Source: Alphaproteobacteria bacterium 46_93_T64
GTDB taxonomy: Bacteria > Pseudomonadota > Alphaproteobacteria > Sneathiellales > Sneathiellaceae
NCBI GenBank assembly: GCA_002163135.1
Contig: MAAN01000026.1
Location: 1 to 54,144 of the forward strand
DNA length: 54,144 nt
Direction of reading: 5' to 3'
Position numbers and translations under genes: made by a program
Shown here: one piece after another, positions 1-54,144 of the stretch
How positions within the stretch are numbered: position 1 is the first letter of the stretch
Layout: every line of letters begins with the position of its first letter
Notes under the pieces: model-generated
The model's input: only the letters and a program-made list of their open reading frames with translations
Told to the model about the DNA's origin: nothing
The model's database searches: none

Positions 1-2
1 CT

Positions 3-74
3 GCGCGGATAAATGCTTTCCAACCTGAAAACCCCTTTGATTATATTGAAACAGTAAAACAACAGCATGTTTAA
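3..74 (+). CDS. 3' end of an upstream gene, cut by the window edge
   Basis: An open frame enters from the left edge and stops at TAA 72-74, 27 bases before the next start. The 23 visible residues (ARINAFQPENPF at the start) carry no motif I can name. The next two genes are a ketoreductase and a ketosynthase. In aryl-polyene type clusters the gene just upstream of that pair is a hotdog-fold 3-hydroxyacyl-ACP dehydratase (ApeP-ApeQ-ApeR order), so this tail could be that enzyme. That is inference from gene order only. Confidence 0.5.
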   Translation, partial: ARINAFQPENPFDYIETVKQQHV

Positions 75-101
75 AGTGCGCAATAAGGATTTGGTATTCA
101 C

Positions 102-827
102 ATGAAATCAGAAACAATATTAGTCACCGGTGCCAGTAAAGGCATCGGAAGAGCGATCGCTGTACGCTTGGCAAAAGATGGATATCAAATTGCTGTGCAT
201 TACGGAGCGGATAAACGTGGCGCGGAAGACACCTTGGCGGAAGTAAGAGCGGTTGGAAGTGATGGCCGTATCTTTAATTTTGATATCGCAGACCGTGAAA
301 GATGTCGGGAAGTTCTGGAAAATGATATCGAAACTCACGGTGCGTATTACGGCGCAATTTTAAATGCCGCAATTAATCGCGATGGTGCTTTTCCAGCCCT
401 GGAAGATGACGATTGGGATGATGTCATAAATACCAATTTAGGTGGGTTTTATAATGTTCTAAAACCAGTATTGATGCCCATGATACGACGGCGCTCTCCT
501 GGACGGATCGTCGTTATGTCATCAGTTTCTGGCATTGCCGGCAATCGGGGGCAGACAAATTATGCTGCCACGAAAGCTGGCTTGATCGGCGCGATGAAAT
601 CAATGGCCATCGAAGTTGCAAAAAGAAAAATTACTGTGAACTGCGTTGCACCCGGGGTTATAGAAACACAAATGACCAAAGATATTCCTGACATAGTGAA
701 AGAACAAATTCCGATGCAGCGTTTTGGTAAACCCGAAGAAGTAGCTGGCGCTGTTGCCTTTCTGTGTTCTGAGGAAGCGGCCTATATCACGCGACAGGTT
801 ATTTCTGTGAACGGGGGAATGATATGA
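102..827 (+). CDS. fabG: 3-oxoacyl-ACP reductase, FabG-like SDR
   Basis: A 241-residue classical short-chain dehydrogenase/reductase that would reduce 3-oxoacyl-ACP to 3-hydroxyacyl-ACP with NADPH in the cytoplasm. The Rossmann glycine motif TGASKGIG lies at residues 9-16. The catalytic set is Ser141, Tyr154 and Lys158 (the YAATK stretch). The C-terminal VNGG ending is typical of FabG. Its stop codon overlaps the start of the following ketosynthase gene (ATGA, 824-827), so the two are translationally coupled and probably serve one elongation system. The pairing, and its place downstream of another small gene, resembles ApeQ-ApeR of aryl-polyene clusters, but a general or dedicated fatty-acid role is equally possible. 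Family assignment is firm; the pathway is inferred. Confidence 0.88.
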   Translation: MKSETILVTGASKGIGRAIAVRLAKDGYQIAVHYGADKRGAEDTLAEVRAVGSDGRIFNFDIADRERCREVLENDIETHGAYYGAILNAAINRDGAFPALEDDDWDDVINTNLGGFYNVLKPVLMPMIRRRSPGRIVVMSSVSGIAGNRGQTNYAATKAGLIGAMKSMAIEVAKRKITVNCVAPGVIETQMTKDIPDIVKEQIPMQRFGKPEEVAGAVAFLCSEEAAYITRQVISVNGGMI

Positions 828-2059
828 GCCGTCGGGTTGTTGTAACTGGTATGGCGGGAGTAACATCGCTTGGAGAAAATTGGACAGACATTCAAGCGAA
901 GATGAAAGCCGGAAATACGGGCATCTGTTATATGGATGACTGGGAGCGATATCATGATATCGGAACACGGCTTGCAGGTCCCGTGACCGACTTTACAATA
1001 CCGAAGCATTATTCACGTAAATCGCTTCGTAGCATGGGGCGGGTTTCACATTTATCAGTATATGCAACTGAATGTGCGTTGACCCAAGCCGGATTGCTCG
1101 AAGATAAAGATTTTTTGCAGAGCGGAAAAATCGGAACTGCATACGGCTCTTCTTTTGGAAGTACACCACCGGTTAAAGCGTTTGCACGGCTTATGGAAAC
1201 TGGTGAGGCGAGAGGGCTTACTGCAACCAGTTATATTCAAATGATGAGCCATACAGCAGCCGTCAATATTGGTGTGTTTTTTGGCCTTACCGGTCGGGTA
1301 ATTCCAACTTCATCCGCGTGTACATCCGGCAGCATGGCCGTTGGTTATGCATATGAAGCAATAAAGGCGGGTCAGCAGGATGTGATGGTCGCAGGTGGCG
1401 CCGAGGAGCTTTGTCCCACAATGGCGGCAGTATTCGATACGTTGTATGCCACCAGCCAGCGTAACGATGAACCTCATCTATCCCCACGACCGTATGATAC
1501 AGCAAGAGATGGCCTTGTTATCGGGGAGGGGGCTTCGACGCTTATCCTCGAGGAAAGGGAGCACGCATTGGCACGTGGCGCAAAGATATATGCTGAAATT
1601 TTGGGCTTTGGTACAAACTCTGATGGTAAGCACATAACGCAGCCCTCTGCTGATACTATGAAAGGCGCGCTTGAGCTCGCAATAAAGGACAGCGGACTAA
1701 CTCCTGATGATATTGCACTTGTAAGTGGGCATGGTACTGCGACTAGTCAGGGTGATGTTGCCGAGTGCCGCGCAACTTTGAGCGTTTTTAATCGTGACGT
1801 ACCTTTTCATACCTTGAAGGGATATTTTGGTCATTCGCTAGGCGCGTGCGGCGCTATTGAAGCATGGCTTGGCATTGAAGCGATGCAAAGCGGTTGGGTT
1901 CCTGTCACGGCTAATTTGACAGAAGTTGATCCAGATTGTGTTGGTATGGATCATATTATGGGGAACGGCCGGGAAATGAATTTCGATATTTTTATGAGTA
2001 ATAATTTTGCTTTTGGCGGCATCAATACTTCATTGATTATTGGGAAGCACTCAGCCTGA
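824..2059 (+). CDS. beta-ketoacyl-ACP synthase (FabF/ApeR-like)
   Basis: A 411-residue thiolase-fold condensing enzyme that joins an acyl thioester with malonyl-ACP. The three catalytic residues are visible: Cys166 in SSACTSGS, His303 in SGHGTATSQGD and His337 in GYFGHSLGACG. A Cys-His-His triad means a KAS I/II type enzyme, and the Cys is present, so it is not a chain-length-factor type degenerate partner. Length is normal for FabF. It starts inside the stop codon of the reductase gene and is the last gene of this operon, being followed by 47 bases before the chorismate-mutase-like gene. The KR-KS gene pair suits a dedicated polyene or fatty acid pathway whose other genes lie to the left of the window. 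Confidence 0.88.
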   Translation: MSRRVVVTGMAGVTSLGENWTDIQAKMKAGNTGICYMDDWERYHDIGTRLAGPVTDFTIPKHYSRKSLRSMGRVSHLSVYATECALTQAGLLEDKDFLQSGKIGTAYGSSFGSTPPVKAFARLMETGEARGLTATSYIQMMSHTAAVNIGVFFGLTGRVIPTSSACTSGSMAVGYAYEAIKAGQQDVMVAGGAEELCPTMAAVFDTLYATSQRNDEPHLSPRPYDTARDGLVIGEGASTLILEEREHALARGAKIYAEILGFGTNSDGKHITQPSADTMKGALELAIKDSGLTPDDIALVSGHGTATSQGDVAECRATLSVFNRDVPFHTLKGYFGHSLGACGAIEAWLGIEAMQSGWVPVTANLTEVDPDCVGMDHIMGNGREMNFDIFMSNNFAFGGINTSLIIGKHSA

Positions 2060-2106
2060 ATAACGTAAGATCATCTAAATGACCTGTTTTTTAAAAGGGG
2101 AAAGTC

Positions 2107-2409
2107 ATGACGAGAATAAATACCTGTGTTTCAATGTCTGATGTTCGTGAAAATATCGATCGTATTGACAAGGATCTTGTTAAGCTCCTGTCCGAACGCA
2201 GTAGATATGTAAAAAAAGCAGCCGAATTCAAAAAAGATGAGCAGGATGTGCGCGCTCCAGCTCGCGTGGAAGATGTCGTCAGCAAAGTAAGAGAGTTATC
2301 GCAAAACGAAGGATTTAACCCCAATATAACTGAACAAATCTATCGGACTATGATCGATTGTTTTATCAATATGGAGTTGGAAGAATTCGAGGGACAAAAC
2401 AACAATTAG
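2107..2409 (+). CDS. chorismate mutase / isochorismate-pyruvate lyase-like protein (AroQ fold, PchB-like)
   Basis: A 100-residue, wholly helical protein with the AroQ-class pattern: IDRIDKDLV at about residues 18-26, an ER..YV..AA.FK helix at 29-43, then APARVEDVV at 50-58. The order and spacing resemble PchB, the isochorismate-pyruvate lyase of salicylate synthesis, more than the monofunctional AroQ mutase. A run of AAAAGGGGAAAG just before ATG 2107 is a strong ribosome site. It is followed after 30 bases by a DAO-type oxidoreductase and probably shares its transcript. No other aromatic biosynthesis gene is near, so the partner reaction is unknown; small AroQ-like proteins also occur in catabolic operons. 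Fold assignment is good, exact reaction uncertain. Confidence 0.7.
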   Translation: MTRINTCVSMSDVRENIDRIDKDLVKLLSERSRYVKKAAEFKKDEQDVRAPARVEDVVSKVRELSQNEGFNPNITEQIYRTMIDCFINMELEEFEGQNNN

Positions 2410-2439
2410 ATCTTGGTCTAAAATACAGTGGGATTACTT

Positions 2440-3747
2440 ATGGAAAACAGTTTTGATGCTATTATTATTGGCGCAGGTGTTATTGGGGCGTGCACTGCAT
2501 TTGAACTGTCTAAAAAGGGTTGGAACACCCTTTCCATCGATAAAAATCCTGAATCTGGTTATGGCTCCACATCAGCGTCGTCAGCGATTATCCGCACATA
2601 CTATTCTGCGTTTGAAACCTGCGCGATTGCGTATGAGGGTTGGCATTATTGGCAAGATTGGGAAAACTATATCGGGGATGTGGACGAACTTGGAGCCATC
2701 AAGTATCGGGAAACAGGATGTCTTGTGATCAAGACCGATCAAAATCACAATTTGAAAAAAATATGCGAGATGATGACGCGTATTGGATGTTCCTACGAGG
2801 ATATTCAAACTGACAAAATAACTGATTACTTACCGATCGCAGACACTCAAAAATTCTATCCTGCAAAACGAATGGAGGATGAAGGATTTGGGGAACCAAC
2901 AGACGGCAAAGTCAATGGCGCTGTTTATTTTCCATCTGGTGGATATGTCAATGATCCAAAACTTGCGGCCCATAACGCGCAGCGCGCGGCGGAGGCTCAC
3001 GGTGCAACATTTCTATTTAATTCAGAAGTTACAAAAATTCTGAAAAATGGCGAAAGAACCTGCGGCGTACAGCTCTCAGACGGTAAGGAATTTTTTGCAC
3101 CAGTTGTGATTAACGTGGCTGGACCGTTTTCGTCTAAAATAAATGCTATGGCGGGTGTGGAAAAGGGCATGAACATAACCACCCGCGCGCTTCGCCAAGA
3201 AGTGGCTTATGTCCCATCACCACAAGGGTTTGATTTCGAAAAAGATGGGCTGGTGTATTCGGATAGCGATATTCAAACCTATTGTCGGCCGGAGCTTGGA
3301 AACACAGTTTCTATCGGGTCTGAAGATCCGTTTTGCGATGAAAAAGAGTGGGTGGATAATCCTGATGACTATAATCAAGAATTTACTGATCAATGGACGG
3401 TACAGGTCATACGAATGGCACAGCGGTTGACGGGCTTGCCTATTCCAAATACGGCAAGCGGGATTGTCGCGCTTTATGATGTGACAGAAGACTGGATGCC
3501 TATCTACGATAAAAGTGATCTTCCCGGATTTTATATGGGTGTGGGGACAAGTGGAAATCAGTTTAAGAATGCACCCGTTGCCGGGAAAATACTCACAGCA
3601 TTAGTTGAAAAATGTGAGACCGGTCATGATCACGACAATGATCCGGTTATTTTTCATCTAGATCACATCGACAAAGATATTTCACTAGGGAGTTTTTCCA
3701 GAAACCGAGAGATCAATCAAAACTCCAGCTTTTCAGTGATCGGTTGA
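2440..3747 (+). CDS. FAD-dependent oxidoreductase, DAO (D-amino-acid/glycine oxidase) family
   Basis: A 435-residue flavoprotein with an N-terminal dinucleotide-binding motif (IIIGAGVIGA, about residues 7-16) and the DAO-family C-terminal stretch ending in GVGTSGNQFKNAP near residue 375, where the flavin is capped. Members oxidise secondary or primary amines such as sarcosine, dimethylglycine or D-amino acids. I take ATG 2440 as start because the residues from it match the family's usual beginning; an in-frame GTG at 2428 would add four residues. It sits with the PchB-like gene on the plus strand and converges on the TRAP operon, from which a hairpin separates it. Substrate unknown; the neighbouring ArgE-like deacylase and transporter suggest an amine or amino-acid derivative. 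Confidence 0.82.
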   Translation: MENSFDAIIIGAGVIGACTAFELSKKGWNTLSIDKNPESGYGSTSASSAIIRTYYSAFETCAIAYEGWHYWQDWENYIGDVDELGAIKYRETGCLVIKTDQNHNLKKICEMMTRIGCSYEDIQTDKITDYLPIADTQKFYPAKRMEDEGFGEPTDGKVNGAVYFPSGGYVNDPKLAAHNAQRAAEAHGATFLFNSEVTKILKNGERTCGVQLSDGKEFFAPVVINVAGPFSSKINAMAGVEKGMNITTRALRQEVAYVPSPQGFDFEKDGLVYSDSDIQTYCRPELGNTVSIGSEDPFCDEKEWVDNPDDYNQEFTDQWTVQVIRMAQRLTGLPIPNTASGIVALYDVTEDWMPIYDKSDLPGFYMGVGTSGNQFKNAPVAGKILTALVEKCETGHDHDNDPVIFHLDHIDKDISLGSFSRNREINQNSSFSVIG

Positions 3748-3760
3748 AATAGTTAAAAAA

Positions 3761-3795
3761 TGGCGATCGCGCTATCCAATTAGCCACGATCGCCA
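3761..3795. terminator. hairpin between convergent genes
   Basis: Nine-base perfect arms TGGCGATCG (3761-3769) and CGATCGCCA (3787-3795) enclose a loop that can itself pair (GCTA/TAGC). Six A's just left of the stem give a U-run for the minus-strand transcript, so it should end the TRAP operon. It may also slow transcripts from the plus side. The left arm contains the palindrome GCGATCGC. Confidence 0.7.
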
Positions 3796-3802
3796 GTGCT
3801 CT

Positions 3803-5083
3803 CTAGCTTCCATAAACGTAATTTGGGAGCCATAGGGAGATTTCGGGGATATAGGTGACAAGCATCAGGAAGAACACCATCAAAATGATAAAGGGCAATG
3901 TGCCTTGGATGACTTCCTTGATGGGAGCATCTGTAATGGATGTGAGAACAAAAAGATTAAGCCCAACTGGTGGCGTTAGTAATCCAAGTTCCAAATTCAC
4001 AGTGACGACAACCGCGAAATGAACTGGATCAATCCCCAGCGGTTGTAGAAGAGGTAGCACTATTGGTACGACAACAGGCAGCACGGCGAAATTCTCAAGG
4101 AACATGCCAAGAAAGATCATCAACACATTGATAAATAACAGAAATTGCCAGCCTGATATATCATATTCAATTACCATTTCTGTTAACCGATGGGTGAAGC
4201 CTGATCCGGTGATCCAGTGACCAAATGCCAATGCCATCATGATGATAAATATGATTGTACCGGCTCGTTTTATGGACTCCCCGATAATCGGTACCACTTC
4301 CTGAATTGTGCAGCCCTTATAAATGAAAACACTTATGAGTATGGAAACAAGCGCAGAGAGTGCCGCAGCTTCCGTGACGGTGACTAGTCCTCCATATATT
4401 CCGCCAAGAACAATCACGGGAAGGGAAAGGGCAGGGATCGCCTGAATATTTGTCGCAATGAACTCCTTAGAGGGCATGCGATCACCGACTTCATATTTGT
4501 TTTTTGTTGTGTAATAGACACTCCAAGCAATGAAAAGCCCTGCCTGAATTAAACCAGGGATAACACCTGCAAGGAACAGCCGAGGAACAGATTGTTCAGC
4601 GATGATTGCATAAACAATGAACGCCATGCTGGGGGGGATCAGAATACCGAGTGTCCCGGAAGCGCCGACAATCCCGGTCGCAAAACTGCGCTCATACTTT
4701 CGTTCCATCATTGCTGGGATTAAAATTGTTCCCATGGCCATTGCTGTGGCTACAGAAGATCCACAAATTGCTGCGAATATTGCTGTTGCGACAACACATA
4801 CAACCGCCATACCACCGCGGAAATGACCGACCCATGCATATGCGCAATTAACGAGCGCTTTTGCGACCCCTCCCTTTTGCATGAAAGTTGCAGCCATAAC
4901 AAAGAAAGGGATAGCCAGAAAGGTGATAGAGTTCATGTGATCCACGATCAATTGTGGCAGCCCCACAAGGGGAGTCCCTTCATGCCAGAAAAGCAGAATA
5001 CTCATAAACCCCAAGGCTAGAAATATAGGCATTCCTGTGGCGAGTATTCCAAACAAACCTGTAAAGACGGCTGGAAAAAACAT
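3803..5083 (-). CDS. dctM: TRAP transporter large permease (DctM)
   Basis: A 426-residue, strongly hydrophobic protein of the DctM family, the cation-coupled transport subunit of tripartite ATP-independent periplasmic transporters. About twelve membrane segments are evident. Family landmarks include the SITFLAIPFFVMAA stretch near residue 52 and the GILIPPS motif near 150. A further landmark is the GLLTPPVGLNLF motif near 370. It follows the small permease gene by 29 bases in a P-Q-M operon whose order is binding protein, small permease, large permease. Upstream genes encode an ArgE-like deacylase and an MmgE/PrpD protein, so the transported substrate is probably an organic acid or acylated amino acid, but TRAP sequences alone do not reveal it. 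Confidence 0.92.
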   Translation of the reverse strand: MFFPAVFTGLFGILATGMPIFLALGFMSILLFWHEGTPLVGLPQLIVDHMNSITFLAIPFFVMAATFMQKGGVAKALVNCAYAWVGHFRGGMAVVCVVATAIFAAICGSSVATAMAMGTILIPAMMERKYERSFATGIVGASGTLGILIPPSMAFIVYAIIAEQSVPRLFLAGVIPGLIQAGLFIAWSVYYTTKNKYEVGDRMPSKEFIATNIQAIPALSLPVIVLGGIYGGLVTVTEAAALSALVSILISVFIYKGCTIQEVVPIIGESIKRAGTIIFIIMMALAFGHWITGSGFTHRLTEMVIEYDISGWQFLLFINVLMIFLGMFLENFAVLPVVVPIVLPLLQPLGIDPVHFAVVVTVNLELGLLTPPVGLNLFVLTSITDAPIKEVIQGTLPFIILMVFFLMLVTYIPEISLWLPNYVYGS

Positions 5084-5112
5084 AATAAAATTCCCTAAAT
5101 ATTCGACCTGCT

Positions 5113-5637
5113 TTAGTCAGCATTTTCCAGGTCAATTTCGATGATTGCCATGGTTTCTTCATCAAACGCGTAGATATATTTGAGAAGGCGCGCGACATAA
5201 TGCAGCAACATCATACCAAATGAGATCGGCACAAAGGCGTAGTAGAGATAGACTGGAAACTGAAGTGAACTGTCACTTCGTTCGTCTAAACGATAGGCAA
5301 ATTCGACAATGCCTATGCCACGTTCAAACATGACGGAACAAACGAAAATACCGATGAGACAAAAAGTAATTTCCAAGAGACGTTGTTGACTTGGTTTGAC
5401 CATACGCAAAAACATATCTGCGTTCACATGCCGGTTTTCGGCCACTAAACGACCGCCAGAAAGCATGACAGCGGCGGTAATCAAATATATGACCACTTCT
5501 GCAGTCCAATCAGGCAAACTGCTTGGGAAATAATAGCGCATGAACATCTCCGTCACGGCCAAAAGTAAGGCGAGACAGGCAAGTACAGCTATAAGACCGT
5601 GTTCAATGGTTGAGATAGCGGAGATTATTTTTTTCAT
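5113..5637 (-). CDS. dctQ: TRAP transporter small permease (DctQ)
   Basis: A 174-residue membrane protein with four predicted hydrophobic helices, typical of the DctQ subunit that docks with DctM. I start it at ATG 5637 (MKKIISAIST), because AAGGAA lies five bases upstream; an in-frame upstream start at 5676 has no such signal. The N-terminal helix (HGLIAVLACLALLLAV) and the DWTAEVVIYLI stretch are characteristic. It lies between the binding-protein and large-permease genes, 62 bases after the former. Confidence 0.9.
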   Translation of the reverse strand: MKKIISAISTIEHGLIAVLACLALLLAVTEMFMRYYFPSSLPDWTAEVVIYLITAAVMLSGGRLVAENRHVNADMFLRMVKPSQQRLLEITFCLIGIFVCSVMFERGIGIVEFAYRLDERSDSSLQFPVYLYYAFVPISFGMMLLHYVARLLKYIYAFDEETMAIIEIDLENAD

Positions 5638-5699
5638 TATCGTTCCTTTCTGCTGTCGGGAAACACTCCCCCACAAAGTGTTTCCCTACCGCAGGACAG

Positions 5700-6731
5700 T
5701 TACATTGAGGCTCTACTGATAGCCTCCTGCACCCGGTCAGCAAAAGCAGGATTGATCCGAAGCTCTTTGATGACGCTTGTTTGAATTGGCATTAAATTAC
5801 CGCGAAGTTTCTTAATGTCGGCTGGTGACGCATCGGTAACTGCGATACCGTTTTTAATAGCTTCGGCTCTCGCATCACGGTCACGCTGTGCAGTGAATTC
5901 CCGTTGTGGATCCACTGTTTTCTCCCAAGTAGTCTCCATCAGAGATTGAAGGTTTTTTGGAAGGCTGTTCCATAAATCTTTATTGATCATCGGAACATAT
6001 TGATGAAATGCATGTTGATCCACATATGCGAATTTCAAACCTGAATCCCAAAGTTTAGCGCTTCTAACAGACTCAAACGCTGTCATAACACCATCCACCA
6101 TACCTGTTTGAAGAGCTTGCGGTACATCTGGCCATGATACCTTTACAGCATTAGCACCAAGGGCTTCATAACGACGGGCGTGTGCAGCACTCCCTGCTAT
6201 GCGGATCCGTTTGTTTTTGTAATCAGAAGGACCTGTAATCGGAGCTGTTTTCATAAATGTAATGGCGCTACCGATATCAATGAAACGACCCAAGATTTTT
6301 ACGTTCAACTTTTCTTCTGTTTGACGAACGAGTTCATTGCCAATTGCACCGTCCATAACTTTGTATGACACATGGCGATCATGGCCGAAGAACATTGGCA
6401 GGAAGATGATCCCGAAATCAGGAATGAATTTGGTTAGATGCCATGTGCCGGGAACACCCATGTCAAGTGTCCCTTGCGCCAAGGCGGTCGGAACTGATGA
6501 GCCTTTAAATTTTGAAGCGCCTTCAAACACATTAATTTTCAATTGACCGCCAGATTCAGCGTTCAGCGTGTCTGCCCATTTCTTTATACTAATGTTACGG
6601 ATATGATTTGGGCCAGTTTCAAGTGACACATCAATTTTGTAGTTCCCAGCGACTGCATTGGTCGTGAGTAATAAACCCGCGGCGGCTGCGGCTGTAATCG
6701 CTGTTTTAAGAAATTGCCTTTTGGTTTTCAT
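5700..6731 (-). CDS. dctP: TRAP transporter periplasmic substrate-binding protein (DctP)
   Basis: A 343-residue periplasmic binding protein. The first 28 residues form an export signal with a KRQFLK start, an alanine-rich core and a likely cut after AVA. The RQFLK pattern with one preceding lysine resembles a weak Tat motif, so Sec or Tat export is open. The mature part shows DctP landmarks: GSSVPTALAQGTLDMG near residue 75 and the IRIAGSAAHARRYEALGA stretch near 177, which includes the arginine that usually binds a carboxylate. This points to an acidic substrate. It is the first transporter gene after the MmgE/PrpD gene on the minus strand. Confidence 0.92.
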   Translation of the reverse strand: MKTKRQFLKTAITAAAAAGLLLTTNAVAGNYKIDVSLETGPNHIRNISIKKWADTLNAESGGQLKINVFEGASKFKGSSVPTALAQGTLDMGVPGTWHLTKFIPDFGIIFLPMFFGHDRHVSYKVMDGAIGNELVRQTEEKLNVKILGRFIDIGSAITFMKTAPITGPSDYKNKRIRIAGSAAHARRYEALGANAVKVSWPDVPQALQTGMVDGVMTAFESVRSAKLWDSGLKFAYVDQHAFHQYVPMINKDLWNSLPKNLQSLMETTWEKTVDPQREFTAQRDRDARAEAIKNGIAVTDASPADIKKLRGNLMPIQTSVIKELRINPAFADRVQEAISRASM

Positions 6732-6748
6732 TTTAGTCTCTCCTCTGG

Positions 6749-8173
6749 TTAGAAATCCATCTTGTGTTCTGGAACCGGTTGATGGTGACTGCGGTTCCTG
6801 TTTGCCCCTATATTACGAAGGTAAGAGGCGACATGGCGGGCATTTTGTTGTTCAAAATCCTGAAGACAGTCAAAAAACTGTCTTGCCTGTTCTGTAGACA
6901 ATGTACGGCCTGCGCATTCCAAAAATTTTAGTTCAAGATCTTCATCTGTGAGTGGAATATGAATAGTTCCAACGGGTTGTTGGATTTTCTTTGTTATTCT
7001 CTGCCCATTCGTCGTTAAAATGGTGGTCACCGCCGGAATATCCCATATACCCGTTTCTTCTTGCGTTTGGGCCGGGGCAGCGTGCATGAAAACCCGTGGC
7101 ATGAAATTTCTAACATCCTGCCTGTGTAACGTCGTTTCAGTAAAATCATTCAAGGTAAGATTTTTTGAACAGACCAGCGTTGCTGCTGTAAAAGGCATCG
7201 AAAAACGCGCTTCGTTTACTGTTTTGGGATTATCGAAACGTAAATTTTTAACATTGGATTCTGGAATAATGGTGTCGATTTTTTCAATATTCTCTGTACT
7301 TAGAGAATGTTCTTCGATCATCTCATATATTGCGTCCAATGTACGATGAGCACTGGCGCAGCACGGCCACTTTTTGTGAGCAAGACCATGCTTCAAAATA
7401 GAGAGTTCTCTATTTTCAGGAATGTTAGACCGCTTCGTCGCATGATGGAGGGACATAAATCCCCAAGGGCCATCGAAGGGTTCGGCATGACCTTCAACGC
7501 CTGCAGCTGCGAGGCGTGCGGCTGTCACACCAGCCCTTGCTGCAAGTCCGGCGTGGAGGGGTTTGGTCATGCTGCCAAATTGAATTTTTGATCCGCACGC
7601 CATACTGGTTGCCAAACTAATGGCCGATCGCGCCGTTGACGTATCTAAAGTCAGGATACGAACACACGCAGCAGCGGCCCCAATTGTTCCAAGGGTGGAC
7701 GTGGCATGCCAGCCCGCGGCGTAATGCACAGGGATCATGTGATGTCCGAGCCATGCCTGCACCTCAAGCCCCACAATATATGCATCAAGAAGCTGGTCAC
7801 ACGATGCACCTACTTCTTCGCCCAACGACAGGAGTGCCGGAACGAGAACAGCAGATGCATGTGTGACCGCAGGGAGAAAGTTGTCATCAAAATCAAGCGC
7901 GTGTGCAGCGGTTCCGTTTACCAGTGCTGCGTTTTCAGCAGACAAGGTTTCGGCGCGCCCTACAACTGAACAAAGTCCACCTCCAGATCCCCGTAATCCT
8001 TCAAAAACTTTTTTTGTTACGGGTTCATCTGCGGCACCAAGGATACAGGCGATCGTATCGATGAATGCTGTTTTTGCGCGTTTGAGTGCAAGCGAATTGG
8101 TAATTTTTCCGGTTTCGGTTACCCAGTTTGAAAGCTCTTCTGATGTTGTTGGAAAAGGGGATAGCTGGTTCAT
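6749..8173 (-). CDS. MmgE/PrpD family protein
   Basis: A 474-residue protein of the MmgE/PrpD superfamily, which includes 2-methylcitrate dehydratase, cis-aconitate decarboxylase and many uncharacterised catabolic members. The family hallmark NGTAAHALDFDD lies at about residues 86-97. A second conserved region, KIQFGSMTKPLHAGLAARAG, follows near residue 200. It starts within the stop codon of the ArgE-like gene (overlap 8170-8173) and is followed after 17 bases by dctP. It therefore belongs to a deacylase - MmgE/PrpD - TRAP operon. In such clusters the protein usually acts as a dehydratase, lyase or isomerase on the imported acid; the exact reaction cannot be read here. Confidence 0.88.
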   Translation of the reverse strand: MNQLSPFPTTSEELSNWVTETGKITNSLALKRAKTAFIDTIACILGAADEPVTKKVFEGLRGSGGGLCSVVGRAETLSAENAALVNGTAAHALDFDDNFLPAVTHASAVLVPALLSLGEEVGASCDQLLDAYIVGLEVQAWLGHHMIPVHYAAGWHATSTLGTIGAAAACVRILTLDTSTARSAISLATSMACGSKIQFGSMTKPLHAGLAARAGVTAARLAAAGVEGHAEPFDGPWGFMSLHHATKRSNIPENRELSILKHGLAHKKWPCCASAHRTLDAIYEMIEEHSLSTENIEKIDTIIPESNVKNLRFDNPKTVNEARFSMPFTAATLVCSKNLTLNDFTETTLHRQDVRNFMPRVFMHAAPAQTQEETGIWDIPAVTTILTTNGQRITKKIQQPVGTIHIPLTDEDLELKFLECAGRTLSTEQARQFFDCLQDFEQQNARHVASYLRNIGANRNRSHHQPVPEHKMDF

Positions 8174-9351
8174 GCAGAAACCTCTTCATATGAGAGTTCC
8201 CGAACCAACATATTCATCATTTTATCACAGGCATCTAACTGTGAAAGTTCAATAAATTCATCTGGTTGGTGGGCTTGGTTAATGTCGCCAGGACCGCAAA
8301 CAACGCTGGAATATCCTGATGTTTCAAATAAGCCAGCTTCAGTTCCGTAATTGACTGCGTTATCGCTGTTGGAACCCGTAAGACGTCGGACGAGCTGGGA
8401 TGCTGGTGAGTTAAAGTTTCCACAGAAAGCAGGATACTCGACGACTTGTTCGCATCTTGCTGAAGCCGAAGCATGTTTTTGGAACATGGGCTCATGAGCC
8501 TGTGTTCTCACGAGGTCTGGTAAAGTGTTTGTAAAAAAATCAGCACTACTTCCGGGTGGGTAGCGGCATTCCACATCAAATTGGCAAGTTTCGGCAACGA
8601 TGTTGACGGCTTTTCCGCCAGATATCTTGCCTATATTAATAGTTGGGTGAGGGAACTCAAATCGATCGTCATCGATCACTAGCGATTGCGCCTGTTTTTC
8701 TAATTTATTGATTTCAGAAAGTATATCTGCAGCATACGATATAGCGTTTACGCCACCGGGAGCCAAAGATGAATGCATGGCTGTACCCTGAAACTCACAT
8801 CTGAAGATGTGTTTTCCAGTATGGGCCGTCACTGGCTTTAACGAGGAGGGTTCTCCTATGATACAGGCTTCAACTTTTAGGTTTTTTGCTTTAACAAATT
8901 CCAGTAGGTGCCGAACACCAACACAACCAACTTCTTCGTCATAGGAAAGCGCTATATGGATAGGGCAAGCTAGATTAGCGTTTACCATTTTTGGAACAGC
9001 GGCAAGGACACTTGCGATGAAACCCTTCATGTCGCATGTGCCGCGCCCATAGGCTTTTCCATCAGCAATACGAAGTTGAAATGGATCTGCTGACCAGTTC
9101 TGCCCCTCTACTGGTACCACGTCCGTATGGCCCGATAGAATTACACCTGGATTAGTGTTTTTCCCGATTGTTGCAAATAGATTTGCTTTGCTGTTATCCG
9201 CATTTTTAATAACTTCAAATTGTATGTCATAGCGGTTTAGATAATTTGTTACATAGTCGATTAGGTTCATGTTGGAGCGATAGCTTGTCGTATCAAAACC
9301 GACAAGGTGCTCCAAAATCTCCAATGTCCTGCTCTTTAATGTATCGACCAT
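8170..9351 (-). CDS. argE: acetylornithine deacetylase-like M20 peptidase (ArgE)
   Basis: A 393-residue zinc amidohydrolase of the M20 ArgE/DapE/CPG2 group. Metal and catalytic residues are in place: His75 in SGHTDVVPV, Asp107 in GRGTCDMKG, Glu139-Glu140 in SYDEEVG, and a C-terminal His in the GDINQAHQPDE stretch. The PDEF ending and length fit ArgE. The arginine pathway is not evident nearby. In an operon with an MmgE/PrpD protein and a TRAP transporter it more likely hydrolyses an imported N-acyl amino acid. It is the first gene of its operon, with a 121-base gap to a divergently transcribed LysR gene that probably regulates it. Confidence 0.88.
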   Translation of the reverse strand: MVDTLKSRTLEILEHLVGFDTTSYRSNMNLIDYVTNYLNRYDIQFEVIKNADNSKANLFATIGKNTNPGVILSGHTDVVPVEGQNWSADPFQLRIADGKAYGRGTCDMKGFIASVLAAVPKMVNANLACPIHIALSYDEEVGCVGVRHLLEFVKAKNLKVEACIIGEPSSLKPVTAHTGKHIFRCEFQGTAMHSSLAPGGVNAISYAADILSEINKLEKQAQSLVIDDDRFEFPHPTINIGKISGGKAVNIVAETCQFDVECRYPPGSSADFFTNTLPDLVRTQAHEPMFQKHASASARCEQVVEYPAFCGNFNSPASQLVRRLTGSNSDNAVNYGTEAGLFETSGYSSVVCGPGDINQAHQPDEFIELSQLDACDKMMNMLVRELSYEEVSA

Positions 9352-9472
9352 GATATATTCAAATTCCTAAATTTATCGACAGGTTGCTCAATGCTGGGTA
9401 GAGTAGGGGAAGTATTAGATTTGGTGTATTTAGTAAGGTTAGTTTTGAGTTTAGTTTTTCTAAAGGTGAAGT

Positions 9473-10438
9473 ATGCGGGATCAACTGCCGCCTCTTAATG
9501 CGTTACGGTCATTTGAAATGGCTGGCAAATATCTCAACGTTGCGCGGGCAGCGCAGGAGCTTGGCGTATCGTCAGGGGCGATTAGCCAACAAGTTCACGC
9601 GTTGGAAAAATGGATCGGATGCCGGTTATTCAAGCGAACAAACAGAGGGTTGGACTTTACGGAACCCGGCGCTGCCTACTATGAAGAAATATCAAACGCC
9701 ATGGAGAATATCCGAACTGCTACCCAACGTGTCGGCCGACCGGATGTAAGAAAGGGGTTGGTTATTTCTGTGACAGCGTCTTTTGCCATGAAATTCTTGT
9801 TACCCCGATTAACCGGATTTCGTGATCTATGGCCTGACGTTGATATTTCGATCTCAACGGTTGAATTGGTAAATGAATACCAAGCATCAGATGGGGATGT
9901 CGGTATCCGATACGGAATTGCGCATCAATCTGGTATGTGGTGCAAGGAGATATTACGCGACGAACTGCTTCTTGTTGCCTCCCCGGATTTACTAAAACAG
10001 CCGCTGCAGGAGTTCGATCTTGAAAACGTATTGAACTTTCCATTCCTGATCGATCAACATCCCAAAATTATAAAAGAATACCCGTCATGGGAGACTTATT
10101 TAATGCGGTTGGGGCTTGCAAATGTGAAAGACCTAATGTTCCGAGAGTTTTCGCAACAATGGATGGTGATAGAAGCGGCCATTAACGGGGAAGGGGTCGC
10201 ACTTGCGAAACGTTGTTTGGTTAAAAACGATTTAGATTCAGGCAGGTTAGTCTCTTTATCTGATATCGAACTTGAACTTGAATCAGGATATTATCTACTT
10301 ACTTTGCCAGAAAATTCCAGCGATCCAGTAATCCGAAGTTTCTGGAAATGGTTGGGACAAGAGGCAACAAAAATAAGTGCGTCTCCATCAGCACAACAGA
10401 AGAGCCAGAAAGCAGTGATTGGGGGACAATATTTGTAA
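9473..10438 (+). CDS. LysR family transcriptional regulator (GcvA-like)
   Basis: A 321-residue LysR regulator. The winged helix-turn-helix lies at residues 5-65 (LNALRSFEMAG, then AAQELGVSSGAISQQV), followed by a two-lobed substrate-binding domain. The QQWMVIEAAINGEGVALA stretch near residue 235 is typical of the GcvA-like subgroup. It is divergent from the argE - MmgE/PrpD - dctPQM operon across 121 bases and is its likely activator. A hairpin just after the stop may end the transcript. Confidence 0.92.
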   Translation: MRDQLPPLNALRSFEMAGKYLNVARAAQELGVSSGAISQQVHALEKWIGCRLFKRTNRGLDFTEPGAAYYEEISNAMENIRTATQRVGRPDVRKGLVISVTASFAMKFLLPRLTGFRDLWPDVDISISTVELVNEYQASDGDVGIRYGIAHQSGMWCKEILRDELLLVASPDLLKQPLQEFDLENVLNFPFLIDQHPKIIKEYPSWETYLMRLGLANVKDLMFREFSQQWMVIEAAINGEGVALAKRCLVKNDLDSGRLVSLSDIELELESGYYLLTLPENSSDPVIRSFWKWLGQEATKISASPSAQQKSQKAVIGGQYL

Positions 10439-10444
10439 AGTGAA

Positions 10445-10471
10445 GGCCCGCAAAATAACAATTTGCGGACC
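10445..10471. terminator. hairpin after the LysR gene
   Basis: GGCCCGCAAA (10445-10454) pairs with TTTGCGGACC (10462-10471) with one mismatch and a seven-base loop. The T-tract after it is poor, so termination strength is uncertain. It lies between convergent genes. Confidence 0.5.
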
Positions 10472-10509
10472 TCTTTATTTGGTAACATTACCCGTTAGAC
10501 ATGAGTATT

Positions 10510-12579
10510 TTATAGTTTAGAACGGATTTTAATTTTCCGAGGTGGTAATGGGTGCATGTCTCGGTACCTATTGTCACCGAACATTCTAATTTGGTTGCTT
10601 GCATAATCATTCCCTGCTTCATTCAAATCGCCCGCTCCGTCTACTGCGCGATATTCCCGAACACCCGGATGTGCAATATTTTTGCCTTGAGCAACTCCGT
10701 CAAATGCAACCGCTATATTCAAAGGCCCGCGATTTCGGAAATGCCGAATATTAATCGAACCAGGTCTAAAACCAGTTTTCAAGTCGCCGGCTGCAATTGT
10801 TGTTGATAGACCTGAGGTCGTTGATATTTCCGGTTGGAAATAGGTTTGTTGTCCAGTTTCATAACGTTCTGCATTGAAGCTCGGGTATTTGGCCATTTTG
10901 TCAATTGCGACCATCAACGAGTTCATCATAAGCGTCTCAGCGTTTTGTTCTGGGCTGTTTTCCGGGTTTGCCAATAGTAACAAATTGGCTTGCTGCGGAT
11001 CATACTCGTACTGAGGAACACCGGTGTTTTGTCCATCAAGAGCCACGAGGTTGAAGTTTCCGCCAACTTTGTCCAAGTGCTTGTTCCATGTGGGAATATC
11101 AGTAGCGTTTAAGGCCTTGATCCAGTTCAACAATGTAGAAACGGTCGCGCCTTGCCAATTGTAACGCTGTATGTAGGCAGTACCAACCGGAGTGCCGGGT
11201 TGATGCGCGGGATTACTTTCAATCATAACCACGGGCCATTCAGCATCCGCTACATGAAATAACACCGGATCATTTGATGTTTGCTGCAAATTTCTTTCGC
11301 CGCCATTTTCTGTATTATAAAAAAATGTACCATCGGCTTTTCGAAAAAGGTCTACACAGAAAATATCAGAAACATCAATATTGCCGGCTGTTAGGCCTAA
11401 AGCCAAATTGCCATTATGCCCTTGCCAGAAGTTTATTGTTCCGGGATATGTGTTTCCAGCGAATTGGAAACCTTCCTCACTTTTTAAAGCGACTTGATAA
11501 GTTCGGCTGGGGTCAAGTGCTGCGATTTGCGGACCATTATACATAATACCCGTTGGCAGATCGGCACCTGGAGCTTTAAACGGAGCTTGAGAGATTACCC
11601 ACCAATTGCTTGCTTGGTATGGGAAGCTATCGCTCTGTTTATGCATTGCGTAATTTGACGTTTCAGCAGAGCTTGCCTTAAGACTTTCCAGTCCATAAAC
11701 CGTACACCCATTAAATTTTTGGCTGGCGGGTCTTACAGATGCAATAAGTTTGGCGTGATAGGTATTCGCCATTACATCGGCAGCACGTTTTTCTTCTGGG
11801 CTTGCAGGGATCGTTGTCGCAGCGTCTCTGTTAAGAGACCATTTCATACTGTTAAATACTCTAACGCCTGCTTCAGGATCCTCGTTATAAACAGAAGTAA
11901 GTTCAACAAGATGCTTGAGATTGTTCAGTTCCGTGTTTCGGTTTGAAAACTCATCCATAACCTGCAAATGGAACAGGCCCGCGATATCAATGGCTGTCCA
12001 AGGTCTCGGGTCCAACCCAAGTTCCTTGGTTTTTTTCTCAATGAAAAGAAATTCTTCGGGTTTGACGGTGTGTTCTTCGCCCGCAGTAAAGGTGCTTTCC
12101 TGGAAAGGTTTAGTCAAACAAGTGTTCTTTTCGTTTTCATGGACACCTGGTCCTAGTTTTAGTGCAGCCTTGAAACTATTTATACCTTCGGCCATGCATT
12201 CCAATGCGATATTACCGGCAATATCGGTACTTGAATGATATTCTCGAGTGAGGTTTTGGCGTAAATTCGGATATTTGTGGTGAAGTTTATGATTTCGAAT
12301 ATCACGGGCTGTATTATCCTTAGATGGATCATCGGCGAGAATTGGCAATTCACCAAACGCGGCTTGTCGTAAAAGTTCCATTTGAATGATGCGATCTCTT
12401 GCCTGAACATATCCAAGGGCAAACCACATTTCTCGGTTTGTTGTTGCATTAATAAAGGGGACGCCTTGTTGATCACGGATGACAGTAACTTCCGCATTAG
12501 CAGTGGCGGGGATACTAGCCGAAATGGCAAGGGAGGCGGAGCAGGCCAGCATGGCCTTTTTCCAGGAAACTATACTCAT
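10510..12579 (-). CDS. penicillin G acylase-like Ntn-hydrolase, exported, shortened
   Basis: A 689-residue precursor of the penicillin amidase (S45) family, which hydrolyses amide bonds of N-acyl compounds such as penicillins or acyl-homoserine lactones. Residues 1-29 form a signal peptide ending ANA. The autocatalytic cut should fall before Ser324 in QASNWWVIS, giving an alpha chain of about 295 residues and a beta chain of 366. Beta-chain landmarks follow: YNGPQ, FWQGHNG and LTAGNIDVSD. A LANPENSPEQN stretch matches the region that carries the oxyanion Asn in penicillin G acylase. The protein is clearly shorter than the roughly 846-residue E. coli enzyme; part of the loss is a loop before LANPENSP. 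Next to an Asp/Glu racemase gene. Substrate unknown. Confidence 0.85.
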   Translation of the reverse strand: MSIVSWKKAMLACSASLAISASIPATANAEVTVIRDQQGVPFINATTNREMWFALGYVQARDRIIQMELLRQAAFGELPILADDPSKDNTARDIRNHKLHHKYPNLRQNLTREYHSSTDIAGNIALECMAEGINSFKAALKLGPGVHENEKNTCLTKPFQESTFTAGEEHTVKPEEFLFIEKKTKELGLDPRPWTAIDIAGLFHLQVMDEFSNRNTELNNLKHLVELTSVYNEDPEAGVRVFNSMKWSLNRDAATTIPASPEEKRAADVMANTYHAKLIASVRPASQKFNGCTVYGLESLKASSAETSNYAMHKQSDSFPYQASNWWVISQAPFKAPGADLPTGIMYNGPQIAALDPSRTYQVALKSEEGFQFAGNTYPGTINFWQGHNGNLALGLTAGNIDVSDIFCVDLFRKADGTFFYNTENGGERNLQQTSNDPVLFHVADAEWPVVMIESNPAHQPGTPVGTAYIQRYNWQGATVSTLLNWIKALNATDIPTWNKHLDKVGGNFNLVALDGQNTGVPQYEYDPQQANLLLLANPENSPEQNAETLMMNSLMVAIDKMAKYPSFNAERYETGQQTYFQPEISTTSGLSTTIAAGDLKTGFRPGSINIRHFRNRGPLNIAVAFDGVAQGKNIAHPGVREYRAVDGAGDLNEAGNDYASNQIRMFGDNRYRDMHPLPPRKIKIRSKL

Positions 12580-12677
12580 TTATACTACTCCAATATTCAT
12601 AGATACTATTTTACAAAACTGTGGGTTGAAAAATTTTTGAAAAAAAATATAAAAGCCGGGTTTTTTGAGAATTGCCC

Positions 12678-13613
12678 TTAAAGCTTGGATCTCAAAACAG
12701 GTGTGAGAAATTTACGAAACTCATCTTTAACGGAAAATTTGGCGGCATTTATCATGTTTGCGGCTAGAACATCCATGGGATCGATGTACGCGGCTTCGTT
12801 CAGAACAGTTTTGTCATGGCGTTCAAACGCTTTGCCATACGCCAACGGAATTTCAGTACAACCCATAATTACGCAGTAGTCTTCTTTAGGGCCGCCATCT
12901 TCAGAGATTATTTGTTCAACAACACTTTCGAAGACTAAAAAATTCACTTTCCAGTCTGTTGTGACGGATTTAATTCCGAGATCCTTGCCGTAAATCGCAG
13001 CCATAACTGCGCCTTGCTTAAATTCCGCAATTTTTTCCACATCTGGATATTTGTTTCTAAGATAATATTCCAGATTGTCATCATTTCTTGGATCTCTGCC
13101 GTTGCATTTAAGAAAATTTGGATCGTCAGCTTCAGGATTTTTTTTGAAGTACGTGTCGTAGACCAACGTATCGCGGGTCCCTCTTGTGGATAAGAGAATG
13201 ATTTTTTTACCGGCAAATGACCTTTTGATATATGCGGCAGTGCTTTGGATCATATTGATGACGTTTACTGGAGAGTTCCCCAAAACTTCTTTGAAACCAT
13301 CAAATACCGCGGGGGAGTGGAATGTATTGCACGGAACGCCAGTGACAAACATTCCCTCCATACCGGAATGAGCACGGCAAGTATTAGATACCATCTGTCC
13401 CATAGCGACACCTGGATGGTCACCGGTTGGATCGTTGATATACCGCGTTCTATCCTGAATAAATTGAGACATGGAAATATGGACAACTGAGGCATGGCCT
13501 TGATCACCTAGCCTGCCATTGTCCGTCATATCAACGATTTTTTTGTGAAATGCTACGCTGGCAGCCGGGCCGACGCCGCCGCCAATAACGAGAACATTAT
13601 TATTTCCTGGCAT
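12678..13613 (-). CDS. aspartate/glutamate racemase family protein
   Basis: A 311-residue cofactor-independent amino-acid racemase homologue. Both catalytic cysteines are present: Cys95 in GVPCNTFHS and Cys252 in MGCTEIPLA, the pair that removes and returns the alpha proton. An N-terminal GGGVGPAAS motif fits the family. I start it at ATG 13613, which has TAGGAG seven bases upstream; an upstream in-frame start at 13643 lacks a site. It is longer than bacterial aspartate racemases of about 230 residues, with an insertion around residues 155-200 (NPEADDP to RNKYPDVEK). It precedes the penicillin-acylase-like gene by about 100 bases on the same strand, so the two may act on related amino-acid derivatives. 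Confidence 0.85.
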   Translation of the reverse strand: MPGNNNVLVIGGGVGPAASVAFHKKIVDMTDNGRLGDQGHASVVHISMSQFIQDRTRYINDPTGDHPGVAMGQMVSNTCRAHSGMEGMFVTGVPCNTFHSPAVFDGFKEVLGNSPVNVINMIQSTAAYIKRSFAGKKIILLSTRGTRDTLVYDTYFKKNPEADDPNFLKCNGRDPRNDDNLEYYLRNKYPDVEKIAEFKQGAVMAAIYGKDLGIKSVTTDWKVNFLVFESVVEQIISEDGGPKEDYCVIMGCTEIPLAYGKAFERHDKTVLNEAAYIDPMDVLAANMINAAKFSVKDEFRKFLTPVLRSKL

Positions 13614-13784
13614 AGTTACTCTCCTAAATAGTGCAATTGACAATTCAATGAACGCAATTGGTGTTTAGGAAATTTGTTTTCAACTAATTCGAGAGTCTTT
13701 GAGCAAGCCTGTATGTTTTTTTTGTTTTTTGAATACCTTGGTAGGTAAAATCCCTATTCAAAATTGAACATGGGATAACTTTTG

Positions 13785-14543
13785 TCAGATCATTTTCAAC
13801 ATTCCGACAAAAGAAAGAGTGATTAAAAGAAGCAAGCAGAATTGCTTATAATATTTAACGAATGAAAGGCGGAAGAGGCGGCTACCTGAGTAAACGCCAG
13901 TGAGTACAATCGGCGTAAATACCATACCGCGCTGCATGGCCTGATAATCTAAAACGCCGTAGAGCAGCATATATATCAGGGATGTAAACATGCCGAGGAA
14001 CAAGAACATGACGAGAGAGCTTCGCATGGTTTCTGGATGCGCTTTGCTGGAAAGAACATAAAGGGCAACAACCATCCCGCCAACGGAGGCAAGCCCTGTC
14101 ACTATCCCTGCAATAAGCCCGGAGGCATATAACCCGGCTTTTGTACCCAGTGCACGCGGTGCAAAATTAAAGAGCTGGGCAAAAGTAAGTGTCATGATAA
14201 TTATCAGCGCAACCAACTTGGAGATTTCGGGAGAGATCGATACGGTTGCATATAGCCCAATGGGAACCCCGATTGCGGATCCGATAGCCAGCACCCAAAC
14301 AACAGACATATCTGCGCTTTTCATCCCGCCGCGCAGCATAAATAAACTCGCTGCTGCTTCCAAAACGAAACAAAGCGGGATTAATTCAACGGGCGGTAAA
14401 ATAAAGACAACGCTCGACATCAAAATAGCAGAGAGAGCGAACCCAGCGAAGCCCCGAACAAGGCCTGCGAGAAATACGGCGCCGGTTGTAATAAGGAGTT
14501 CAAAAGAGGTAAGGCCGGTAAACTCGATAATTGATTGAAGCAT
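13785..14543 (-). CDS. TauE/SafE family membrane exporter
   Basis: A 252-residue integral membrane protein with about eight hydrophobic segments. It shows the TauE/SafE hallmark near the N-terminus, AGLVRGFAGFALSA at residues 25-38, and its internal repeat near residue 140 (SGLIAGIVTGLASVGGMV). Members are proposed to export sulfite, sulfoacetate or other organosulfur anions; the substrate here is not evident. The gene is divergent from a LysR regulator with 88 bases between them, the usual regulator-transporter pair. Confidence 0.88.
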   Translation of the reverse strand: MLQSIIEFTGLTSFELLITTGAVFLAGLVRGFAGFALSAILMSSVVFILPPVELIPLCFVLEAAASLFMLRGGMKSADMSVVWVLAIGSAIGVPIGLYATVSISPEISKLVALIIIMTLTFAQLFNFAPRALGTKAGLYASGLIAGIVTGLASVGGMVVALYVLSSKAHPETMRSSLVMFLFLGMFTSLIYMLLYGVLDYQAMQRGMVFTPIVLTGVYSGSRLFRLSFVKYYKQFCLLLLITLSFVGMLKMI

Positions 14544-14631
14544 AATTGAAACCGATTATTGGAGGAACGAAGACCCTACACTTGTAATTATGCATTTCAA
14601 ATTAGGATTTTTGCAGTGTATAACTGCATTT

Positions 14632-15513
14632 ATGCAGGATTGGGATGATTATAGATATTTGCTGGCGGTAAAACGTTACGGATCACTTTCAGCGGCGGCG
14701 GCGCGGCTTTCTGTCGATGTGACCACAGTCTCGCGCCGTATTAAATTGCTTCAGAAAAACATGGGGACGCAGTTTCTAGAACGTTTAGCTGATGGATCTT
14801 ACCAACTCACGCCCATTGGGGAGGCCGCATCTGCAAAAGCAGAAATTGTCGAGAAAGAATTGGCCGAGTTTGAAGCGACAGCAACAGGTAGCGATCTGAA
14901 CGTTGCTGGAAACGTAAGAATTTCGTCTGTTCCCATGATCATAAACAGGCTGATCACTCCCAAAGCGCCCGATTTTCTTAATCAGTATCCAGATTTGGAG
15001 TTGCAACTTAATTCAGACGTTCGGGAACTGAATCTTTTGAAACGTGAAACTGATATTGCGTTACGTCTTGCACGACCGCAAGAAGGCGGTTCTCACGTTA
15101 AGGTTAAACGAGTAGGGGGCCTGAAACACGCAATATATATCAGTGCAAATGTACCTCTCAGTGATTATCCCAAATTACCGTGGTGTAGTTATCATGATGA
15201 TTTGGCGCATTTGCCGCAAGCCCAGTGGATAAACAAAGAGGTTAATAACGGTCGCGGTGTACTCAGTCGATTAAAGGCGGGTGATGCTGAAGGCGTTATA
15301 GAGAGTGTCGCCACATGTCAGACAAGGTCTGTCTTACCAACAATGATCGGCGATGGAGATCTCAGACTAAAACGCGTGGAGGATAAAACATCTAATCCTG
15401 ACTTTGTACGGGAGGTCTGGTTGATGGTTCATTCTGATTTATCCAAACTCGCAAGGTTCAAAATCGTTTCTGAGTGGCTACGCGATCTATTCGAAGCCGA
15501 GGAGAGCAGATAG
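14632..15513 (+). CDS. LysR family transcriptional regulator
   Basis: A 294-residue LysR regulator. I start it at ATG 14632 because the resulting N-terminus, MQDWDDYRYLLAV, matches the usual beginning of this subgroup; an in-frame ATG at 14590 would add 14 residues. The HTH runs to about residue 60 (LSAAAARLSVDVTTVSRRI). The C-terminal effector domain is normal in length. It diverges from the TauE-type exporter gene and probably controls it. Confidence 0.9.
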   Translation: MQDWDDYRYLLAVKRYGSLSAAAARLSVDVTTVSRRIKLLQKNMGTQFLERLADGSYQLTPIGEAASAKAEIVEKELAEFEATATGSDLNVAGNVRISSVPMIINRLITPKAPDFLNQYPDLELQLNSDVRELNLLKRETDIALRLARPQEGGSHVKVKRVGGLKHAIYISANVPLSDYPKLPWCSYHDDLAHLPQAQWINKEVNNGRGVLSRLKAGDAEGVIESVATCQTRSVLPTMIGDGDLRLKRVEDKTSNPDFVREVWLMVHSDLSKLARFKIVSEWLRDLFEAEESR

Positions 15514-15640
15514 ATTCAAAACAAACTAAATAACCACATAATAAATTTATGCGCATAATATATATTATGGAAAATACAGGCTCTATTTAATTGAAATAGA
15601 TGACACTCCTTTCAAACGCGGTCTTTCAGTGAAATTCCAA

Positions 15641-15810
15641 TTATCTCGTTACAAAACTGTCCCAACTAGCCATGTAATCGAGGAAACAAGAATTAAGGCC
15701 TTCATTTTCCAAATGAGCGTGTGTTACCGGAAAATCAATGGCTGTAGAGGTTCAGGCTGGTGCTATTTGTCAACTAACTTCTACTTAGTGCCAAACTTGG
15801 ACATCTCTTA
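15641..15810 (-). pseudogene. relic of the 3' end of an Old Yellow Enzyme gene
   Basis: Read on the minus strand, 15745 to 15651 encodes about 31 residues nearly identical to the C-terminus of the flavin oxidoreductase at 18532-19608. Both share the run HLENEGLNS and the run FLDYMASWD. Over 95 bases (15651-15745 against 18542-18636) I count 12 mismatches by hand, about 87% identity. The relic ends in TAA at 15641-15643. Upstream of 15745 the frame breaks into stop codons with only weak likeness, and no start or flavin-binding part remains. It is the remnant of a second copy in the same orientation. Confidence 0.85.
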
Positions 15811-15909
15811 AGCTATCCATAATTGAATTATCCAACTTAATGATTTGATGTTAAGCTAATATTCGGGTTATAGAAAAGTAGAATTAGTTTGTGAAAACAC
15901 AAATATTAC

Positions 15910-17802
15910 ATGAACAAAAAAATTAGCATTTGGCAGTTTGTTGCTGGTTCAGTATTAGCTGCGGGCATCTTCATAATTGACCTTTCACTTCCACTTGGAG
16001 TTGCTAGTGGAGTGCCTTATGTGGCGCTCGTATGCCTCGGGGCATGGTTTTCAAAACCTGTTCATGTAATTTTCTTAGCATTCATTAGCACGGCACTTAC
16101 TATATTAGGGTATTTTTTTTCCGAAATCGGAGGAGTGCTTTGGGTGGTACTAATTAACCGCTGTTTGGCACTTTTTGCTGTCTGGATTACCGCACTCCTG
16201 TTGGTACATTTAAAGTCTTCTGGCGCAAATCTAGCCAAAAGCGAACAAAGATTTCAAGATATAGCTGAGGCTTCATTCGATCGTATTTGGGAGATGGATG
16301 AAAATTATCGTTACATTTTCGTTTCAAATTCAGTGGTATTGTCGAAACTTGGAGAAAGATCCCCATCGGCGTTTATTGGAAAAACGCTGTGGGAAATTCT
16401 CGGGGCTCCCCCTGAAACCGATGAACAAATGTCGGCATTTAAGGACGTTTTATGCAAAAAAAGTAGGTTTCAGGCTTTTCGTGTTAGAATGCACATAAAC
16501 GACGCCCGAGACTCGATACGTGAGATAAGCGGTAAACCCTTATTTGATGTCAAAGGACATTTTTTGGGATACCGGGGATCGTCGCGGGATATTACAGCTC
16601 AAGTAATTGCAGAAGAGAAATTTCAAACTTCAGAAACACTTCTTCGCCGCGCCCAGAAAATGGAAGCTATTGGGCAACTAACTGGCGGCATCGCTCATGA
16701 CTTCAACAATATACTTGGTATAGTTTTAGGGAATCTGGAAATCATTCAAACTTATCCACCTGGTGACAGCAGAATTTCTAAGCGCATAGGTGTCGCGAAA
16801 AAATCGATTGAACGCGGTGCCGGTATTACTCGAAAACTTCTTGGATTTTCCAGGAAAGATCCACATGCAGTAAAGATTGTGGACATAAACGGACCAATCA
16901 ACAAATTGCTTGATTTAGTCACAAAATCTCTAACTGTCTCCATAAACGTGAATACGCATCTTGCAGAAGATTTATGGACCGTTGAAATTGATCCGGGAGA
17001 TTTTGAAGACGTAATCCTTAATCTCGCGCTAAATGCACGTGATGCCATGCCCGGGGGCGGCAAGCTGAGGATTGAAACTGAAAACAAAATATTGGATGAA
17101 GAATTTGTGAAGAATAATCCGAAAGCAACAACTGGTAGCTTCGTCCTGGTCTCTATCAGCGACACAGGAATAGGAATGACCGACGAAGTTATGGACAAGG
17201 TTTTTGAACCATTCTTTACCACGAAGGATGAAAGTAAAGGAACAGGACTTGGACTCAGTATGGTCTATGGCTTTGTCGAGCGGTCTGGTGGGTTTGTTAC
17301 AATTGACTCTGAAATTGGCACGGGTACTGTTTTTCAACTCTTTATTCCCCGAACTACTAAAAACGAAACTGACTTGTATAGAGCACTAATTCCGACTGGC
17401 AACCTACCCCAGGGCCGTGAGAAAATTCTCATCGTGGATGATGAAAAGGATTTAAGTGATATTGCAGCCTATAAACTTAGTGAACTCGGGTACAAAACGC
17501 TGGTGGTGGAAGATGGACCGAGCGCTATAAAAATACTAGAACAGGAGCGCGATGTTGATCTTTTATTCAGTGATGTCGTGATGCCAAATTCCATGAACGC
17601 CTACGAACTGGCTCTAAAGGTGCACAAGAGGCATCCTCAGATAAAGATATTGCTGACCAGTGGTTATGACAGAAAGCTGGAAGAAGTTGCAAAAAATGAT
17701 GACCCTTTCCTTGTAAAACTGAATAAAATGCAGTTGAAAAAACCATACAACTTATCTGACTTGGCAATTGCAATTCGCAGGGAACTGGATGAGGAACTCT
17801 AA
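15910..17802 (+). CDS. hybrid sensor histidine kinase with PAS and receiver domains
   Basis: A 630-residue membrane sensor. Residues 1-100 hold three or four hydrophobic helices. A PAS domain spans about 112-230 and ends in GYRGSSRDIT. HisKA follows, with the phosphorylated His263 in GGIAHDFNN. The ATPase domain shows the N-box (LNLALNARDAMPGGG) and G-boxes (DTGIGM and GTGLGLSM). A C-terminal receiver domain from about residue 505 carries Asp555 in SDVVMP as phosphoacceptor. No output domain and no separate response regulator or HPt gene is nearby, so the phosphate must pass to a partner elsewhere or the receiver is self-regulatory. It is followed after 71 bases by an AhpD-like gene on the same strand. 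Confidence 0.92.
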   Translation: MNKKISIWQFVAGSVLAAGIFIIDLSLPLGVASGVPYVALVCLGAWFSKPVHVIFLAFISTALTILGYFFSEIGGVLWVVLINRCLALFAVWITALLLVHLKSSGANLAKSEQRFQDIAEASFDRIWEMDENYRYIFVSNSVVLSKLGERSPSAFIGKTLWEILGAPPETDEQMSAFKDVLCKKSRFQAFRVRMHINDARDSIREISGKPLFDVKGHFLGYRGSSRDITAQVIAEEKFQTSETLLRRAQKMEAIGQLTGGIAHDFNNILGIVLGNLEIIQTYPPGDSRISKRIGVAKKSIERGAGITRKLLGFSRKDPHAVKIVDINGPINKLLDLVTKSLTVSINVNTHLAEDLWTVEIDPGDFEDVILNLALNARDAMPGGGKLRIETENKILDEEFVKNNPKATTGSFVLVSISDTGIGMTDEVMDKVFEPFFTTKDESKGTGLGLSMVYGFVERSGGFVTIDSEIGTGTVFQLFIPRTTKNETDLYRALIPTGNLPQGREKILIVDDEKDLSDIAAYKLSELGYKTLVVEDGPSAIKILEQERDVDLLFSDVVMPNSMNAYELALKVHKRHPQIKILLTSGYDRKLEEVAKNDDPFLVKLNKMQLKKPYNLSDLAIAIRRELDEEL

Positions 17803-17873
17803 AGTCCGTCTTGGATCAAACAGAGAAATTTTTAGTGGTATGAAATTTAACTGTATTATCGTTAAGGATTTCA

Positions 17874-18440
17874 ATGAAACATCTGGAAAACACTATGCCT
17901 TTCATTCCTGATTTTCCTGAAAATGCTACTCTTGGTGACGTCTTCACGGAATTCCCCACCACTTCAAAACCTCTGCTGGATTTTCATGAAGTTTTGCTAC
18001 GCGGGCCATCACCTTTTACCATTGCGGAGCGTGAATTAATCGCTGCTTATGTCTCTGGCTTAAATGCTTGTTCCTATTGCCACGGGATCCACACAAAAAC
18101 CGCAGAGGCCTTCGGGCTTGCCGAAGGTGTGCTGGAGGCGCTGCTTGAGGATATTAGCCAAGCTCCCATCGACGAAAAAATGAAGCCTGTCTTGCGTTAT
18201 GTGGGCAAACTCACCCGCGAACCTGCCAAAATGGTTCAAGCAGATGCCGATACTGTATTTGACGCCGGCTGGGACAAACAAGCCCTACATGATGCAGTTG
18301 CTGTTTGTGCATTGTTTAATTTTATGAACCGTTTGGTTGAAGGCATGGGACTAAAAGGAACACCACGTACAGCAATTGAGGGAGCTCAGAGACTTAAGGG
18401 ACTGGGATATGCCGGATTGTCCAAAGCCTTGGGACTTTAG
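17874..18440 (+). CDS. AhpD-like / carboxymuconolactone decarboxylase family protein (peroxidase-related)
   Basis: A 188-residue all-helical protein with the AhpD redox motif CSYCHGIH at about residues 63-70: two cysteines and a nearby histidine that relay protons in alkyl-hydroperoxidase reactions. Motif, length and overall pattern fit the peroxidase-related CMD subgroup. AAGGATTTCA just before ATG 17874 is a good ribosome site. It lies between a hybrid kinase and a convergent Old Yellow Enzyme, and may help detoxify peroxides or electrophiles. The reaction is inferred from the family. Confidence 0.85.
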   Translation: MKHLENTMPFIPDFPENATLGDVFTEFPTTSKPLLDFHEVLLRGPSPFTIAERELIAAYVSGLNACSYCHGIHTKTAEAFGLAEGVLEALLEDISQAPIDEKMKPVLRYVGKLTREPAKMVQADADTVFDAGWDKQALHDAVAVCALFNFMNRLVEGMGLKGTPRTAIEGAQRLKGLGYAGLSKALGL

Positions 18441-18486
18441 TTTCAATTCACGAAAGTAGAGTCAGATTACCCACTACATTATTGAA

Positions 18487-18518
18487 AGAGACGACATTCA
18501 GTATAGAGCGTCGTCTCT
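18487..18518. terminator. bidirectional hairpin between convergent genes
   Basis: AGAGACGAC (18487-18495) and GTCGTCTCT (18510-18518) form a perfect nine-base stem with a 14-base loop between the AhpD-like gene and the Old Yellow Enzyme gene. Neither side has a clear T-run. Confidence 0.5.
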
Positions 18519-18531
18519 CCATAAAATTAAA

Positions 18532-19608
18532 CTATTTGGCGACGAAACCGTCCCAGCTGGCCATATAATCAAGGAAGCGAGAATTAAGGCCTTCATTTTC
18601 CAAATGCGCGCGTGTTACCGGCAAATCAATGGATGTGAAGTTTGTATCTGCTTCTAGCTTCTTCACAAAGTCATGATGAAGAATACCGGCGCGGCCAGCC
18701 ATAACGAAATCGGCACCGCCTTCAATGGCCTCACGGCAATCTGCGGCGCTCATGATTTTACCGGCTACCGCTAGTTTCACATCGCCACGATCGAGCTCTG
18801 TGAAATAACTCATCAGGCTTCGGCCTTTAAACTCTTCTTCTTCAGGGTCTTTTTTGAAATCCCAAAGTGACATATCCAGAAAATCAATTTTGCCATCCGC
18901 CAGTAGGCGTCGTGCAACTTCGATGACTTCTGCGATTTTCATTCCAAAACGTTCCGGTGATAAGCGAACGCTGACATTAAAATCATCGCGGCACCGGCTT
19001 CGAATGCCATCTATTATGTCGAAAATTATCCGCGCGCGGTTTTCAAGGGATCCACCATATTTATCATCGCGTTGATTAAGTTCGGGGCTTAAGAATTGAC
19101 ACAGTAGATATCCATGTGCGCCGTGAACTTCAACGCCGTCAAACCCTGCTTTTTCTGCGCGGATGGCTCCCAGAATGAAGTCTTCTATCAATTGATCGAC
19201 TTCTTCAGTACTAAGCGCCCGTGTCCCATATTTTTCGAGCGCAGATGCCGAAACAGGTTGCACGCCTGTGAGCTCTTTAGATGCCCGCATACCGCCGTGA
19301 TAAAGCTGTGCAATGGCAATGGATCCCCCTTCTCTAATACCGTTCGCAAGGCGCGTTAGCCCTGGAAGTAGATCATCAGAAAAGAAACCGAGTTGTCCCG
19401 GAAACCCTTTGCCGCCAGCCTGTACATGGGCTGCGCAAGTCATGGTCAAACCAAAGCCTGCATTGGCTCGCATGGTAAGCCAGTTATACTCATCATCCGA
19501 TAGATGACCGTCTTCATGGCTTTGCCAATTGGTGATTGGGGCCATGACGACACGGTTTTTCATGGCTGGGCCATGGGAGAATTTTATAGGATCAAATAGT
19601 GAATTCAT
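18532..19608 (-). CDS. NADH:flavin oxidoreductase, Old Yellow Enzyme family
   Basis: A 358-residue single-domain FMN TIM barrel that reduces activated alkenes, enals or nitro compounds with NAD(P)H. Landmarks: KNRVVMAPITNW at the start, an AQLYHGG stretch near residue 102, and the catalytic histidine pair in VHGAHGYLLCQFLSP near residues 160-174. YGGSLENRAR follows at about 185. There is no Fe-S or second flavin domain, unlike the two large flavoproteins at 39-43 kb. Its 3' end has a decayed second copy 2.9 kb away (15651-15745). It converges on the AhpD-like gene and diverges from an alpha/beta hydrolase gene over 191 bases. Confidence 0.92.
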   Translation of the reverse strand: MNSLFDPIKFSHGPAMKNRVVMAPITNWQSHEDGHLSDDEYNWLTMRANAGFGLTMTCAAHVQAGGKGFPGQLGFFSDDLLPGLTRLANGIREGGSIAIAQLYHGGMRASKELTGVQPVSASALEKYGTRALSTEEVDQLIEDFILGAIRAEKAGFDGVEVHGAHGYLLCQFLSPELNQRDDKYGGSLENRARIIFDIIDGIRSRCRDDFNVSVRLSPERFGMKIAEVIEVARRLLADGKIDFLDMSLWDFKKDPEEEEFKGRSLMSYFTELDRGDVKLAVAGKIMSAADCREAIEGGADFVMAGRAGILHHDFVKKLEADTNFTSIDLPVTRAHLENEGLNSRFLDYMASWDGFVAK

Positions 19609-19799
19609 AATACCAGACTTTGTTCATTTTTATTCAGCGCCTGTTACAAATGTAGGTGGCCGGTCCCTACTTCGCAATTGCAAAATAGATTTCTGTGATT
19701 TTTATTACGTTATAAAAATACAGCTCCCTGCCCTAATGTCTTGCCGTTTACAGCAAACGCTTATATTTTGGCTGGCGTCTTAATTAACGAGAATAATAA

Positions 19800-20666
19800 A
19801 TGACTCCCAGACACGCGTACGTTCAATCCATCGATCTTTCATTATCATACTACGAATGGGGAAATGCTGACGATCCGGTTATCCTGCTTGTACATGCCAC
19901 GGGTATGCATGGCCGTGTTTGGGATGCATGTATCAAGGCCCTTCCCGTTGGATACCGCATAATTGCACTTGAAATACGGGGACACGGTTTAAGTCGTTAT
20001 GACGGTCATTTACTTAATTGGGAATTGATGGGAAATGACGTTAAGACAATAATTCAAACACTTGATTTAAATAATATTATTGGTGTTGGGCATTCTATGG
20101 GTGGTCACGCCCTTACTCAAGCATGCCTTGATATGCCAGATCGATTTAAAAGACTGCTATTGATTGATCCGGTGATATTTTCTCCTGAACGGTATGATGT
20201 CGTATCCGAGTTTGAAAAAGGACACCCAAAGGACAATCCAATCTCTCGTCGGAGAAGTGAATTCAATGACTGGCATGACATGGTCAAGGTATTTGAGGGC
20301 AAACCTCCCTACTCCAATTGGAAGCCAGAAGTTCTAGAAGATTATTGCCAGTTTGGCGTAAAAGATGCTCAAAACGGGGTTACTCTTGCCTGTATCCCAG
20401 AGACTGAGGCATCAGTGTATATGGGACACTGCAGTGTTAATCTCATTTCCAGATTTCCGGAATTTGATTTACCTGTAACAGTGCTAAGGGCGCGCCAACC
20501 AGAAAAGCAAAAAGGTAATCGTATTGATTTTTCGGCATCCCCAACATGGCCGGACCTTGCAGCTCAAATTACCAATGCTAAAGATGTTTACTTGCCGGAG
20601 CTCAGTCACTTCATTCCAATGGAAGATCCTGAGCTCACAGCGAAGTATATCCTAGAAGAAATTTAA
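19800..20666 (+). CDS. alpha/beta hydrolase
   Basis: A 288-residue alpha/beta-fold hydrolase with nucleophile Ser99 in the elbow GHSMGGHA, an oxyanion region HATGMHG near residue 32, and a probable catalytic His270 in LSHFIPMEDP. The aspartate is not certain. Enzymes of this shape cleave esters, lactones, epoxides or C-C bonds. Its stop overlaps the end of the convergent enoyl-CoA hydratase gene by four bases (20663-20666), leaving no room for a terminator between them. Confidence 0.85.
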   Translation: MTPRHAYVQSIDLSLSYYEWGNADDPVILLVHATGMHGRVWDACIKALPVGYRIIALEIRGHGLSRYDGHLLNWELMGNDVKTIIQTLDLNNIIGVGHSMGGHALTQACLDMPDRFKRLLLIDPVIFSPERYDVVSEFEKGHPKDNPISRRRSEFNDWHDMVKVFEGKPPYSNWKPEVLEDYCQFGVKDAQNGVTLACIPETEASVYMGHCSVNLISRFPEFDLPVTVLRARQPEKQKGNRIDFSASPTWPDLAAQITNAKDVYLPELSHFIPMEDPELTAKYILEEI

Positions 20667-21556
20667 TCTTCTTTTTTGCGCTGACTGTCGGCCATTGCTT
20701 TTGCGTCAAATCCGCCGAGTTTGTCCGTTGAAATCAGGGAATTATGTGCGTGTGCGAAATGATGCATGGCAAATACTGCTTCCATTCCTGTGCGTTTACC
20801 CTGAAGATCTTCTATATGATTGATGGCTTGTTTGGTCAAAGACAGGCCAAGGCGCGGCATGGTAGCAATTCTACCTGCAATCGCATAGGTTTCTTCTTCC
20901 AGTTTTTCACGCTCAAATACGCGGTTTACCATTCCCATTTGATAAGCTCGGTCCGCACTCATGCGTTCGCCCAAGAACAGAAATTCTTTTGCAATACGGG
21001 GGTTTAGCTCGAAAGGATGAGCAAAATATTCAACACCGGGAATGCCCATTCGAACCACAGGATCAGAGAAAAATGCATCATCAGATGCAATGATCATGTC
21101 ACAAACCCAGGCAAGCATCAGGCCGCCAGCGATACAAGCGCCGTGAACCATCGCAATGGTTGGTTTCGGAATTTCGCGCCAGCGACGACACATGCCAAGA
21201 TAGGCTTCTTGTTCTTTGATATACTGGAACTCAGCCCCAGGCTTGTTGGCATGATCATACAACATATGTTTACGATCTTGAGAGAGATGATGGTCCCTGC
21301 CCGGCGTTCCAATGTCGTGACCTGCACTGAAATGCTTCCCTTCACCGCGTAGGATAATCACCTTAACGTCATCATCCTCAACGGCACGGAAGTAAGCCGC
21401 ATCAAGCGCATATGTCATTTGATTGTTTTGGGCATTGTTATAGCGCGGACGGTTCAAAGATATGGTCGCGATACCATCTTTGACACTATATAAAATAGGT
21501 TCATCGGTTTCATATACAGGATCTGGAAATTCGTTTTCGTTCTTTGCTTCAGACAT
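20663..21556 (-). CDS. enoyl-CoA hydratase/isomerase family protein
   Basis: A 297-residue crotonase-fold protein. The first oxyanion-hole region HFSAGHD near residue 75 and the second, HGACIAGGLMLA near 145, are clear, as is the SLTKQAIN helix near 240. It lacks the usual paired glutamates in an obvious position, since the second helix reads FSDPVVRMGIPGVEYFAHP. An insertion of about 25 residues follows the first oxyanion loop (GRDHHLSQDRK onward). It hydrates or isomerises a CoA ester; substrate unknown. It is a single gene, with 269 bases to the next divergent gene. Confidence 0.85.
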   Translation of the reverse strand: MSEAKNENEFPDPVYETDEPILYSVKDGIATISLNRPRYNNAQNNQMTYALDAAYFRAVEDDDVKVIILRGEGKHFSAGHDIGTPGRDHHLSQDRKHMLYDHANKPGAEFQYIKEQEAYLGMCRRWREIPKPTIAMVHGACIAGGLMLAWVCDMIIASDDAFFSDPVVRMGIPGVEYFAHPFELNPRIAKEFLFLGERMSADRAYQMGMVNRVFEREKLEEETYAIAGRIATMPRLGLSLTKQAINHIEDLQGKRTGMEAVFAMHHFAHAHNSLISTDKLGGFDAKAMADSQRKKED

Positions 21557-21825
21557 TATTTTTCCCTTATTCGCGTGAGGGGTTATGGTTATTTTTCAAC
21601 GCGGTTTTTTGATTTTTATTGCTTAGCGATCCGCTGATCGGGAGTGAGCTTACACCATCAATGAGCTGATTTCCATGCATAGAGATAAAATTAAATGCTT
21701 TGAAATGGCGTGACGACGCCATACGTTATTACTAATGATCCGATAAGAATATTTGTTGTTACTAAACCTTAAAAATCCAGTTTTTCAGTAGTTTTGTATA
21801 ATTAAAACAAATAATGGATACATAA

Positions 21826-22266
21826 ATGACTGTTGATATCGGTCTTACCCATATTGCACTGGCGGCAACAGATATTGATGCCAGTATCAAGTTTTACAAA
21901 AAATACGCAGGCATGAATGTTGTGCATGACCGTCTTGACGTTGAAAATGATGGTCGGGTCGTCTGGCTCTCGGATATGACACGACCCTTTGTTCTCGTTT
22001 TGATTAAAGCTGATAAACCTGACCCCGTTTTAACGCCTTTTGCACATTTGGGCGTTGGCTGTAAATCTCGCAGTGAAATCGATCATTTTGCGAAGCTTGG
22101 AAAACAGGAAGGCGTTTTGTTATTTGACCCCGTGGATGAAGGGCCACCGGTGGGTTACTATATTTTCCTTAAAGATCCTGATGGACATTCCTTGGAGTTA
22201 TCTTTCGGACAGGACGTGGCTTCGGCTGTCCTTTCCTTAAAATCCAGTTCGCCCTCGCTTGACTGA
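21826..22266 (+). CDS. VOC (glyoxalase/bleomycin-resistance) family protein
   Basis: A 146-residue protein with two beta-alpha-beta-beta-beta modules. The start (LTHIALAATDIDASIKFYKKYAG) and the end (FLKDPDGHSLELSFG) are typical of the vicinal oxygen chelate superfamily. The first-module His (THIAL) and last-module Glu (LELS) are candidate metal ligands. Forty-six bases separate it from a MarR-GNAT gene on the same strand. Specific reaction unknown. Confidence 0.82.
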   Translation: MTVDIGLTHIALAATDIDASIKFYKKYAGMNVVHDRLDVENDGRVVWLSDMTRPFVLVLIKADKPDPVLTPFAHLGVGCKSRSEIDHFAKLGKQEGVLLFDPVDEGPPVGYYIFLKDPDGHSLELSFGQDVASAVLSLKSSSPSLD

Positions 22267-22327
22267 AAAAATTTATTTGACTACTATCAACTAATAAATT
22301 GACTAACGTTAAGTGATAGTGAGTTTC

Positions 22328-23257
22328 ATGCCAAATTCAAACATAAAGAACAATGTTGAGGCTGTTCGTGCCTTTACTCGTTTTTATACAAAAAAAGCGG
22401 GCGTGTTGAACGAGTTACTTCTGGAAAGCAATTTTGGATTGACCGAAGCACGCATACTGTACGAATTACAAACGAAAGATCAAACAACTGCCAAAAATCT
22501 GGGACAGGAATTGGATCTTGATCCCGCCTACATAAGCCGAGTACTGAAAAAATTTGAAAAGTCCGGTCTTATTGCTCGAAAACCATCCTCTTTAGATCGT
22601 CGCAAACAAGTTATCTTTCTTAGCGACCAAGGCAAACGCGAATATAAAGTGCTGGATGATAAATCGACCCAATTATTCCACGACCTAATAAGTGAACTTG
22701 ATACAGAAAATCAAGGAAAACTGCTTTCTGCAATGAATGAAATTCGCTCTCTTCTTGAAGATGATAAATCCAGTTCATCTTCGTATCTGCTCAGACCCCA
22801 TCGTCCTGGCGATATGGGCTGGATCATTCAAGCACATGGTCGTACTTACGCGGAAGAATATGGGTGGGATGAAACTTTTGAAGCTATGGTTGCAAAAATC
22901 GCTGCAGCGTTTATCGAAAACTTTGACGTTAAATCAGATTGTTGTTGGATCGCTGAGAAGTCTGGTCAAGCTATTGGTTCAGCCGTGGTTGTTAGAGAAG
23001 ATCGGGAAACCGCTAAACTCAGACTGGTGATTGTAGATCCAAAAGCACGCGGGCTTGGTGTTGGTGTCAGGTTGGTTGAAGAATGCATCAATTTTTCACG
23101 TAGAGCCGGATATTTAAAAATGATCCTGTGGACCAATGACAATTTATACGCTGCTATCGCAGTTTATAAAAAACTAGGCTTCAAACTTATAAGACAGAAG
23201 CCGCATCATAGTTTCGGTAAAGATCTGGTTGGTCAGATTTGGCAATTGGATTTTTGA
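22328..23257 (+). CDS. MarR family regulator fused to a GNAT acetyltransferase
   Basis: A two-domain protein of about 310 residues. Residues 1-145 are a MarR winged helix: NLGQELDLDPAYISRVLKKFEKSGLI, followed by the wing with the LDRRKQ motif. Residues 155-309 are a GNAT fold with the acetyl-CoA motif DPKARGLGVGVRLVEE and a C-terminal KKLGF stretch. I start at ATG 22328; an in-frame GTG at 22313 would add five residues. The upstream stretch 22284-22319 has CTATCA/TGATAG arms and two copies of TTGACTA, a possible self-operator. The DMT exporter gene starts two bases after its stop, so the fusion protein and exporter are made together. Confidence 0.88.
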   Translation: MPNSNIKNNVEAVRAFTRFYTKKAGVLNELLLESNFGLTEARILYELQTKDQTTAKNLGQELDLDPAYISRVLKKFEKSGLIARKPSSLDRRKQVIFLSDQGKREYKVLDDKSTQLFHDLISELDTENQGKLLSAMNEIRSLLEDDKSSSSSYLLRPHRPGDMGWIIQAHGRTYAEEYGWDETFEAMVAKIAAAFIENFDVKSDCCWIAEKSGQAIGSAVVVREDRETAKLRLVIVDPKARGLGVGVRLVEECINFSRRAGYLKMILWTNDNLYAAIAVYKKLGFKLIRQKPHHSFGKDLVGQIWQLDF

Positions 23258-23259
23258 AT

Positions 23260-24156
23260 ATGTCTGCACCCATTGGACCCGTCTTTGCGGCTTTGTTTAC
23301 CGGCTTTCAGGTCGGAGCAGCACTCGTAGCATCTCGCTATGTAATAGATCAAACGACACCAGCTACACTCGCCATGCTACGGTATTCAATCGGTTTTCTT
23401 TGTCTGATACCATTCATATCTTTTGCAAAAAATTTCTCCTTTCGGCCTCGCGATTTATTGCCGATATGCATCCTTGGTGTGTTCCAGTTTGGTGTATTGG
23501 TGGCGCTTTTAAATTACGCCTTGCAATATTTACCGTCTGCTCGCGTAGCACTGATATTTGCAACATTTCCTCTGCAAACAATGATACTTGCGGCCATTTT
23601 TGGTAAGGAACCATTGTCACGATATAAAACAATTGGGGTTCTTCTCTCAATTGCCGGTGTCGTAATTGCTCTTGGTGAAAGCCTCTTTTTACATGAGGCT
23701 GGTGCAAATAAAATGTTGGCGATAGCCGCAGTTGGATTGAGTGCTTTTACCGGCGCTATTTGCAGCATTTTTTATCGACCATATCTGGAACGATACCCTG
23801 CCCAAAATATCAGCACTCTCGCCATGTTCGCTTCGGTTGTCGTTCTTCTATTGTTTTCAACTGTTGAAAATGGATTGAACACTATTGGAAACATTGATTT
23901 TGAGGGTTGGCTCGCGGTGAGTTTTATTGGTGTTAGCAGCGGGGCAGGATATTTCGCATGGCTCTGGGCTTTAAAGAGTCTTTCACCAACTCGGGTCACT
24001 ATGTTTTTATCCCTCGGTCCAATCACAAGTGCAGTTCTTGGAGGAATATTCCTTTCTGAACCAATAACGCTTTATCTTATCTTAGGGATAGTTTTGGTGA
24101 TTTCAGGGCTTTGGCTGGGTTTGAAAAATTTGGACGCAAAAAAAGCGCCGGAGTAA
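23260..24156 (+). CDS. EamA/DMT family transporter
   Basis: A 298-residue membrane protein with ten hydrophobic helices in two EamA repeats; the second repeat begins near residue 155. I start at ATG 23260, two bases after the stop of the MarR-GNAT gene; an earlier in-frame TTG lies inside that gene. DMT proteins export amino acids or other metabolites. Coupling to a MarR-GNAT protein suggests the regulator senses or modifies the exported compound. The stop codon lies inside the loop of a strong terminator hairpin. Confidence 0.88.
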   Translation: MSAPIGPVFAALFTGFQVGAALVASRYVIDQTTPATLAMLRYSIGFLCLIPFISFAKNFSFRPRDLLPICILGVFQFGVLVALLNYALQYLPSARVALIFATFPLQTMILAAIFGKEPLSRYKTIGVLLSIAGVVIALGESLFLHEAGANKMLAIAAVGLSAFTGAICSIFYRPYLERYPAQNISTLAMFASVVVLLLFSTVENGLNTIGNIDFEGWLAVSFIGVSSGAGYFAWLWALKSLSPTRVTMFLSLGPITSAVLGGIFLSEPITLYLILGIVLVISGLWLGLKNLDAKKAPE

Positions 24157-24168
24157 TCGGCGCTTTTT
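24140..24168. terminator. strong bidirectional intrinsic terminator
   Basis: AAAAAGCGCCG (24140-24150) pairs perfectly with CGGCGCTTTTT (24158-24168) around a seven-base loop that contains the TAA stop of the DMT transporter gene. T-runs on both strands let it serve this gene and the convergent nitronate monooxygenase gene. Confidence 0.92.
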
Positions 24169-24195
24169 CGAATTATTTATTTTTGAGAAGCGATT

Positions 24196-25167
24196 TTATG
24201 CAAATGCTTTAAAACGATTGTTTATAATCTCGCTAGCTTCATTCATGATATTATCTACAAGTTGCTGACAGCTTGGGATATCATGGATCAGACCTGCTAC
24301 CATGCCGCAGCTCCATGCCCCCGCTTCCATTTCCCCGTCAATCATAACTTTTGGATAAACACCAGCGACCAATTCTTTGATATCTTCAATGGTCATAGCA
24401 TCGCCTTTACCGCTTTCCATATCCATGATCCTCTGAACTGGCTCATTGAGCAATACGCGTTCTGTATTACGAAGTGGGCGCATAATTAGTCGAGTATCAA
24501 GCTCGGAGGCCTTTACCAGTGCGTCTTTAACATTTTGATGAACGGGAGCTTCTTTGGTTGCAATAAAACGTGTTCCCATATTTATCCCATCGGCACCAAG
24601 TGCGAGCGCGGCAACAAGCTGTTTACCGTTCCCTATTCCGCCGGATGCAACGAAAGGAATTGATAGCTCTTCTGCCGCGCGAGGAAGCAGGATCATGTTT
24701 GGGATATCATCTTCGCCCGGATGTCCTCCACATTCAAACCCATCAACACTTACCGCGTCACAACCGATTTTTTCGGCCTTCAACGAATGACGTACAGATG
24801 TACATTTGTGAATGACTGTGATCCCTGCATCTTTCAGGGCTGGCATATAAGCCTCTGGGCTCCGACCTGCGGTTTCAACGATTTTGACGCCGCCGTCAAC
24901 GATTGCTTTGATATATTCAGGGTATGGCGGGGCCATAAAACCGGGCAAAAATGTCAAGTTCACACCAAATGGCTTGTCTGTCATGTCTTTGCAACGCGCA
25001 ATTTCATTTGCAAGATCTTCAGGTGTTTTTTGCGTGAGACCGGTAATAATCCCTAAGCCACCAGCGTTCGAGACGGCTGCCGCGAGTTCAGCAAATCCGA
25101 CATAATGCATGCCGCCCTGAATGATTGGATGTTCAATATTGAATAGCTCGGTAATTTTTGTTTTCAT
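24196..25167 (-). CDS. nitronate monooxygenase / NPD-like FMN protein
   Basis: A 323-residue FMN TIM barrel of the 2-nitropropane dioxygenase family. The N-terminal IQGGMHYVGFAELAAAVSNAGG, the GGHPGEDD loop near residue 150 and the phosphate-binding SGGIGNGKQLVAALALGADG near 175 are clear. Members oxidise alkyl nitronates or act as quinone or enoyl-ACP reductases (FabK); the family alone does not separate these. It is a single gene bounded by the terminator at 24140-24168. Confidence 0.88.
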   Translation of the reverse strand: MKTKITELFNIEHPIIQGGMHYVGFAELAAAVSNAGGLGIITGLTQKTPEDLANEIARCKDMTDKPFGVNLTFLPGFMAPPYPEYIKAIVDGGVKIVETAGRSPEAYMPALKDAGITVIHKCTSVRHSLKAEKIGCDAVSVDGFECGGHPGEDDIPNMILLPRAAEELSIPFVASGGIGNGKQLVAALALGADGINMGTRFIATKEAPVHQNVKDALVKASELDTRLIMRPLRNTERVLLNEPVQRIMDMESGKGDAMTIEDIKELVAGVYPKVMIDGEMEAGAWSCGMVAGLIHDIPSCQQLVDNIMNEASEIINNRFKAFA

Positions 25168-25240
25168 TGTTGCTCTCCTGATGACTATTGCGGGTAAGGC
25201 TATAGAGCAAGCATACTAATGTCGAAACAAAATTTACGGA

Positions 25241-25695
25241 TTATCCATCAAGAAGATCAAGTTTCATCCCAATGTGGGAGGCGGTAAAGCCGAGCCTGAC
25301 ATAAAATCTTTGGGCATCATCACGGGTCTTGTCGGTGGTAAGCTGAACAAGGCCGCAGCCAGACGTTTTCGCAAGTTCAATGGCAAAATTCATCATCTGC
25401 TTGCCAATGCCGTGGGACCTTAATTCACTGGTAACCCGCACGGCTTCTATCTGGCAGCGTGTCATTCCTTTGCGAGACAGTCCGGCGATAAAGGTTAGTT
25501 GCATACATCCGACGATGGCGCCGTCTTTTATTGCAACATAAATATTATTTCCGTTTTGGCGTTCCATGCGTTCAAAAGCATCGCGATAAACCAAAGCCAA
25601 GGGGCCGTCTTGTAGCTCTCTGGAAGAGCCTAACTGAGTCTTACTACATGTGATATATCTGAAACGACCGCTTTTCGGATTGTAATATTCTTCAT
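25241..25695 (-). pseudogene. GNAT acetyltransferase gene broken by a frameshift near its start
   Basis: The frame from ATG 25695 gives a normal GNAT beginning (MKNITIRKAVVSDISHVVRL) but stops at TAG 25630-25632. The rest of the protein continues in another frame: QLGSSRELQDG, then PLALVYRDAF, GLSRKGMTRCQIEAVRV and QRFYVRLGF. The two parts fit end to end with a few residues missing where homologues have an LADD-type turn. This indicates a small deletion not divisible by three near 25630-25645. ATG 25695 lies four bases after the stop of the MBL gene, as expected for an operon. A short product from TTG 25600 (119 residues) would lack the first strand and helix. Alternatively the shift is a sequencing error. 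Confidence 0.75.
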
Positions 25696-25699
25696 ATTA

Positions 25700-26458
25700 T
25701 CAAACTGTTATCTCCATTCCATCATATCCCGGTTCAACACCATCAGGAAGGTCACGGATAAGTGTTTGATAGTCTAAATCCACATGCATATTTGTTAGAA
25801 TAGCCCGGCGTGGTTTTAGTCGCTCAATCCATTTCAGGGCAGTTTCCAGATTAACATGAGTTGGATGAGGCTTATAACGCATGGCATCTACAATCCAGGT
25901 ATCAATGCCTTCCAAAATTTCAAACCCGTTATCGTCCAAATTCACTAAGTCATTGGAGTAGCCGATTTTTCCCATACGAAAACCGAGACTGTGAATAGAG
26001 CCATGATCCTGTTCAAAGGGGATAAAGTCGATATTCCCTACAGAAAAAGGACCTTCGATTAAATGTTCATTGAGAATAGCCGGATATGGACTTCCCTCTT
26101 GCTGTTTGAAGCAATAGTCAAAACGACGCATTAATACGCTTAACGTCAAGTCGTCTCCCCATACCTCCATACGTCGGCGGTTGCGAATAGCCAAAACACG
26201 GAGTTCATCAATGCCATGACACTGATCAGCATGCTCGTGGGTCCACACAACGCCATCAAGATCAGTGACCTTGGCGTCTAGCAATTGTTCTCGAATGTCT
26301 GGGGACGTATCAATAAGAACACTGGAGCCTTTGTCTTCAACAAGAATACTGCAGCGACGGCGGCGATTTCTAGGTTCGTTTGGATCGCATGCGCCCCATT
26401 CATTGCCAATACGCGGGACACCACCGGATGTTCCAGATCCCAATATTGTTACTTTCAT
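25700..26458 (-). CDS. MBL-fold metallohydrolase (PhnP-like phosphodiesterase)
   Basis: A 252-residue metallo-beta-lactamase-fold hydrolase. The metal motif is T-His74-E-His76-A-Asp78-Q-C-His81; the N-terminal GSGTSGGVPRIG and a three-cysteine-free insert are like PhnP cyclic phosphodiesterases. It is a conserved companion of tatD in alphaproteobacteria. Its start overlaps the end of tatD (26455-26458), and its end lies four bases from the broken GNAT gene. Substrate not known. Confidence 0.88.
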   Translation of the reverse strand: MKVTILGSGTSGGVPRIGNEWGACDPNEPRNRRRRCSILVEDKGSSVLIDTSPDIREQLLDAKVTDLDGVVWTHEHADQCHGIDELRVLAIRNRRRMEVWGDDLTLSVLMRRFDYCFKQQEGSPYPAILNEHLIEGPFSVGNIDFIPFEQDHGSIHSLGFRMGKIGYSNDLVNLDDNGFEILEGIDTWIVDAMRYKPHPTHVNLETALKWIERLKPRRAILTNMHVDLDYQTLIRDLPDGVEPGYDGMEITV

Positions 26459-27243
26459 GCGTCTTCCCGATCAATCTTGCTGAACAGCTTGAAAAAGTTA
26501 TTTGTAGTTATCGTTGCAAGCTCATCCTCTGCCACGAGCTTAAGCTCTGCGACTTTAGCGGCTGTGTGGGTTACAAAGGATGGCTCGTTGGTCTTTCCGC
26601 GATTGGGTGTTGGGGCTAGATAAGGACTGTCTGTTTCAACTAGTAGGCGGTTGAGTGGAAGTTTTGTTACATGCTCTTGCAGATCTTTTGCAGCCTTAAA
26701 TGTTACAATGCCGGAAATGGAGATGTAAAAACCAATTTCCATTGATTTTTCAGCAACTTCCCAGCCAGAACTAAAGCAATGAATGACGCCAGTAAACGGC
26801 CCTTTTTTGTATTCTTCGGTTAGAATGTTGATTGTATCTTCATCGGCATTTCTAGTATGCACGATTAGGGGTAATCCGGACTGCCGTGCGGCTTCAATAT
26901 GAACACGAAACGATTTTTTTTGAACTTCTCTGGGGGAGTGTTCATAAAAATAGTCAAGTCCAGTTTCGCCGATAGCAACCACCTTTGGGTGATCTGCGAG
27001 AGATAGCAGCTTTTCAACGGTTACCTCAGCCCCCTCTTCTTCTGCTTCATGTGGATGGATACCGACGCTGCAATGAATGTTTGAATAATTTTCTGCAATG
27101 CTGCGAACGGCATCAAATTCTCTGAGTTTGGTACCGATAGTGAGCATATGACCGACGTTAGCAAGTTTTGCTCGGCGCATTACATCATCAAGCTGAGTTG
27201 ATAATTGTTCAAAATTCAGATGACAATGACTGTCCACTAACAT
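26455..27243 (-). CDS. tatD: TatD family 3'-5' exonuclease / deoxyribonuclease
   Basis: A 262-residue metal-dependent hydrolase with the His6-x-His8 pair in DSHCHLNF, the Glu of GETGLDYFYEHSP near residue 95, IVHTRNADED near 130 and the terminal METDSPYLAP-type stretch (LLVETDSPYLAPTP) near 205. It degrades single-stranded DNA or RNA ends in repair. It lies 18 bases after holB. In many alphaproteobacteria metG sits between holB and tatD; here it does not. Confidence 0.92.
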   Translation of the reverse strand: MLVDSHCHLNFEQLSTQLDDVMRRAKLANVGHMLTIGTKLREFDAVRSIAENYSNIHCSVGIHPHEAEEEGAEVTVEKLLSLADHPKVVAIGETGLDYFYEHSPREVQKKSFRVHIEAARQSGLPLIVHTRNADEDTINILTEEYKKGPFTGVIHCFSSGWEVAEKSMEIGFYISISGIVTFKAAKDLQEHVTKLPLNRLLVETDSPYLAPTPNRGKTNEPSFVTHTAAKVAELKLVAEDELATITTNNFFKLFSKIDREDA

Positions 27244-27261
27244 GTGTAAACCTTTGATATT

Positions 27262-28356
27262 TTATCGTTTTAGGGTGGCAGAGAGGAAAAGATTCAGAAT
27301 AACCTGCTTTTTATCCAGATTGACCGTATCCGCCCTTTCAATAAGGTGGTTGGCATTTTCCCACACTTCAATCCAAAAAGGAACCGGCTTGCTATTAAGC
27401 AGTGACTGCATAACTGCGGCTTCTCCCGCGACCAACGGGAGTTTATCAAATCCGATACTGGCAGCTCTTACAAATCGGGACAACCACCATGGAAATAGTT
27501 CGCACAAAACGCGGTATAACGCTTCGCTGTCTTTTTTAGCCGCAAGATCTGCTAATCCGTGCAATTTGTCCGGATCATATTTAGGGTAACTTCCAAAGAT
27601 AGACAGAAGTCCAGAAAAGGCATCCAAACCGCCTGCATTATGGAGGGCCGCCGCTTTACCAGGGCTCCCTTCAGCTAACGAGACGAGCGTTTTCAACTCA
27701 TCGGTGGAAATGCCGTCTGCAAATGGGGCAATAATTTTCTCTGTTAGGTCAGCAGCTAATGGATTTAGCGTGAGGCGGCGGCATCTAGATTGTATCGTCG
27801 GCAATAATCCGGCTGGTGTGTGGGATAACAAAAAGAAAATCGTTTTTTTCGGAGGTTCTTCCAGAATTTTCAAAATAGCGTTGGCTGAATTTGTGTTCAT
27901 GTCATCCACTGGATCAACAATCACAACACGCCATCCGCCATCGCTTGAGCTAAGTCCAAAGAAGGTATTCAGGCCGCGAACATCATCCACACGGATCGCT
28001 TTAAAGAATTTTTTGCCCTTGCTATCATATTTCCGTTTCAAGACGGACAAACCGGGATGTGCGCCAGAATTGATCAGGTGAACTGCCGAATGCGATTGAT
28101 CGACATCCAATGTGTCTGGTGGTCCAAATAGCCCGCCGCCATCCCCTTCTTGAGATAATAGAAACTTTGCAGCCCGATACGCGAAGCTCGCTTTACCAAC
28201 TCCTTTGGCACCGGTTACCAGCCATGCATGGTGGAAACGACCACCGTTATAGCTTTCAAGAAATGATGCTTCCGCAGTGTGTTGACCCAGTAGCCGGATA
28301 CAGTCCCGTGGATGAGGAAACCCCTCCATCAGATCTATGTCTGGCAGATCACTCAA
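27262..28356 (-). CDS. holB: DNA polymerase III subunit delta'
   Basis: A 364-residue clamp-loader subunit. The AAA+ core carries a degenerate P-loop GAKGVGKAS at residues 49-57, the VDPVDDMNTNSANAILKILEEPP stretch near 155 and the SRCRRL motif with the SRC arginine finger near 195. The start overlaps the stop of tmk (28353-28356). It loads the beta clamp as part of the DNA polymerase III holoenzyme. Confidence 0.92.
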   Translation of the reverse strand: MSDLPDIDLMEGFPHPRDCIRLLGQHTAEASFLESYNGGRFHHAWLVTGAKGVGKASFAYRAAKFLLSQEGDGGGLFGPPDTLDVDQSHSAVHLINSGAHPGLSVLKRKYDSKGKKFFKAIRVDDVRGLNTFFGLSSSDGGWRVVIVDPVDDMNTNSANAILKILEEPPKKTIFFLLSHTPAGLLPTIQSRCRRLTLNPLAADLTEKIIAPFADGISTDELKTLVSLAEGSPGKAAALHNAGGLDAFSGLLSIFGSYPKYDPDKLHGLADLAAKKDSEALYRVLCELFPWWLSRFVRAASIGFDKLPLVAGEAAVMQSLLNSKPVPFWIEVWENANHLIERADTVNLDKKQVILNLFLSATLKR

Positions 28357-28997
28357 CTGAAAAACCTGTTTTTCAAAGTTCTTCGCATGTCAGTCTGGAT
28401 TTCGTCTATTTGACGAGCGGCATTAACAACAACGCAGCGATGTTCGTTCTTTTTTGCAATTTCAAAAAAGCCCTGCCGCATGCGGTTGTGAAAAGACAGG
28501 TCCATTCGCTCGAAACGGTCTTCATTATGAGTGCGGCCATGCGTCCGTTTCAAGCCGGCTTCCACGTCAATATCCAAGATGTAGGTTAGATCTGGCGCGA
28601 ACTCGCCGACAGTGACGTCGTGGATTTTTTGAACTTCATCCACACCCATCTGATTGCCATACCCTTGATAGGCCATGGTTGAATCTGCGAAACGATCGGA
28701 TATTACCCATTTACCGGCCGCTAATGCTGGCCACACCGTGAGGCGTAAGTGGTTTCGTCGTGACGCATAGAATAACAGTGTTTCGCCGATCACATCCCAT
28801 CTGTCCGGATCACCGGTAAGTAAGAGCTGGCGAATATCATCGGCGCCGGGTGCCCCTCCAGGTTCGCGGGTGAGAATTACTTCTTTTCCTTGATCTTCAA
28901 GAAAAGCGGCTAACTGTTTGGCCTGTGTGGATTTTCCGGAACCATCTCCACCTTCCAGCGTAATGAACTTGCCCGGGATTTCAACGATATCTGTCAT
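28353..28997 (-). CDS. tmk: thymidylate kinase
   Basis: A 214-residue kinase converting dTMP to dTDP. The P-loop GGDGSGKST lies at residues 16-24, the substrate motif TREPGG near 41 and DRFADS near 98. It lies 18 bases downstream of the D-Ala-D-Ala carboxypeptidase gene and overlaps holB by four bases, the standard alphaproteobacterial order. Confidence 0.95.
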   Translation of the reverse strand: MTDIVEIPGKFITLEGGDGSGKSTQAKQLAAFLEDQGKEVILTREPGGAPGADDIRQLLLTGDPDRWDVIGETLLFYASRRNHLRLTVWPALAAGKWVISDRFADSTMAYQGYGNQMGVDEVQKIHDVTVGEFAPDLTYILDIDVEAGLKRTHGRTHNEDRFERMDLSFHNRMRQGFFEIAKKNEHRCVVVNAARQIDEIQTDMRRTLKNRFFS

Positions 28998-29015
28998 AAC
29001 AATACTTTCGTGCCT

Positions 29016-30188
29016 CTAGTTGGCGGAGGCACCAAATAATACATATGAAATTGCTGCCATAACCCGTTTGGCGACACCGGGACGTTCCACATTTTCGGAC
29101 GCGAGAAGCGGCACTTCAATTTTTTCCATATCCGGCGCTGTGATCACTAGTCTTGCGACCGCTGAGCCCTTGATGATCGGGGCTGGAATTGGTTCGTTGT
29201 AGACCAGTTTTACCTGCATAGATCGGCGATTTTTCCGGGACATGGTAACAAGTAAATCATTTTCCACATGAAGCGGAACAAGATCTTTAGCGCCTAGCCA
29301 AACCCGTGCTTTAGCGACTTCCTGATCCTTTTTGAACAAAGCATAATTGTCAAACTCTCTAAAGCCCCACTCTAGAATTCGGTCGGATTCCCGTCCTCTT
29401 TCTTTTGCACTGGTGAGGCCATTTGTAACAACAATCAAGCGGCGATCTCCGCGTTTAGCTGAACCTGTCAGACCATAACCGGATTCTTCAGTATGGCCTG
29501 TTTTAAGGCCATCAGCGCCACTATTGCTATAAAGTAGCGGGTTGCGATTTCCTTGTTTGATCTTGGAGAAAGTAAAACTTTTCTCGCTAAAGATACTGTA
29601 GTGTTCCGGAAAATTCTTGATGATATATTTTGCGAGTATAGCCAAATCCCGTGCGGTCATTCTATGATTTGGATCCGGCCAGCCGGTTGAGTTTCTAAAG
29701 GTACTTTGAGTAAGGCCGATTTCACGGGCACGTTCCGTCATGGTCAGCGCAAATCCTTCTTCTGATCCGCCCAAAGCCTCTGCCACAACGATACAGGCAT
29801 CATTTCCAGATTGAATGATTATCCCACGCAAAAGATCAGATACTTTCACGCGTTTGTTAACTTCAACAAACATCTTGGAGCCGCCTTTGCGCCAAGCCTT
29901 TTCACTTACAGGGAAAGTATCCTCTAAGCTGAGCGAGCCATCTTTCAATCGTTCCATAAGCATGGTGACTGTCATCAACTTACTCATGGATGCAGGCGGC
30001 ATTAGCGCATCCGCATTTTTTTCGAATAACACCGCTCCTGTGTCATAGTCTATCAGTAGCGCTTGCTTTGCCGGTGTTTCAAGTGCATTTGCCGTAGAAA
30101 AAGTTGCAACTGTCCAGATAATTATTCCTGATATTAGTCCAGTTAGCTGCTTTAGATTAAGATTTGATCTCAACACGCTTCCCAACAT
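29016..30188 (-). CDS. dacA: D-alanyl-D-alanine carboxypeptidase (PBP5/6 type)
   Basis: A 390-residue S11 serine peptidase that trims pentapeptide side chains of peptidoglycan in the periplasm. The three penicillin-binding motifs are Ser67-M-S-Lys70, Ser127-Gly-Asn129 and Lys229-Thr-Gly231. Residues 12-35 are a signal peptide ending ANA. The C-terminal PBP5 domain (about 290-365) and a last hydrophobic stretch near 370-390 suit a membrane anchor. It heads the dacA-tmk-holB-tatD-MBL series, 117 bases after rlpA. Confidence 0.93.
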   Translation of the reverse strand: MLGSVLRSNLNLKQLTGLISGIIIWTVATFSTANALETPAKQALLIDYDTGAVLFEKNADALMPPASMSKLMTVTMLMERLKDGSLSLEDTFPVSEKAWRKGGSKMFVEVNKRVKVSDLLRGIIIQSGNDACIVVAEALGGSEEGFALTMTERAREIGLTQSTFRNSTGWPDPNHRMTARDLAILAKYIIKNFPEHYSIFSEKSFTFSKIKQGNRNPLLYSNSGADGLKTGHTEESGYGLTGSAKRGDRRLIVVTNGLTSAKERGRESDRILEWGFREFDNYALFKKDQEVAKARVWLGAKDLVPLHVENDLLVTMSRKNRRSMQVKLVYNEPIPAPIIKGSAVARLVITAPDMEKIEVPLLASENVERPGVAKRVMAAISYVLFGASAN

Positions 30189-30305
30189 TCTCTATAATTT
30201 TTAATTTGTGCTTCAAGTTTGCAACACGGTCTCATTTTGCTCAATAACGCGGAATAATGCTCCAATTAAGGCAAATTAACAAGATATTGCCTAAACATGA
30301 CGCCT

Positions 30306-31298
30306 TTATTCAATAACTATACGCGCATTTGTATGTCCTGAATTTATAAGCTTAGCAAGTAACTGGTCTGCCTCACCTACATTGTAAACAGGGCCTAAGC
30401 GAACACGGTAGAAATCCTGCCCGTTTACAAGCACTTGATACACCTTCGCCGCCCCCATGGGAGACAGCTGTGCACTCAGTTTATTCGCATTATTAAAATC
30501 AATGAAAGCACCGGCCTGAATAAAGATCTCTGTCTCAGATACGGGTGCTTGCGTAACAGCCTGCTGATTAGTCGTGATTACTTTCTGCTTCCCAACTGGA
30601 GTATCCACTGGAACCGTTTTTGAAGTGGCTTGCTTGTTTGGTGCAATCTTTGCTGCAGTTGGCGGTGCGAGTGAGGCTGACTGAACACTGCTCTGGGGTG
30701 CCGCGGAGGCAACCCGGCTCTCTTCAGGCGCTGTTTGAGCCTTTGCCATATACCTGACGTCACCCTTCTCAGCTTGTAATGTTTCAACGCGGACTTTAGC
30801 CGTACCTTTTTTCACAACGCCGAGAAGCTGGGCCGCACGCCTTGAAAGGTCGATAATGCGTCCATGAACAAAGGGGCCGCGATCATTTACTGTCACAACA
30901 ATGGAGCGGCCGTTTTCCAAATTCGTCACACGAACATCTGTTGGCATCGGCAGTGTTTTATGAGCTGCAGTCATCAAATTCATATCATAGACTTCACCAT
31001 TGGCCGTTTTACGTCCATGAAACGGGTCTCCGTACCAAGATGCGATTCCGGTTTTACTATAACCCGGATCTACTTTGGGATAGTACCATATGCCTTTGAT
31101 TTGATACGGCTTTCCAACCTTTTGGACGCGCCGGATTTTTGCTGTTCTCTCTTTACTGTCGCTGACAGCACTCACTTCGGTCGCGGCATGTCCTATCAGG
31201 CTCACTTCTGCACAGCCCCCAAGGGCTTGAAGTCCGCCGACGACAAAGACACTGGATAGCAATTTATTCATATTCAATTTCTCAAACGAAATTTTCAT
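30306..31298 (-). CDS. rlpA: RlpA septal lytic transglycosylase lipoprotein with SPOR domain
   Basis: A 330-residue lipoprotein. The lipobox LGGC has its acylated Cys at residue 29. The double-psi beta-barrel domain spans about 78-165 (GIASWYGDPFHGRKTANGE, then VTVNDRGPFVHGR with the catalytic Asp). A low-complexity linker of about 175-250 leads to a C-terminal SPOR domain (IFIQAGAFIDFNNA onward) that binds denuded septal glycan. AAGGAG lies upstream of ATG 31298; the second Met at residue 10 is an alternative. It acts in daughter-cell separation and follows the MltB-like gene by 14 bases. Confidence 0.93.
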   Translation of the reverse strand: MKISFEKLNMNKLLSSVFVVGGLQALGGCAEVSLIGHAATEVSAVSDSKERTAKIRRVQKVGKPYQIKGIWYYPKVDPGYSKTGIASWYGDPFHGRKTANGEVYDMNLMTAAHKTLPMPTDVRVTNLENGRSIVVTVNDRGPFVHGRIIDLSRRAAQLLGVVKKGTAKVRVETLQAEKGDVRYMAKAQTAPEESRVASAAPQSSVQSASLAPPTAAKIAPNKQATSKTVPVDTPVGKQKVITTNQQAVTQAPVSETEIFIQAGAFIDFNNANKLSAQLSPMGAAKVYQVLVNGQDFYRVRLGPVYNVGEADQLLAKLINSGHTNARIVIE

Positions 31299-31312
31299 AA
31301 ATACCCGCTCCT

Positions 31313-32332
31313 TCAGCGTGCCATCTTATCTGCCAATTGTCCGACTGACATTGCAAAATAAGTTGAACGGTTCCATTTCAGGATTGTTTTATAGTTGTTG
31401 TAGACCAAATATGTTTGACCGCTGCCACCTTTGGGTTGCACAAGAGATCCCTTAAGTTGACGGCTTGGAAGGTCAGATCCGTCAATCTTACGAACCCCCA
31501 AATCCTGCCAATATTGCATGGGACGCGTTATTTTCAGATCCACAAGGGATAAATCAAAGTCCTTTGGAACGCGAACTTCACGTCCCCAAGTTTGATCTAC
31601 TTTCCAGCCAGACTTAGAAAGGTAATTGGCAGCAGAAGCAAATACATCGGCCTTCGTTTTCCAAATATCCCGTTTTCCATCACCATCGTGATCAACAGAA
31701 AAATTCACGAAGCTGGACGGCATGAACTGAGCCTGCCCCATAGCACCTGCCCAAGAACCTTTCATGTTTTTAGGCGTGATATGTCTTTCATTCAGAATTC
31801 TCAGCGCAATCATCAATTCGCCGCGAAAATAATCTGCACGGCGGTTGTCATAAGCTAGTGTCGCCAATGCTTCGACAACGTTAAAACCGCCGGTATATTT
31901 ACCAAAACGGGTTTCGACGCCCCAAAGTGCCACGATAAATCGTGGTTGAACGCCATAAATCTTGCTAACCTCCGCAAGGACTTCATGGTGATCGCGCAGT
32001 CTTGCTTTCCCCTGATCCACGAGGGACTTTGGAAGCCGTTTTGACATGTATTGCTGAAATGTCTGGGTGACTTCAGGCTGCTTGCGATCATAGCTAATGA
32101 TCTTTTTCTTGAATTTGACGTTAGCAAAGGCTTCATCAACAATTGATTTTTCAATGCCTTTACTAAGCGCCTCGATTTTTACATCCTGCAGCCAAAGACC
32201 GAATTCTCTCTTTTCCGCTGTAGCATTTGTTACCAAGCCAGCGACCAAGAGCCCCGCGCCTGCAAATTTGGTTATCCATCCCGAAATTTTATGCATTCCC
32301 CACACCCGTAATTTATTCTTTCTTTTTGCCAC
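31313..32332 (-). CDS. lytic murein transglycosylase (MltB family)
   Basis: A 339-residue transglycosylase cleaving the MurNAc-GlcNAc bond. The catalytic Glu140 lies in ALWGVETRFG. The motifs GSWAGAMGQAQFMPSSF near residue 190 and DHDGDGKRDIW near 213 are typical. A hydrophobic signal stretch at 17-39 ends TNATA with no lipobox cysteine, so it is probably a soluble periplasmic or anchored form. It sits directly before rlpA and presumably works with it. About 200 bases upstream is tRNA-Ser on the other strand. Confidence 0.92.
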   Translation of the reverse strand: MAKRKNKLRVWGMHKISGWITKFAGAGLLVAGLVTNATAEKREFGLWLQDVKIEALSKGIEKSIVDEAFANVKFKKKIISYDRKQPEVTQTFQQYMSKRLPKSLVDQGKARLRDHHEVLAEVSKIYGVQPRFIVALWGVETRFGKYTGGFNVVEALATLAYDNRRADYFRGELMIALRILNERHITPKNMKGSWAGAMGQAQFMPSSFVNFSVDHDGDGKRDIWKTKADVFASAANYLSKSGWKVDQTWGREVRVPKDFDLSLVDLKITRPMQYWQDLGVRKIDGSDLPSRQLKGSLVQPKGGSGQTYLVYNNYKTILKWNRSTYFAMSVGQLADKMAR

Positions 32333-32541
32333 AGCCGCCAGCGCGGTGCAATGCTTAGCGCATCACAAATCAAGAAAAATCGGATAAAGCCCGAAAAACT
32401 CGGGATCTGTCGTTAGGGACCCCATTTTTTATTAAAAATGTTGATCAAAGTTATTGACAGTCGGGGGCAGTAACTTTAAACGGTCTCCATCACCAAGATG
32501 ATTACATCTTCGGTCACGGTTGTTTCGGCAATCTGATATGC

Positions 32542-32631
32542 GGAGGGATGGCAGAGCGGTTGAATGCACTGGTCTTGAAAACCAGCAAGGGTGCAAGCCC
32601 TTCCGGGGTTCGAATCCCCGTCCCTCCGCCA
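32542..32631 (+). tRNA. tRNA-Ser, anticodon UGA
   Basis: A 90-base class II tRNA. The acceptor arms are GGAGGGA (32542-32548) and TCCCTCC (32621-32627), followed by discriminator G and an encoded CCA. The anticodon stem CTGGT/ACCAG encloses CTTGAAA with anticodon TGA at 32576-32578, which reads UCA codons. A long variable arm (CAAGGGTGCAAGCCCTT) and the T-loop GGTTCGAATC are present. Its 3' end is the start of a 29-base sequence repeated at 35068-35096, so it is also an integration site. Confidence 0.97.
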
Positions 32632-32642
32632 CTTACCTGTTT
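32614..32642 (+). repeat. att-like direct repeat, copy 1 (inside tRNA-Ser 3' end)
   Basis: Twenty-nine bases beginning ATCCCCGTCCCTCCGCCA and running 11 bases past the tRNA are identical to 35068-35096. This is the pattern left when an element integrates at a tRNA 3' end and regenerates it. Confidence 0.9.
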
Positions 32643-32970
32643 TCTCAAGTTTCACATAATTCTCGGATGTAATTTGTACCCGCTGTTTTCTGCGGCATTC
32701 TCCCTATTAGTATTTCACAATGTCCGCTTGTGTTCGTCTACTGCCAATCTTAAATAGCGATAGGCGGTAGAATTAATGATGGGTGAAGCAAGCCCACACC
32801 AAGCTTTATCTTCAATGCCCCCCGCATGAACACAGAGAGTGTTGAGGTTTGTTTTTTTCCATTTTATCAGTCACGGCTACCACCTTTATCGCAGATATTT
32901 TATAACACAAAAACTATTGGTACATCGCTTCCAATAGCCCAGAACAGGCAATTAGTAGCAACGCTGAGTT
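32643..32970. other. non-coding stretch after the tRNA
   Basis: About 330 bases between the first att-like repeat and the end of the quinone oxidoreductase gene. I see no gene with a plausible ribosome site or family match. It would form the left end of the inserted element. Confidence 0.5.
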
Positions 32971-33939
32971 TTATTTTTTATCCGGAATTAGCAGAACCTT
33001 ACCTGCACTTTTTCCTTCTTCAAGGAAGCTATGAGCGGCTCTGCCATCAGATAGGCTGAATTCTTTGGGAGTTTTAAGTTTCACCTTACCCTGAATGATC
33101 CAGTCGAAGAGCTCTTTGGAGCGTTTCAAACGTTCCTCTTTTGAAGGCAAATGGCTCCAAAGGTCACCACCGGTCAGGGTTTTGCTTTTTTCCATTAACA
33201 TGCGTGGATCAACAGGCTTGGGGTCGGCGGCACTCATGCCGTAAAAGACAACAGTGCCCCGGACCTTGGTCACGGAAAAACTATCCATCAAAGTGGAACC
33301 AACACTATCAAAAGCTACATCCACACCCTTGCCCTCGGTGATCTCCATGACTCTTTCCTGCCAACCCTCACCCAGGATCAGGGCGTGATCTGCTTTGGCA
33401 TGTAGAATATCGGCGATTTTACGCTTGTCACGAGTAAGGCCAATAACTGTTGCGCCGTGTAATTTACAAATCTGTGACAAGATCTGCCCAACCCCACCAG
33501 CAGCGGCATGGACCAACACCACATCTCCTAACTTTACCTGGTAGCTGTCTGCAGCTAGATATTGCGCTGTTAGTCCCTGCAACAACACAGAGGCGGCCAT
33601 GTTGAAGCTGATGTCATCCGGCAACGGAATCACATGCTCCACCGATGCCGCCACATATTCGGCGTTGGAGAATGGCACATCAGCAAAGGATACTTTATCG
33701 CCAACCTTATAGAGGGGCGATGTGGTTTTTACCACCACACCAGCACCTTCATAACCAGCAATGAAGGGCGGATTGCCTTCCAAATGATAATTGCCTTTAC
33801 GACGATAGATGTCCGCATAATTCAGACCGATTGCTTTCATCTCGATCAATATTTCATCAGCGTTCAAATTCAAATCGGGAATATCCCGATATTCCATTAC
33901 TTCCGGTCCGCCAAATCTTGAAAAAATCAGGGCTTTCAT
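32971..33939 (-). CDS. zinc-independent quinone oxidoreductase, MDR family (Qor-like)
   Basis: A 322-residue medium-chain dehydrogenase/reductase. The N-terminal GroES-like domain begins MKALIFSRFGGPEVMEY. The nucleotide motif HAAAGGVGQILSQI near residue 150 is AxxGGxG-like, as in NADPH:quinone reductases, and no zinc-ligand cysteines are seen. I start at ATG 33939, with AAAGGAA six bases upstream; the ATG at 33945 has no spacing to the site. It is divergent from a LysR gene across 112 bases and lies between the two att-like repeats, so it is probably acquired cargo. Confidence 0.88.
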   Translation of the reverse strand: MKALIFSRFGGPEVMEYRDIPDLNLNADEILIEMKAIGLNYADIYRRKGNYHLEGNPPFIAGYEGAGVVVKTTSPLYKVGDKVSFADVPFSNAEYVAASVEHVIPLPDDISFNMAASVLLQGLTAQYLAADSYQVKLGDVVLVHAAAGGVGQILSQICKLHGATVIGLTRDKRKIADILHAKADHALILGEGWQERVMEITEGKGVDVAFDSVGSTLMDSFSVTKVRGTVVFYGMSAADPKPVDPRMLMEKSKTLTGGDLWSHLPSKEERLKRSKELFDWIIQGKVKLKTPKEFSLSDGRAAHSFLEEGKSAGKVLLIPDKK

Positions 33940-34051
33940 TATCATTTCCTTTTAGTTCTAAAATCCTTTGATGCCGGAATTTGACTAATCTCTCTCAATT
34001 TGACTAATCATGTTTCAACGCCTTAGACTGTAGGATATCTACTGGCGAAAA

Positions 34052-34933
34052 ATGAGCTTACTAATGCGATCACCAAACCTTAGTGCCTTAAAAATGTTTG
34101 ATGCAGCAGCCCGCCATCTGAATTTTAGACTGGCGGCAGAAGAGCTGAACCTAACTCAAGGAGCTGTGGCCCAACAGGTAAGGCGGCTGGAGAAAGATTT
34201 GCAAGTCCAGCTTTTTCACCGCAGACCTCGTGGGTTAGAACTGACCCAAGTCGGACAAGAATACCATTCTCCGGTCCGGCGGGCTTTGGCCATGATCGAC
34301 GCCGCCACAGTGAAATTACAACCGATGCATACCCGTATCACTTTGAGTGTTCCCCCTTCCTTTGCCGCGAAATGGCTGGTGCCCCGTTTGAGCCAGTTCT
34401 CCCAGGCCCATCCCGATATCGATTTGCAGACGGATGCCAGCGAAAAGGTGGCTGACTTCCGAACGGACGAGGTGGATATTGTCATTCGCCAAGGAGTACC
34501 TCCCTTTGGCGACAACCTTCAGGTAGAGCTACTTTCCTATTTCGAACTGTGTGCGGTTTCTAGCCCTGATTTTGCGACGACAATCGCCCCTGTAAAAAAG
34601 TTGCAAGATTTTGCTGACCAGCCGCTGATTCAGGACAATCATTTTCCCTGGGATCCTATGCTGGAGCAGTTGGAAACATCAGCTAGTCGGCGCATATTAC
34701 AGTTCAATCAAACCGCACTGGCCATGGATGCTGCTGCCAATGGCCAAGGCATCGCCCTGGCTCCGCGTTTATTGGTCGCAGCCGAAATAGCCCGAGGCCG
34801 GCTGGTTAGTCTTTGGCAGGACACAAAACCAAACGACGGGGGTTATTTTTTACTCTGCCCAACATTCAAGGGCTCTAACCCAGCCCGAGACAGCGTGGTT
34901 CAATGGCTGATAACAACCACAAAGAATTCGTGA
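34052..34933 (+). CDS. LysR family transcriptional regulator (GcvA-like)
   Basis: A 293-residue LysR regulator with the HTH at residues 8-66 (AAEELNLTQGAVAQQVRRLE) and a standard effector domain (AMDAAANGQGIALAPRLLV near 225). It is divergent from the quinone oxidoreductase gene and likely controls it; the pair sits between the two 29-base repeats. By eye it is richer in G+C, and in codons such as CTG and GCC, than the neighbouring core genes, fitting recent arrival. Confidence 0.92.
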   Translation: MSLLMRSPNLSALKMFDAAARHLNFRLAAEELNLTQGAVAQQVRRLEKDLQVQLFHRRPRGLELTQVGQEYHSPVRRALAMIDAATVKLQPMHTRITLSVPPSFAAKWLVPRLSQFSQAHPDIDLQTDASEKVADFRTDEVDIVIRQGVPPFGDNLQVELLSYFELCAVSSPDFATTIAPVKKLQDFADQPLIQDNHFPWDPMLEQLETSASRRILQFNQTALAMDAAANGQGIALAPRLLVAAEIARGRLVSLWQDTKPNDGGYFLLCPTFKGSNPARDSVVQWLITTTKNS

Positions 34934-35067
34934 CCGTCCGCTTACTTTGAGAATAAAGATCTATATTTAGGGCTGAAACTATATCTGTCATGATCACTTT
35001 AAGTATGGGTAAGGGTGTGGGTATGTAAAATTGATTGGATTTTAGTGGCTATAACTAAGGAAATTGG

Positions 35068-35096
35068 ATCCCCGTCCCTCCGCCACTTACCTGTTT
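35068..35096 (+). repeat. att-like direct repeat, copy 2
   Basis: A perfect 29-base copy of 32614-32642: the last 18 bases of tRNA-Ser plus 11 flanking bases (ACTTACCTGTT at its core end). No other part of a tRNA is present here. The integrase relic starts about 110 bases further on, the usual att-int distance. Confidence 0.9.
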
Positions 35097-35208
35097 ATAG
35101 CCACCCATACACATCCTTTTAACCCGCAGTTTATATGAACTTTTTTACAATTTCCGTCTGAACACTTCCATATTTGATCGTCATAATTATGATATCATTT
35201 ATGGGTTG

Positions 35209-35610
35209 ATTAGATGGCGGTGGGTTTTATCTTCATGTCACTAAGTCTGGCTAAATATCGGGGATTAATCGGTTGATGATTAATTGGAAAGCTAGAGAAA
35301 TGGGATTGGGACCCCTTCCTCAATTATGTTAGCAGGCGCTAAAGAGGCTGCTACAGTATGCCGTAAATAATTTCTAGAGGGTATTGATCCAATAGTGCAC
35401 AGGAATCTGACACGGCCTCAAGCGGCAGCGGCGGACATATCTTCAATGAGTTTTAGAGAATATTCTAACAGGTTCACTTCTGCTAAATGTGCAGAATGGA
35501 AAAATGACAAATATAGAAATCAGTGGATAAACACCGTAAATACCTATGTTCATCCAATATTTAGCTCTCGATTGTTAGAGGTGGTGGTGTCGCCTCTGCT
35601 ATATCGCTGA
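35209..35610 (+). pseudogene. decayed P4-type tyrosine integrase (N-terminal and core-binding parts only)
   Basis: Translation from GAT 35213 gives DGGGFYLHVTKSG, a stop at TAA 35252-35254, then W-KAREMGLGPLP (near 35285-35316), the standard opening of P4-type integrases. A frameshift near 35320-35329 leads into LAGAKEAATVCRK, a stop (TAA near 35368), FLEGIDPI, and then a long open stretch with SFREYSNRFTSAKCAEWKND and YRNQWINTVNTYVHPIF, the core-binding domain. The catalytic domain with the R-H-R-Y residues is missing. At least two stops, one frameshift and a 3' truncation show it is dead. Confidence 0.88.
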
Positions 35611-35794
35611 ACAACAGTCTAATCTACTTCAGTGCAAAAAACTAATATGACTTCAACAGCCTCTTTGCTTCCCTTTTAAACTGCGAGATGTCTATAAAAT
35701 TTGGGGTACCCCAGAGTTCTTTTCCAACTGGTGCGATTGCTGTAAGGTAAATATTCAATCGATAATTAAAGTCAGTTAGGGTAAGGCGAGAAAA

Positions 35795-36556
35795 ATGAAT
35801 TCAACCGACGCAGTTCGAGACCTAAAGGGAAAAGTCGCATGGATTACGGGCGCAGGAACGGGAATTGGGCAGGCAGCAGCAATTGCTTTGGCGAATGCTG
35901 GAATGACAGTTGTTTTATCTGGTCGCAGAGAAAGTGCTCTTGAGGAGACAGCAAACATAATTCGTACTAACGGCGGAAAATCTGTTCTCGAGCCGTTAGA
36001 TGTCTCGGATGCTGAGGCCGCTGAAAAACTTGTGCAACGCATTTATAAACGCTTTGATCGGCTTGATATCGCCGTACTAAGTGCGGGAATAAATGTTAAA
36101 AATCGCGCATGGACTGACGTAGATACCAAAGCATGGGATGCTGTTGTCGATATTAATCTAAATGGTGCTTTTTATTGTTGCAAAGCCATCCTACCCGTTA
36201 TGCGAAAACAAAAATCAGGGCTTATAATCAATGTTGCATCTTGGGCTGGTGTTCGAGTTTCCAAGCTTTCAGGCGCTGCCTATACTGCAGCCAAACATGG
36301 TATGGTAGCGATGAGCGAAAGTATTAATGTGGAAGAGGCCAAAAACGGAATCCGTTCTTGTGCTTTGTGCCCCGGTGAAGTGGCAACGCCTTTGTTAAAT
36401 GATCGCCCTGTGACTGTTACCGAAGAGCAAAAAGCGGCTATGCTTCAGGCAGAAGATTTAGGCGAGACTGTTTTGTTTCTCGCCCGGATGAACGAAAGAG
36501 TTTGTGTGAACCAGCTCATTATCGGCCCTACAGCTAACAGAGCCTATATCGGTTAA
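35795..36556 (+). CDS. short-chain dehydrogenase/reductase
   Basis: A 253-residue classical SDR with ITGAGTGIG at residues 17-25 and the catalytic Ser149, Tyr163 and Lys167 (AAYTAAKHG). The usual NAG motif reads SAG (LSAGIN), a conservative change. GGCGAGAAAA before ATG 35795 is a weak ribosome site. It is the first intact gene to the right of the integrase relic and may be element cargo. Substrate unknown. Confidence 0.88.
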   Translation: MNSTDAVRDLKGKVAWITGAGTGIGQAAAIALANAGMTVVLSGRRESALEETANIIRTNGGKSVLEPLDVSDAEAAEKLVQRIYKRFDRLDIAVLSAGINVKNRAWTDVDTKAWDAVVDINLNGAFYCCKAILPVMRKQKSGLIINVASWAGVRVSKLSGAAYTAAKHGMVAMSESINVEEAKNGIRSCALCPGEVATPLLNDRPVTVTEEQKAAMLQAEDLGETVLFLARMNERVCVNQLIIGPTANRAYIG

Positions 36557-37012
36557 ACTCACTTAATTCTATGCGGCTTTATCTTGTTTGGCGAATAAGC
36601 CGCTGGGTGCTCGGCGAAACCATTCCGCGCACTCGCAGCTTCATTTCAACACAACAGCAGTTCAGTCAAATGAACGTCTGAGAAAGACATTCCAATTCGA
36701 AACACTAGCTGAGAGATTTAAGGCATGTGTTGCGTTGACCGGTTGAGATGGTAGCAAAAGCGGACAAGCTATGGACAAAATATTAGGAGCCGAACAGGAC
36801 TCCTATTCCATCTAGATCTATGGATATTTTCTCCAATAAGTTTATTATGGTTAACGTAATTTAACTATATACTTTAATTCCGTTGTAATGTTATTCCTAA
36901 TATTAGATTCTAATCGCTAAAGTCGTAAATACACGAAATAAATAGAACACCATAAAGTGTCTTTGCGACTTAAGATTAGATGCTGATAAATATTATGGGG
37001 AGGGTACAAAAA
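36557..37012. other. intergenic stretch with a possible coding relic
   Basis: Over 450 bases without a full gene. A short open frame ending at TGA 36745-36747 reads SNERLRKTFQFETLAERFK and then ACVALTG; it looks protein-like in composition, perhaps the last residues of a transposase or other lost gene, but I cannot identify it. An inverted repeat TAGGAG/CTCCTA lies near 36785-36803. An AT-rich promoter-like region precedes the VPLPA-CTERM gene. Confidence 0.4.
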
Positions 37013-37561
37013 GTGAACTTAATACGAAATTTTATTATATCTCTTGTCGTCGGAGGTACTGTTTCATTAGCCGCCTCGGCCTCTCAGGCCGCACCGGTAA
37101 ACTATGAATTTGTATCTGGAACGACTTTTATTTTGAATCATCAAGGAACTATTTCCGGTACTTTTACATATGACAGCGTAAGCGAACAACTTTCATCACA
37201 GAACATTACTGTTGGCGGAGCGTCCGGCTACGCTTCAACGTATAATTTCCAATATCAGCCGTGGAATGACTCCAATACACTCGGTCTTATGACTGCTGCA
37301 AATAGCGCATCGGATAATGCCTTCGCAATGTTGATTCTTTCTTTCTCTGGTGCGTTGGACGGTTCACTGGGTCTTAAAGCATTAAGCAGCATCACTGGCT
37401 ATAATCTTCCGGGCTACTCTGGTGCTCATGCATATGGCTTAGCCGGTGGTGTTCAGGTTGTATCAGCTGTACCACTTCCTGCAGCTTTACCTCTATACGG
37501 CGCGGGTATTGCGGTTATGGGTTTTATGGGCTGGCGTCGTAAGCGCAAAACTGCAGCATAA
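37013..37561 (+). CDS. VPLPA-CTERM sorting domain-containing exported protein
   Basis: A 182-residue protein with both ends diagnostic. Residues 1-26 are a signal peptide (MNLIRNFIISLVVGG, ending SASQA). The C-terminus has VPLPA at about 153-157, a hydrophobic helix and a basic WRRKRK tail: the VPLPA variant of the PEP-CTERM signal, processed by exosortase and linked to the cell surface or EPS matrix. I start at GTG 37013, because GGGGAGGG lies eight bases upstream; an ATG at 36980 would put the signal peptide 11 residues in. The body is rich in Ser, Gly and Thr and unlike any domain I know. No exosortase gene is in the window. Confidence 0.85.
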   Translation: MNLIRNFIISLVVGGTVSLAASASQAAPVNYEFVSGTTFILNHQGTISGTFTYDSVSEQLSSQNITVGGASGYASTYNFQYQPWNDSNTLGLMTAANSASDNAFAMLILSFSGALDGSLGLKALSSITGYNLPGYSGAHAYGLAGGVQVVSAVPLPAALPLYGAGIAVMGFMGWRRKRKTAA

Positions 37562-37619
37562 CTGCAGCATAACTGAAGCGACACAGACTGCCGTATCAGC
37601 CTTTCGAGGTTGCACATTA

Positions 37620-37653
37620 CAGCCCCTACTCCAGTCGGAGAGGGGCTGTTTTT
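37620..37653 (+). terminator. intrinsic terminator of the VPLPA-CTERM gene
   Basis: CAGCCCCT-a-CTCC (37620-37632), loop AGTC, then GGAG-AGGGGCTG (37637-37648) and five T's. A strong stem with a single bulged base. Confidence 0.9.
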
Positions 37654-37777
37654 GTAGCAATAATGCATGTCACGTCCTTCGAGAGGTTTTAGAACGAGAA
37701 TTGAAACTTTGCAGGACCGCCTTAGAGCGCCATTACACTTCCGTCAGGTCGCTTTCAGGCATGCCAATAGTAGCTAC

Positions 37778-38564
37778 CTATATATTCATCTCGATTTTAT
37801 TCTTTATCATAATTTTTTCTTCAATCGCTGAACTTAGTTCACGCAAAAATTCATCTTCACTGATCTTTTGGTTTGTTTCTTTTTTATACATAGAATGAAG
37901 TATAATCTCATCTATCCTTGGTAAATTCCGAACAGGCTCCTCAAAATATCCTCCGACTGGAGCCGTCGCATTGAATATTGACGGAACTACTTTGTTGGAA
38001 GGAGCAAACAATAAGAAGCTGTTTGCCAGCAGTTCCAGAAAATAGTTCGACAGATGGTCGCGTCTCTCTGAAAAGTTGTCTAATACAGCATACCCTACTG
38101 TTCCGCCATTTTCATCCAAAAACCGCTTGGTAAATGCCGTGCGTCTTTTCCGTATTATTTTCCGCCCTTAGAAAACGTCCCTTAAATTCTTCTAGTGTTT
38201 CCGTTTCATCTTTAAACAACTTCTGAACATCAGGAGAGTTGGCTGCCGTTTTGTAGTTATCAACTAAGATCACAAAATAATTTGCAGGACCTGTTTCTTC
38301 TTTGATTACCTCAACACCAGACATTTCAGAAAAGTATTTCATTCCTGAATCAAACATTTCTACTGATATTTCTGTCTCCAAACCAAAGGTTCGATATTTT
38401 ATTGGCTTTACCCAACGACCAAACTCAGGTCCTTTTCCAGAAAAAAGCGTTGTTACAAATTCACCAATTTGTTTGCTTGTCAGACTATTTTCTGCCTGTA
38501 CTTCTTTTGTCGTTAAACTACTCAACACAAATATCACCATAAATGTGCAAGATATTTTCGACAT
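37778..38564 (-). pseudogene. DUF2927 domain gene split by a frameshift
   Basis: The first part (38564 to 38112, 150 residues) has AGGAG before ATG 38564, a signal peptide (MSKISCTFMVIFVLSS, ending EVQA) and the first half of a DUF2927-like domain. It ends abruptly at TGA 38112-38114. The second part continues in another frame (AFTKRFLDENGG, YFLELLANSFLL, VVPSIFNA, LPRIDEIILHSMY), the C-terminal half of the same domain. It has no ATG near its start. Joined at about 38130-38150, by an indel in the AAAA run there, they make one protein of about 260 residues. Function of DUF2927 is unknown. It may be recently inactivated or a sequencing error. Confidence 0.75.
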
Positions 38565-38571
38565 ATCGTTC

Positions 38572-38613
38572 TCCTAAAAAAAACGGATGATCTATTTGCT
38601 AATAAATCATCCG
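38572..38613 (-). terminator. terminator-like hairpin upstream of the DUF2927 gene
   Basis: On the minus strand CGGATGAT (38613-38606), a 14-base loop, ATCATCCG (38591-38584) and a run of T's. It should end the transcript of the VOC gene (39097-38717). It runs straight into the ribosome site AGGAG of the DUF2927 gene, so any transcript reading through would be attenuated. Confidence 0.75.
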
Positions 38614-38716
38614 ACATGCACTAAACAATATATGAAGAAGACAGCAATCCGTTCGATCAATTGCATAAGCACTACCGATAGAGATTACCTTCATTTTTCA
38701 TGATATTTGAGTTATG

Positions 38717-39097
38717 TTACGCCATACGGTGGAGGACGCATATTTTATTGCCCGATGGGTCACGTAGATAGCCAAGATAAAGATTACCATTGCTACCTTC
38801 ACGAACTCCTGGAGGGTCCTCGCAGGTAACGCCGCCGTTAGCTAGGCCGGCGGCATGCCACTTGTCTGCCAACTCTGTGTCTGATGCTGCAAAACCGATG
38901 GTACTGCCGTTGCCGTTGCAAGCAGGCTCACCGTCGATAGGTTTGCTTATCGAGAATATGCCAGTTTTTGTGTAGTAAAAACACCGACCCTTGCTGTCAA
39001 TCACACCTGGCTTATGCCCCAGTACTCCAAGAACAGCATCGTAAAAGACTTTTGCTTCTTCTACGTCGTTCGCTCCAACCATAATATGACTAAACAT
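38717..39097 (-). CDS. VOC family protein
   Basis: A 126-residue protein of the glyoxalase/dioxygenase superfamily, with FSHIMVGANDVEEAKVFYDA at the start and LRDPSGNKICVLH at the end. The Glu ligand usual in the last strand reads Lys-Ile-Cys-Val, so metal binding may be lost or altered. CAGGAG lies five bases before ATG 39097. It is separated from the large flavoprotein operon by 135 bases and ends at a hairpin. Reaction unknown. Confidence 0.82.
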   Translation of the reverse strand: MFSHIMVGANDVEEAKVFYDAVLGVLGHKPGVIDSKGRCFYYTKTGIFSISKPIDGEPACNGNGSTIGFAASDTELADKWHAAGLANGGVTCEDPPGVREGSNGNLYLGYLRDPSGNKICVLHRMA

Positions 39098-39232
39098 TCT
39101 AACTCCTGATAATATTTTTATAATCCACTATTCAGCGGCCATGTTATCCTGAGTATTCAGAGAATACGAACAGTTTGAGTCCAAGCCCGTATAATTTTCT
39201 AACGCTTGCACATCAATACTGCCGTATCGGTA

Positions 39233-41302
39233 TTATTCTTCGAAATACACTCTGTCATGTTTTAAGGGGTTATCCCGGTCAATATTGGCATCGAGCTCTC
39301 GCGCATATTTATGTCCGGAGTAAACTGCTGACGCAATAATTGCGGGGGCTTCGCAATCGCCAATTCTTTTGATCGATTTCGGGGCATTCTCAATGCCGGT
39401 ATCTATTTTCCCAAGGATCGCTTGATAGAGCGCATCCTTTGGGATGCGTGCGGTTACCAATACAATTGATTGACACTCTATCTCCTGCACCTGACCACTA
39501 TACTCACAGCTTATTGACGCTTTATTTCCGTCACATGACATCAAATTGTGAGCGGTAATCAGAGTTACCCCCAGTTTCAGAAGTTGGGTCTTTGCGCGCC
39601 AACGGTCATAGGTATATCCGCCCCACTCTGACACAACATCTGAGGGTGTCACCAATGTCACAGGCAAGCCTTTAGCCCGTACAAGTTCGGCGATTACGGT
39701 ACCCATATAATAGTGTTCGTCATCAAAAATTATCGTCGGGCCAGTTGGAAGGCGACCTGACATGATATCATCGGGCGTAAAGATTTGGGCCTGCGGTCCA
39801 AGCGATGCAATACCAGTGCGATTGGCGTTTCCATACCCGTCAGCGCGCCAGCTGGATCCAGTTGCAAGGACAATGTGATCCGCACCGATTTCCAGAACGT
39901 CTTCCGCCGTCAATTTGCTTTCACGGAAAACCTCAACATTGCTCATTTTTTCAATTTGTTGGATGCGATAATCGCGGACCCGTCCCCACTCGGCTAATCC
40001 CGGCAGTTTCGCTTCACGTAAAACTCGGCCACCAAGCTCGCGAGTTGCTTCTGCGAGCATTGTACGATATCCCCGCTGCCCCAAGGCCCGGGCACACTCA
40101 AGACCCGCAGGACCTGCGCCAACAACCAGTATTTTCGCTTCAGATCCTCTGACATCAATTTTTTCAGGATGCCAGCCGCGTCGCCATTCTTCACTCATCG
40201 TCGGATTTTGCGTACACCGAACGGGCACTCCCTTGCCGTCACCAGTATAGCAGATGTTACATCCAATACATTCCCGGATATCTTCAGGCCGTCCTTCTTC
40301 GATTTTTCTTGGTAAAAACGGATCAGCGATAGAGGGCCGGGCAGCACCAATGAAATCAACAATACCGCGCTTGATTTGCGATGCCATCGTATCAGGAGAG
40401 GTAAAGCGCCCAACGGAAACCACCGGTTTGCTTGTGATAGACTTGATGTAAGAAATATAGGGTTCTAACGAGCCTTCCTGAACATATCGGGACAGCCCCA
40501 TTTCATAAGAATAGTCACTTATATTGATGTCCCACAGATCCGGAAGTTCTCCCAGTATTTCAAACATCTCACGGGTCTCGCCAGGCATTAGGTTGCCATC
40601 TCCAGCGCCGCCACCATTGGTTTCGGCAGAGAAGCGAACGGCTACCGCCATGGTATCCCCAACAGCCTCTTTGGTATCTTCAATGATTTCCCGGATCAAT
40701 CGTACTCGGTTCTCGACCGATCCCCCATATTCATCCGTGCGGGTATTTATGGTCTTGGATAGAAACTGTGACAAAAGATAGTCATGCGTAGCATAGACAT
40801 AGACAATATCAAAACCCGCTTCTTTCGCCCTCAGGGCTGCATTTCGGTGCCAACGGCGAGTTTCACGAATATCTTCCTTATCCATGGCCCGCGTCTGAAA
40901 CGGATTACGTTCGGTGTTGGGCTGGCTGACAACTCCCAGAGCCACTTCACGGGTTGCCAAATTGGGCATCCGTGCTCCGCCAATACATAGTTCCACTCCC
41001 GCCAAAGCACCATGTGCATGAACTTTCTCTGTCATCAAACCATGCGCCTTGATATCGCCCTTGTCCCATAAGGACGCGCTCACATAGGGCAGATCATCCG
41101 ACGAAGGGTGAACGGAACAATACTCAGTACAAACCACCCCCCAGCCGCCTTCAGCTTTCACTTCTCGCAAACCGGCAAGCGTACGCGGCCGTAACCAGCC
41201 ACTTCCAGTGCAATGAGGGACTTGGTAGAACCGGTTTTTGGCTGTCACGGGGCCAATTTTCATTGGCTCGAACAAAATGTCGTAACGGGGATCCCGTGTC
41301 AT
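39233..41302 (-). CDS. trimethylamine dehydrogenase-type Fe-S flavoprotein (paralogue 1)
   Basis: A 689-residue enzyme collinear with trimethylamine dehydrogenase (TMADH). The N-terminal TIM barrel has Cys31 in FYQVPHC, equivalent to the TMADH cysteine that binds FMN covalently, and Tyr61 (TEYCSVHP) equivalent to TMADH Tyr60 of the aromatic bowl. The catalytic Tyr/His stretch is YVYATHDYL near residue 175. The 4Fe-4S ligands lie in CIGCNICYTGDGKGVPVRC. Two Rossmann parts follow, with VVGAGPAGLECA near 393. It would oxidatively N-dealkylate a tertiary or similar amine to an aldehyde plus a smaller amine. It is the last gene of the seven-gene operon, 24 bases after its paralogue. Confidence 0.9.
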   Translation of the reverse strand: MTRDPRYDILFEPMKIGPVTAKNRFYQVPHCTGSGWLRPRTLAGLREVKAEGGWGVVCTEYCSVHPSSDDLPYVSASLWDKGDIKAHGLMTEKVHAHGALAGVELCIGGARMPNLATREVALGVVSQPNTERNPFQTRAMDKEDIRETRRWHRNAALRAKEAGFDIVYVYATHDYLLSQFLSKTINTRTDEYGGSVENRVRLIREIIEDTKEAVGDTMAVAVRFSAETNGGGAGDGNLMPGETREMFEILGELPDLWDINISDYSYEMGLSRYVQEGSLEPYISYIKSITSKPVVSVGRFTSPDTMASQIKRGIVDFIGAARPSIADPFLPRKIEEGRPEDIRECIGCNICYTGDGKGVPVRCTQNPTMSEEWRRGWHPEKIDVRGSEAKILVVGAGPAGLECARALGQRGYRTMLAEATRELGGRVLREAKLPGLAEWGRVRDYRIQQIEKMSNVEVFRESKLTAEDVLEIGADHIVLATGSSWRADGYGNANRTGIASLGPQAQIFTPDDIMSGRLPTGPTIIFDDEHYYMGTVIAELVRAKGLPVTLVTPSDVVSEWGGYTYDRWRAKTQLLKLGVTLITAHNLMSCDGNKASISCEYSGQVQEIECQSIVLVTARIPKDALYQAILGKIDTGIENAPKSIKRIGDCEAPAIIASAVYSGHKYARELDANIDRDNPLKHDRVYFEE

Positions 41303-41326
41303 ATAAAAAGCTCCAACAAAGATTGA

Positions 41327-43393
41327 TCAGGCGTCTGCCAGTTGCGATAATTCACGCCGGAAAGGCACATTGTCGTGCTCCGGCTCATTTAACATGCGTG
41401 CATAGCGATGGCCGCTGTAAACAGCCGCGGCAATCGTTCCAGGGGCTAAACAGTCACCGATACGTGTAACTGATTTATTTCCGGCGGATGAGAGGGAAGC
41501 TGATTTTTCCATCAGCTGATAATAAAGATCATCCTCAGGGAGCCTTGCCGTGACCATCAGAACTGAAACGCACTGATAGGTTTTAGGGCGATTGGTATAG
41601 ACGCAACCAAGCTCAACCTTATCCTTAGCAATAGATGTGATGTTATGAAGGGGGATAATTTCAACACCAATTTCGATCAAACGCGTCTGAATTCGCTCTT
41701 GCTCCAATGTATTGTGGGTCCAGTGGGATACATCTGCGGCGGGGGTTACAAGAATAACATCAATATCATCCTTGCGCAGCTTTTCAGCCATTATTCCGCC
41801 CATGTAATAATGATCATCGTCGAAAATAATGACCGGCCCTGTTATCTCGCACCCTGCGATAACATCATCCGGGGTGAACACATTATCGCCGTCACTGCCC
41901 AAAACAGCGGTTCTGTTTTTTCTGCCAACACCATCTTTGCGCCATTTTGATCCTGTTGCCAAAACCACATGATCGGCCCCAAATTCAAGGATATGTGCTG
42001 CGTTCAACCTGCTATCCAAAAAGAGTTCGACGTTGAGCATGTTGAGGATTTGACCTTCGCGATAATCACGAACGCGTCCCCATTCGGCCAGTCCCGGCAG
42101 GCGGCTTTCATCTTTGACCCGTCCGCCAATTTCGGTCGTTGCCTCGACAATTGTGACCGAATAGCCGCGTTTGCCAAGCGCCTGAGCGCATTCAAGGCCA
42201 GATGGCCCCGTTCCAACAATCAGGACGGACTCGTCTGTTGTTTTCTTCGCGATCCGCTCAGGGTGCCAACCCTTTCGCCATTCTTCGCCTGCCGTTGGAT
42301 TTTGAGTGCACCGCATAGGCGTCGACAGAAAATCACCGCTAACGCAAATATTACACCCTATACACTCGCGTATATCGTCAACGCGTCCTTCTTCGATTTT
42401 TCGGGGCAGAAACGGATCAGCGATTGAGGGCCGTGCAGCCCCAATCAAATCAAGTACTCCTCGTTTTACGAGAGATACCATCGCATCGGGAGAGGTGTAT
42501 CGCCCAACCCCAACAACAGGTTTGCTAGTTATTGTTTTGACGAATGAGATAAAGGGTTCCTGATTTCCCATTTCACTGAACCGAGATGTGCTGGAATCAT
42601 TGGCCCAATCGCTAACATTGACGTCCCATAGGTCAGGTTCTTCCGCTAACCTTTCTACAAAGTCTCGCCCTTCCCCCAGGCTGGATAGGCCAGCAGATCC
42701 CATTAATTCATCAACCGCATAACGAACGACGACCGCGCATGTGTCTCCAACAGCGTCTTTGGTTTCTTCAAGAATTTCCCTGAATAACCTTATGCGGTTT
42801 TCAAAGCTTCCCCCATATTCATCAATACGCTGGTTATGTCGCGGTGACATGAAATGCATGGGAACTGATAGATCATGCCCCGCATACACATAGATGATGT
42901 CGAACCCTGCTTTTTTGGATCGTTTGGCCGCATTTACATACCAGTGCCTGAGATTTTTTATGTCTGTTTTATCCATCATGCGGGCCTGAACAGGATGATA
43001 ATCTTCAACGGGGCGATGGCTGGGCGCCATAGGAATTTCCCGGCTGTAGAGGTTGGCTGCTGTGAACCCGCTATAGGCTGGTTCAATCCCTGCGAGACTA
43101 CCGTGTTCATGAATTTTTTCATTCATGCGGGCAAAGACAGGGATATCTGCGTCATCCCATAACCGCCCTTCAATGATCGGACTATGTTCGGATGACGGGT
43201 GAATTTCCACTTCTTCAGTACAAACAACCGCCCAGCCGCCTTCGGCTTTTACGCTCCTCATTTCGGCCATACTAGATGGATATGCGTGCCCCATGCCATT
43301 GCAGTGTGGAACTTGGTAAAAACGGTTTTTTGCCGTAACCGGACCGATTTTCACAGGTTCGAAAAGTATGTCATAGCGTGGATCTTGGGGCAC
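41327..43393 (-). CDS. trimethylamine dehydrogenase-type Fe-S flavoprotein (paralogue 2)
   Basis: A 688-residue paralogue of the next gene, with the same layout: Cys31 in FYQVPHC, YVYAGHDLS near residue 175, Fe-S cysteines in CIGCNICVSGDFLSTPMRC, then VGTGPSGLECA. The residue matching TMADH Tyr60 is Glu61 here (TEEVEIHP), so the substrate pocket must differ; an acidic residue there suits a substrate with an extra positive charge. The start is GTG 43393. It follows the TetR gene by 14 bases. The two paralogues may act on different substrates, on successive steps, or form a mixed dimer. Confidence 0.9.
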   Translation of the reverse strand: MPQDPRYDILFEPVKIGPVTAKNRFYQVPHCNGMGHAYPSSMAEMRSVKAEGGWAVVCTEEVEIHPSSEHSPIIEGRLWDDADIPVFARMNEKIHEHGSLAGIEPAYSGFTAANLYSREIPMAPSHRPVEDYHPVQARMMDKTDIKNLRHWYVNAAKRSKKAGFDIIYVYAGHDLSVPMHFMSPRHNQRIDEYGGSFENRIRLFREILEETKDAVGDTCAVVVRYAVDELMGSAGLSSLGEGRDFVERLAEEPDLWDVNVSDWANDSSTSRFSEMGNQEPFISFVKTITSKPVVGVGRYTSPDAMVSLVKRGVLDLIGAARPSIADPFLPRKIEEGRVDDIRECIGCNICVSGDFLSTPMRCTQNPTAGEEWRKGWHPERIAKKTTDESVLIVGTGPSGLECAQALGKRGYSVTIVEATTEIGGRVKDESRLPGLAEWGRVRDYREGQILNMLNVELFLDSRLNAAHILEFGADHVVLATGSKWRKDGVGRKNRTAVLGSDGDNVFTPDDVIAGCEITGPVIIFDDDHYYMGGIMAEKLRKDDIDVILVTPAADVSHWTHNTLEQERIQTRLIEIGVEIIPLHNITSIAKDKVELGCVYTNRPKTYQCVSVLMVTARLPEDDLYYQLMEKSASLSSAGNKSVTRIGDCLAPGTIAAAVYSGHRYARMLNEPEHDNVPFRRELSQLADA

Positions 43394-43407
43394 AGATTTT
43401 CTCTTTG

Positions 43408-44046
43408 TCAGGGATGTGAAAAATGTTCTGGAAACGTATCAGCCAGAAACGAAAAACAGTCGTTACGCGCCTGTTTTCGGCTGCTCGATTTGGGATAAAG
43501 CAAATAACTCAGCCATAGCCCATCGATCATAGCTATAAGGTTTCGAGCCTTTGATGCTGGATCAATCCCCTTATATCCCCCTTCATCCGCAATCTGTTGA
43601 CAAAGGCGGTGGATTTCATTGGTACGTTGCTTATCAAAATTGTTATGAATTTTAAGATAAGAAGGGCGTTGCTTGGCCTGTCCCCAAAAAGCAAACCAAA
43701 CAGCTATTTTTTTCTGTGTGAAAATCGCGGCTTCGAAATCAACTTCAATCAATGCTGTAAGTTGAAGGCTTGCCTCTCCCCCTGCTTTCTCCAATGCTTT
43801 TGACCAACGTTCATAATGTTCCGTTGCCAGAAATCCGAGTGTTTCAATAAAAAGCGTTTCTTTGTTCGTAAAATGAAAATTTACGATACCTTGCGACAGT
43901 TTTGCCCCTTTTGATACGGTTGCAATCGTTGTCCCTGAAAAACCTCGAGTCGCAATGGATTCAATAGTCGCGTCGATTAACTGCTGACGCCGAACTTCTT
44001 TTGAAGCTGTACGTCCACTTCGAACTGTTTTTATATTGGCTTCCAT
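43408..44046 (-). CDS. TetR family regulator, BetI-like
   Basis: A 212-residue repressor. The HTH lies at about residues 18-62 (RRQQLIDATIESIATRGFSGTTIATVSK, then KLSQGIVNFHFTNKETL). The C-terminal region (WFAFWGQAKQRPSY near 115, LIAMIDGLWL near 170) matches BetI, the choline-responsive repressor. AAGGA precedes ATG 44046 by seven bases. Its place inside an ABC transporter - flavoprotein operon implies self-control of the system by a quaternary or methylated amine, or its aldehyde. Confidence 0.9.
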   Translation of the reverse strand: MEANIKTVRSGRTASKEVRRQQLIDATIESIATRGFSGTTIATVSKGAKLSQGIVNFHFTNKETLFIETLGFLATEHYERWSKALEKAGGEASLQLTALIEVDFEAAIFTQKKIAVWFAFWGQAKQRPSYLKIHNNFDKQRTNEIHRLCQQIADEGGYKGIDPASKARNLIAMIDGLWLSYLLYPKSSSRKQARNDCFSFLADTFPEHFSHP

Positions 44047-44057
44047 TCGATTTATCC

Positions 44058-45188
44058 TTATTGCGCTTGACTATGGCTGGCATCCTGCTTGAGTAGCACA
44101 ACTGCAGCGTCTGGCCAACCAAGCCATACTTGTCCCTTGTGATCGCGAATATTTATATCTGCAGAAGCAGAGTTTTGCGCTGACACAGCAATTGGTTGGT
44201 CAATCCCATTAACTGCGATATGGAAGTAGCTTCGTTCACCCAAGTAAGCCGTCGAGATCATGTTCCCTTCGATAAAATTACCGACCCCATTTGGGGCGCC
44301 GATACTAAGTGAAAATTTTTCAGGTCGTACTGCAATCTGGGCCATTTCCCCGACGCCAAAATTCGTTGTATCCTTTATGCCTTTAACAATTCCCAAGGCT
44401 CCGGCATCAACAATAATCTGATCATTGTCTACCGATACAACTCGCCCATCGAAAAAATTCATGGTGCCAATAAACGCTGCGACTTCGCGGGTGATAGGTT
44501 TCTCATAAAGTTCCGTTGGACTGTCTATTTGCAGAGTTCTACCTTTGGACATAACGGCAATTCTGTCCGACATGGTCAGTGCTTCTTCTTGATCATGGGT
44601 TACAAAAACAAAGGTAATTCCAACTGACCGTTGAAGCGCGCGCAGTTCCATCTGCATTTGTTCGCGAAGCTGTTTGTCCAGCGCACCAAGAGGCTCGTCC
44701 AACAGAAGTACTTTGGGGCGTTTTATCAAAGCTCTTGCCAGGGCAACTCGTTGTCGTTCACCTCCTGATAATTCATGAGACCGACGTTTCCCATAACCGG
44801 GTAATTTGATCATCTCGAGCATTTCCTCAACTTTTTTGTCAAGTTCGGCTTGTGGTAATCTCTCCTTTCGCATGCCATAAGCAATGTTGTCATGGATATT
44901 CAAATGCGGAAAAATTGCGTAATTTTGAAACACCATATTTACCGGTCTTTGATGCGGCGGAACCGCAGACATACTCTGACCATCAATTACGATTTCACCG
45001 GATGTCGGTGTTTCGAACCCGGCAAGCATACGCAACAATGTGGTCTTACCGCAGCCAGAGGGGCCCAAAAGGGAGAAAAATTCTCCGCCGCCGATCTCCA
45101 TGGAAACGTCACTAACGGCTGCTACTGATCCAAAACTCTTACTCACATTCTGGATAGAAATAAAACTACTGTTGTTACTCATACTCAT
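44058..45188 (-). CDS. ABC transporter ATP-binding protein (PotA-like)
   Basis: A 376-residue ATPase of the spermidine/putrescine (Pot) class. Walker A GPSGCGKTT lies near residue 40, the signature LSGGERQRVALARAL near 143, Walker B VLLLDEPLGALD near 161 and the switch His (FVTHDQEEA) near 200. A C-terminal TOBE-type domain occupies about 290-370. It overlaps the permease gene by ATGA at 45185-45188. It powers uptake together with the two permeases and the binding protein. Confidence 0.93.
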   Translation of the reverse strand: MSMSNNSSFISIQNVSKSFGSVAAVSDVSMEIGGGEFFSLLGPSGCGKTTLLRMLAGFETPTSGEIVIDGQSMSAVPPHQRPVNMVFQNYAIFPHLNIHDNIAYGMRKERLPQAELDKKVEEMLEMIKLPGYGKRRSHELSGGERQRVALARALIKRPKVLLLDEPLGALDKQLREQMQMELRALQRSVGITFVFVTHDQEEALTMSDRIAVMSKGRTLQIDSPTELYEKPITREVAAFIGTMNFFDGRVVSVDNDQIIVDAGALGIVKGIKDTTNFGVGEMAQIAVRPEKFSLSIGAPNGVGNFIEGNMISTAYLGERSYFHIAVNGIDQPIAVSAQNSASADINIRDHKGQVWLGWPDAAVVLLKQDASHSQAQ

Positions 45189-46000
45189 ACTCCGCCTACA
45201 CGTTTGTAAGGCATTCCTCGATTGCGAATCCAGTGCGCCGCAAAGACGACAACAAAAGAAACCATAAGGATAATGGAACCCAAGGCCAGAACACCGGGCA
45301 ACTTGTCAGGGAAGCGCAGTTGCGACCACATATAAATTGGCAATGTAGGTTCTGTTCCAGAAAGAAAAAAGGCGATGATGAACTCGTCAAAAGAGATGGT
45401 GAAACACAACAGGAAACTTGCAATTATGCCCGGAAAGACAACGGGGAACGTCACACGCCAGAATGTCCACCACATATTTTCCCCAAGATCGGAAGACGCT
45501 TCCTCTATGGACGCATCAAATCCTTCAAATCTTGGGATCATCGTCACCATCGCAAAAGGGACACATACAATGATATGACCTAATGTCACTGTATAAAGAG
45601 ACAGTCGCACGCCAAGTTCGCTCAGCAGGATTAATAGGGAAACACCGAATATTATACCCGGTATCACCAATGGGAGCATGATGAAAGCAACCACGGGTCC
45701 GCGGCCAGGCATACGATACCGAGTAACCGCTTTCGCTGCAAATATTCCTAAAAAGGTTGCCACAATTGAGGTTACAACGCCCACTTTAACACTGTTGGCT
45801 AAGGCTGCGAGCATCGGTTCATTGTTGAACATGACTTCATACCATTTGAACGTAAATTCCTTGAGCGGAAACGCAATAAAAATGGAGTCGTTGAAGGAAA
45901 ACAAGGGAAGGAAAAGGACCGGTACATAGAGAAAGGCCAGATACAACAATGCATATACATGTAGCGGTCGATTGGGACGATTAATATAAGACATACTCAT
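45185..46000 (-). CDS. ABC transporter permease (PotC-like)
   Basis: A 271-residue membrane permease with six helices and the EAA loop IEEASSDLGENMWWTFWRVTFPVVFPGIIAS, here EEASSDLG near residue 165, which docks on the ATPase. It overlaps both neighbours by four bases (ATGA), showing tight translational coupling. Confidence 0.93.
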   Translation of the reverse strand: MSMSYINRPNRPLHVYALLYLAFLYVPVLFLPLFSFNDSIFIAFPLKEFTFKWYEVMFNNEPMLAALANSVKVGVVTSIVATFLGIFAAKAVTRYRMPGRGPVVAFIMLPLVIPGIIFGVSLLILLSELGVRLSLYTVTLGHIIVCVPFAMVTMIPRFEGFDASIEEASSDLGENMWWTFWRVTFPVVFPGIIASFLLCFTISFDEFIIAFFLSGTEPTLPIYMWSQLRFPDKLPGVLALGSIILMVSFVVVFAAHWIRNRGMPYKRVGGV

Positions 46001-46959
46001 GTAATTCGCTCCGTCACTTTCCGGCTTATTATAACAAATACAACGGAGAACAAGGCGACCGTGACCATCAATGCAATCGCCAGTGCGGCGCCCATGGGCC
46101 AGTCATTAACCTTGCCAAATTGCGCAGAAATCAAATTTGCGAGCATGATCCCATCGGGTCCGCCCAGCAGTGTCGGCGTGATGTAATCACCAACCGTCGG
46201 TATGAAGATTATCAAGGCAGCAGCGATAACGCCTGGAAGCGACATGGGAAAAGTAATTCGAAAAAATCGCCTGACTGGACCATCTCCCAGATCAGTTGCA
46301 GCCTCTAGAAGGGACCGGTCAATCTTTTCCAGCGACACATAAATAGGGAGAATTGCAAAAGCTGACCAAGCATGCGTTAACGTAATTACCACGGCCAACG
46401 GACTGTATAAAAGAAACTCCAACGGCTGATCAATAAGCCCCATTCCGATGAGGCCCGAATTGATAACGCCGTTATAGCCTAGTATGATCTTCCATGAAAA
46501 AACCCGCAGTAGATAACTTGTCCAAAAGGGCAGCGTCATCAGGATGATCCAAACCATCTTATGGCGGTGCACATGGAACGCGACAAAATAGGCCATCGGA
46601 TATGACAATATGACCGTTGCTAATGCACAGCCGCCAGATATCAGTATAGATCGAGCCAACAGTGCTTTATAAATAGGTTGTTCCGCAACGTTGAAATAGT
46701 TAGCTAAGGTCAAGCTCTTATCAAACTCGAACCCATGCTGTGTCCATAGGCTCATGCCCACCAAAATAAATAGGGGAACGCAGATGCCGATGATCATAAT
46801 CAAGAGTGTCGGTGACAATAATAAATAGCCACGAAGCGCTTCAAAACGCATGAGTAAACTGGAAAGCCACCCGCCGCTTTTTGTCGATCTCGGAAGGGTG
46901 CTTCGGAGTGTGGCAGTATTATCGGTCACTAACGACATCCTTCTACAAAATTCATACAA
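45997..46959 (-). CDS. ABC transporter permease (PotB-like)
   Basis: A 320-residue permease with a cytoplasmic N-terminus of about 35 residues, six or seven helices and the EAA loop LEAATDLGDGPVRRFFRITFP near residue 235. It pairs with the PotC-like subunit. It begins 118 bases after the binding protein gene; the gap holds two hairpins, so its expression is probably lower than that of the binding protein. An earlier upstream Met is possible (the protein starts MYEFCRRMSLV). Confidence 0.92.
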   Translation of the reverse strand: MYEFCRRMSLVTDNTATLRSTLPRSTKSGGWLSSLLMRFEALRGYLLLSPTLLIMIIGICVPLFILVGMSLWTQHGFEFDKSLTLANYFNVAEQPIYKALLARSILISGGCALATVILSYPMAYFVAFHVHRHKMVWIILMTLPFWTSYLLRVFSWKIILGYNGVINSGLIGMGLIDQPLEFLLYSPLAVVITLTHAWSAFAILPIYVSLEKIDRSLLEAATDLGDGPVRRFFRITFPMSLPGVIAAALIIFIPTVGDYITPTLLGGPDGIMLANLISAQFGKVNDWPMGAALAIALMVTVALFSVVFVIISRKVTERIT

Positions 46960-46978
46960 TTATCGGGGTGGTTATGTG

Positions 46979-47007
46979 CCACTTGGTTTCATGATCCAGC
47001 CAAGTGG
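46979..47007. other. inverted repeat between binding-protein and permease genes
   Basis: CCACTTGG (46979-46986) and CCAAGTGG (47000-47007) pair perfectly around 13 bases. It lies on the permease side of the neighbouring terminator-like hairpin and may stabilise the processed mRNA or act as an operator. Confidence 0.45.
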
Positions 47008-47028
47008 TTTTCCGCACAAAAGTCTAAA

Positions 47029-47062
47029 AAATATGGCAGAGTCTCCCCCCTCTGCCATATTT
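47029..47062 (-). terminator. terminator/attenuator inside the transport operon
   Basis: A perfect 13-base stem, AAATATGGCAGAG (47029-47041) and CTCTGCCATATTT (47050-47062), with a C-rich loop. On the minus strand it is followed by a T-run (TTTTTT). It lies just after the binding-protein stop, the usual place for partial termination that yields more binding protein than permease. Confidence 0.8.
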
Positions 47063-47077
47063 CTCTCCACTAACTTA

Positions 47078-48202
47078 TTAGAACCCAGCTTTAATTTTTT
47101 CGAATTCCTGATTCATGCTGGTTTCGAATTCCTGAGATTGTGGGCTCATGAATTTTCCAGTGCTCAGAACTTCAGCGGGATTTCGATTGAGACCCAATTC
47201 GTCCAGTTGTTTATCGGTAAATTGCGCAAATGATTTAACATTTGAATGGCCATACCCATTCTCTCCTATCAACCACTTTCCGGTTTCAACACTCAACATC
47301 GAATTTACGATGTCATAAGCTTTGTCCATTTGTGGTGCGTCTTTACGTATCATCGCACCGCAAACCCAAGTAAGCGCTCCTTCTTTCGGATTAGCGAATT
47401 TAACTTTCACTCCGGCAGTTTTCAACTTAACTGCCGAGCTATTCCAAGTCATAGCCGCGACAATTTCACCGGATGCGAGCGCTTGCTCTAGAGTGGTTTC
47501 ATCATCCGTGTAAGTTCGAATTAGAGGTCGTTGCTTACGCATTAATTCCGCTGTTTTCTCAAATCCAACTTTACTGGAGATATCTTTAAAATCAACGCCG
47601 GCATAAATCGCTCCGCACCACCAAGCATCCCCAGCTGAGGCAAGTACGGCCAAACGTCCTTTGTACCGTTCATCCCATAACATTCCCCAAGATTCCTCTT
47701 TACCTTCAAGGTCAAACAGGTCCGTGCGATAGGTAACTGACGTCTGTCCCCAATCAAAAGGCGCCATATAAGGCTGACCGTTCACCATAATGCCATCAAG
47801 TTGATAGAGCTCTGGTATGACGTCGCCCCAGTTTGAAAGCTTGTCTGTATCCAAGGGCTGGAATAGTCCTGATGCAATCCAACGCGGCACATCAGCATTA
47901 CAAGGGTGTGAGACATCAACCATAAATCCACTGCGCATTTTAGTCAGAGCCTCTTCGGAGCCGCCAAAAGTTGCTAAATTCGGAGCTTCACCATATTTTT
48001 TGATATATTCTCCAAAAAGTGCTGGATCATCGTAACCACCCCAGGTGAAATACGTCGCCTGATCCGCGGCCGCTGCACCGGCAGGTCGCGACATATATGG
48101 CATCGCAACAATTCCAACTCCTACCCCTAGAAGTGACTTTGAAAAGGCGCGCCTACTCAACTTCCCTGATTTAACCGCATGTAATTGATCGACTACATCC
48201 AT
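47078..48202 (-). CDS. ABC transporter substrate-binding protein (PotD-like), Tat-exported
   Basis: A 374-residue type II periplasmic binding protein of the polyamine/opine class. A twin-arginine signal LSRRAFSKSLLG at residues 16-27 leads to a hydrophobic stretch and a cut near residue 46 (AAA). The mature start TYFTWGGYDDPALFGEYIKKYG is like PotD. Conserved family patches include FDWGQTSVTYRTDL near 144 and AMTWNSSAVK near 250. GGGAGG nine bases before ATG 48202 is a good ribosome site. It is the first gene of the operon; the Tat signal suggests it folds before export. Ligand probably cationic. Confidence 0.92.
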   Translation of the reverse strand: MDVVDQLHAVKSGKLSRRAFSKSLLGVGVGIVAMPYMSRPAGAAAADQATYFTWGGYDDPALFGEYIKKYGEAPNLATFGGSEEALTKMRSGFMVDVSHPCNADVPRWIASGLFQPLDTDKLSNWGDVIPELYQLDGIMVNGQPYMAPFDWGQTSVTYRTDLFDLEGKEESWGMLWDERYKGRLAVLASAGDAWWCGAIYAGVDFKDISSKVGFEKTAELMRKQRPLIRTYTDDETTLEQALASGEIVAAMTWNSSAVKLKTAGVKVKFANPKEGALTWVCGAMIRKDAPQMDKAYDIVNSMLSVETGKWLIGENGYGHSNVKSFAQFTDKQLDELGLNRNPAEVLSTGKFMSPQSQEFETSMNQEFEKIKAGF

Positions 48203-48493
48203 AATTAATTTCCTCCCAGTAATTACGTCCCCGTTAAAACAATTTTTTGCTGTACCCTTTTCGAATACGATTTAGAAAATTCGAATAGTCCCTGTGCAAT
48301 CAAATATGCATTTGTTTTTCGAATTGACTGTATGTACGTTCATTCAATATAGTTATAAAAATCTAACCGAGTCAAGCCAATCGCCAGCCGGCGTTAAACA
48401 GGAACTTAGAAATGGGCGACCCACCTGCATAGAGACTCGTGAAAGGGTGCGAGGAGATGCAACACGAAGCGGGTCAGATAGAAAGGCTAAGTT
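48203..48493. promoter_or_regulatory. divergent regulatory region with a dyad (candidate TetR/BetI operator)
   Basis: The 290 bases between the binding-protein operon and the bicupin operon should hold both promoters. The 18-base near-palindrome TGTATGTACGTTCATTCA (48329-48346; two mismatched pairs) resembles BetI-type sites. Parts of it, TATGTACG and CATTCAATA, recur upstream of the ALDH gene. It is the best candidate target of the TetR/BetI-like protein of this operon. Confidence 0.5.
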
Positions 48494-49258
48494 ATGCATT
48501 CAATGAAAATTTGTCGATTTAGTCCAAATGGGCCCGAAGACGTGGGCATGCAGATCTGGGACCCGATTGATCCTTCAGAGTTAGAAACCGGCAAGCCAGT
48601 TCAACGCGGCCACGTTTATCATGAGGATACTGCGCACGGATATATGGCGGGTGTTTGGGATTGCACCCCTATGACAGTAAAGTTTGCCCCCTATCCGGTC
48701 AACGAATTCATGTTTTTACTTGAAGGGTCCGTGACCATGAGACTTGGTGATGGCTCAGAGGTAACCATTAATGCCGGTGAAACTTTCATCATACCAAAAA
48801 GCCTTCCATGTCAGTGGAAACAAGAAGGATATGTACGTAAATTTTTTGCTATTTTTGAGAACCCCGGAATACCCGCGACACAAAATATACTGGATCACAA
48901 AATTATTCTTCCCCAACCCTCAGGCCCTGTAGGGGGAATGCAACAGCTAAAAATACAGGATGCCGAGGGCTTTCTGGGCTCTGTTCCTATTCAGCAAAAG
49001 CACGTGTACTTTTCAGATAGCACTGATCAATTTTCCGTTGGGGTGACTTACAGCGCTCCGTTCGAAACAGTCAGCAAACCGGCTGCGAAAAGTGAAATGA
49101 TGATCCTTCTACAAGGAACGGCGATTATCACAGATGACTATGGAAGTGAGTTCAATGTTAATGCGGGTGATACAATCTATATTCCCAAAGGCGCCGCGTA
49201 CCGTTGGAAAAGTACAGAATATGTTCGCCAAATATACTGTTGTTTCGATCCCGCCTGA
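48494..49258 (+). CDS. bicupin protein (two cupin_3-like domains)
   Basis: A 254-residue protein with two cupin barrels at about residues 50-130 and 165-250. Each has the motif pair E-F/M-M-x-L-L-E/Q-G and G-D/E-T-x-x-I-P-K (NEFMFLLEG with NAGETFIIPK, and SEMMILLQG with NAGDTIYIPK). These are EutQ/DUF861-like single-strand cupins, in which metal-ligand histidines are mostly lost: no clear His-x-His is visible, so a ligand-binding rather than an oxygenase role may fit. ATG 48494 or 48503 could be the start. It is divergent from the transport operon and first of three genes. Confidence 0.8.
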   Translation: MHSMKICRFSPNGPEDVGMQIWDPIDPSELETGKPVQRGHVYHEDTAHGYMAGVWDCTPMTVKFAPYPVNEFMFLLEGSVTMRLGDGSEVTINAGETFIIPKSLPCQWKQEGYVRKFFAIFENPGIPATQNILDHKIILPQPSGPVGGMQQLKIQDAEGFLGSVPIQQKHVYFSDSTDQFSVGVTYSAPFETVSKPAAKSEMMILLQGTAIITDDYGSEFNVNAGDTIYIPKGAAYRWKSTEYVRQIYCCFDPA

Positions 49259-49301
49259 CCGGACATTTTGTTTTACTGATCCAAAACAAGGAAATTTGTA
49301 A

Positions 49302-49787
49302 GTGACAACCAAGAACGCCCAATATCGGAATACTTTACTCGAATATTTCGAAGAAGAGGTTATGGGAGAGATCTATTTTCGCGAGCTGATGTACAATTTC
49401 AGCCGAGATGATGAGCGGAAAAAGCTCACCTTGCTCGCCAATGTCGAACGAACAACGGCAGAAATTTTACACCCCATCATAGATCGCTACGGACTGATAC
49501 CGCGCTCAGACGCTGAATTGGAACCACTTGCCGCGCAATGGACCGAGCAACGTAAACATCTGAATTGGCAAGGTCTAATGCAGGGTATGGTTACAGAATA
49601 TCCCGTCTATGTCGATCTCTTCAAAAAATTTGAAACGCAGGCCCCACAACGCGACATTCCAGCCTTAAAAAGACTAACGGCTCACGAAATTGCTCTCGTC
49701 GATTTTGCTAAACTAGAGATTGCTGGGAATCCTGACAGCCTAATGCCGATCCACGATTTTCTTGGCATATCTTTTCCGACTGAATAA
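49302..49787 (+). CDS. small helical, ferritin-like or heme-oxygenase-like protein of unknown function
   Basis: A 161-residue, nearly all-helical acidic protein. Possible metal residues are Glu23 (MGEIYF), Glu54-x-x-His57 (AEILHP), Glu99 (TEYPVY) and His128-Glu129 with Glu139 (AHEIALVDFAKLE). The spacing partly fits a four-helix diiron bundle, but the second E-x-x-H is not complete. The start is GTG 49302 with AAGGAAATTT upstream. It lies 43 bases after the bicupin gene and 15 bases before a small membrane protein gene. I do not recognise a named family. An accessory oxidase, a lyase or a structural role is possible. Confidence 0.6.
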   Translation: MTTKNAQYRNTLLEYFEEEVMGEIYFRELMYNFSRDDERKKLTLLANVERTTAEILHPIIDRYGLIPRSDAELEPLAAQWTEQRKHLNWQGLMQGMVTEYPVYVDLFKKFETQAPQRDIPALKRLTAHEIALVDFAKLEIAGNPDSLMPIHDFLGISFPTE

Positions 49788-49802
49788 GGACATATCTGTA
49801 TT

Positions 49803-50033
49803 ATGACACTATCCCGCCTAATCAAATATACCTTCGCCCTTAGTTTGATCGGGACGTTTAGTGGAATTCTTTATTACCAATATTCCGTCCGGCAGGGACA
49901 ACAAGGTTTACAGGAACAAACTCAGGAATGCAGCAGTTGTACAAGGCGCCACACTTCCATGACACGTGCCATGGAAGCCCGCAAACTTACAAAACAGCTT
50001 TTAATGAAAACCGTGAATTCGCCGGAGCAATAA
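49803..50033 (+). CDS. small single-span membrane protein with a CxxC motif
   Basis: A 76-residue protein: a basic start, one hydrophobic helix at about 7-26 (IKYTFALSLIGTFSGILYY), then a polar Gln-rich segment and Cys43-S-S-Cys46 followed by RRH, and a basic tail. It lies 15 bases after the preceding stop, so operonic. The CSSC could bind metal or form a disulphide; it is not a CxxCH heme site. I recognise no family. The assignment as a gene rests on position, spacing, a clean membrane helix and the absence of another use for the sequence. Confidence 0.55.
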   Translation: MTLSRLIKYTFALSLIGTFSGILYYQYSVRQGQQGLQEQTQECSSCTRRHTSMTRAMEARKLTKQLLMKTVNSPEQ

Positions 50034-50088
50034 CGGCCATAAGGCGTTATCTACTCCGACTGTCTTCAAAATGGTTTGGCGTTGTACG

Positions 50089-51516
50089 CTATACTGGGAA
50101 ATGCAGGCTCTTCACTTCCTGAAAATCTTCTAAACCCAGCATGCCCCCTTCTCTGCCATTTCCAGAATGTTTGTATCCGCCAAACGGTGTGCCATAGTTA
50201 AATCCACCGCCGTTTATATGGACAGCTCCGGCTCTAAGCTGGCTGGCCACTCTTTCTGCCCGATCCTTGTCACCCGTCTGCACATATGCCGCGAGACCAT
50301 AGGGCGTATCATTGGCAATTTCGATGGCTTCTTCTTCTGTCTGAAAAGGTATGATTGTTAGAACAGGGCCGAAAATCTCTTGCTGTGCAATTGCCATATC
50401 GTTCGTCGCATCAGCGAAAATTGTTGGACGAACCCAATATCCAGCCTCAAATCCTTCTGGTTTCCCAGGTCCTCCGACTAAGACACGCGCGCCTTCGTCG
50501 ATCCCCTTTTCGATCATTGCCTGAACACGACCAAATTGAATATCACTGACCAGCGGTCCCAGATGATCTCCCTCCAGCGCGGGATCATCCACTTTTTGGT
50601 TTTCGGCTACTCTTTTTGCAATTTCAAGAACATCGTCATAGCAGCTGTGCTCGACCAATAACCTTGTTGGTGCGTCGCAGGATTGTCCCGTATTCAGAAA
50701 GCAAAACTGCACGGACTCTGTTATGCATGCTTCCAGATCGCAATCAGCAAACACCAAATTTGGTGATTTACCGCCTAACTCAAGGGTTACGCGTTTAACC
50801 TCATCTGCAGCATCTTTGGCAACCGCCGTCCCCGCACGAGTGGATCCGGTGAAAGACATCATCGCTACATCTGGATGTCTGGACAATGTCGCGCCGGCAA
50901 CGAGCCCATCTCCTTGAATCATATTGAATACACCTGCAGGGACACCGGCATCATGTAAAAGTTCCGTGTATAGAACCGAAGATAAAGGCGTGAATTCAGA
51001 TGGTTTTAAAACACAAGTGCAACCCGCCGCAATTGCCGGTAATACTTTTAAGGTTATTTGGTTTATCGGCCAATTCCAGGGTGTGATGAGACCGCAAACG
51101 CCGTATGACTCACGGATAAGAACATCGCCATTGCTCAATGATTGGCGAGTTTGTTGTTCATTCAACGCCTCAATAAATCCTTTTAAATGACCGACAGCTG
51201 CATCTGCTTGCATTTCAAGTGACATCGTCATTGGCGCACCCATTTCCAATGAGATGGCTTTGGCAATATCCGGTAATCTTTGTTCCGATAACTTTAGTAT
51301 GCTTTCCAATAAGGAGAGACGCTCTTCCTTACTCGTTCTGGAATAAGTCTGAAACGCTTTCTTCGCCGCCGCTACGGCTAAATTAACATCGTCCTCAGTC
51401 GCCAGCAAAATGATGTCGATGACGCTTTCATCTGCTGGGTTTATCACCGTCATTTCATTGGTGGAGGCAGGTTCAATCCACGCGCCGTTAATATAAAACT
51501 TCCTCATGTTGGACAT
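50089..51516 (-). CDS. aldehyde dehydrogenase (betaine-aldehyde dehydrogenase-like)
   Basis: A 475-residue NAD(P)-dependent aldehyde dehydrogenase with Asn148 (TPWNWPINQ), Glu246 (LELGGKSPN) and the catalytic Cys280 (NTGQSCDAPTR). The usual GQ.C motif is intact. I start at ATG 51516 because GGGAGG lies six bases upstream; an upstream GTG at 51531 has no such signal. It would oxidise the aldehyde made by the flavoproteins or imported as such. A dyad related to the one in the transport operon promoter lies about 110 bases upstream. It converges on the three-gene bicupin operon and follows a LysR gene. Confidence 0.92.
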   Translation of the reverse strand: MSNMRKFYINGAWIEPASTNEMTVINPADESVIDIILLATEDDVNLAVAAAKKAFQTYSRTSKEERLSLLESILKLSEQRLPDIAKAISLEMGAPMTMSLEMQADAAVGHLKGFIEALNEQQTRQSLSNGDVLIRESYGVCGLITPWNWPINQITLKVLPAIAAGCTCVLKPSEFTPLSSVLYTELLHDAGVPAGVFNMIQGDGLVAGATLSRHPDVAMMSFTGSTRAGTAVAKDAADEVKRVTLELGGKSPNLVFADCDLEACITESVQFCFLNTGQSCDAPTRLLVEHSCYDDVLEIAKRVAENQKVDDPALEGDHLGPLVSDIQFGRVQAMIEKGIDEGARVLVGGPGKPEGFEAGYWVRPTIFADATNDMAIAQQEIFGPVLTIIPFQTEEEAIEIANDTPYGLAAYVQTGDKDRAERVASQLRAGAVHINGGGFNYGTPFGGYKHSGNGREGGMLGLEDFQEVKSLHFPV

Positions 51517-51622
51517 AGCGCCCTCCCTCACCGGCTTAATCGTTCAAAACCATCTGACATATGGTTGAATTTTCATTTGCCTAATTATCCGTAAAAAAAC
51601 TTGAAAAGATTATGTACGCGAA

Positions 51623-51636
51623 TGAATGACCATTCA
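51623..51636. promoter_or_regulatory. dyad upstream of the ALDH gene (candidate operator)
   Basis: TGAATGACCATTCA is a perfect 6-2-6 palindrome. The region (TATGTACG 51611-51618, CATTCAATA 51631-51639) shares both halves with the site at 48331-48349, but with exactly ten more bases between them. Confidence 0.5.
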
Positions 51637-51676
51637 ATAGGTATTCCCGTATTTTTGTGAATTGATATATGACACC

Positions 51677-52618
51677 TTACTTCTTTGCCCTATCGAGGCT
51701 GTGCTCTTGTTTTTCAACGGTACGTTTGAACCAATCGACTATTGCGCGAATAGTATCGGAATGCGGACCGTCCGTCCGATATTGTAAATAGTAAGCAGCC
51801 TCGCTATTGACGACGTTTGGCCCAACCTTTACCAGCGACCCGTCCTCGATCATTCGGTCCACCATGAAACGCCAGCCAAGAGCAACACCTTCTCCGTCTT
51901 GAACAGCCTTCAATAAAAATGGATAGGCGTCATACTGGAATACTTGTGCATGATCCTGCGCGTTTATGCCAAGGCTAGCAAACCAAATTGGCCAAGTGAC
52001 CTGTCCCGAATGGCGGACATCATAGTCCAGTAAGTTGGCTTTAAGGAGGGCCCTGGGATCGGAAGCGATATTTGGATTTTGGCGCAGATAATCCGGGCTG
52101 CAAACGGGAAAGGCTTCATCGGGAAACAGCGGAATACTGGGGCGGTCAGGAGCGAGTGACAGATCCCAGACCAATGCAATGTCGACCTGGTCCATGTCCA
52201 AGCTCTCCATCCAGTCGGCAGTGGCAATGCGTAAGCGCTTGTCCCCTAAAACAGCCTTCAATTGCGTTGACTGCGAAAGCAGCCAATTATCAGCAAATCC
52301 ATATGTGCAGGCGAGTACCAAGTCGCGATCACGGGTGAATTTTGATAATTGTTGCCATACAGATTCAGTATGTCCAAGCCCGATGGAAACCGCTTCTGCT
52401 AACTGCTTACCTTCGCTTGTTGGCTGAATTTGGTTGTTTTTCCGCCAAAAAAGTTGTTTTCCCAAGCGAGCCTCGAGTGTTGCTATATGCCGGCTTACAG
52501 TCGGCTGACTAAGCGATAGCTCAACACTGGCTTTCGTGAAACTTGAATGTCTTACCGCGGCTTCCAATACCAGTAACGCATTGAGAGATCCCGTTACGTT
52601 TTGAAAATATTTTTTCAT
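51677..52618 (-). CDS. LysR family transcriptional regulator (GcvA-like)
   Basis: A 313-residue LysR regulator. The HTH lies at about residues 12-70 (FTKASVELSLSQPTVSRHIATLEARLG). The effector domain ends PHSDTIRAIVDWF. It is on the same strand as the ALDH gene, 160 bases upstream of it, and may control it in addition to the TetR protein. ATG 52618 gives MKKYFQNVTG. Confidence 0.9.
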   Translation of the reverse strand: MKKYFQNVTGSLNALLVLEAAVRHSSFTKASVELSLSQPTVSRHIATLEARLGKQLFWRKNNQIQPTSEGKQLAEAVSIGLGHTESVWQQLSKFTRDRDLVLACTYGFADNWLLSQSTQLKAVLGDKRLRIATADWMESLDMDQVDIALVWDLSLAPDRPSIPLFPDEAFPVCSPDYLRQNPNIASDPRALLKANLLDYDVRHSGQVTWPIWFASLGINAQDHAQVFQYDAYPFLLKAVQDGEGVALGWRFMVDRMIEDGSLVKVGPNVVNSEAAYYLQYRTDGPHSDTIRAIVDWFKRTVEKQEHSLDRAKK

Positions 52619-52774
52619 ACAGAAAACGTATGGAGTTCATGCATTTTTGTCCAGTGGTATTCTTTTTTTCGACAGGTTAGAGGTGTCTTCAGTGGCAACC
52701 AAATCGAATTGACGCCATAGCAGTACTGCAGATGCGCAGATAGATAATTAATGTATTGTAGGGTAGTGGGTCCA

Positions 52775-53623
52775 ATGAACAATATGCGTAAAGATCAGAA
52801 AGTTATCCTGGTCGTCATTGATGGATTGAGATTCCAGACAGCACTCCAATATTGTGGGTATTTGGAAAGCCTTTGTGCCGGTGGGAAAGCCCGCAGAAAC
52901 TTGATGAAAGCTGTATTGCCGACATTATCGGCGCCAATCTATGAAACGCTTCATACCGGAATGGAACCCCACGCGCATGGTATAACCAGCAATGATAATG
53001 TACGTCTTTCAGACAAGAGCAATGTGTTTTCCATCGCGCGACAAAACAATAGAAAGACGGCAGCAGTCGCGCATAGTTTGTTTTCCTGTTTATACAACCA
53101 ATCACCCTATGATCCAATTTTCGGACAGGAAGTTGATGACCCAAATTTGACTATCCAGCACGGTCGGTTCTACACAGAGCATGGTTATACTTCTTTTAAT
53201 TTTATGCTCCCTTCCGATGCGGATTTGATGAATAAAGCAAGTATGCTTATTGCCAGAAATAGCCCTGACTACCTTTTGTTGCATACCTCTGGCTGTGATG
53301 CCGTAGGGCATGCTTATGGCGGCGGTTCGGATGAGTATTGCAAGCAAGCTTGGAATGCTGACAATGAATTGGCCAAATCAGTGCCATATTGGCAAGCCGA
53401 AGGCTACCGGATCCTGGTGACCGCTGACCATGGATTTACAAGTTTTGGACATCACGGTGGTTCCGGGGATGATGTGAGGGATATACCGTTCTATGATATA
53501 GGACACCCGATCCCCGGCATTAGTGAAACAGTCCTGTGCCAGTTATCCGTTGCACCAACCATTTTGTCCTTGATGGGCCTTTCGATACCGGTGGAGATGA
53601 GTGGAAAACCGTTGAATATCTAA
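52775..53623 (+). CDS. alkaline-phosphatase superfamily hydrolase (type I phosphodiesterase / nucleotide pyrophosphatase-like)
   Basis: A 282-residue single-domain hydrolase with metal ligands Asp16 (VVIDGLR), nucleophile Thr50 (LPTLSAP), the Asp-His pair in SGCDAVGHAYGG near residue 190, the DHG motif (VTADHGF) near 220 and a last His in HHGG. These are the zinc ligands and the nucleophile of the phosphodiesterase/phosphonoacetate hydrolase group. I start at ATG 52775; ATG 52751 is in frame too, and neither has a strong ribosome site. It is divergent from the LysR gene. It might cleave a phosphorylated amine such as a choline phosphate ester, but that is speculation. Confidence 0.82.
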   Translation: MNNMRKDQKVILVVIDGLRFQTALQYCGYLESLCAGGKARRNLMKAVLPTLSAPIYETLHTGMEPHAHGITSNDNVRLSDKSNVFSIARQNNRKTAAVAHSLFSCLYNQSPYDPIFGQEVDDPNLTIQHGRFYTEHGYTSFNFMLPSDADLMNKASMLIARNSPDYLLLHTSGCDAVGHAYGGGSDEYCKQAWNADNELAKSVPYWQAEGYRILVTADHGFTSFGHHGGSGDDVRDIPFYDIGHPIPGISETVLCQLSVAPTILSLMGLSIPVEMSGKPLNI

Positions 53624-54035
53624 CAAAAAAAATGTTGAAACATCGATAGGAATGGGAAGAGAATTTCAATGAGTTTCACATTTCTGGCCTAAATAATAGA
53701 AATCGATTGATAGAGTTAAAAAACTTCTGTTAAAGATCACGTTCGAACCAAAAAATAGAATATTATAGACGTCTATTTCCACCTCCAGAAGCGAATATCA
53801 GAATCAAAATTTCTAGTTATGCGAGTTTGATTTCCGCTATCCCTGAAATTTAGGGCATGAATTTTAAACAAAATTTAGAATCTTATTGTACCACGGGCAG
53901 TCATTCTGGTTTGACTTAGAATTGCCTGAAACGGGAACTTTGCAAACGTTTATTTGCATCATGGAATTTAGTGTTTTAAGCTCGATCAACGTAGCTGGTA
54001 GCCATCTTCTCATAAGAACAACTGGGATGCATTTT
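53624..54035. other. non-coding stretch
   Basis: About 410 bases of AT-rich sequence between the phosphatase-like gene and the next SDR. I see no gene, RNA or clear terminator in it. Confidence 0.5.
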
Positions 54036-54144
54036 ATGAAGCCTTTGTCCGGTAAAATAGCAATAGTGACGGGAACATCTGCACCTCGGGGAATAGGACG
54101 CGCAATTGCGATGCGTCTTGCAGAAAACGGGGCTTCGGTTGTTG
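54036..54144 (+). CDS. short-chain dehydrogenase/reductase, 5' part (runs off the window)
   Basis: The first 36 residues of a classical SDR: MKPLSGKIAIVTGTSAPRGIG with the glycine-rich motif extended by two residues (TGTSAPRGIG, where classical members have TGxxxGIG), and then a helix AIAMRLAENGA. An in-frame ATG at 54027 would add three residues. The rest is cut off by the window edge. Confidence 0.8.
   Translation, partial: MKPLSGKIAIVTGTSAPRGIGRAIAMRLAENGASVV

Follow-up and report, generated by a model that had tools for sequence, protein, structure and literature searches.

The cluster and its operator-like dyads

We begin by considering the gene cluster, which lies within the window (the whole 54,144-nt stretch of DNA that was analysed); all coordinates are positions within this window. 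The features are as follows.

39233..41302, minus strand: FMO_A, FMN/[4Fe-4S] flavoprotein of the TMADH/HADH type, in a clade of its own
41327..43393, minus strand: FMO_B, second TMADH/HADH-type flavoprotein
43408..44046, minus strand: TetR regulator, BetI-like (BetI models, TetR_C_6)
44058..45188, minus strand: Pot-type ABC ATPase, passing the TIGR01187 potA subfamily model
45185..46000, minus strand: PermC, PotC-like permease, score under the PotC cut-off
45997..46959, minus strand: PermB, PotB-like permease, score under the PotB cut-off; TTG start as listed
47029..47062, no strand: perfect 13-bp inverted repeat (hairpin) between SBP and PermB
47078..48202, minus strand: SBP, PotD/PotF-like substrate-binding protein (profile match and PotD residue comparison)
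48327..48348, no strand: operator-like dyad in the divergent promoter region, containing TGTACGTTCATTCA
48494..49258, plus strand: bicupin, two Cupin_3 (EutQ-like) stretches
49302..49787, plus strand: Ferr, 161-aa ferritin-like helical protein (predicted fold; in no Pfam family)
49803..50033, plus strand: 76-aa protein with a hydrophobic N-terminus and a QTxECxSCTxRH motif
50089..51516, minus strand: ALDH, aldehyde dehydrogenase; best model BADH, far under its cut-off
51619..51640, no strand: operator-like dyad preceding ALDH, TGAATGGTCATTCA on the minus strand

The gene coordinates given in the initial annotation are all confirmed, as are its family assignments (Oxidored_FMN and Pyr_redox_2, BetI-type TetR_C_6, PotA/B/C/D-like, two Cupin_3 stretches). 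Its picture of seven tightly packed minus-strand genes with overlaps holds at most junctions: PermB/PermC (45997-46000) and PermC/ABC (45185-45188) overlap by four bases, and the gaps are 11 bases between the ABC ATPase and TetR, 14 between TetR and FMO_B and 24 between FMO_B and FMO_A. The exception is the SBP, 118 bases away from PermB. Relatives of each gene except ALDH are similarly arranged elsewhere, so the cluster genes are not chance open reading frames. The core of the cluster is FMO_A, FMO_B, the BetI-like TetR, the Pot-type ABC transporter, the bicupin and Ferr.

ALDH and the 76-aa protein are weaker members. The best model for ALDH is BADH (434.2 of 668.6 bits, below the betaine aldehyde dehydrogenase cut-off); an operator-like dyad is its sole tie to the cluster, and no ALDH gene was seen in the other module loci. 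The 76-aa protein matches no Pfam or NCBIfam model and has one relative, in locus L033, with a 15-residue match. This was the only one found by motif in the module loci and by eye among CxxC frames in 12 Ferr neighbourhoods, where L107 ends inside Ferr and L205 lies outside the scan.

The regulator scores 118.3 bits against the NF001978 cut-off of 118 and 117.7 bits against the TIGR03384 cut-off of 201.3 (both BetI models). The dyad preceding ALDH does resemble the one between SBP and bicupin, as had been proposed. Exact matches to ATTGAATGNNCNTNCATNC occur at these two dyads only in the 4.0-Mb genome, which shows specificity and not discovery, since the pattern was derived from the same two sites. 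The 14-mer TGAATGGTCATTCA of the pre-ALDH dyad is also found in the L205 divergent promoter, and operator-like dyads recur at several divergent promoters of module loci, the motifs having been drawn up after inspection of the same promoters. Neither of the two dyad motifs occurs in L206 or L158, and the L122 stretch is without a good palindrome. A regulon scan of the own genome gives 24 places at two or fewer mismatches versus 7 for the reversed control, with the palindrome-like pattern counting twice (48327 and 48330 are one site). The sole one-mismatch dyad site (C32:61581) falls inside an open frame.

Recurrence of the module in other genomes

The main refutation set by the initial annotation was that its parts do not co-occur elsewhere. 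Neighbourhood analysis of other genomes finds the bicupin and the 161-aa protein alongside the flavoproteins and the Pot-type transporter; most parts co-occur, so this refutation fails. Six other genomes, among them a gammaproteobacterial MAG, have large parts of the module. G405 has FMO_A-FMO_B at one contig end and TetR-ABC-PermC-PermB-SBP / bicupin-MAO-DUF6614-Ferr-relative of the 76-aa protein at another. The arrangement is FMO_B-TetR-ABC-PermC-PermB-SBP / Ferr in G410, Ferr-bicupin / TetR-FMO_B-FMO_A-MOSC in G409, and Ferr-MAO / SBP-PermB-PermC-ABC-TetR-FMO_A in G283. In G433, an 845-aa FMO_A-Ferr fusion, FMO_B and SBP / TetR (86.5 bits)-PermB-PermC-ABC are found, with the bicupin 1.3 kb away. 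The second fusion, in G644, is 850 aa long and is accompanied by FMO_B, MAO, DUF6614, bicupin and a Pot-type transporter. This transporter is only distantly similar (SBP 49 bits), PotD E36 and D257 are retained in its SBP, and the 20 kb of that locus showed no TetR relative, so substrate and control may differ there. Among the amine-related neighbours elsewhere are MAO, a class III aminotransferase, a GCV_T+DAO protein, a choline-kinase-like protein and a Rieske oxygenase.

The flavoprotein family is itself widespread, with a match at E 1e-200 in 43 of 385 class genomes. Around other flavoproteins of the family taken as controls (L105, L106, L108, L109, L208, L209) there are none of the other parts, the sole exceptions being distant ABC or LysR likenesses. 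FMO_A at 950 bits or above, a line set after the fact, is found in 3 of the 385 class genomes, and all three carry Ferr, which occurs in 12 overall (Fisher 2e-5, or 7e-4 without the own genome). Ferr is found in 0 of 23 same-genus genomes and in 2 of 398 across the phylum at E 1e-20, one of these being the own genome. For 7 of the 35 Ferr matches (G000, G283, G405, G409, G410, G411 and G433; G143 is a fragment), module flavoproteins lie within the stretch viewed or at the end of a partner contig, and the remaining matches are in other contexts, four of them viewed with short flanks only. Ferr is missing from the MAG of one FMO_A clade member (G406); two others are on contigs shorter than 6 kb and have Ferr on another part of the genome. 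Ferr is present in 19 of 39 bicupin-bearing genomes versus 12 of 385 in the class sample, a Fisher comparison that is not clean, as the 39 were picked by bicupin, many are related and they seem to overlap the class sample. In a plasmid collection, 44 records have bicupin relatives and 2 have Ferr relatives. Four regions were opened; the three that carry annotation have no module, and L027 is unannotated.

Flavoproteins, binding protein, bicupin and Ferr

The two flavoproteins had been described as twins of the TMADH type. They do belong to the TMADH/HADH family, and both score higher with histamine dehydrogenase and 6L6J than with TMADH, but they are not simply twins: the tree places them in two separate clades. 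FMO_A falls in a single clade (support 100/99 in the 7-row tree, SH-aLRT 99 in the 9-row tree) that stands apart from the histamine dehydrogenase grouping (3k30, 6de6; 100/99), and FMO_B is also outside that group, in another set. In TMADH numbering, FMO_A has C30, Y60, Y169, H172, Y174, Y264 and E267, and FMO_B has C30, E60, Y169, H172, L174, W264 and D267. The letters for Cys30, which we take to be the 6-S-cysteinyl FMN link of TMADH, and for the four Cys that are presumably the [4Fe-4S] ligands are present in the alignment rows of both. The aromatic bowl of TMADH (presumably Y60, W264 and W355) is found in neither, the positions reading Y/Y/gap in FMO_A and E/W/gap in FMO_B. The triad, which we assume to be Y169, H172 and D267, is complete in FMO_B and broken in FMO_A by Glu at 267. 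Both Y264 and E267 occur in 9 of 9 FMO_A clade members. These replacements of TMADH W264 and D267 alter the active site and, at the level of residues, point to a subclass distinct in this respect. An ene-reductase (OYE) role was weighed and not adopted, since Y169/H172 and both kinds of Cys (flavin-linking and cluster) match amine dehydrogenases.

The ABC ATPase passes the potA subfamily model (385.6 bits, TIGR01187 cut-off 355.6), and the other transporter parts score under their cut-offs: 197.6 bits for PermB (PotB, 348), 183.2 for PermC (PotC, 326) and 80.4 for SBP (PotD, 582). SBP retains five aromatic positions of PotD (W34, Y37, W229, W255, Y293) and is without Y85, D168, D257 and E36, the last three of which we take to be ligand-site acids; a literature search for PotD ligand residues gave nothing relevant. 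D168 is replaced by S or A in all six module binding proteins, and D257 by C and E36 by G in five of the six. Metal-dependent cupin enzymes have conserved His/Glu in two cupin motifs. This pattern is absent from the bicupin, where E71 is invariant and no His is invariant or 90% conserved among 26 aligned sequences.

We turn our attention to Ferr, for which the earlier label of helical protein stands and can be refined. The predicted structure has a ferritin-like fold (pLDDT 95); the predicted model and the VIA rows agree on a four-helix arrangement of this kind, with no Foldseek E under 0.001. High scores come easily to helical bundles in such comparisons. Ferr has no match among Pfam and NCBIfam models; its best Pfam E by sequence is 0.007, with unlikely names and nothing useful, and matches to PDB sequences are at chance level. 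In two genomes (loci L161 and L205) the FMO_A orthologue carries Ferr as a C-terminal fusion, an arrangement suggesting that a known enzyme family has a partner not recognised before. The acidic residues E17, E19, E49 and E129 and the histidine H128 are invariant in 21 Ferr sequences. The canonical metal motif of ferritin-like di-iron sites is ExxH; such pairs are absent from the 21-sequence alignment, where the invariant E49 and E129 have no His three residues on, so a metal in Ferr is not assured.

Proposed function and comparison with known systems

As a whole, the earlier interpretation is partly supported. The best reading of the cluster is that a methylated or substituted amine is taken up and broken down stepwise by oxidative C-N cleavage, and on balance we lean towards a patchily distributed amine-catabolism module in which FMO_A works with a dedicated ferritin-like Ferr. 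We infer the substrate class, the reaction, the metal, the electron flow and the repression along the following lines. The Pot-type importer, with its aromatic, acid-poor pocket, would bring in a substituted amine, most likely N-methylated; the original suggestion that the substrate is not simply choline or trimethylamine would fit the active-site and SBP residues. FMO_B and FMO_A, as divergent FMN/[4Fe-4S] dehydrogenases, may then cleave C-N bonds oxidatively, taking off carbon groups or the amine itself and releasing formaldehyde or a larger aldehyde, the latter possibly passed to ALDH. FMO_A would act in a tight complex with its dedicated Ferr, a carboxylate-rich and possibly di-metal protein that would serve the redox chemistry of FMO_A by accepting electrons, handling oxygen or guarding a cofactor. 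The BetI-like TetR would repress the divergent promoter and ALDH until the amine is present.

The role of Ferr may be read in two other ways. It seems improbable that FMO_A and Ferr are a single amine oxidase or oxygenase with flavin, [4Fe-4S] and di-metal centres, in which electrons from the amine would pass through cysteinyl-FMN and the cluster and reach a carboxylate di-metal site of Ferr, where O2 would be reduced or activated; if true, FMO_A would work without ETF dependence, unlike its known relatives, and would be a new amine-oxidising enzyme class. ETF use is reported for TMADH, DMADH and Pno in PMC7688666. We also consider it unlikely that Ferr is not redox-active and is a chaperone or maturation factor for the cysteinyl-FMN or [4Fe-4S] of FMO_A, or an oxygen protection. 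A small, dedicated helical protein that two genomes carry as a fusion to the enzyme could be a scaffold just as well as a redox partner, and the ExxH motif is missing; against this, a mere scaffold would have no need of these invariant residues, and the accessible part of PMC7688666 names no such partner for Pno.

Other substrates can be weighed in the same manner. A betaine-type substrate (carnitine, proline betaine etc.), with the quaternary group opened elsewhere and the flavoproteins taking later methyls, is possible if on the unlikely side: the regulator is BetI-like, the SBP pocket is aromatic, and a Rieske protein adjoins FMO_A in G405 (best model GbcA, 130.6 bits, cut-off 670), but there is no Rieske oxygenase among the operon genes of the window. 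Sibling clusters with FMO_B relatives carry an OpuAC (glycine-betaine-type) binding protein and a CaiD-like hydratase; their flavoproteins, however, are on another branch, with no PotB/C/D-like gene in the stretches seen. An ordinary polyamine, oxidised by a locus with an unusual enzyme set, is distinctly unlikely, because D168, D257 and E36 of PotD are replaced in the module binding proteins in the proportions given above, and a search of the own genome (E 1e-10, run without a positive control) gives no MAO match, even though the transporter is of the Pot type and the G405 and G644 loci have MAO and a class III aminotransferase. Finally, the breadth of the flavoprotein family could mean an ordinary histamine-dehydrogenase-like cluster with accidental neighbours; recurrent synteny, two fusions and dyads at divergent promoters largely contradict this, and we regard it as very improbable.

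TMADH-type enzymes are a textbook case of amine oxidation, in which a flavin and an iron-sulfur cluster deliver electrons to ETF. A recurrent, twice-fused ferritin-like partner lies outside this picture, as far as the literature searched shows. The preferred reading, a module with FMO_A and Ferr as partners, gives the unnamed Ferr family a biochemical context, and the compact fusion proteins make the coupling of the two directly testable. The module may further indicate a pathway by which uncultured Rhodospirillales, Hyphomicrobiales and gammaproteobacterial lineages degrade substituted amines.

In the literature searched, which covers few subscription papers, there is neither an orthologous cluster already characterised nor a described amine dehydrogenase operon with Ferr. 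The importer is of the same type as PotABCD/PotFGHI, whose potA model its ATPase passes, and differs in permeases and SBP far under the cut-offs and in the lost PotD acids. Ferritin/Dps/bacterioferritin and YciE/YciF have 4-16% identity to Ferr in the VIA rows, with no sequence match, and differ in having the canonical ExxH motifs. TMADH (1djn) is 41-42% identical to FMO_A and FMO_B, and its Y60, Y169, H172 and Y174 are kept in FMO_A; it differs in W355 (absent from both), in W264 and D267 (changed in FMO_A), in Y60 (changed in FMO_B) and in its long separate branch. Closer is 6l6j (46% to FMO_A, 52% to FMO_B), which is probably 6-hydroxypseudooxynicotine dehydrogenase, Pno; a literature search for 6L6J by name gave nothing relevant. 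It has Ala at position 30, whereas FMO_A and FMO_B have the flavin-linking Cys and, judged by this residue, would not share the non-covalent FMN of Pno. According to PMC7688666, Pno cleaves an amine and has ETF as its acceptor, and it belongs to a nicotine cluster that also includes TetR, ABC and ald genes; the accessible part of that paper names no ferritin-like protein, cupin or Pot-type uptake for Pno. Histamine dehydrogenase (3k30, 6de6), 54-55% identical to FMO_B and 48% to FMO_A, has the same architecture, flavin Cys, four cluster Cys and Y169/H172; FMO_A differs in lying outside the HADH branch with Y264 and E267, and FMO_B is not in that group either.

Gene cluster and flavoproteins of the window

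We consider the candidate amine-catabolic gene cluster described in the initial annotation, whose genes lie at their positions and for which the family searches agree:

48202 down to 39233, minus strand: Pot-type binding protein (SBP), two permeases (PermB, PermC), ATPase (ABC), BetI-like TetR and two flavoproteins, assignments confirmed by family searches
48494-50033, plus strand: bicupin (48494-49258), 161-residue protein (Ferr, 49302-49787) and 76-residue protein, diverging from the SBP
50089-51516, minus strand: ALDH gene (family search), after the 76-residue gene

The two flavoproteins, FMO_A (39233-41302) and FMO_B (41327-43393), both contain the flavin-linking cysteine and the four cluster cysteines. 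The closest solved structure is histamine dehydrogenase for each (3k30, 721 bits, for FMO_A; 6de6, 828 bits, for FMO_B, followed by 6l6j and TMADH). In TMADH numbering, FMO_A retains Y60, Y169, H172 and Y174 but differs from TMADH in having Y for W264 and E for D267 and in the absence of W355; FMO_B has E60, L174, W264 and D267, with W355 absent. In a tree of 44 sequences, sampled non-exhaustively from bicupin- or flavoprotein-bearing genomes, FMO_A and six relatives form a single clade (100/99) with all four references outside, and FMO_B and four relatives (genomes G409, G405, G410, G413) form one set (100/99). The FMO_A clade persists (SH-aLRT 99) when two further FMO_A-type sequences are added, and Y264/E267 are found in all nine members. 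The FMO_B of G433 is placed outside the FMO_B set, so that group "B" as assigned takes two changes on the tree.

The 4.0 Mb host genome has ten matches above 100 bits to GCV_T, the aminomethyltransferase domain (seven in frames of at least 800 residues), a set that may hint at amine demethylation in the organism. Between the SBP and PermB genes, 47029-47062 forms a perfect inverted repeat of 13 bp, which may act as an attenuator, so that binding protein would be made in excess of permease. The ALDH gene adjoins that of a LysR regulator (51677-52618), whose best model, a regulator of choline-sulfate utilisation, scores 185.2 of 324.8 bits. A nitronate monooxygenase (24196-25167) and a short OYE-type flavoprotein (18532-19608) have no link to the module.

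Recurrence of the module and its predicted ferritin-like protein

A bicupin profile scan of GTDB genomes gave 50 loci, many of them short, and nine contain a TMADH-type flavoprotein of at least 600 bits (L035, L040, L044, L049, L052, L054, L057, L068, L072). In G405 (Hyphomicrobiales MAG IP29b_bin.146), locus L033 has TetR-ABC-PermC-PermB-SBP diverging from bicupin-MAO-DUF6614-Ferr-small CxxC protein; the contig terminates at TetR, FMO_A-FMO_B stand at the extreme end of another contig, and the order is apparently that of the window, broken by assembly. G410 (Rhodospirillales MAG SI075_bin47) has FMO_B-TetR-ABC-PermC-PermB-SBP diverging from Ferr, where the contig stops. G409 (SI074_bin150) has Ferr-bicupin diverging from TetR-FMO_B-FMO_A-MOSC, with a GCV_T+DAO protein and a choline-kinase-like protein nearby and no Pot-type transporter seen within the 20 kb. 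G283 has Ferr-MAO diverging from SBP-PermB-PermC-ABC-TetR-FMO_A, with a single cupin close by. The G143 fragment carries Ferr and MAO together with the terminal part of an SBP, and in G411 Ferr is accompanied by another flavoprotein and by a TetR of weak similarity (91 bits). Around control flavoproteins of the family outside both clades (L105, L106, L108, L109, L208, L209), Ferr, bicupin and PotB/C/D-like genes were absent in the stretches read.

In G433 (gammaproteobacterial MAG Cli_6), a single 845-residue open frame comprises FMO_A followed by Ferr, surrounded by FMO_B, SBP diverging from TetR (86.5 bits)-PermB-PermC-ABC, bicupin, a MOSC protein and a 2Fe-2S ferredoxin. A second such frame (850 residues) is found on a 1.6 Mb contig of G644, from the window's class, adjoining FMO_B, MAO, a third OYE-type protein, DUF6614, bicupin and a class III aminotransferase; a Pot-type transporter of distant similarity (SBP 49 bits) is also present, and no TetR relative was seen at this locus. 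Among the nine FMO_A clade members, Ferr is fused or in the same neighbourhood in six (one across a contig break); two (G413, G359) lie on contigs below 6 kb and have Ferr at another place in the genome, and Ferr is absent from the MAG of the ninth, G406. In a class sample of 385 genomes, FMO_A reaches at least 950 bits, a line chosen after the scores were seen (next best 858), in three, and all three have Ferr, which occurs in 12 of the 385 at E 1e-10. The Fisher test (p = 2e-5; 7e-4 without the window's own genome) overstates independence, as two of the three genomes are from one family. The helical protein of the initial annotation, now seen to co-occur with the flavoproteins, is recast as a probable partner of FMO_A with a predicted ferritin-like fold, the main addition to the earlier reading.

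Several neighbours were seen in passing. MOSC-domain proteins lie near FMO_A in two module loci (L161:3446-4535, with a 2Fe-2S ferredoxin, and L103:11799-12386); the substrates of MOSC reductases are N-hydroxylated compounds. In G405 and G644 the module is joined by an MAO-type amine oxidase and a DUF6614 protein (L033:5891-7579; L205:4329-5603, 12202-12552), the N-terminus of the L033 MAO being twin-arginine-like by eye. FMO_A of G405 has beside it, at L102:7103-9664, an MAO-type oxidase together with a Rieske oxygenase whose best-scoring model, GbcA, is matched far below its cut-off. Ferr relatives outside the module (L162, L164, L166) have an etfA-like gene within about 4 kb and adjacent nitronate-monooxygenase-like genes (names by eye).

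A sibling cluster is found at L040 and L044 (which coincide with L019 and L020, respectively), L049, L052, L054 and L072. It combines one or two FMO_B relatives in view and one or two bicupins with an OpuAC-type (glycine-betaine-like) binding protein, two members of the enolase superfamily and an enoyl-CoA hydratase that resembles CaiD and scores below cut-off; a Rieske-like gene is present in G283 by our own reading. The cluster looks like another undescribed betaine-type pathway.

Binding protein, bicupin and promoter dyads

In PotD numbering, the SBPs of the window, G405, G410, G433 and G283 retain W34, Y37 (W in G433), W229, W255 and Y293, lose Y85, and have S or A for D168, C for D257, G for E36 and D for E171. 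This residue pattern at the PotD ligand positions can be read as a pocket suited to a cation with substituents, not to a free diamine. The G644 SBP has S at 168 and retains E36 and D257. For the bicupin, no conserved histidine is present across 26 aligned sequences, and a metal-cupin enzyme therefore appears unlikely; a role in binding, sensing or structure is the better fit.

Operator-like dyads are found in the divergent promoters: TGTACGTTCA in the window, TGAACGTTCA in L033 and L205, and the related TGACYRGTCA in L103, L107, L121 and, in two copies, L161 (23 matches overall in 1.99 Mb of loci that partly overlap). The 14-mer TGAATGGTCATTCA upstream of the window's ALDH gene is also in the L205 promoter. 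Searches of L206 and L158 found neither dyad motif; L158 has a perfect 16-bp palindrome of its own.

Relation to known systems

The bicupin and Ferr co-occur with the flavoproteins elsewhere (e.g. G405, G409, G433, G644), and the proposal of an amine-catabolic system largely stands, as a recurrent amine-oxidation module whose substrate, metal, electron path and regulation we infer. No described counterpart was found in the literature searched; the enzymes, transporter and regulator of the module are of known kinds.
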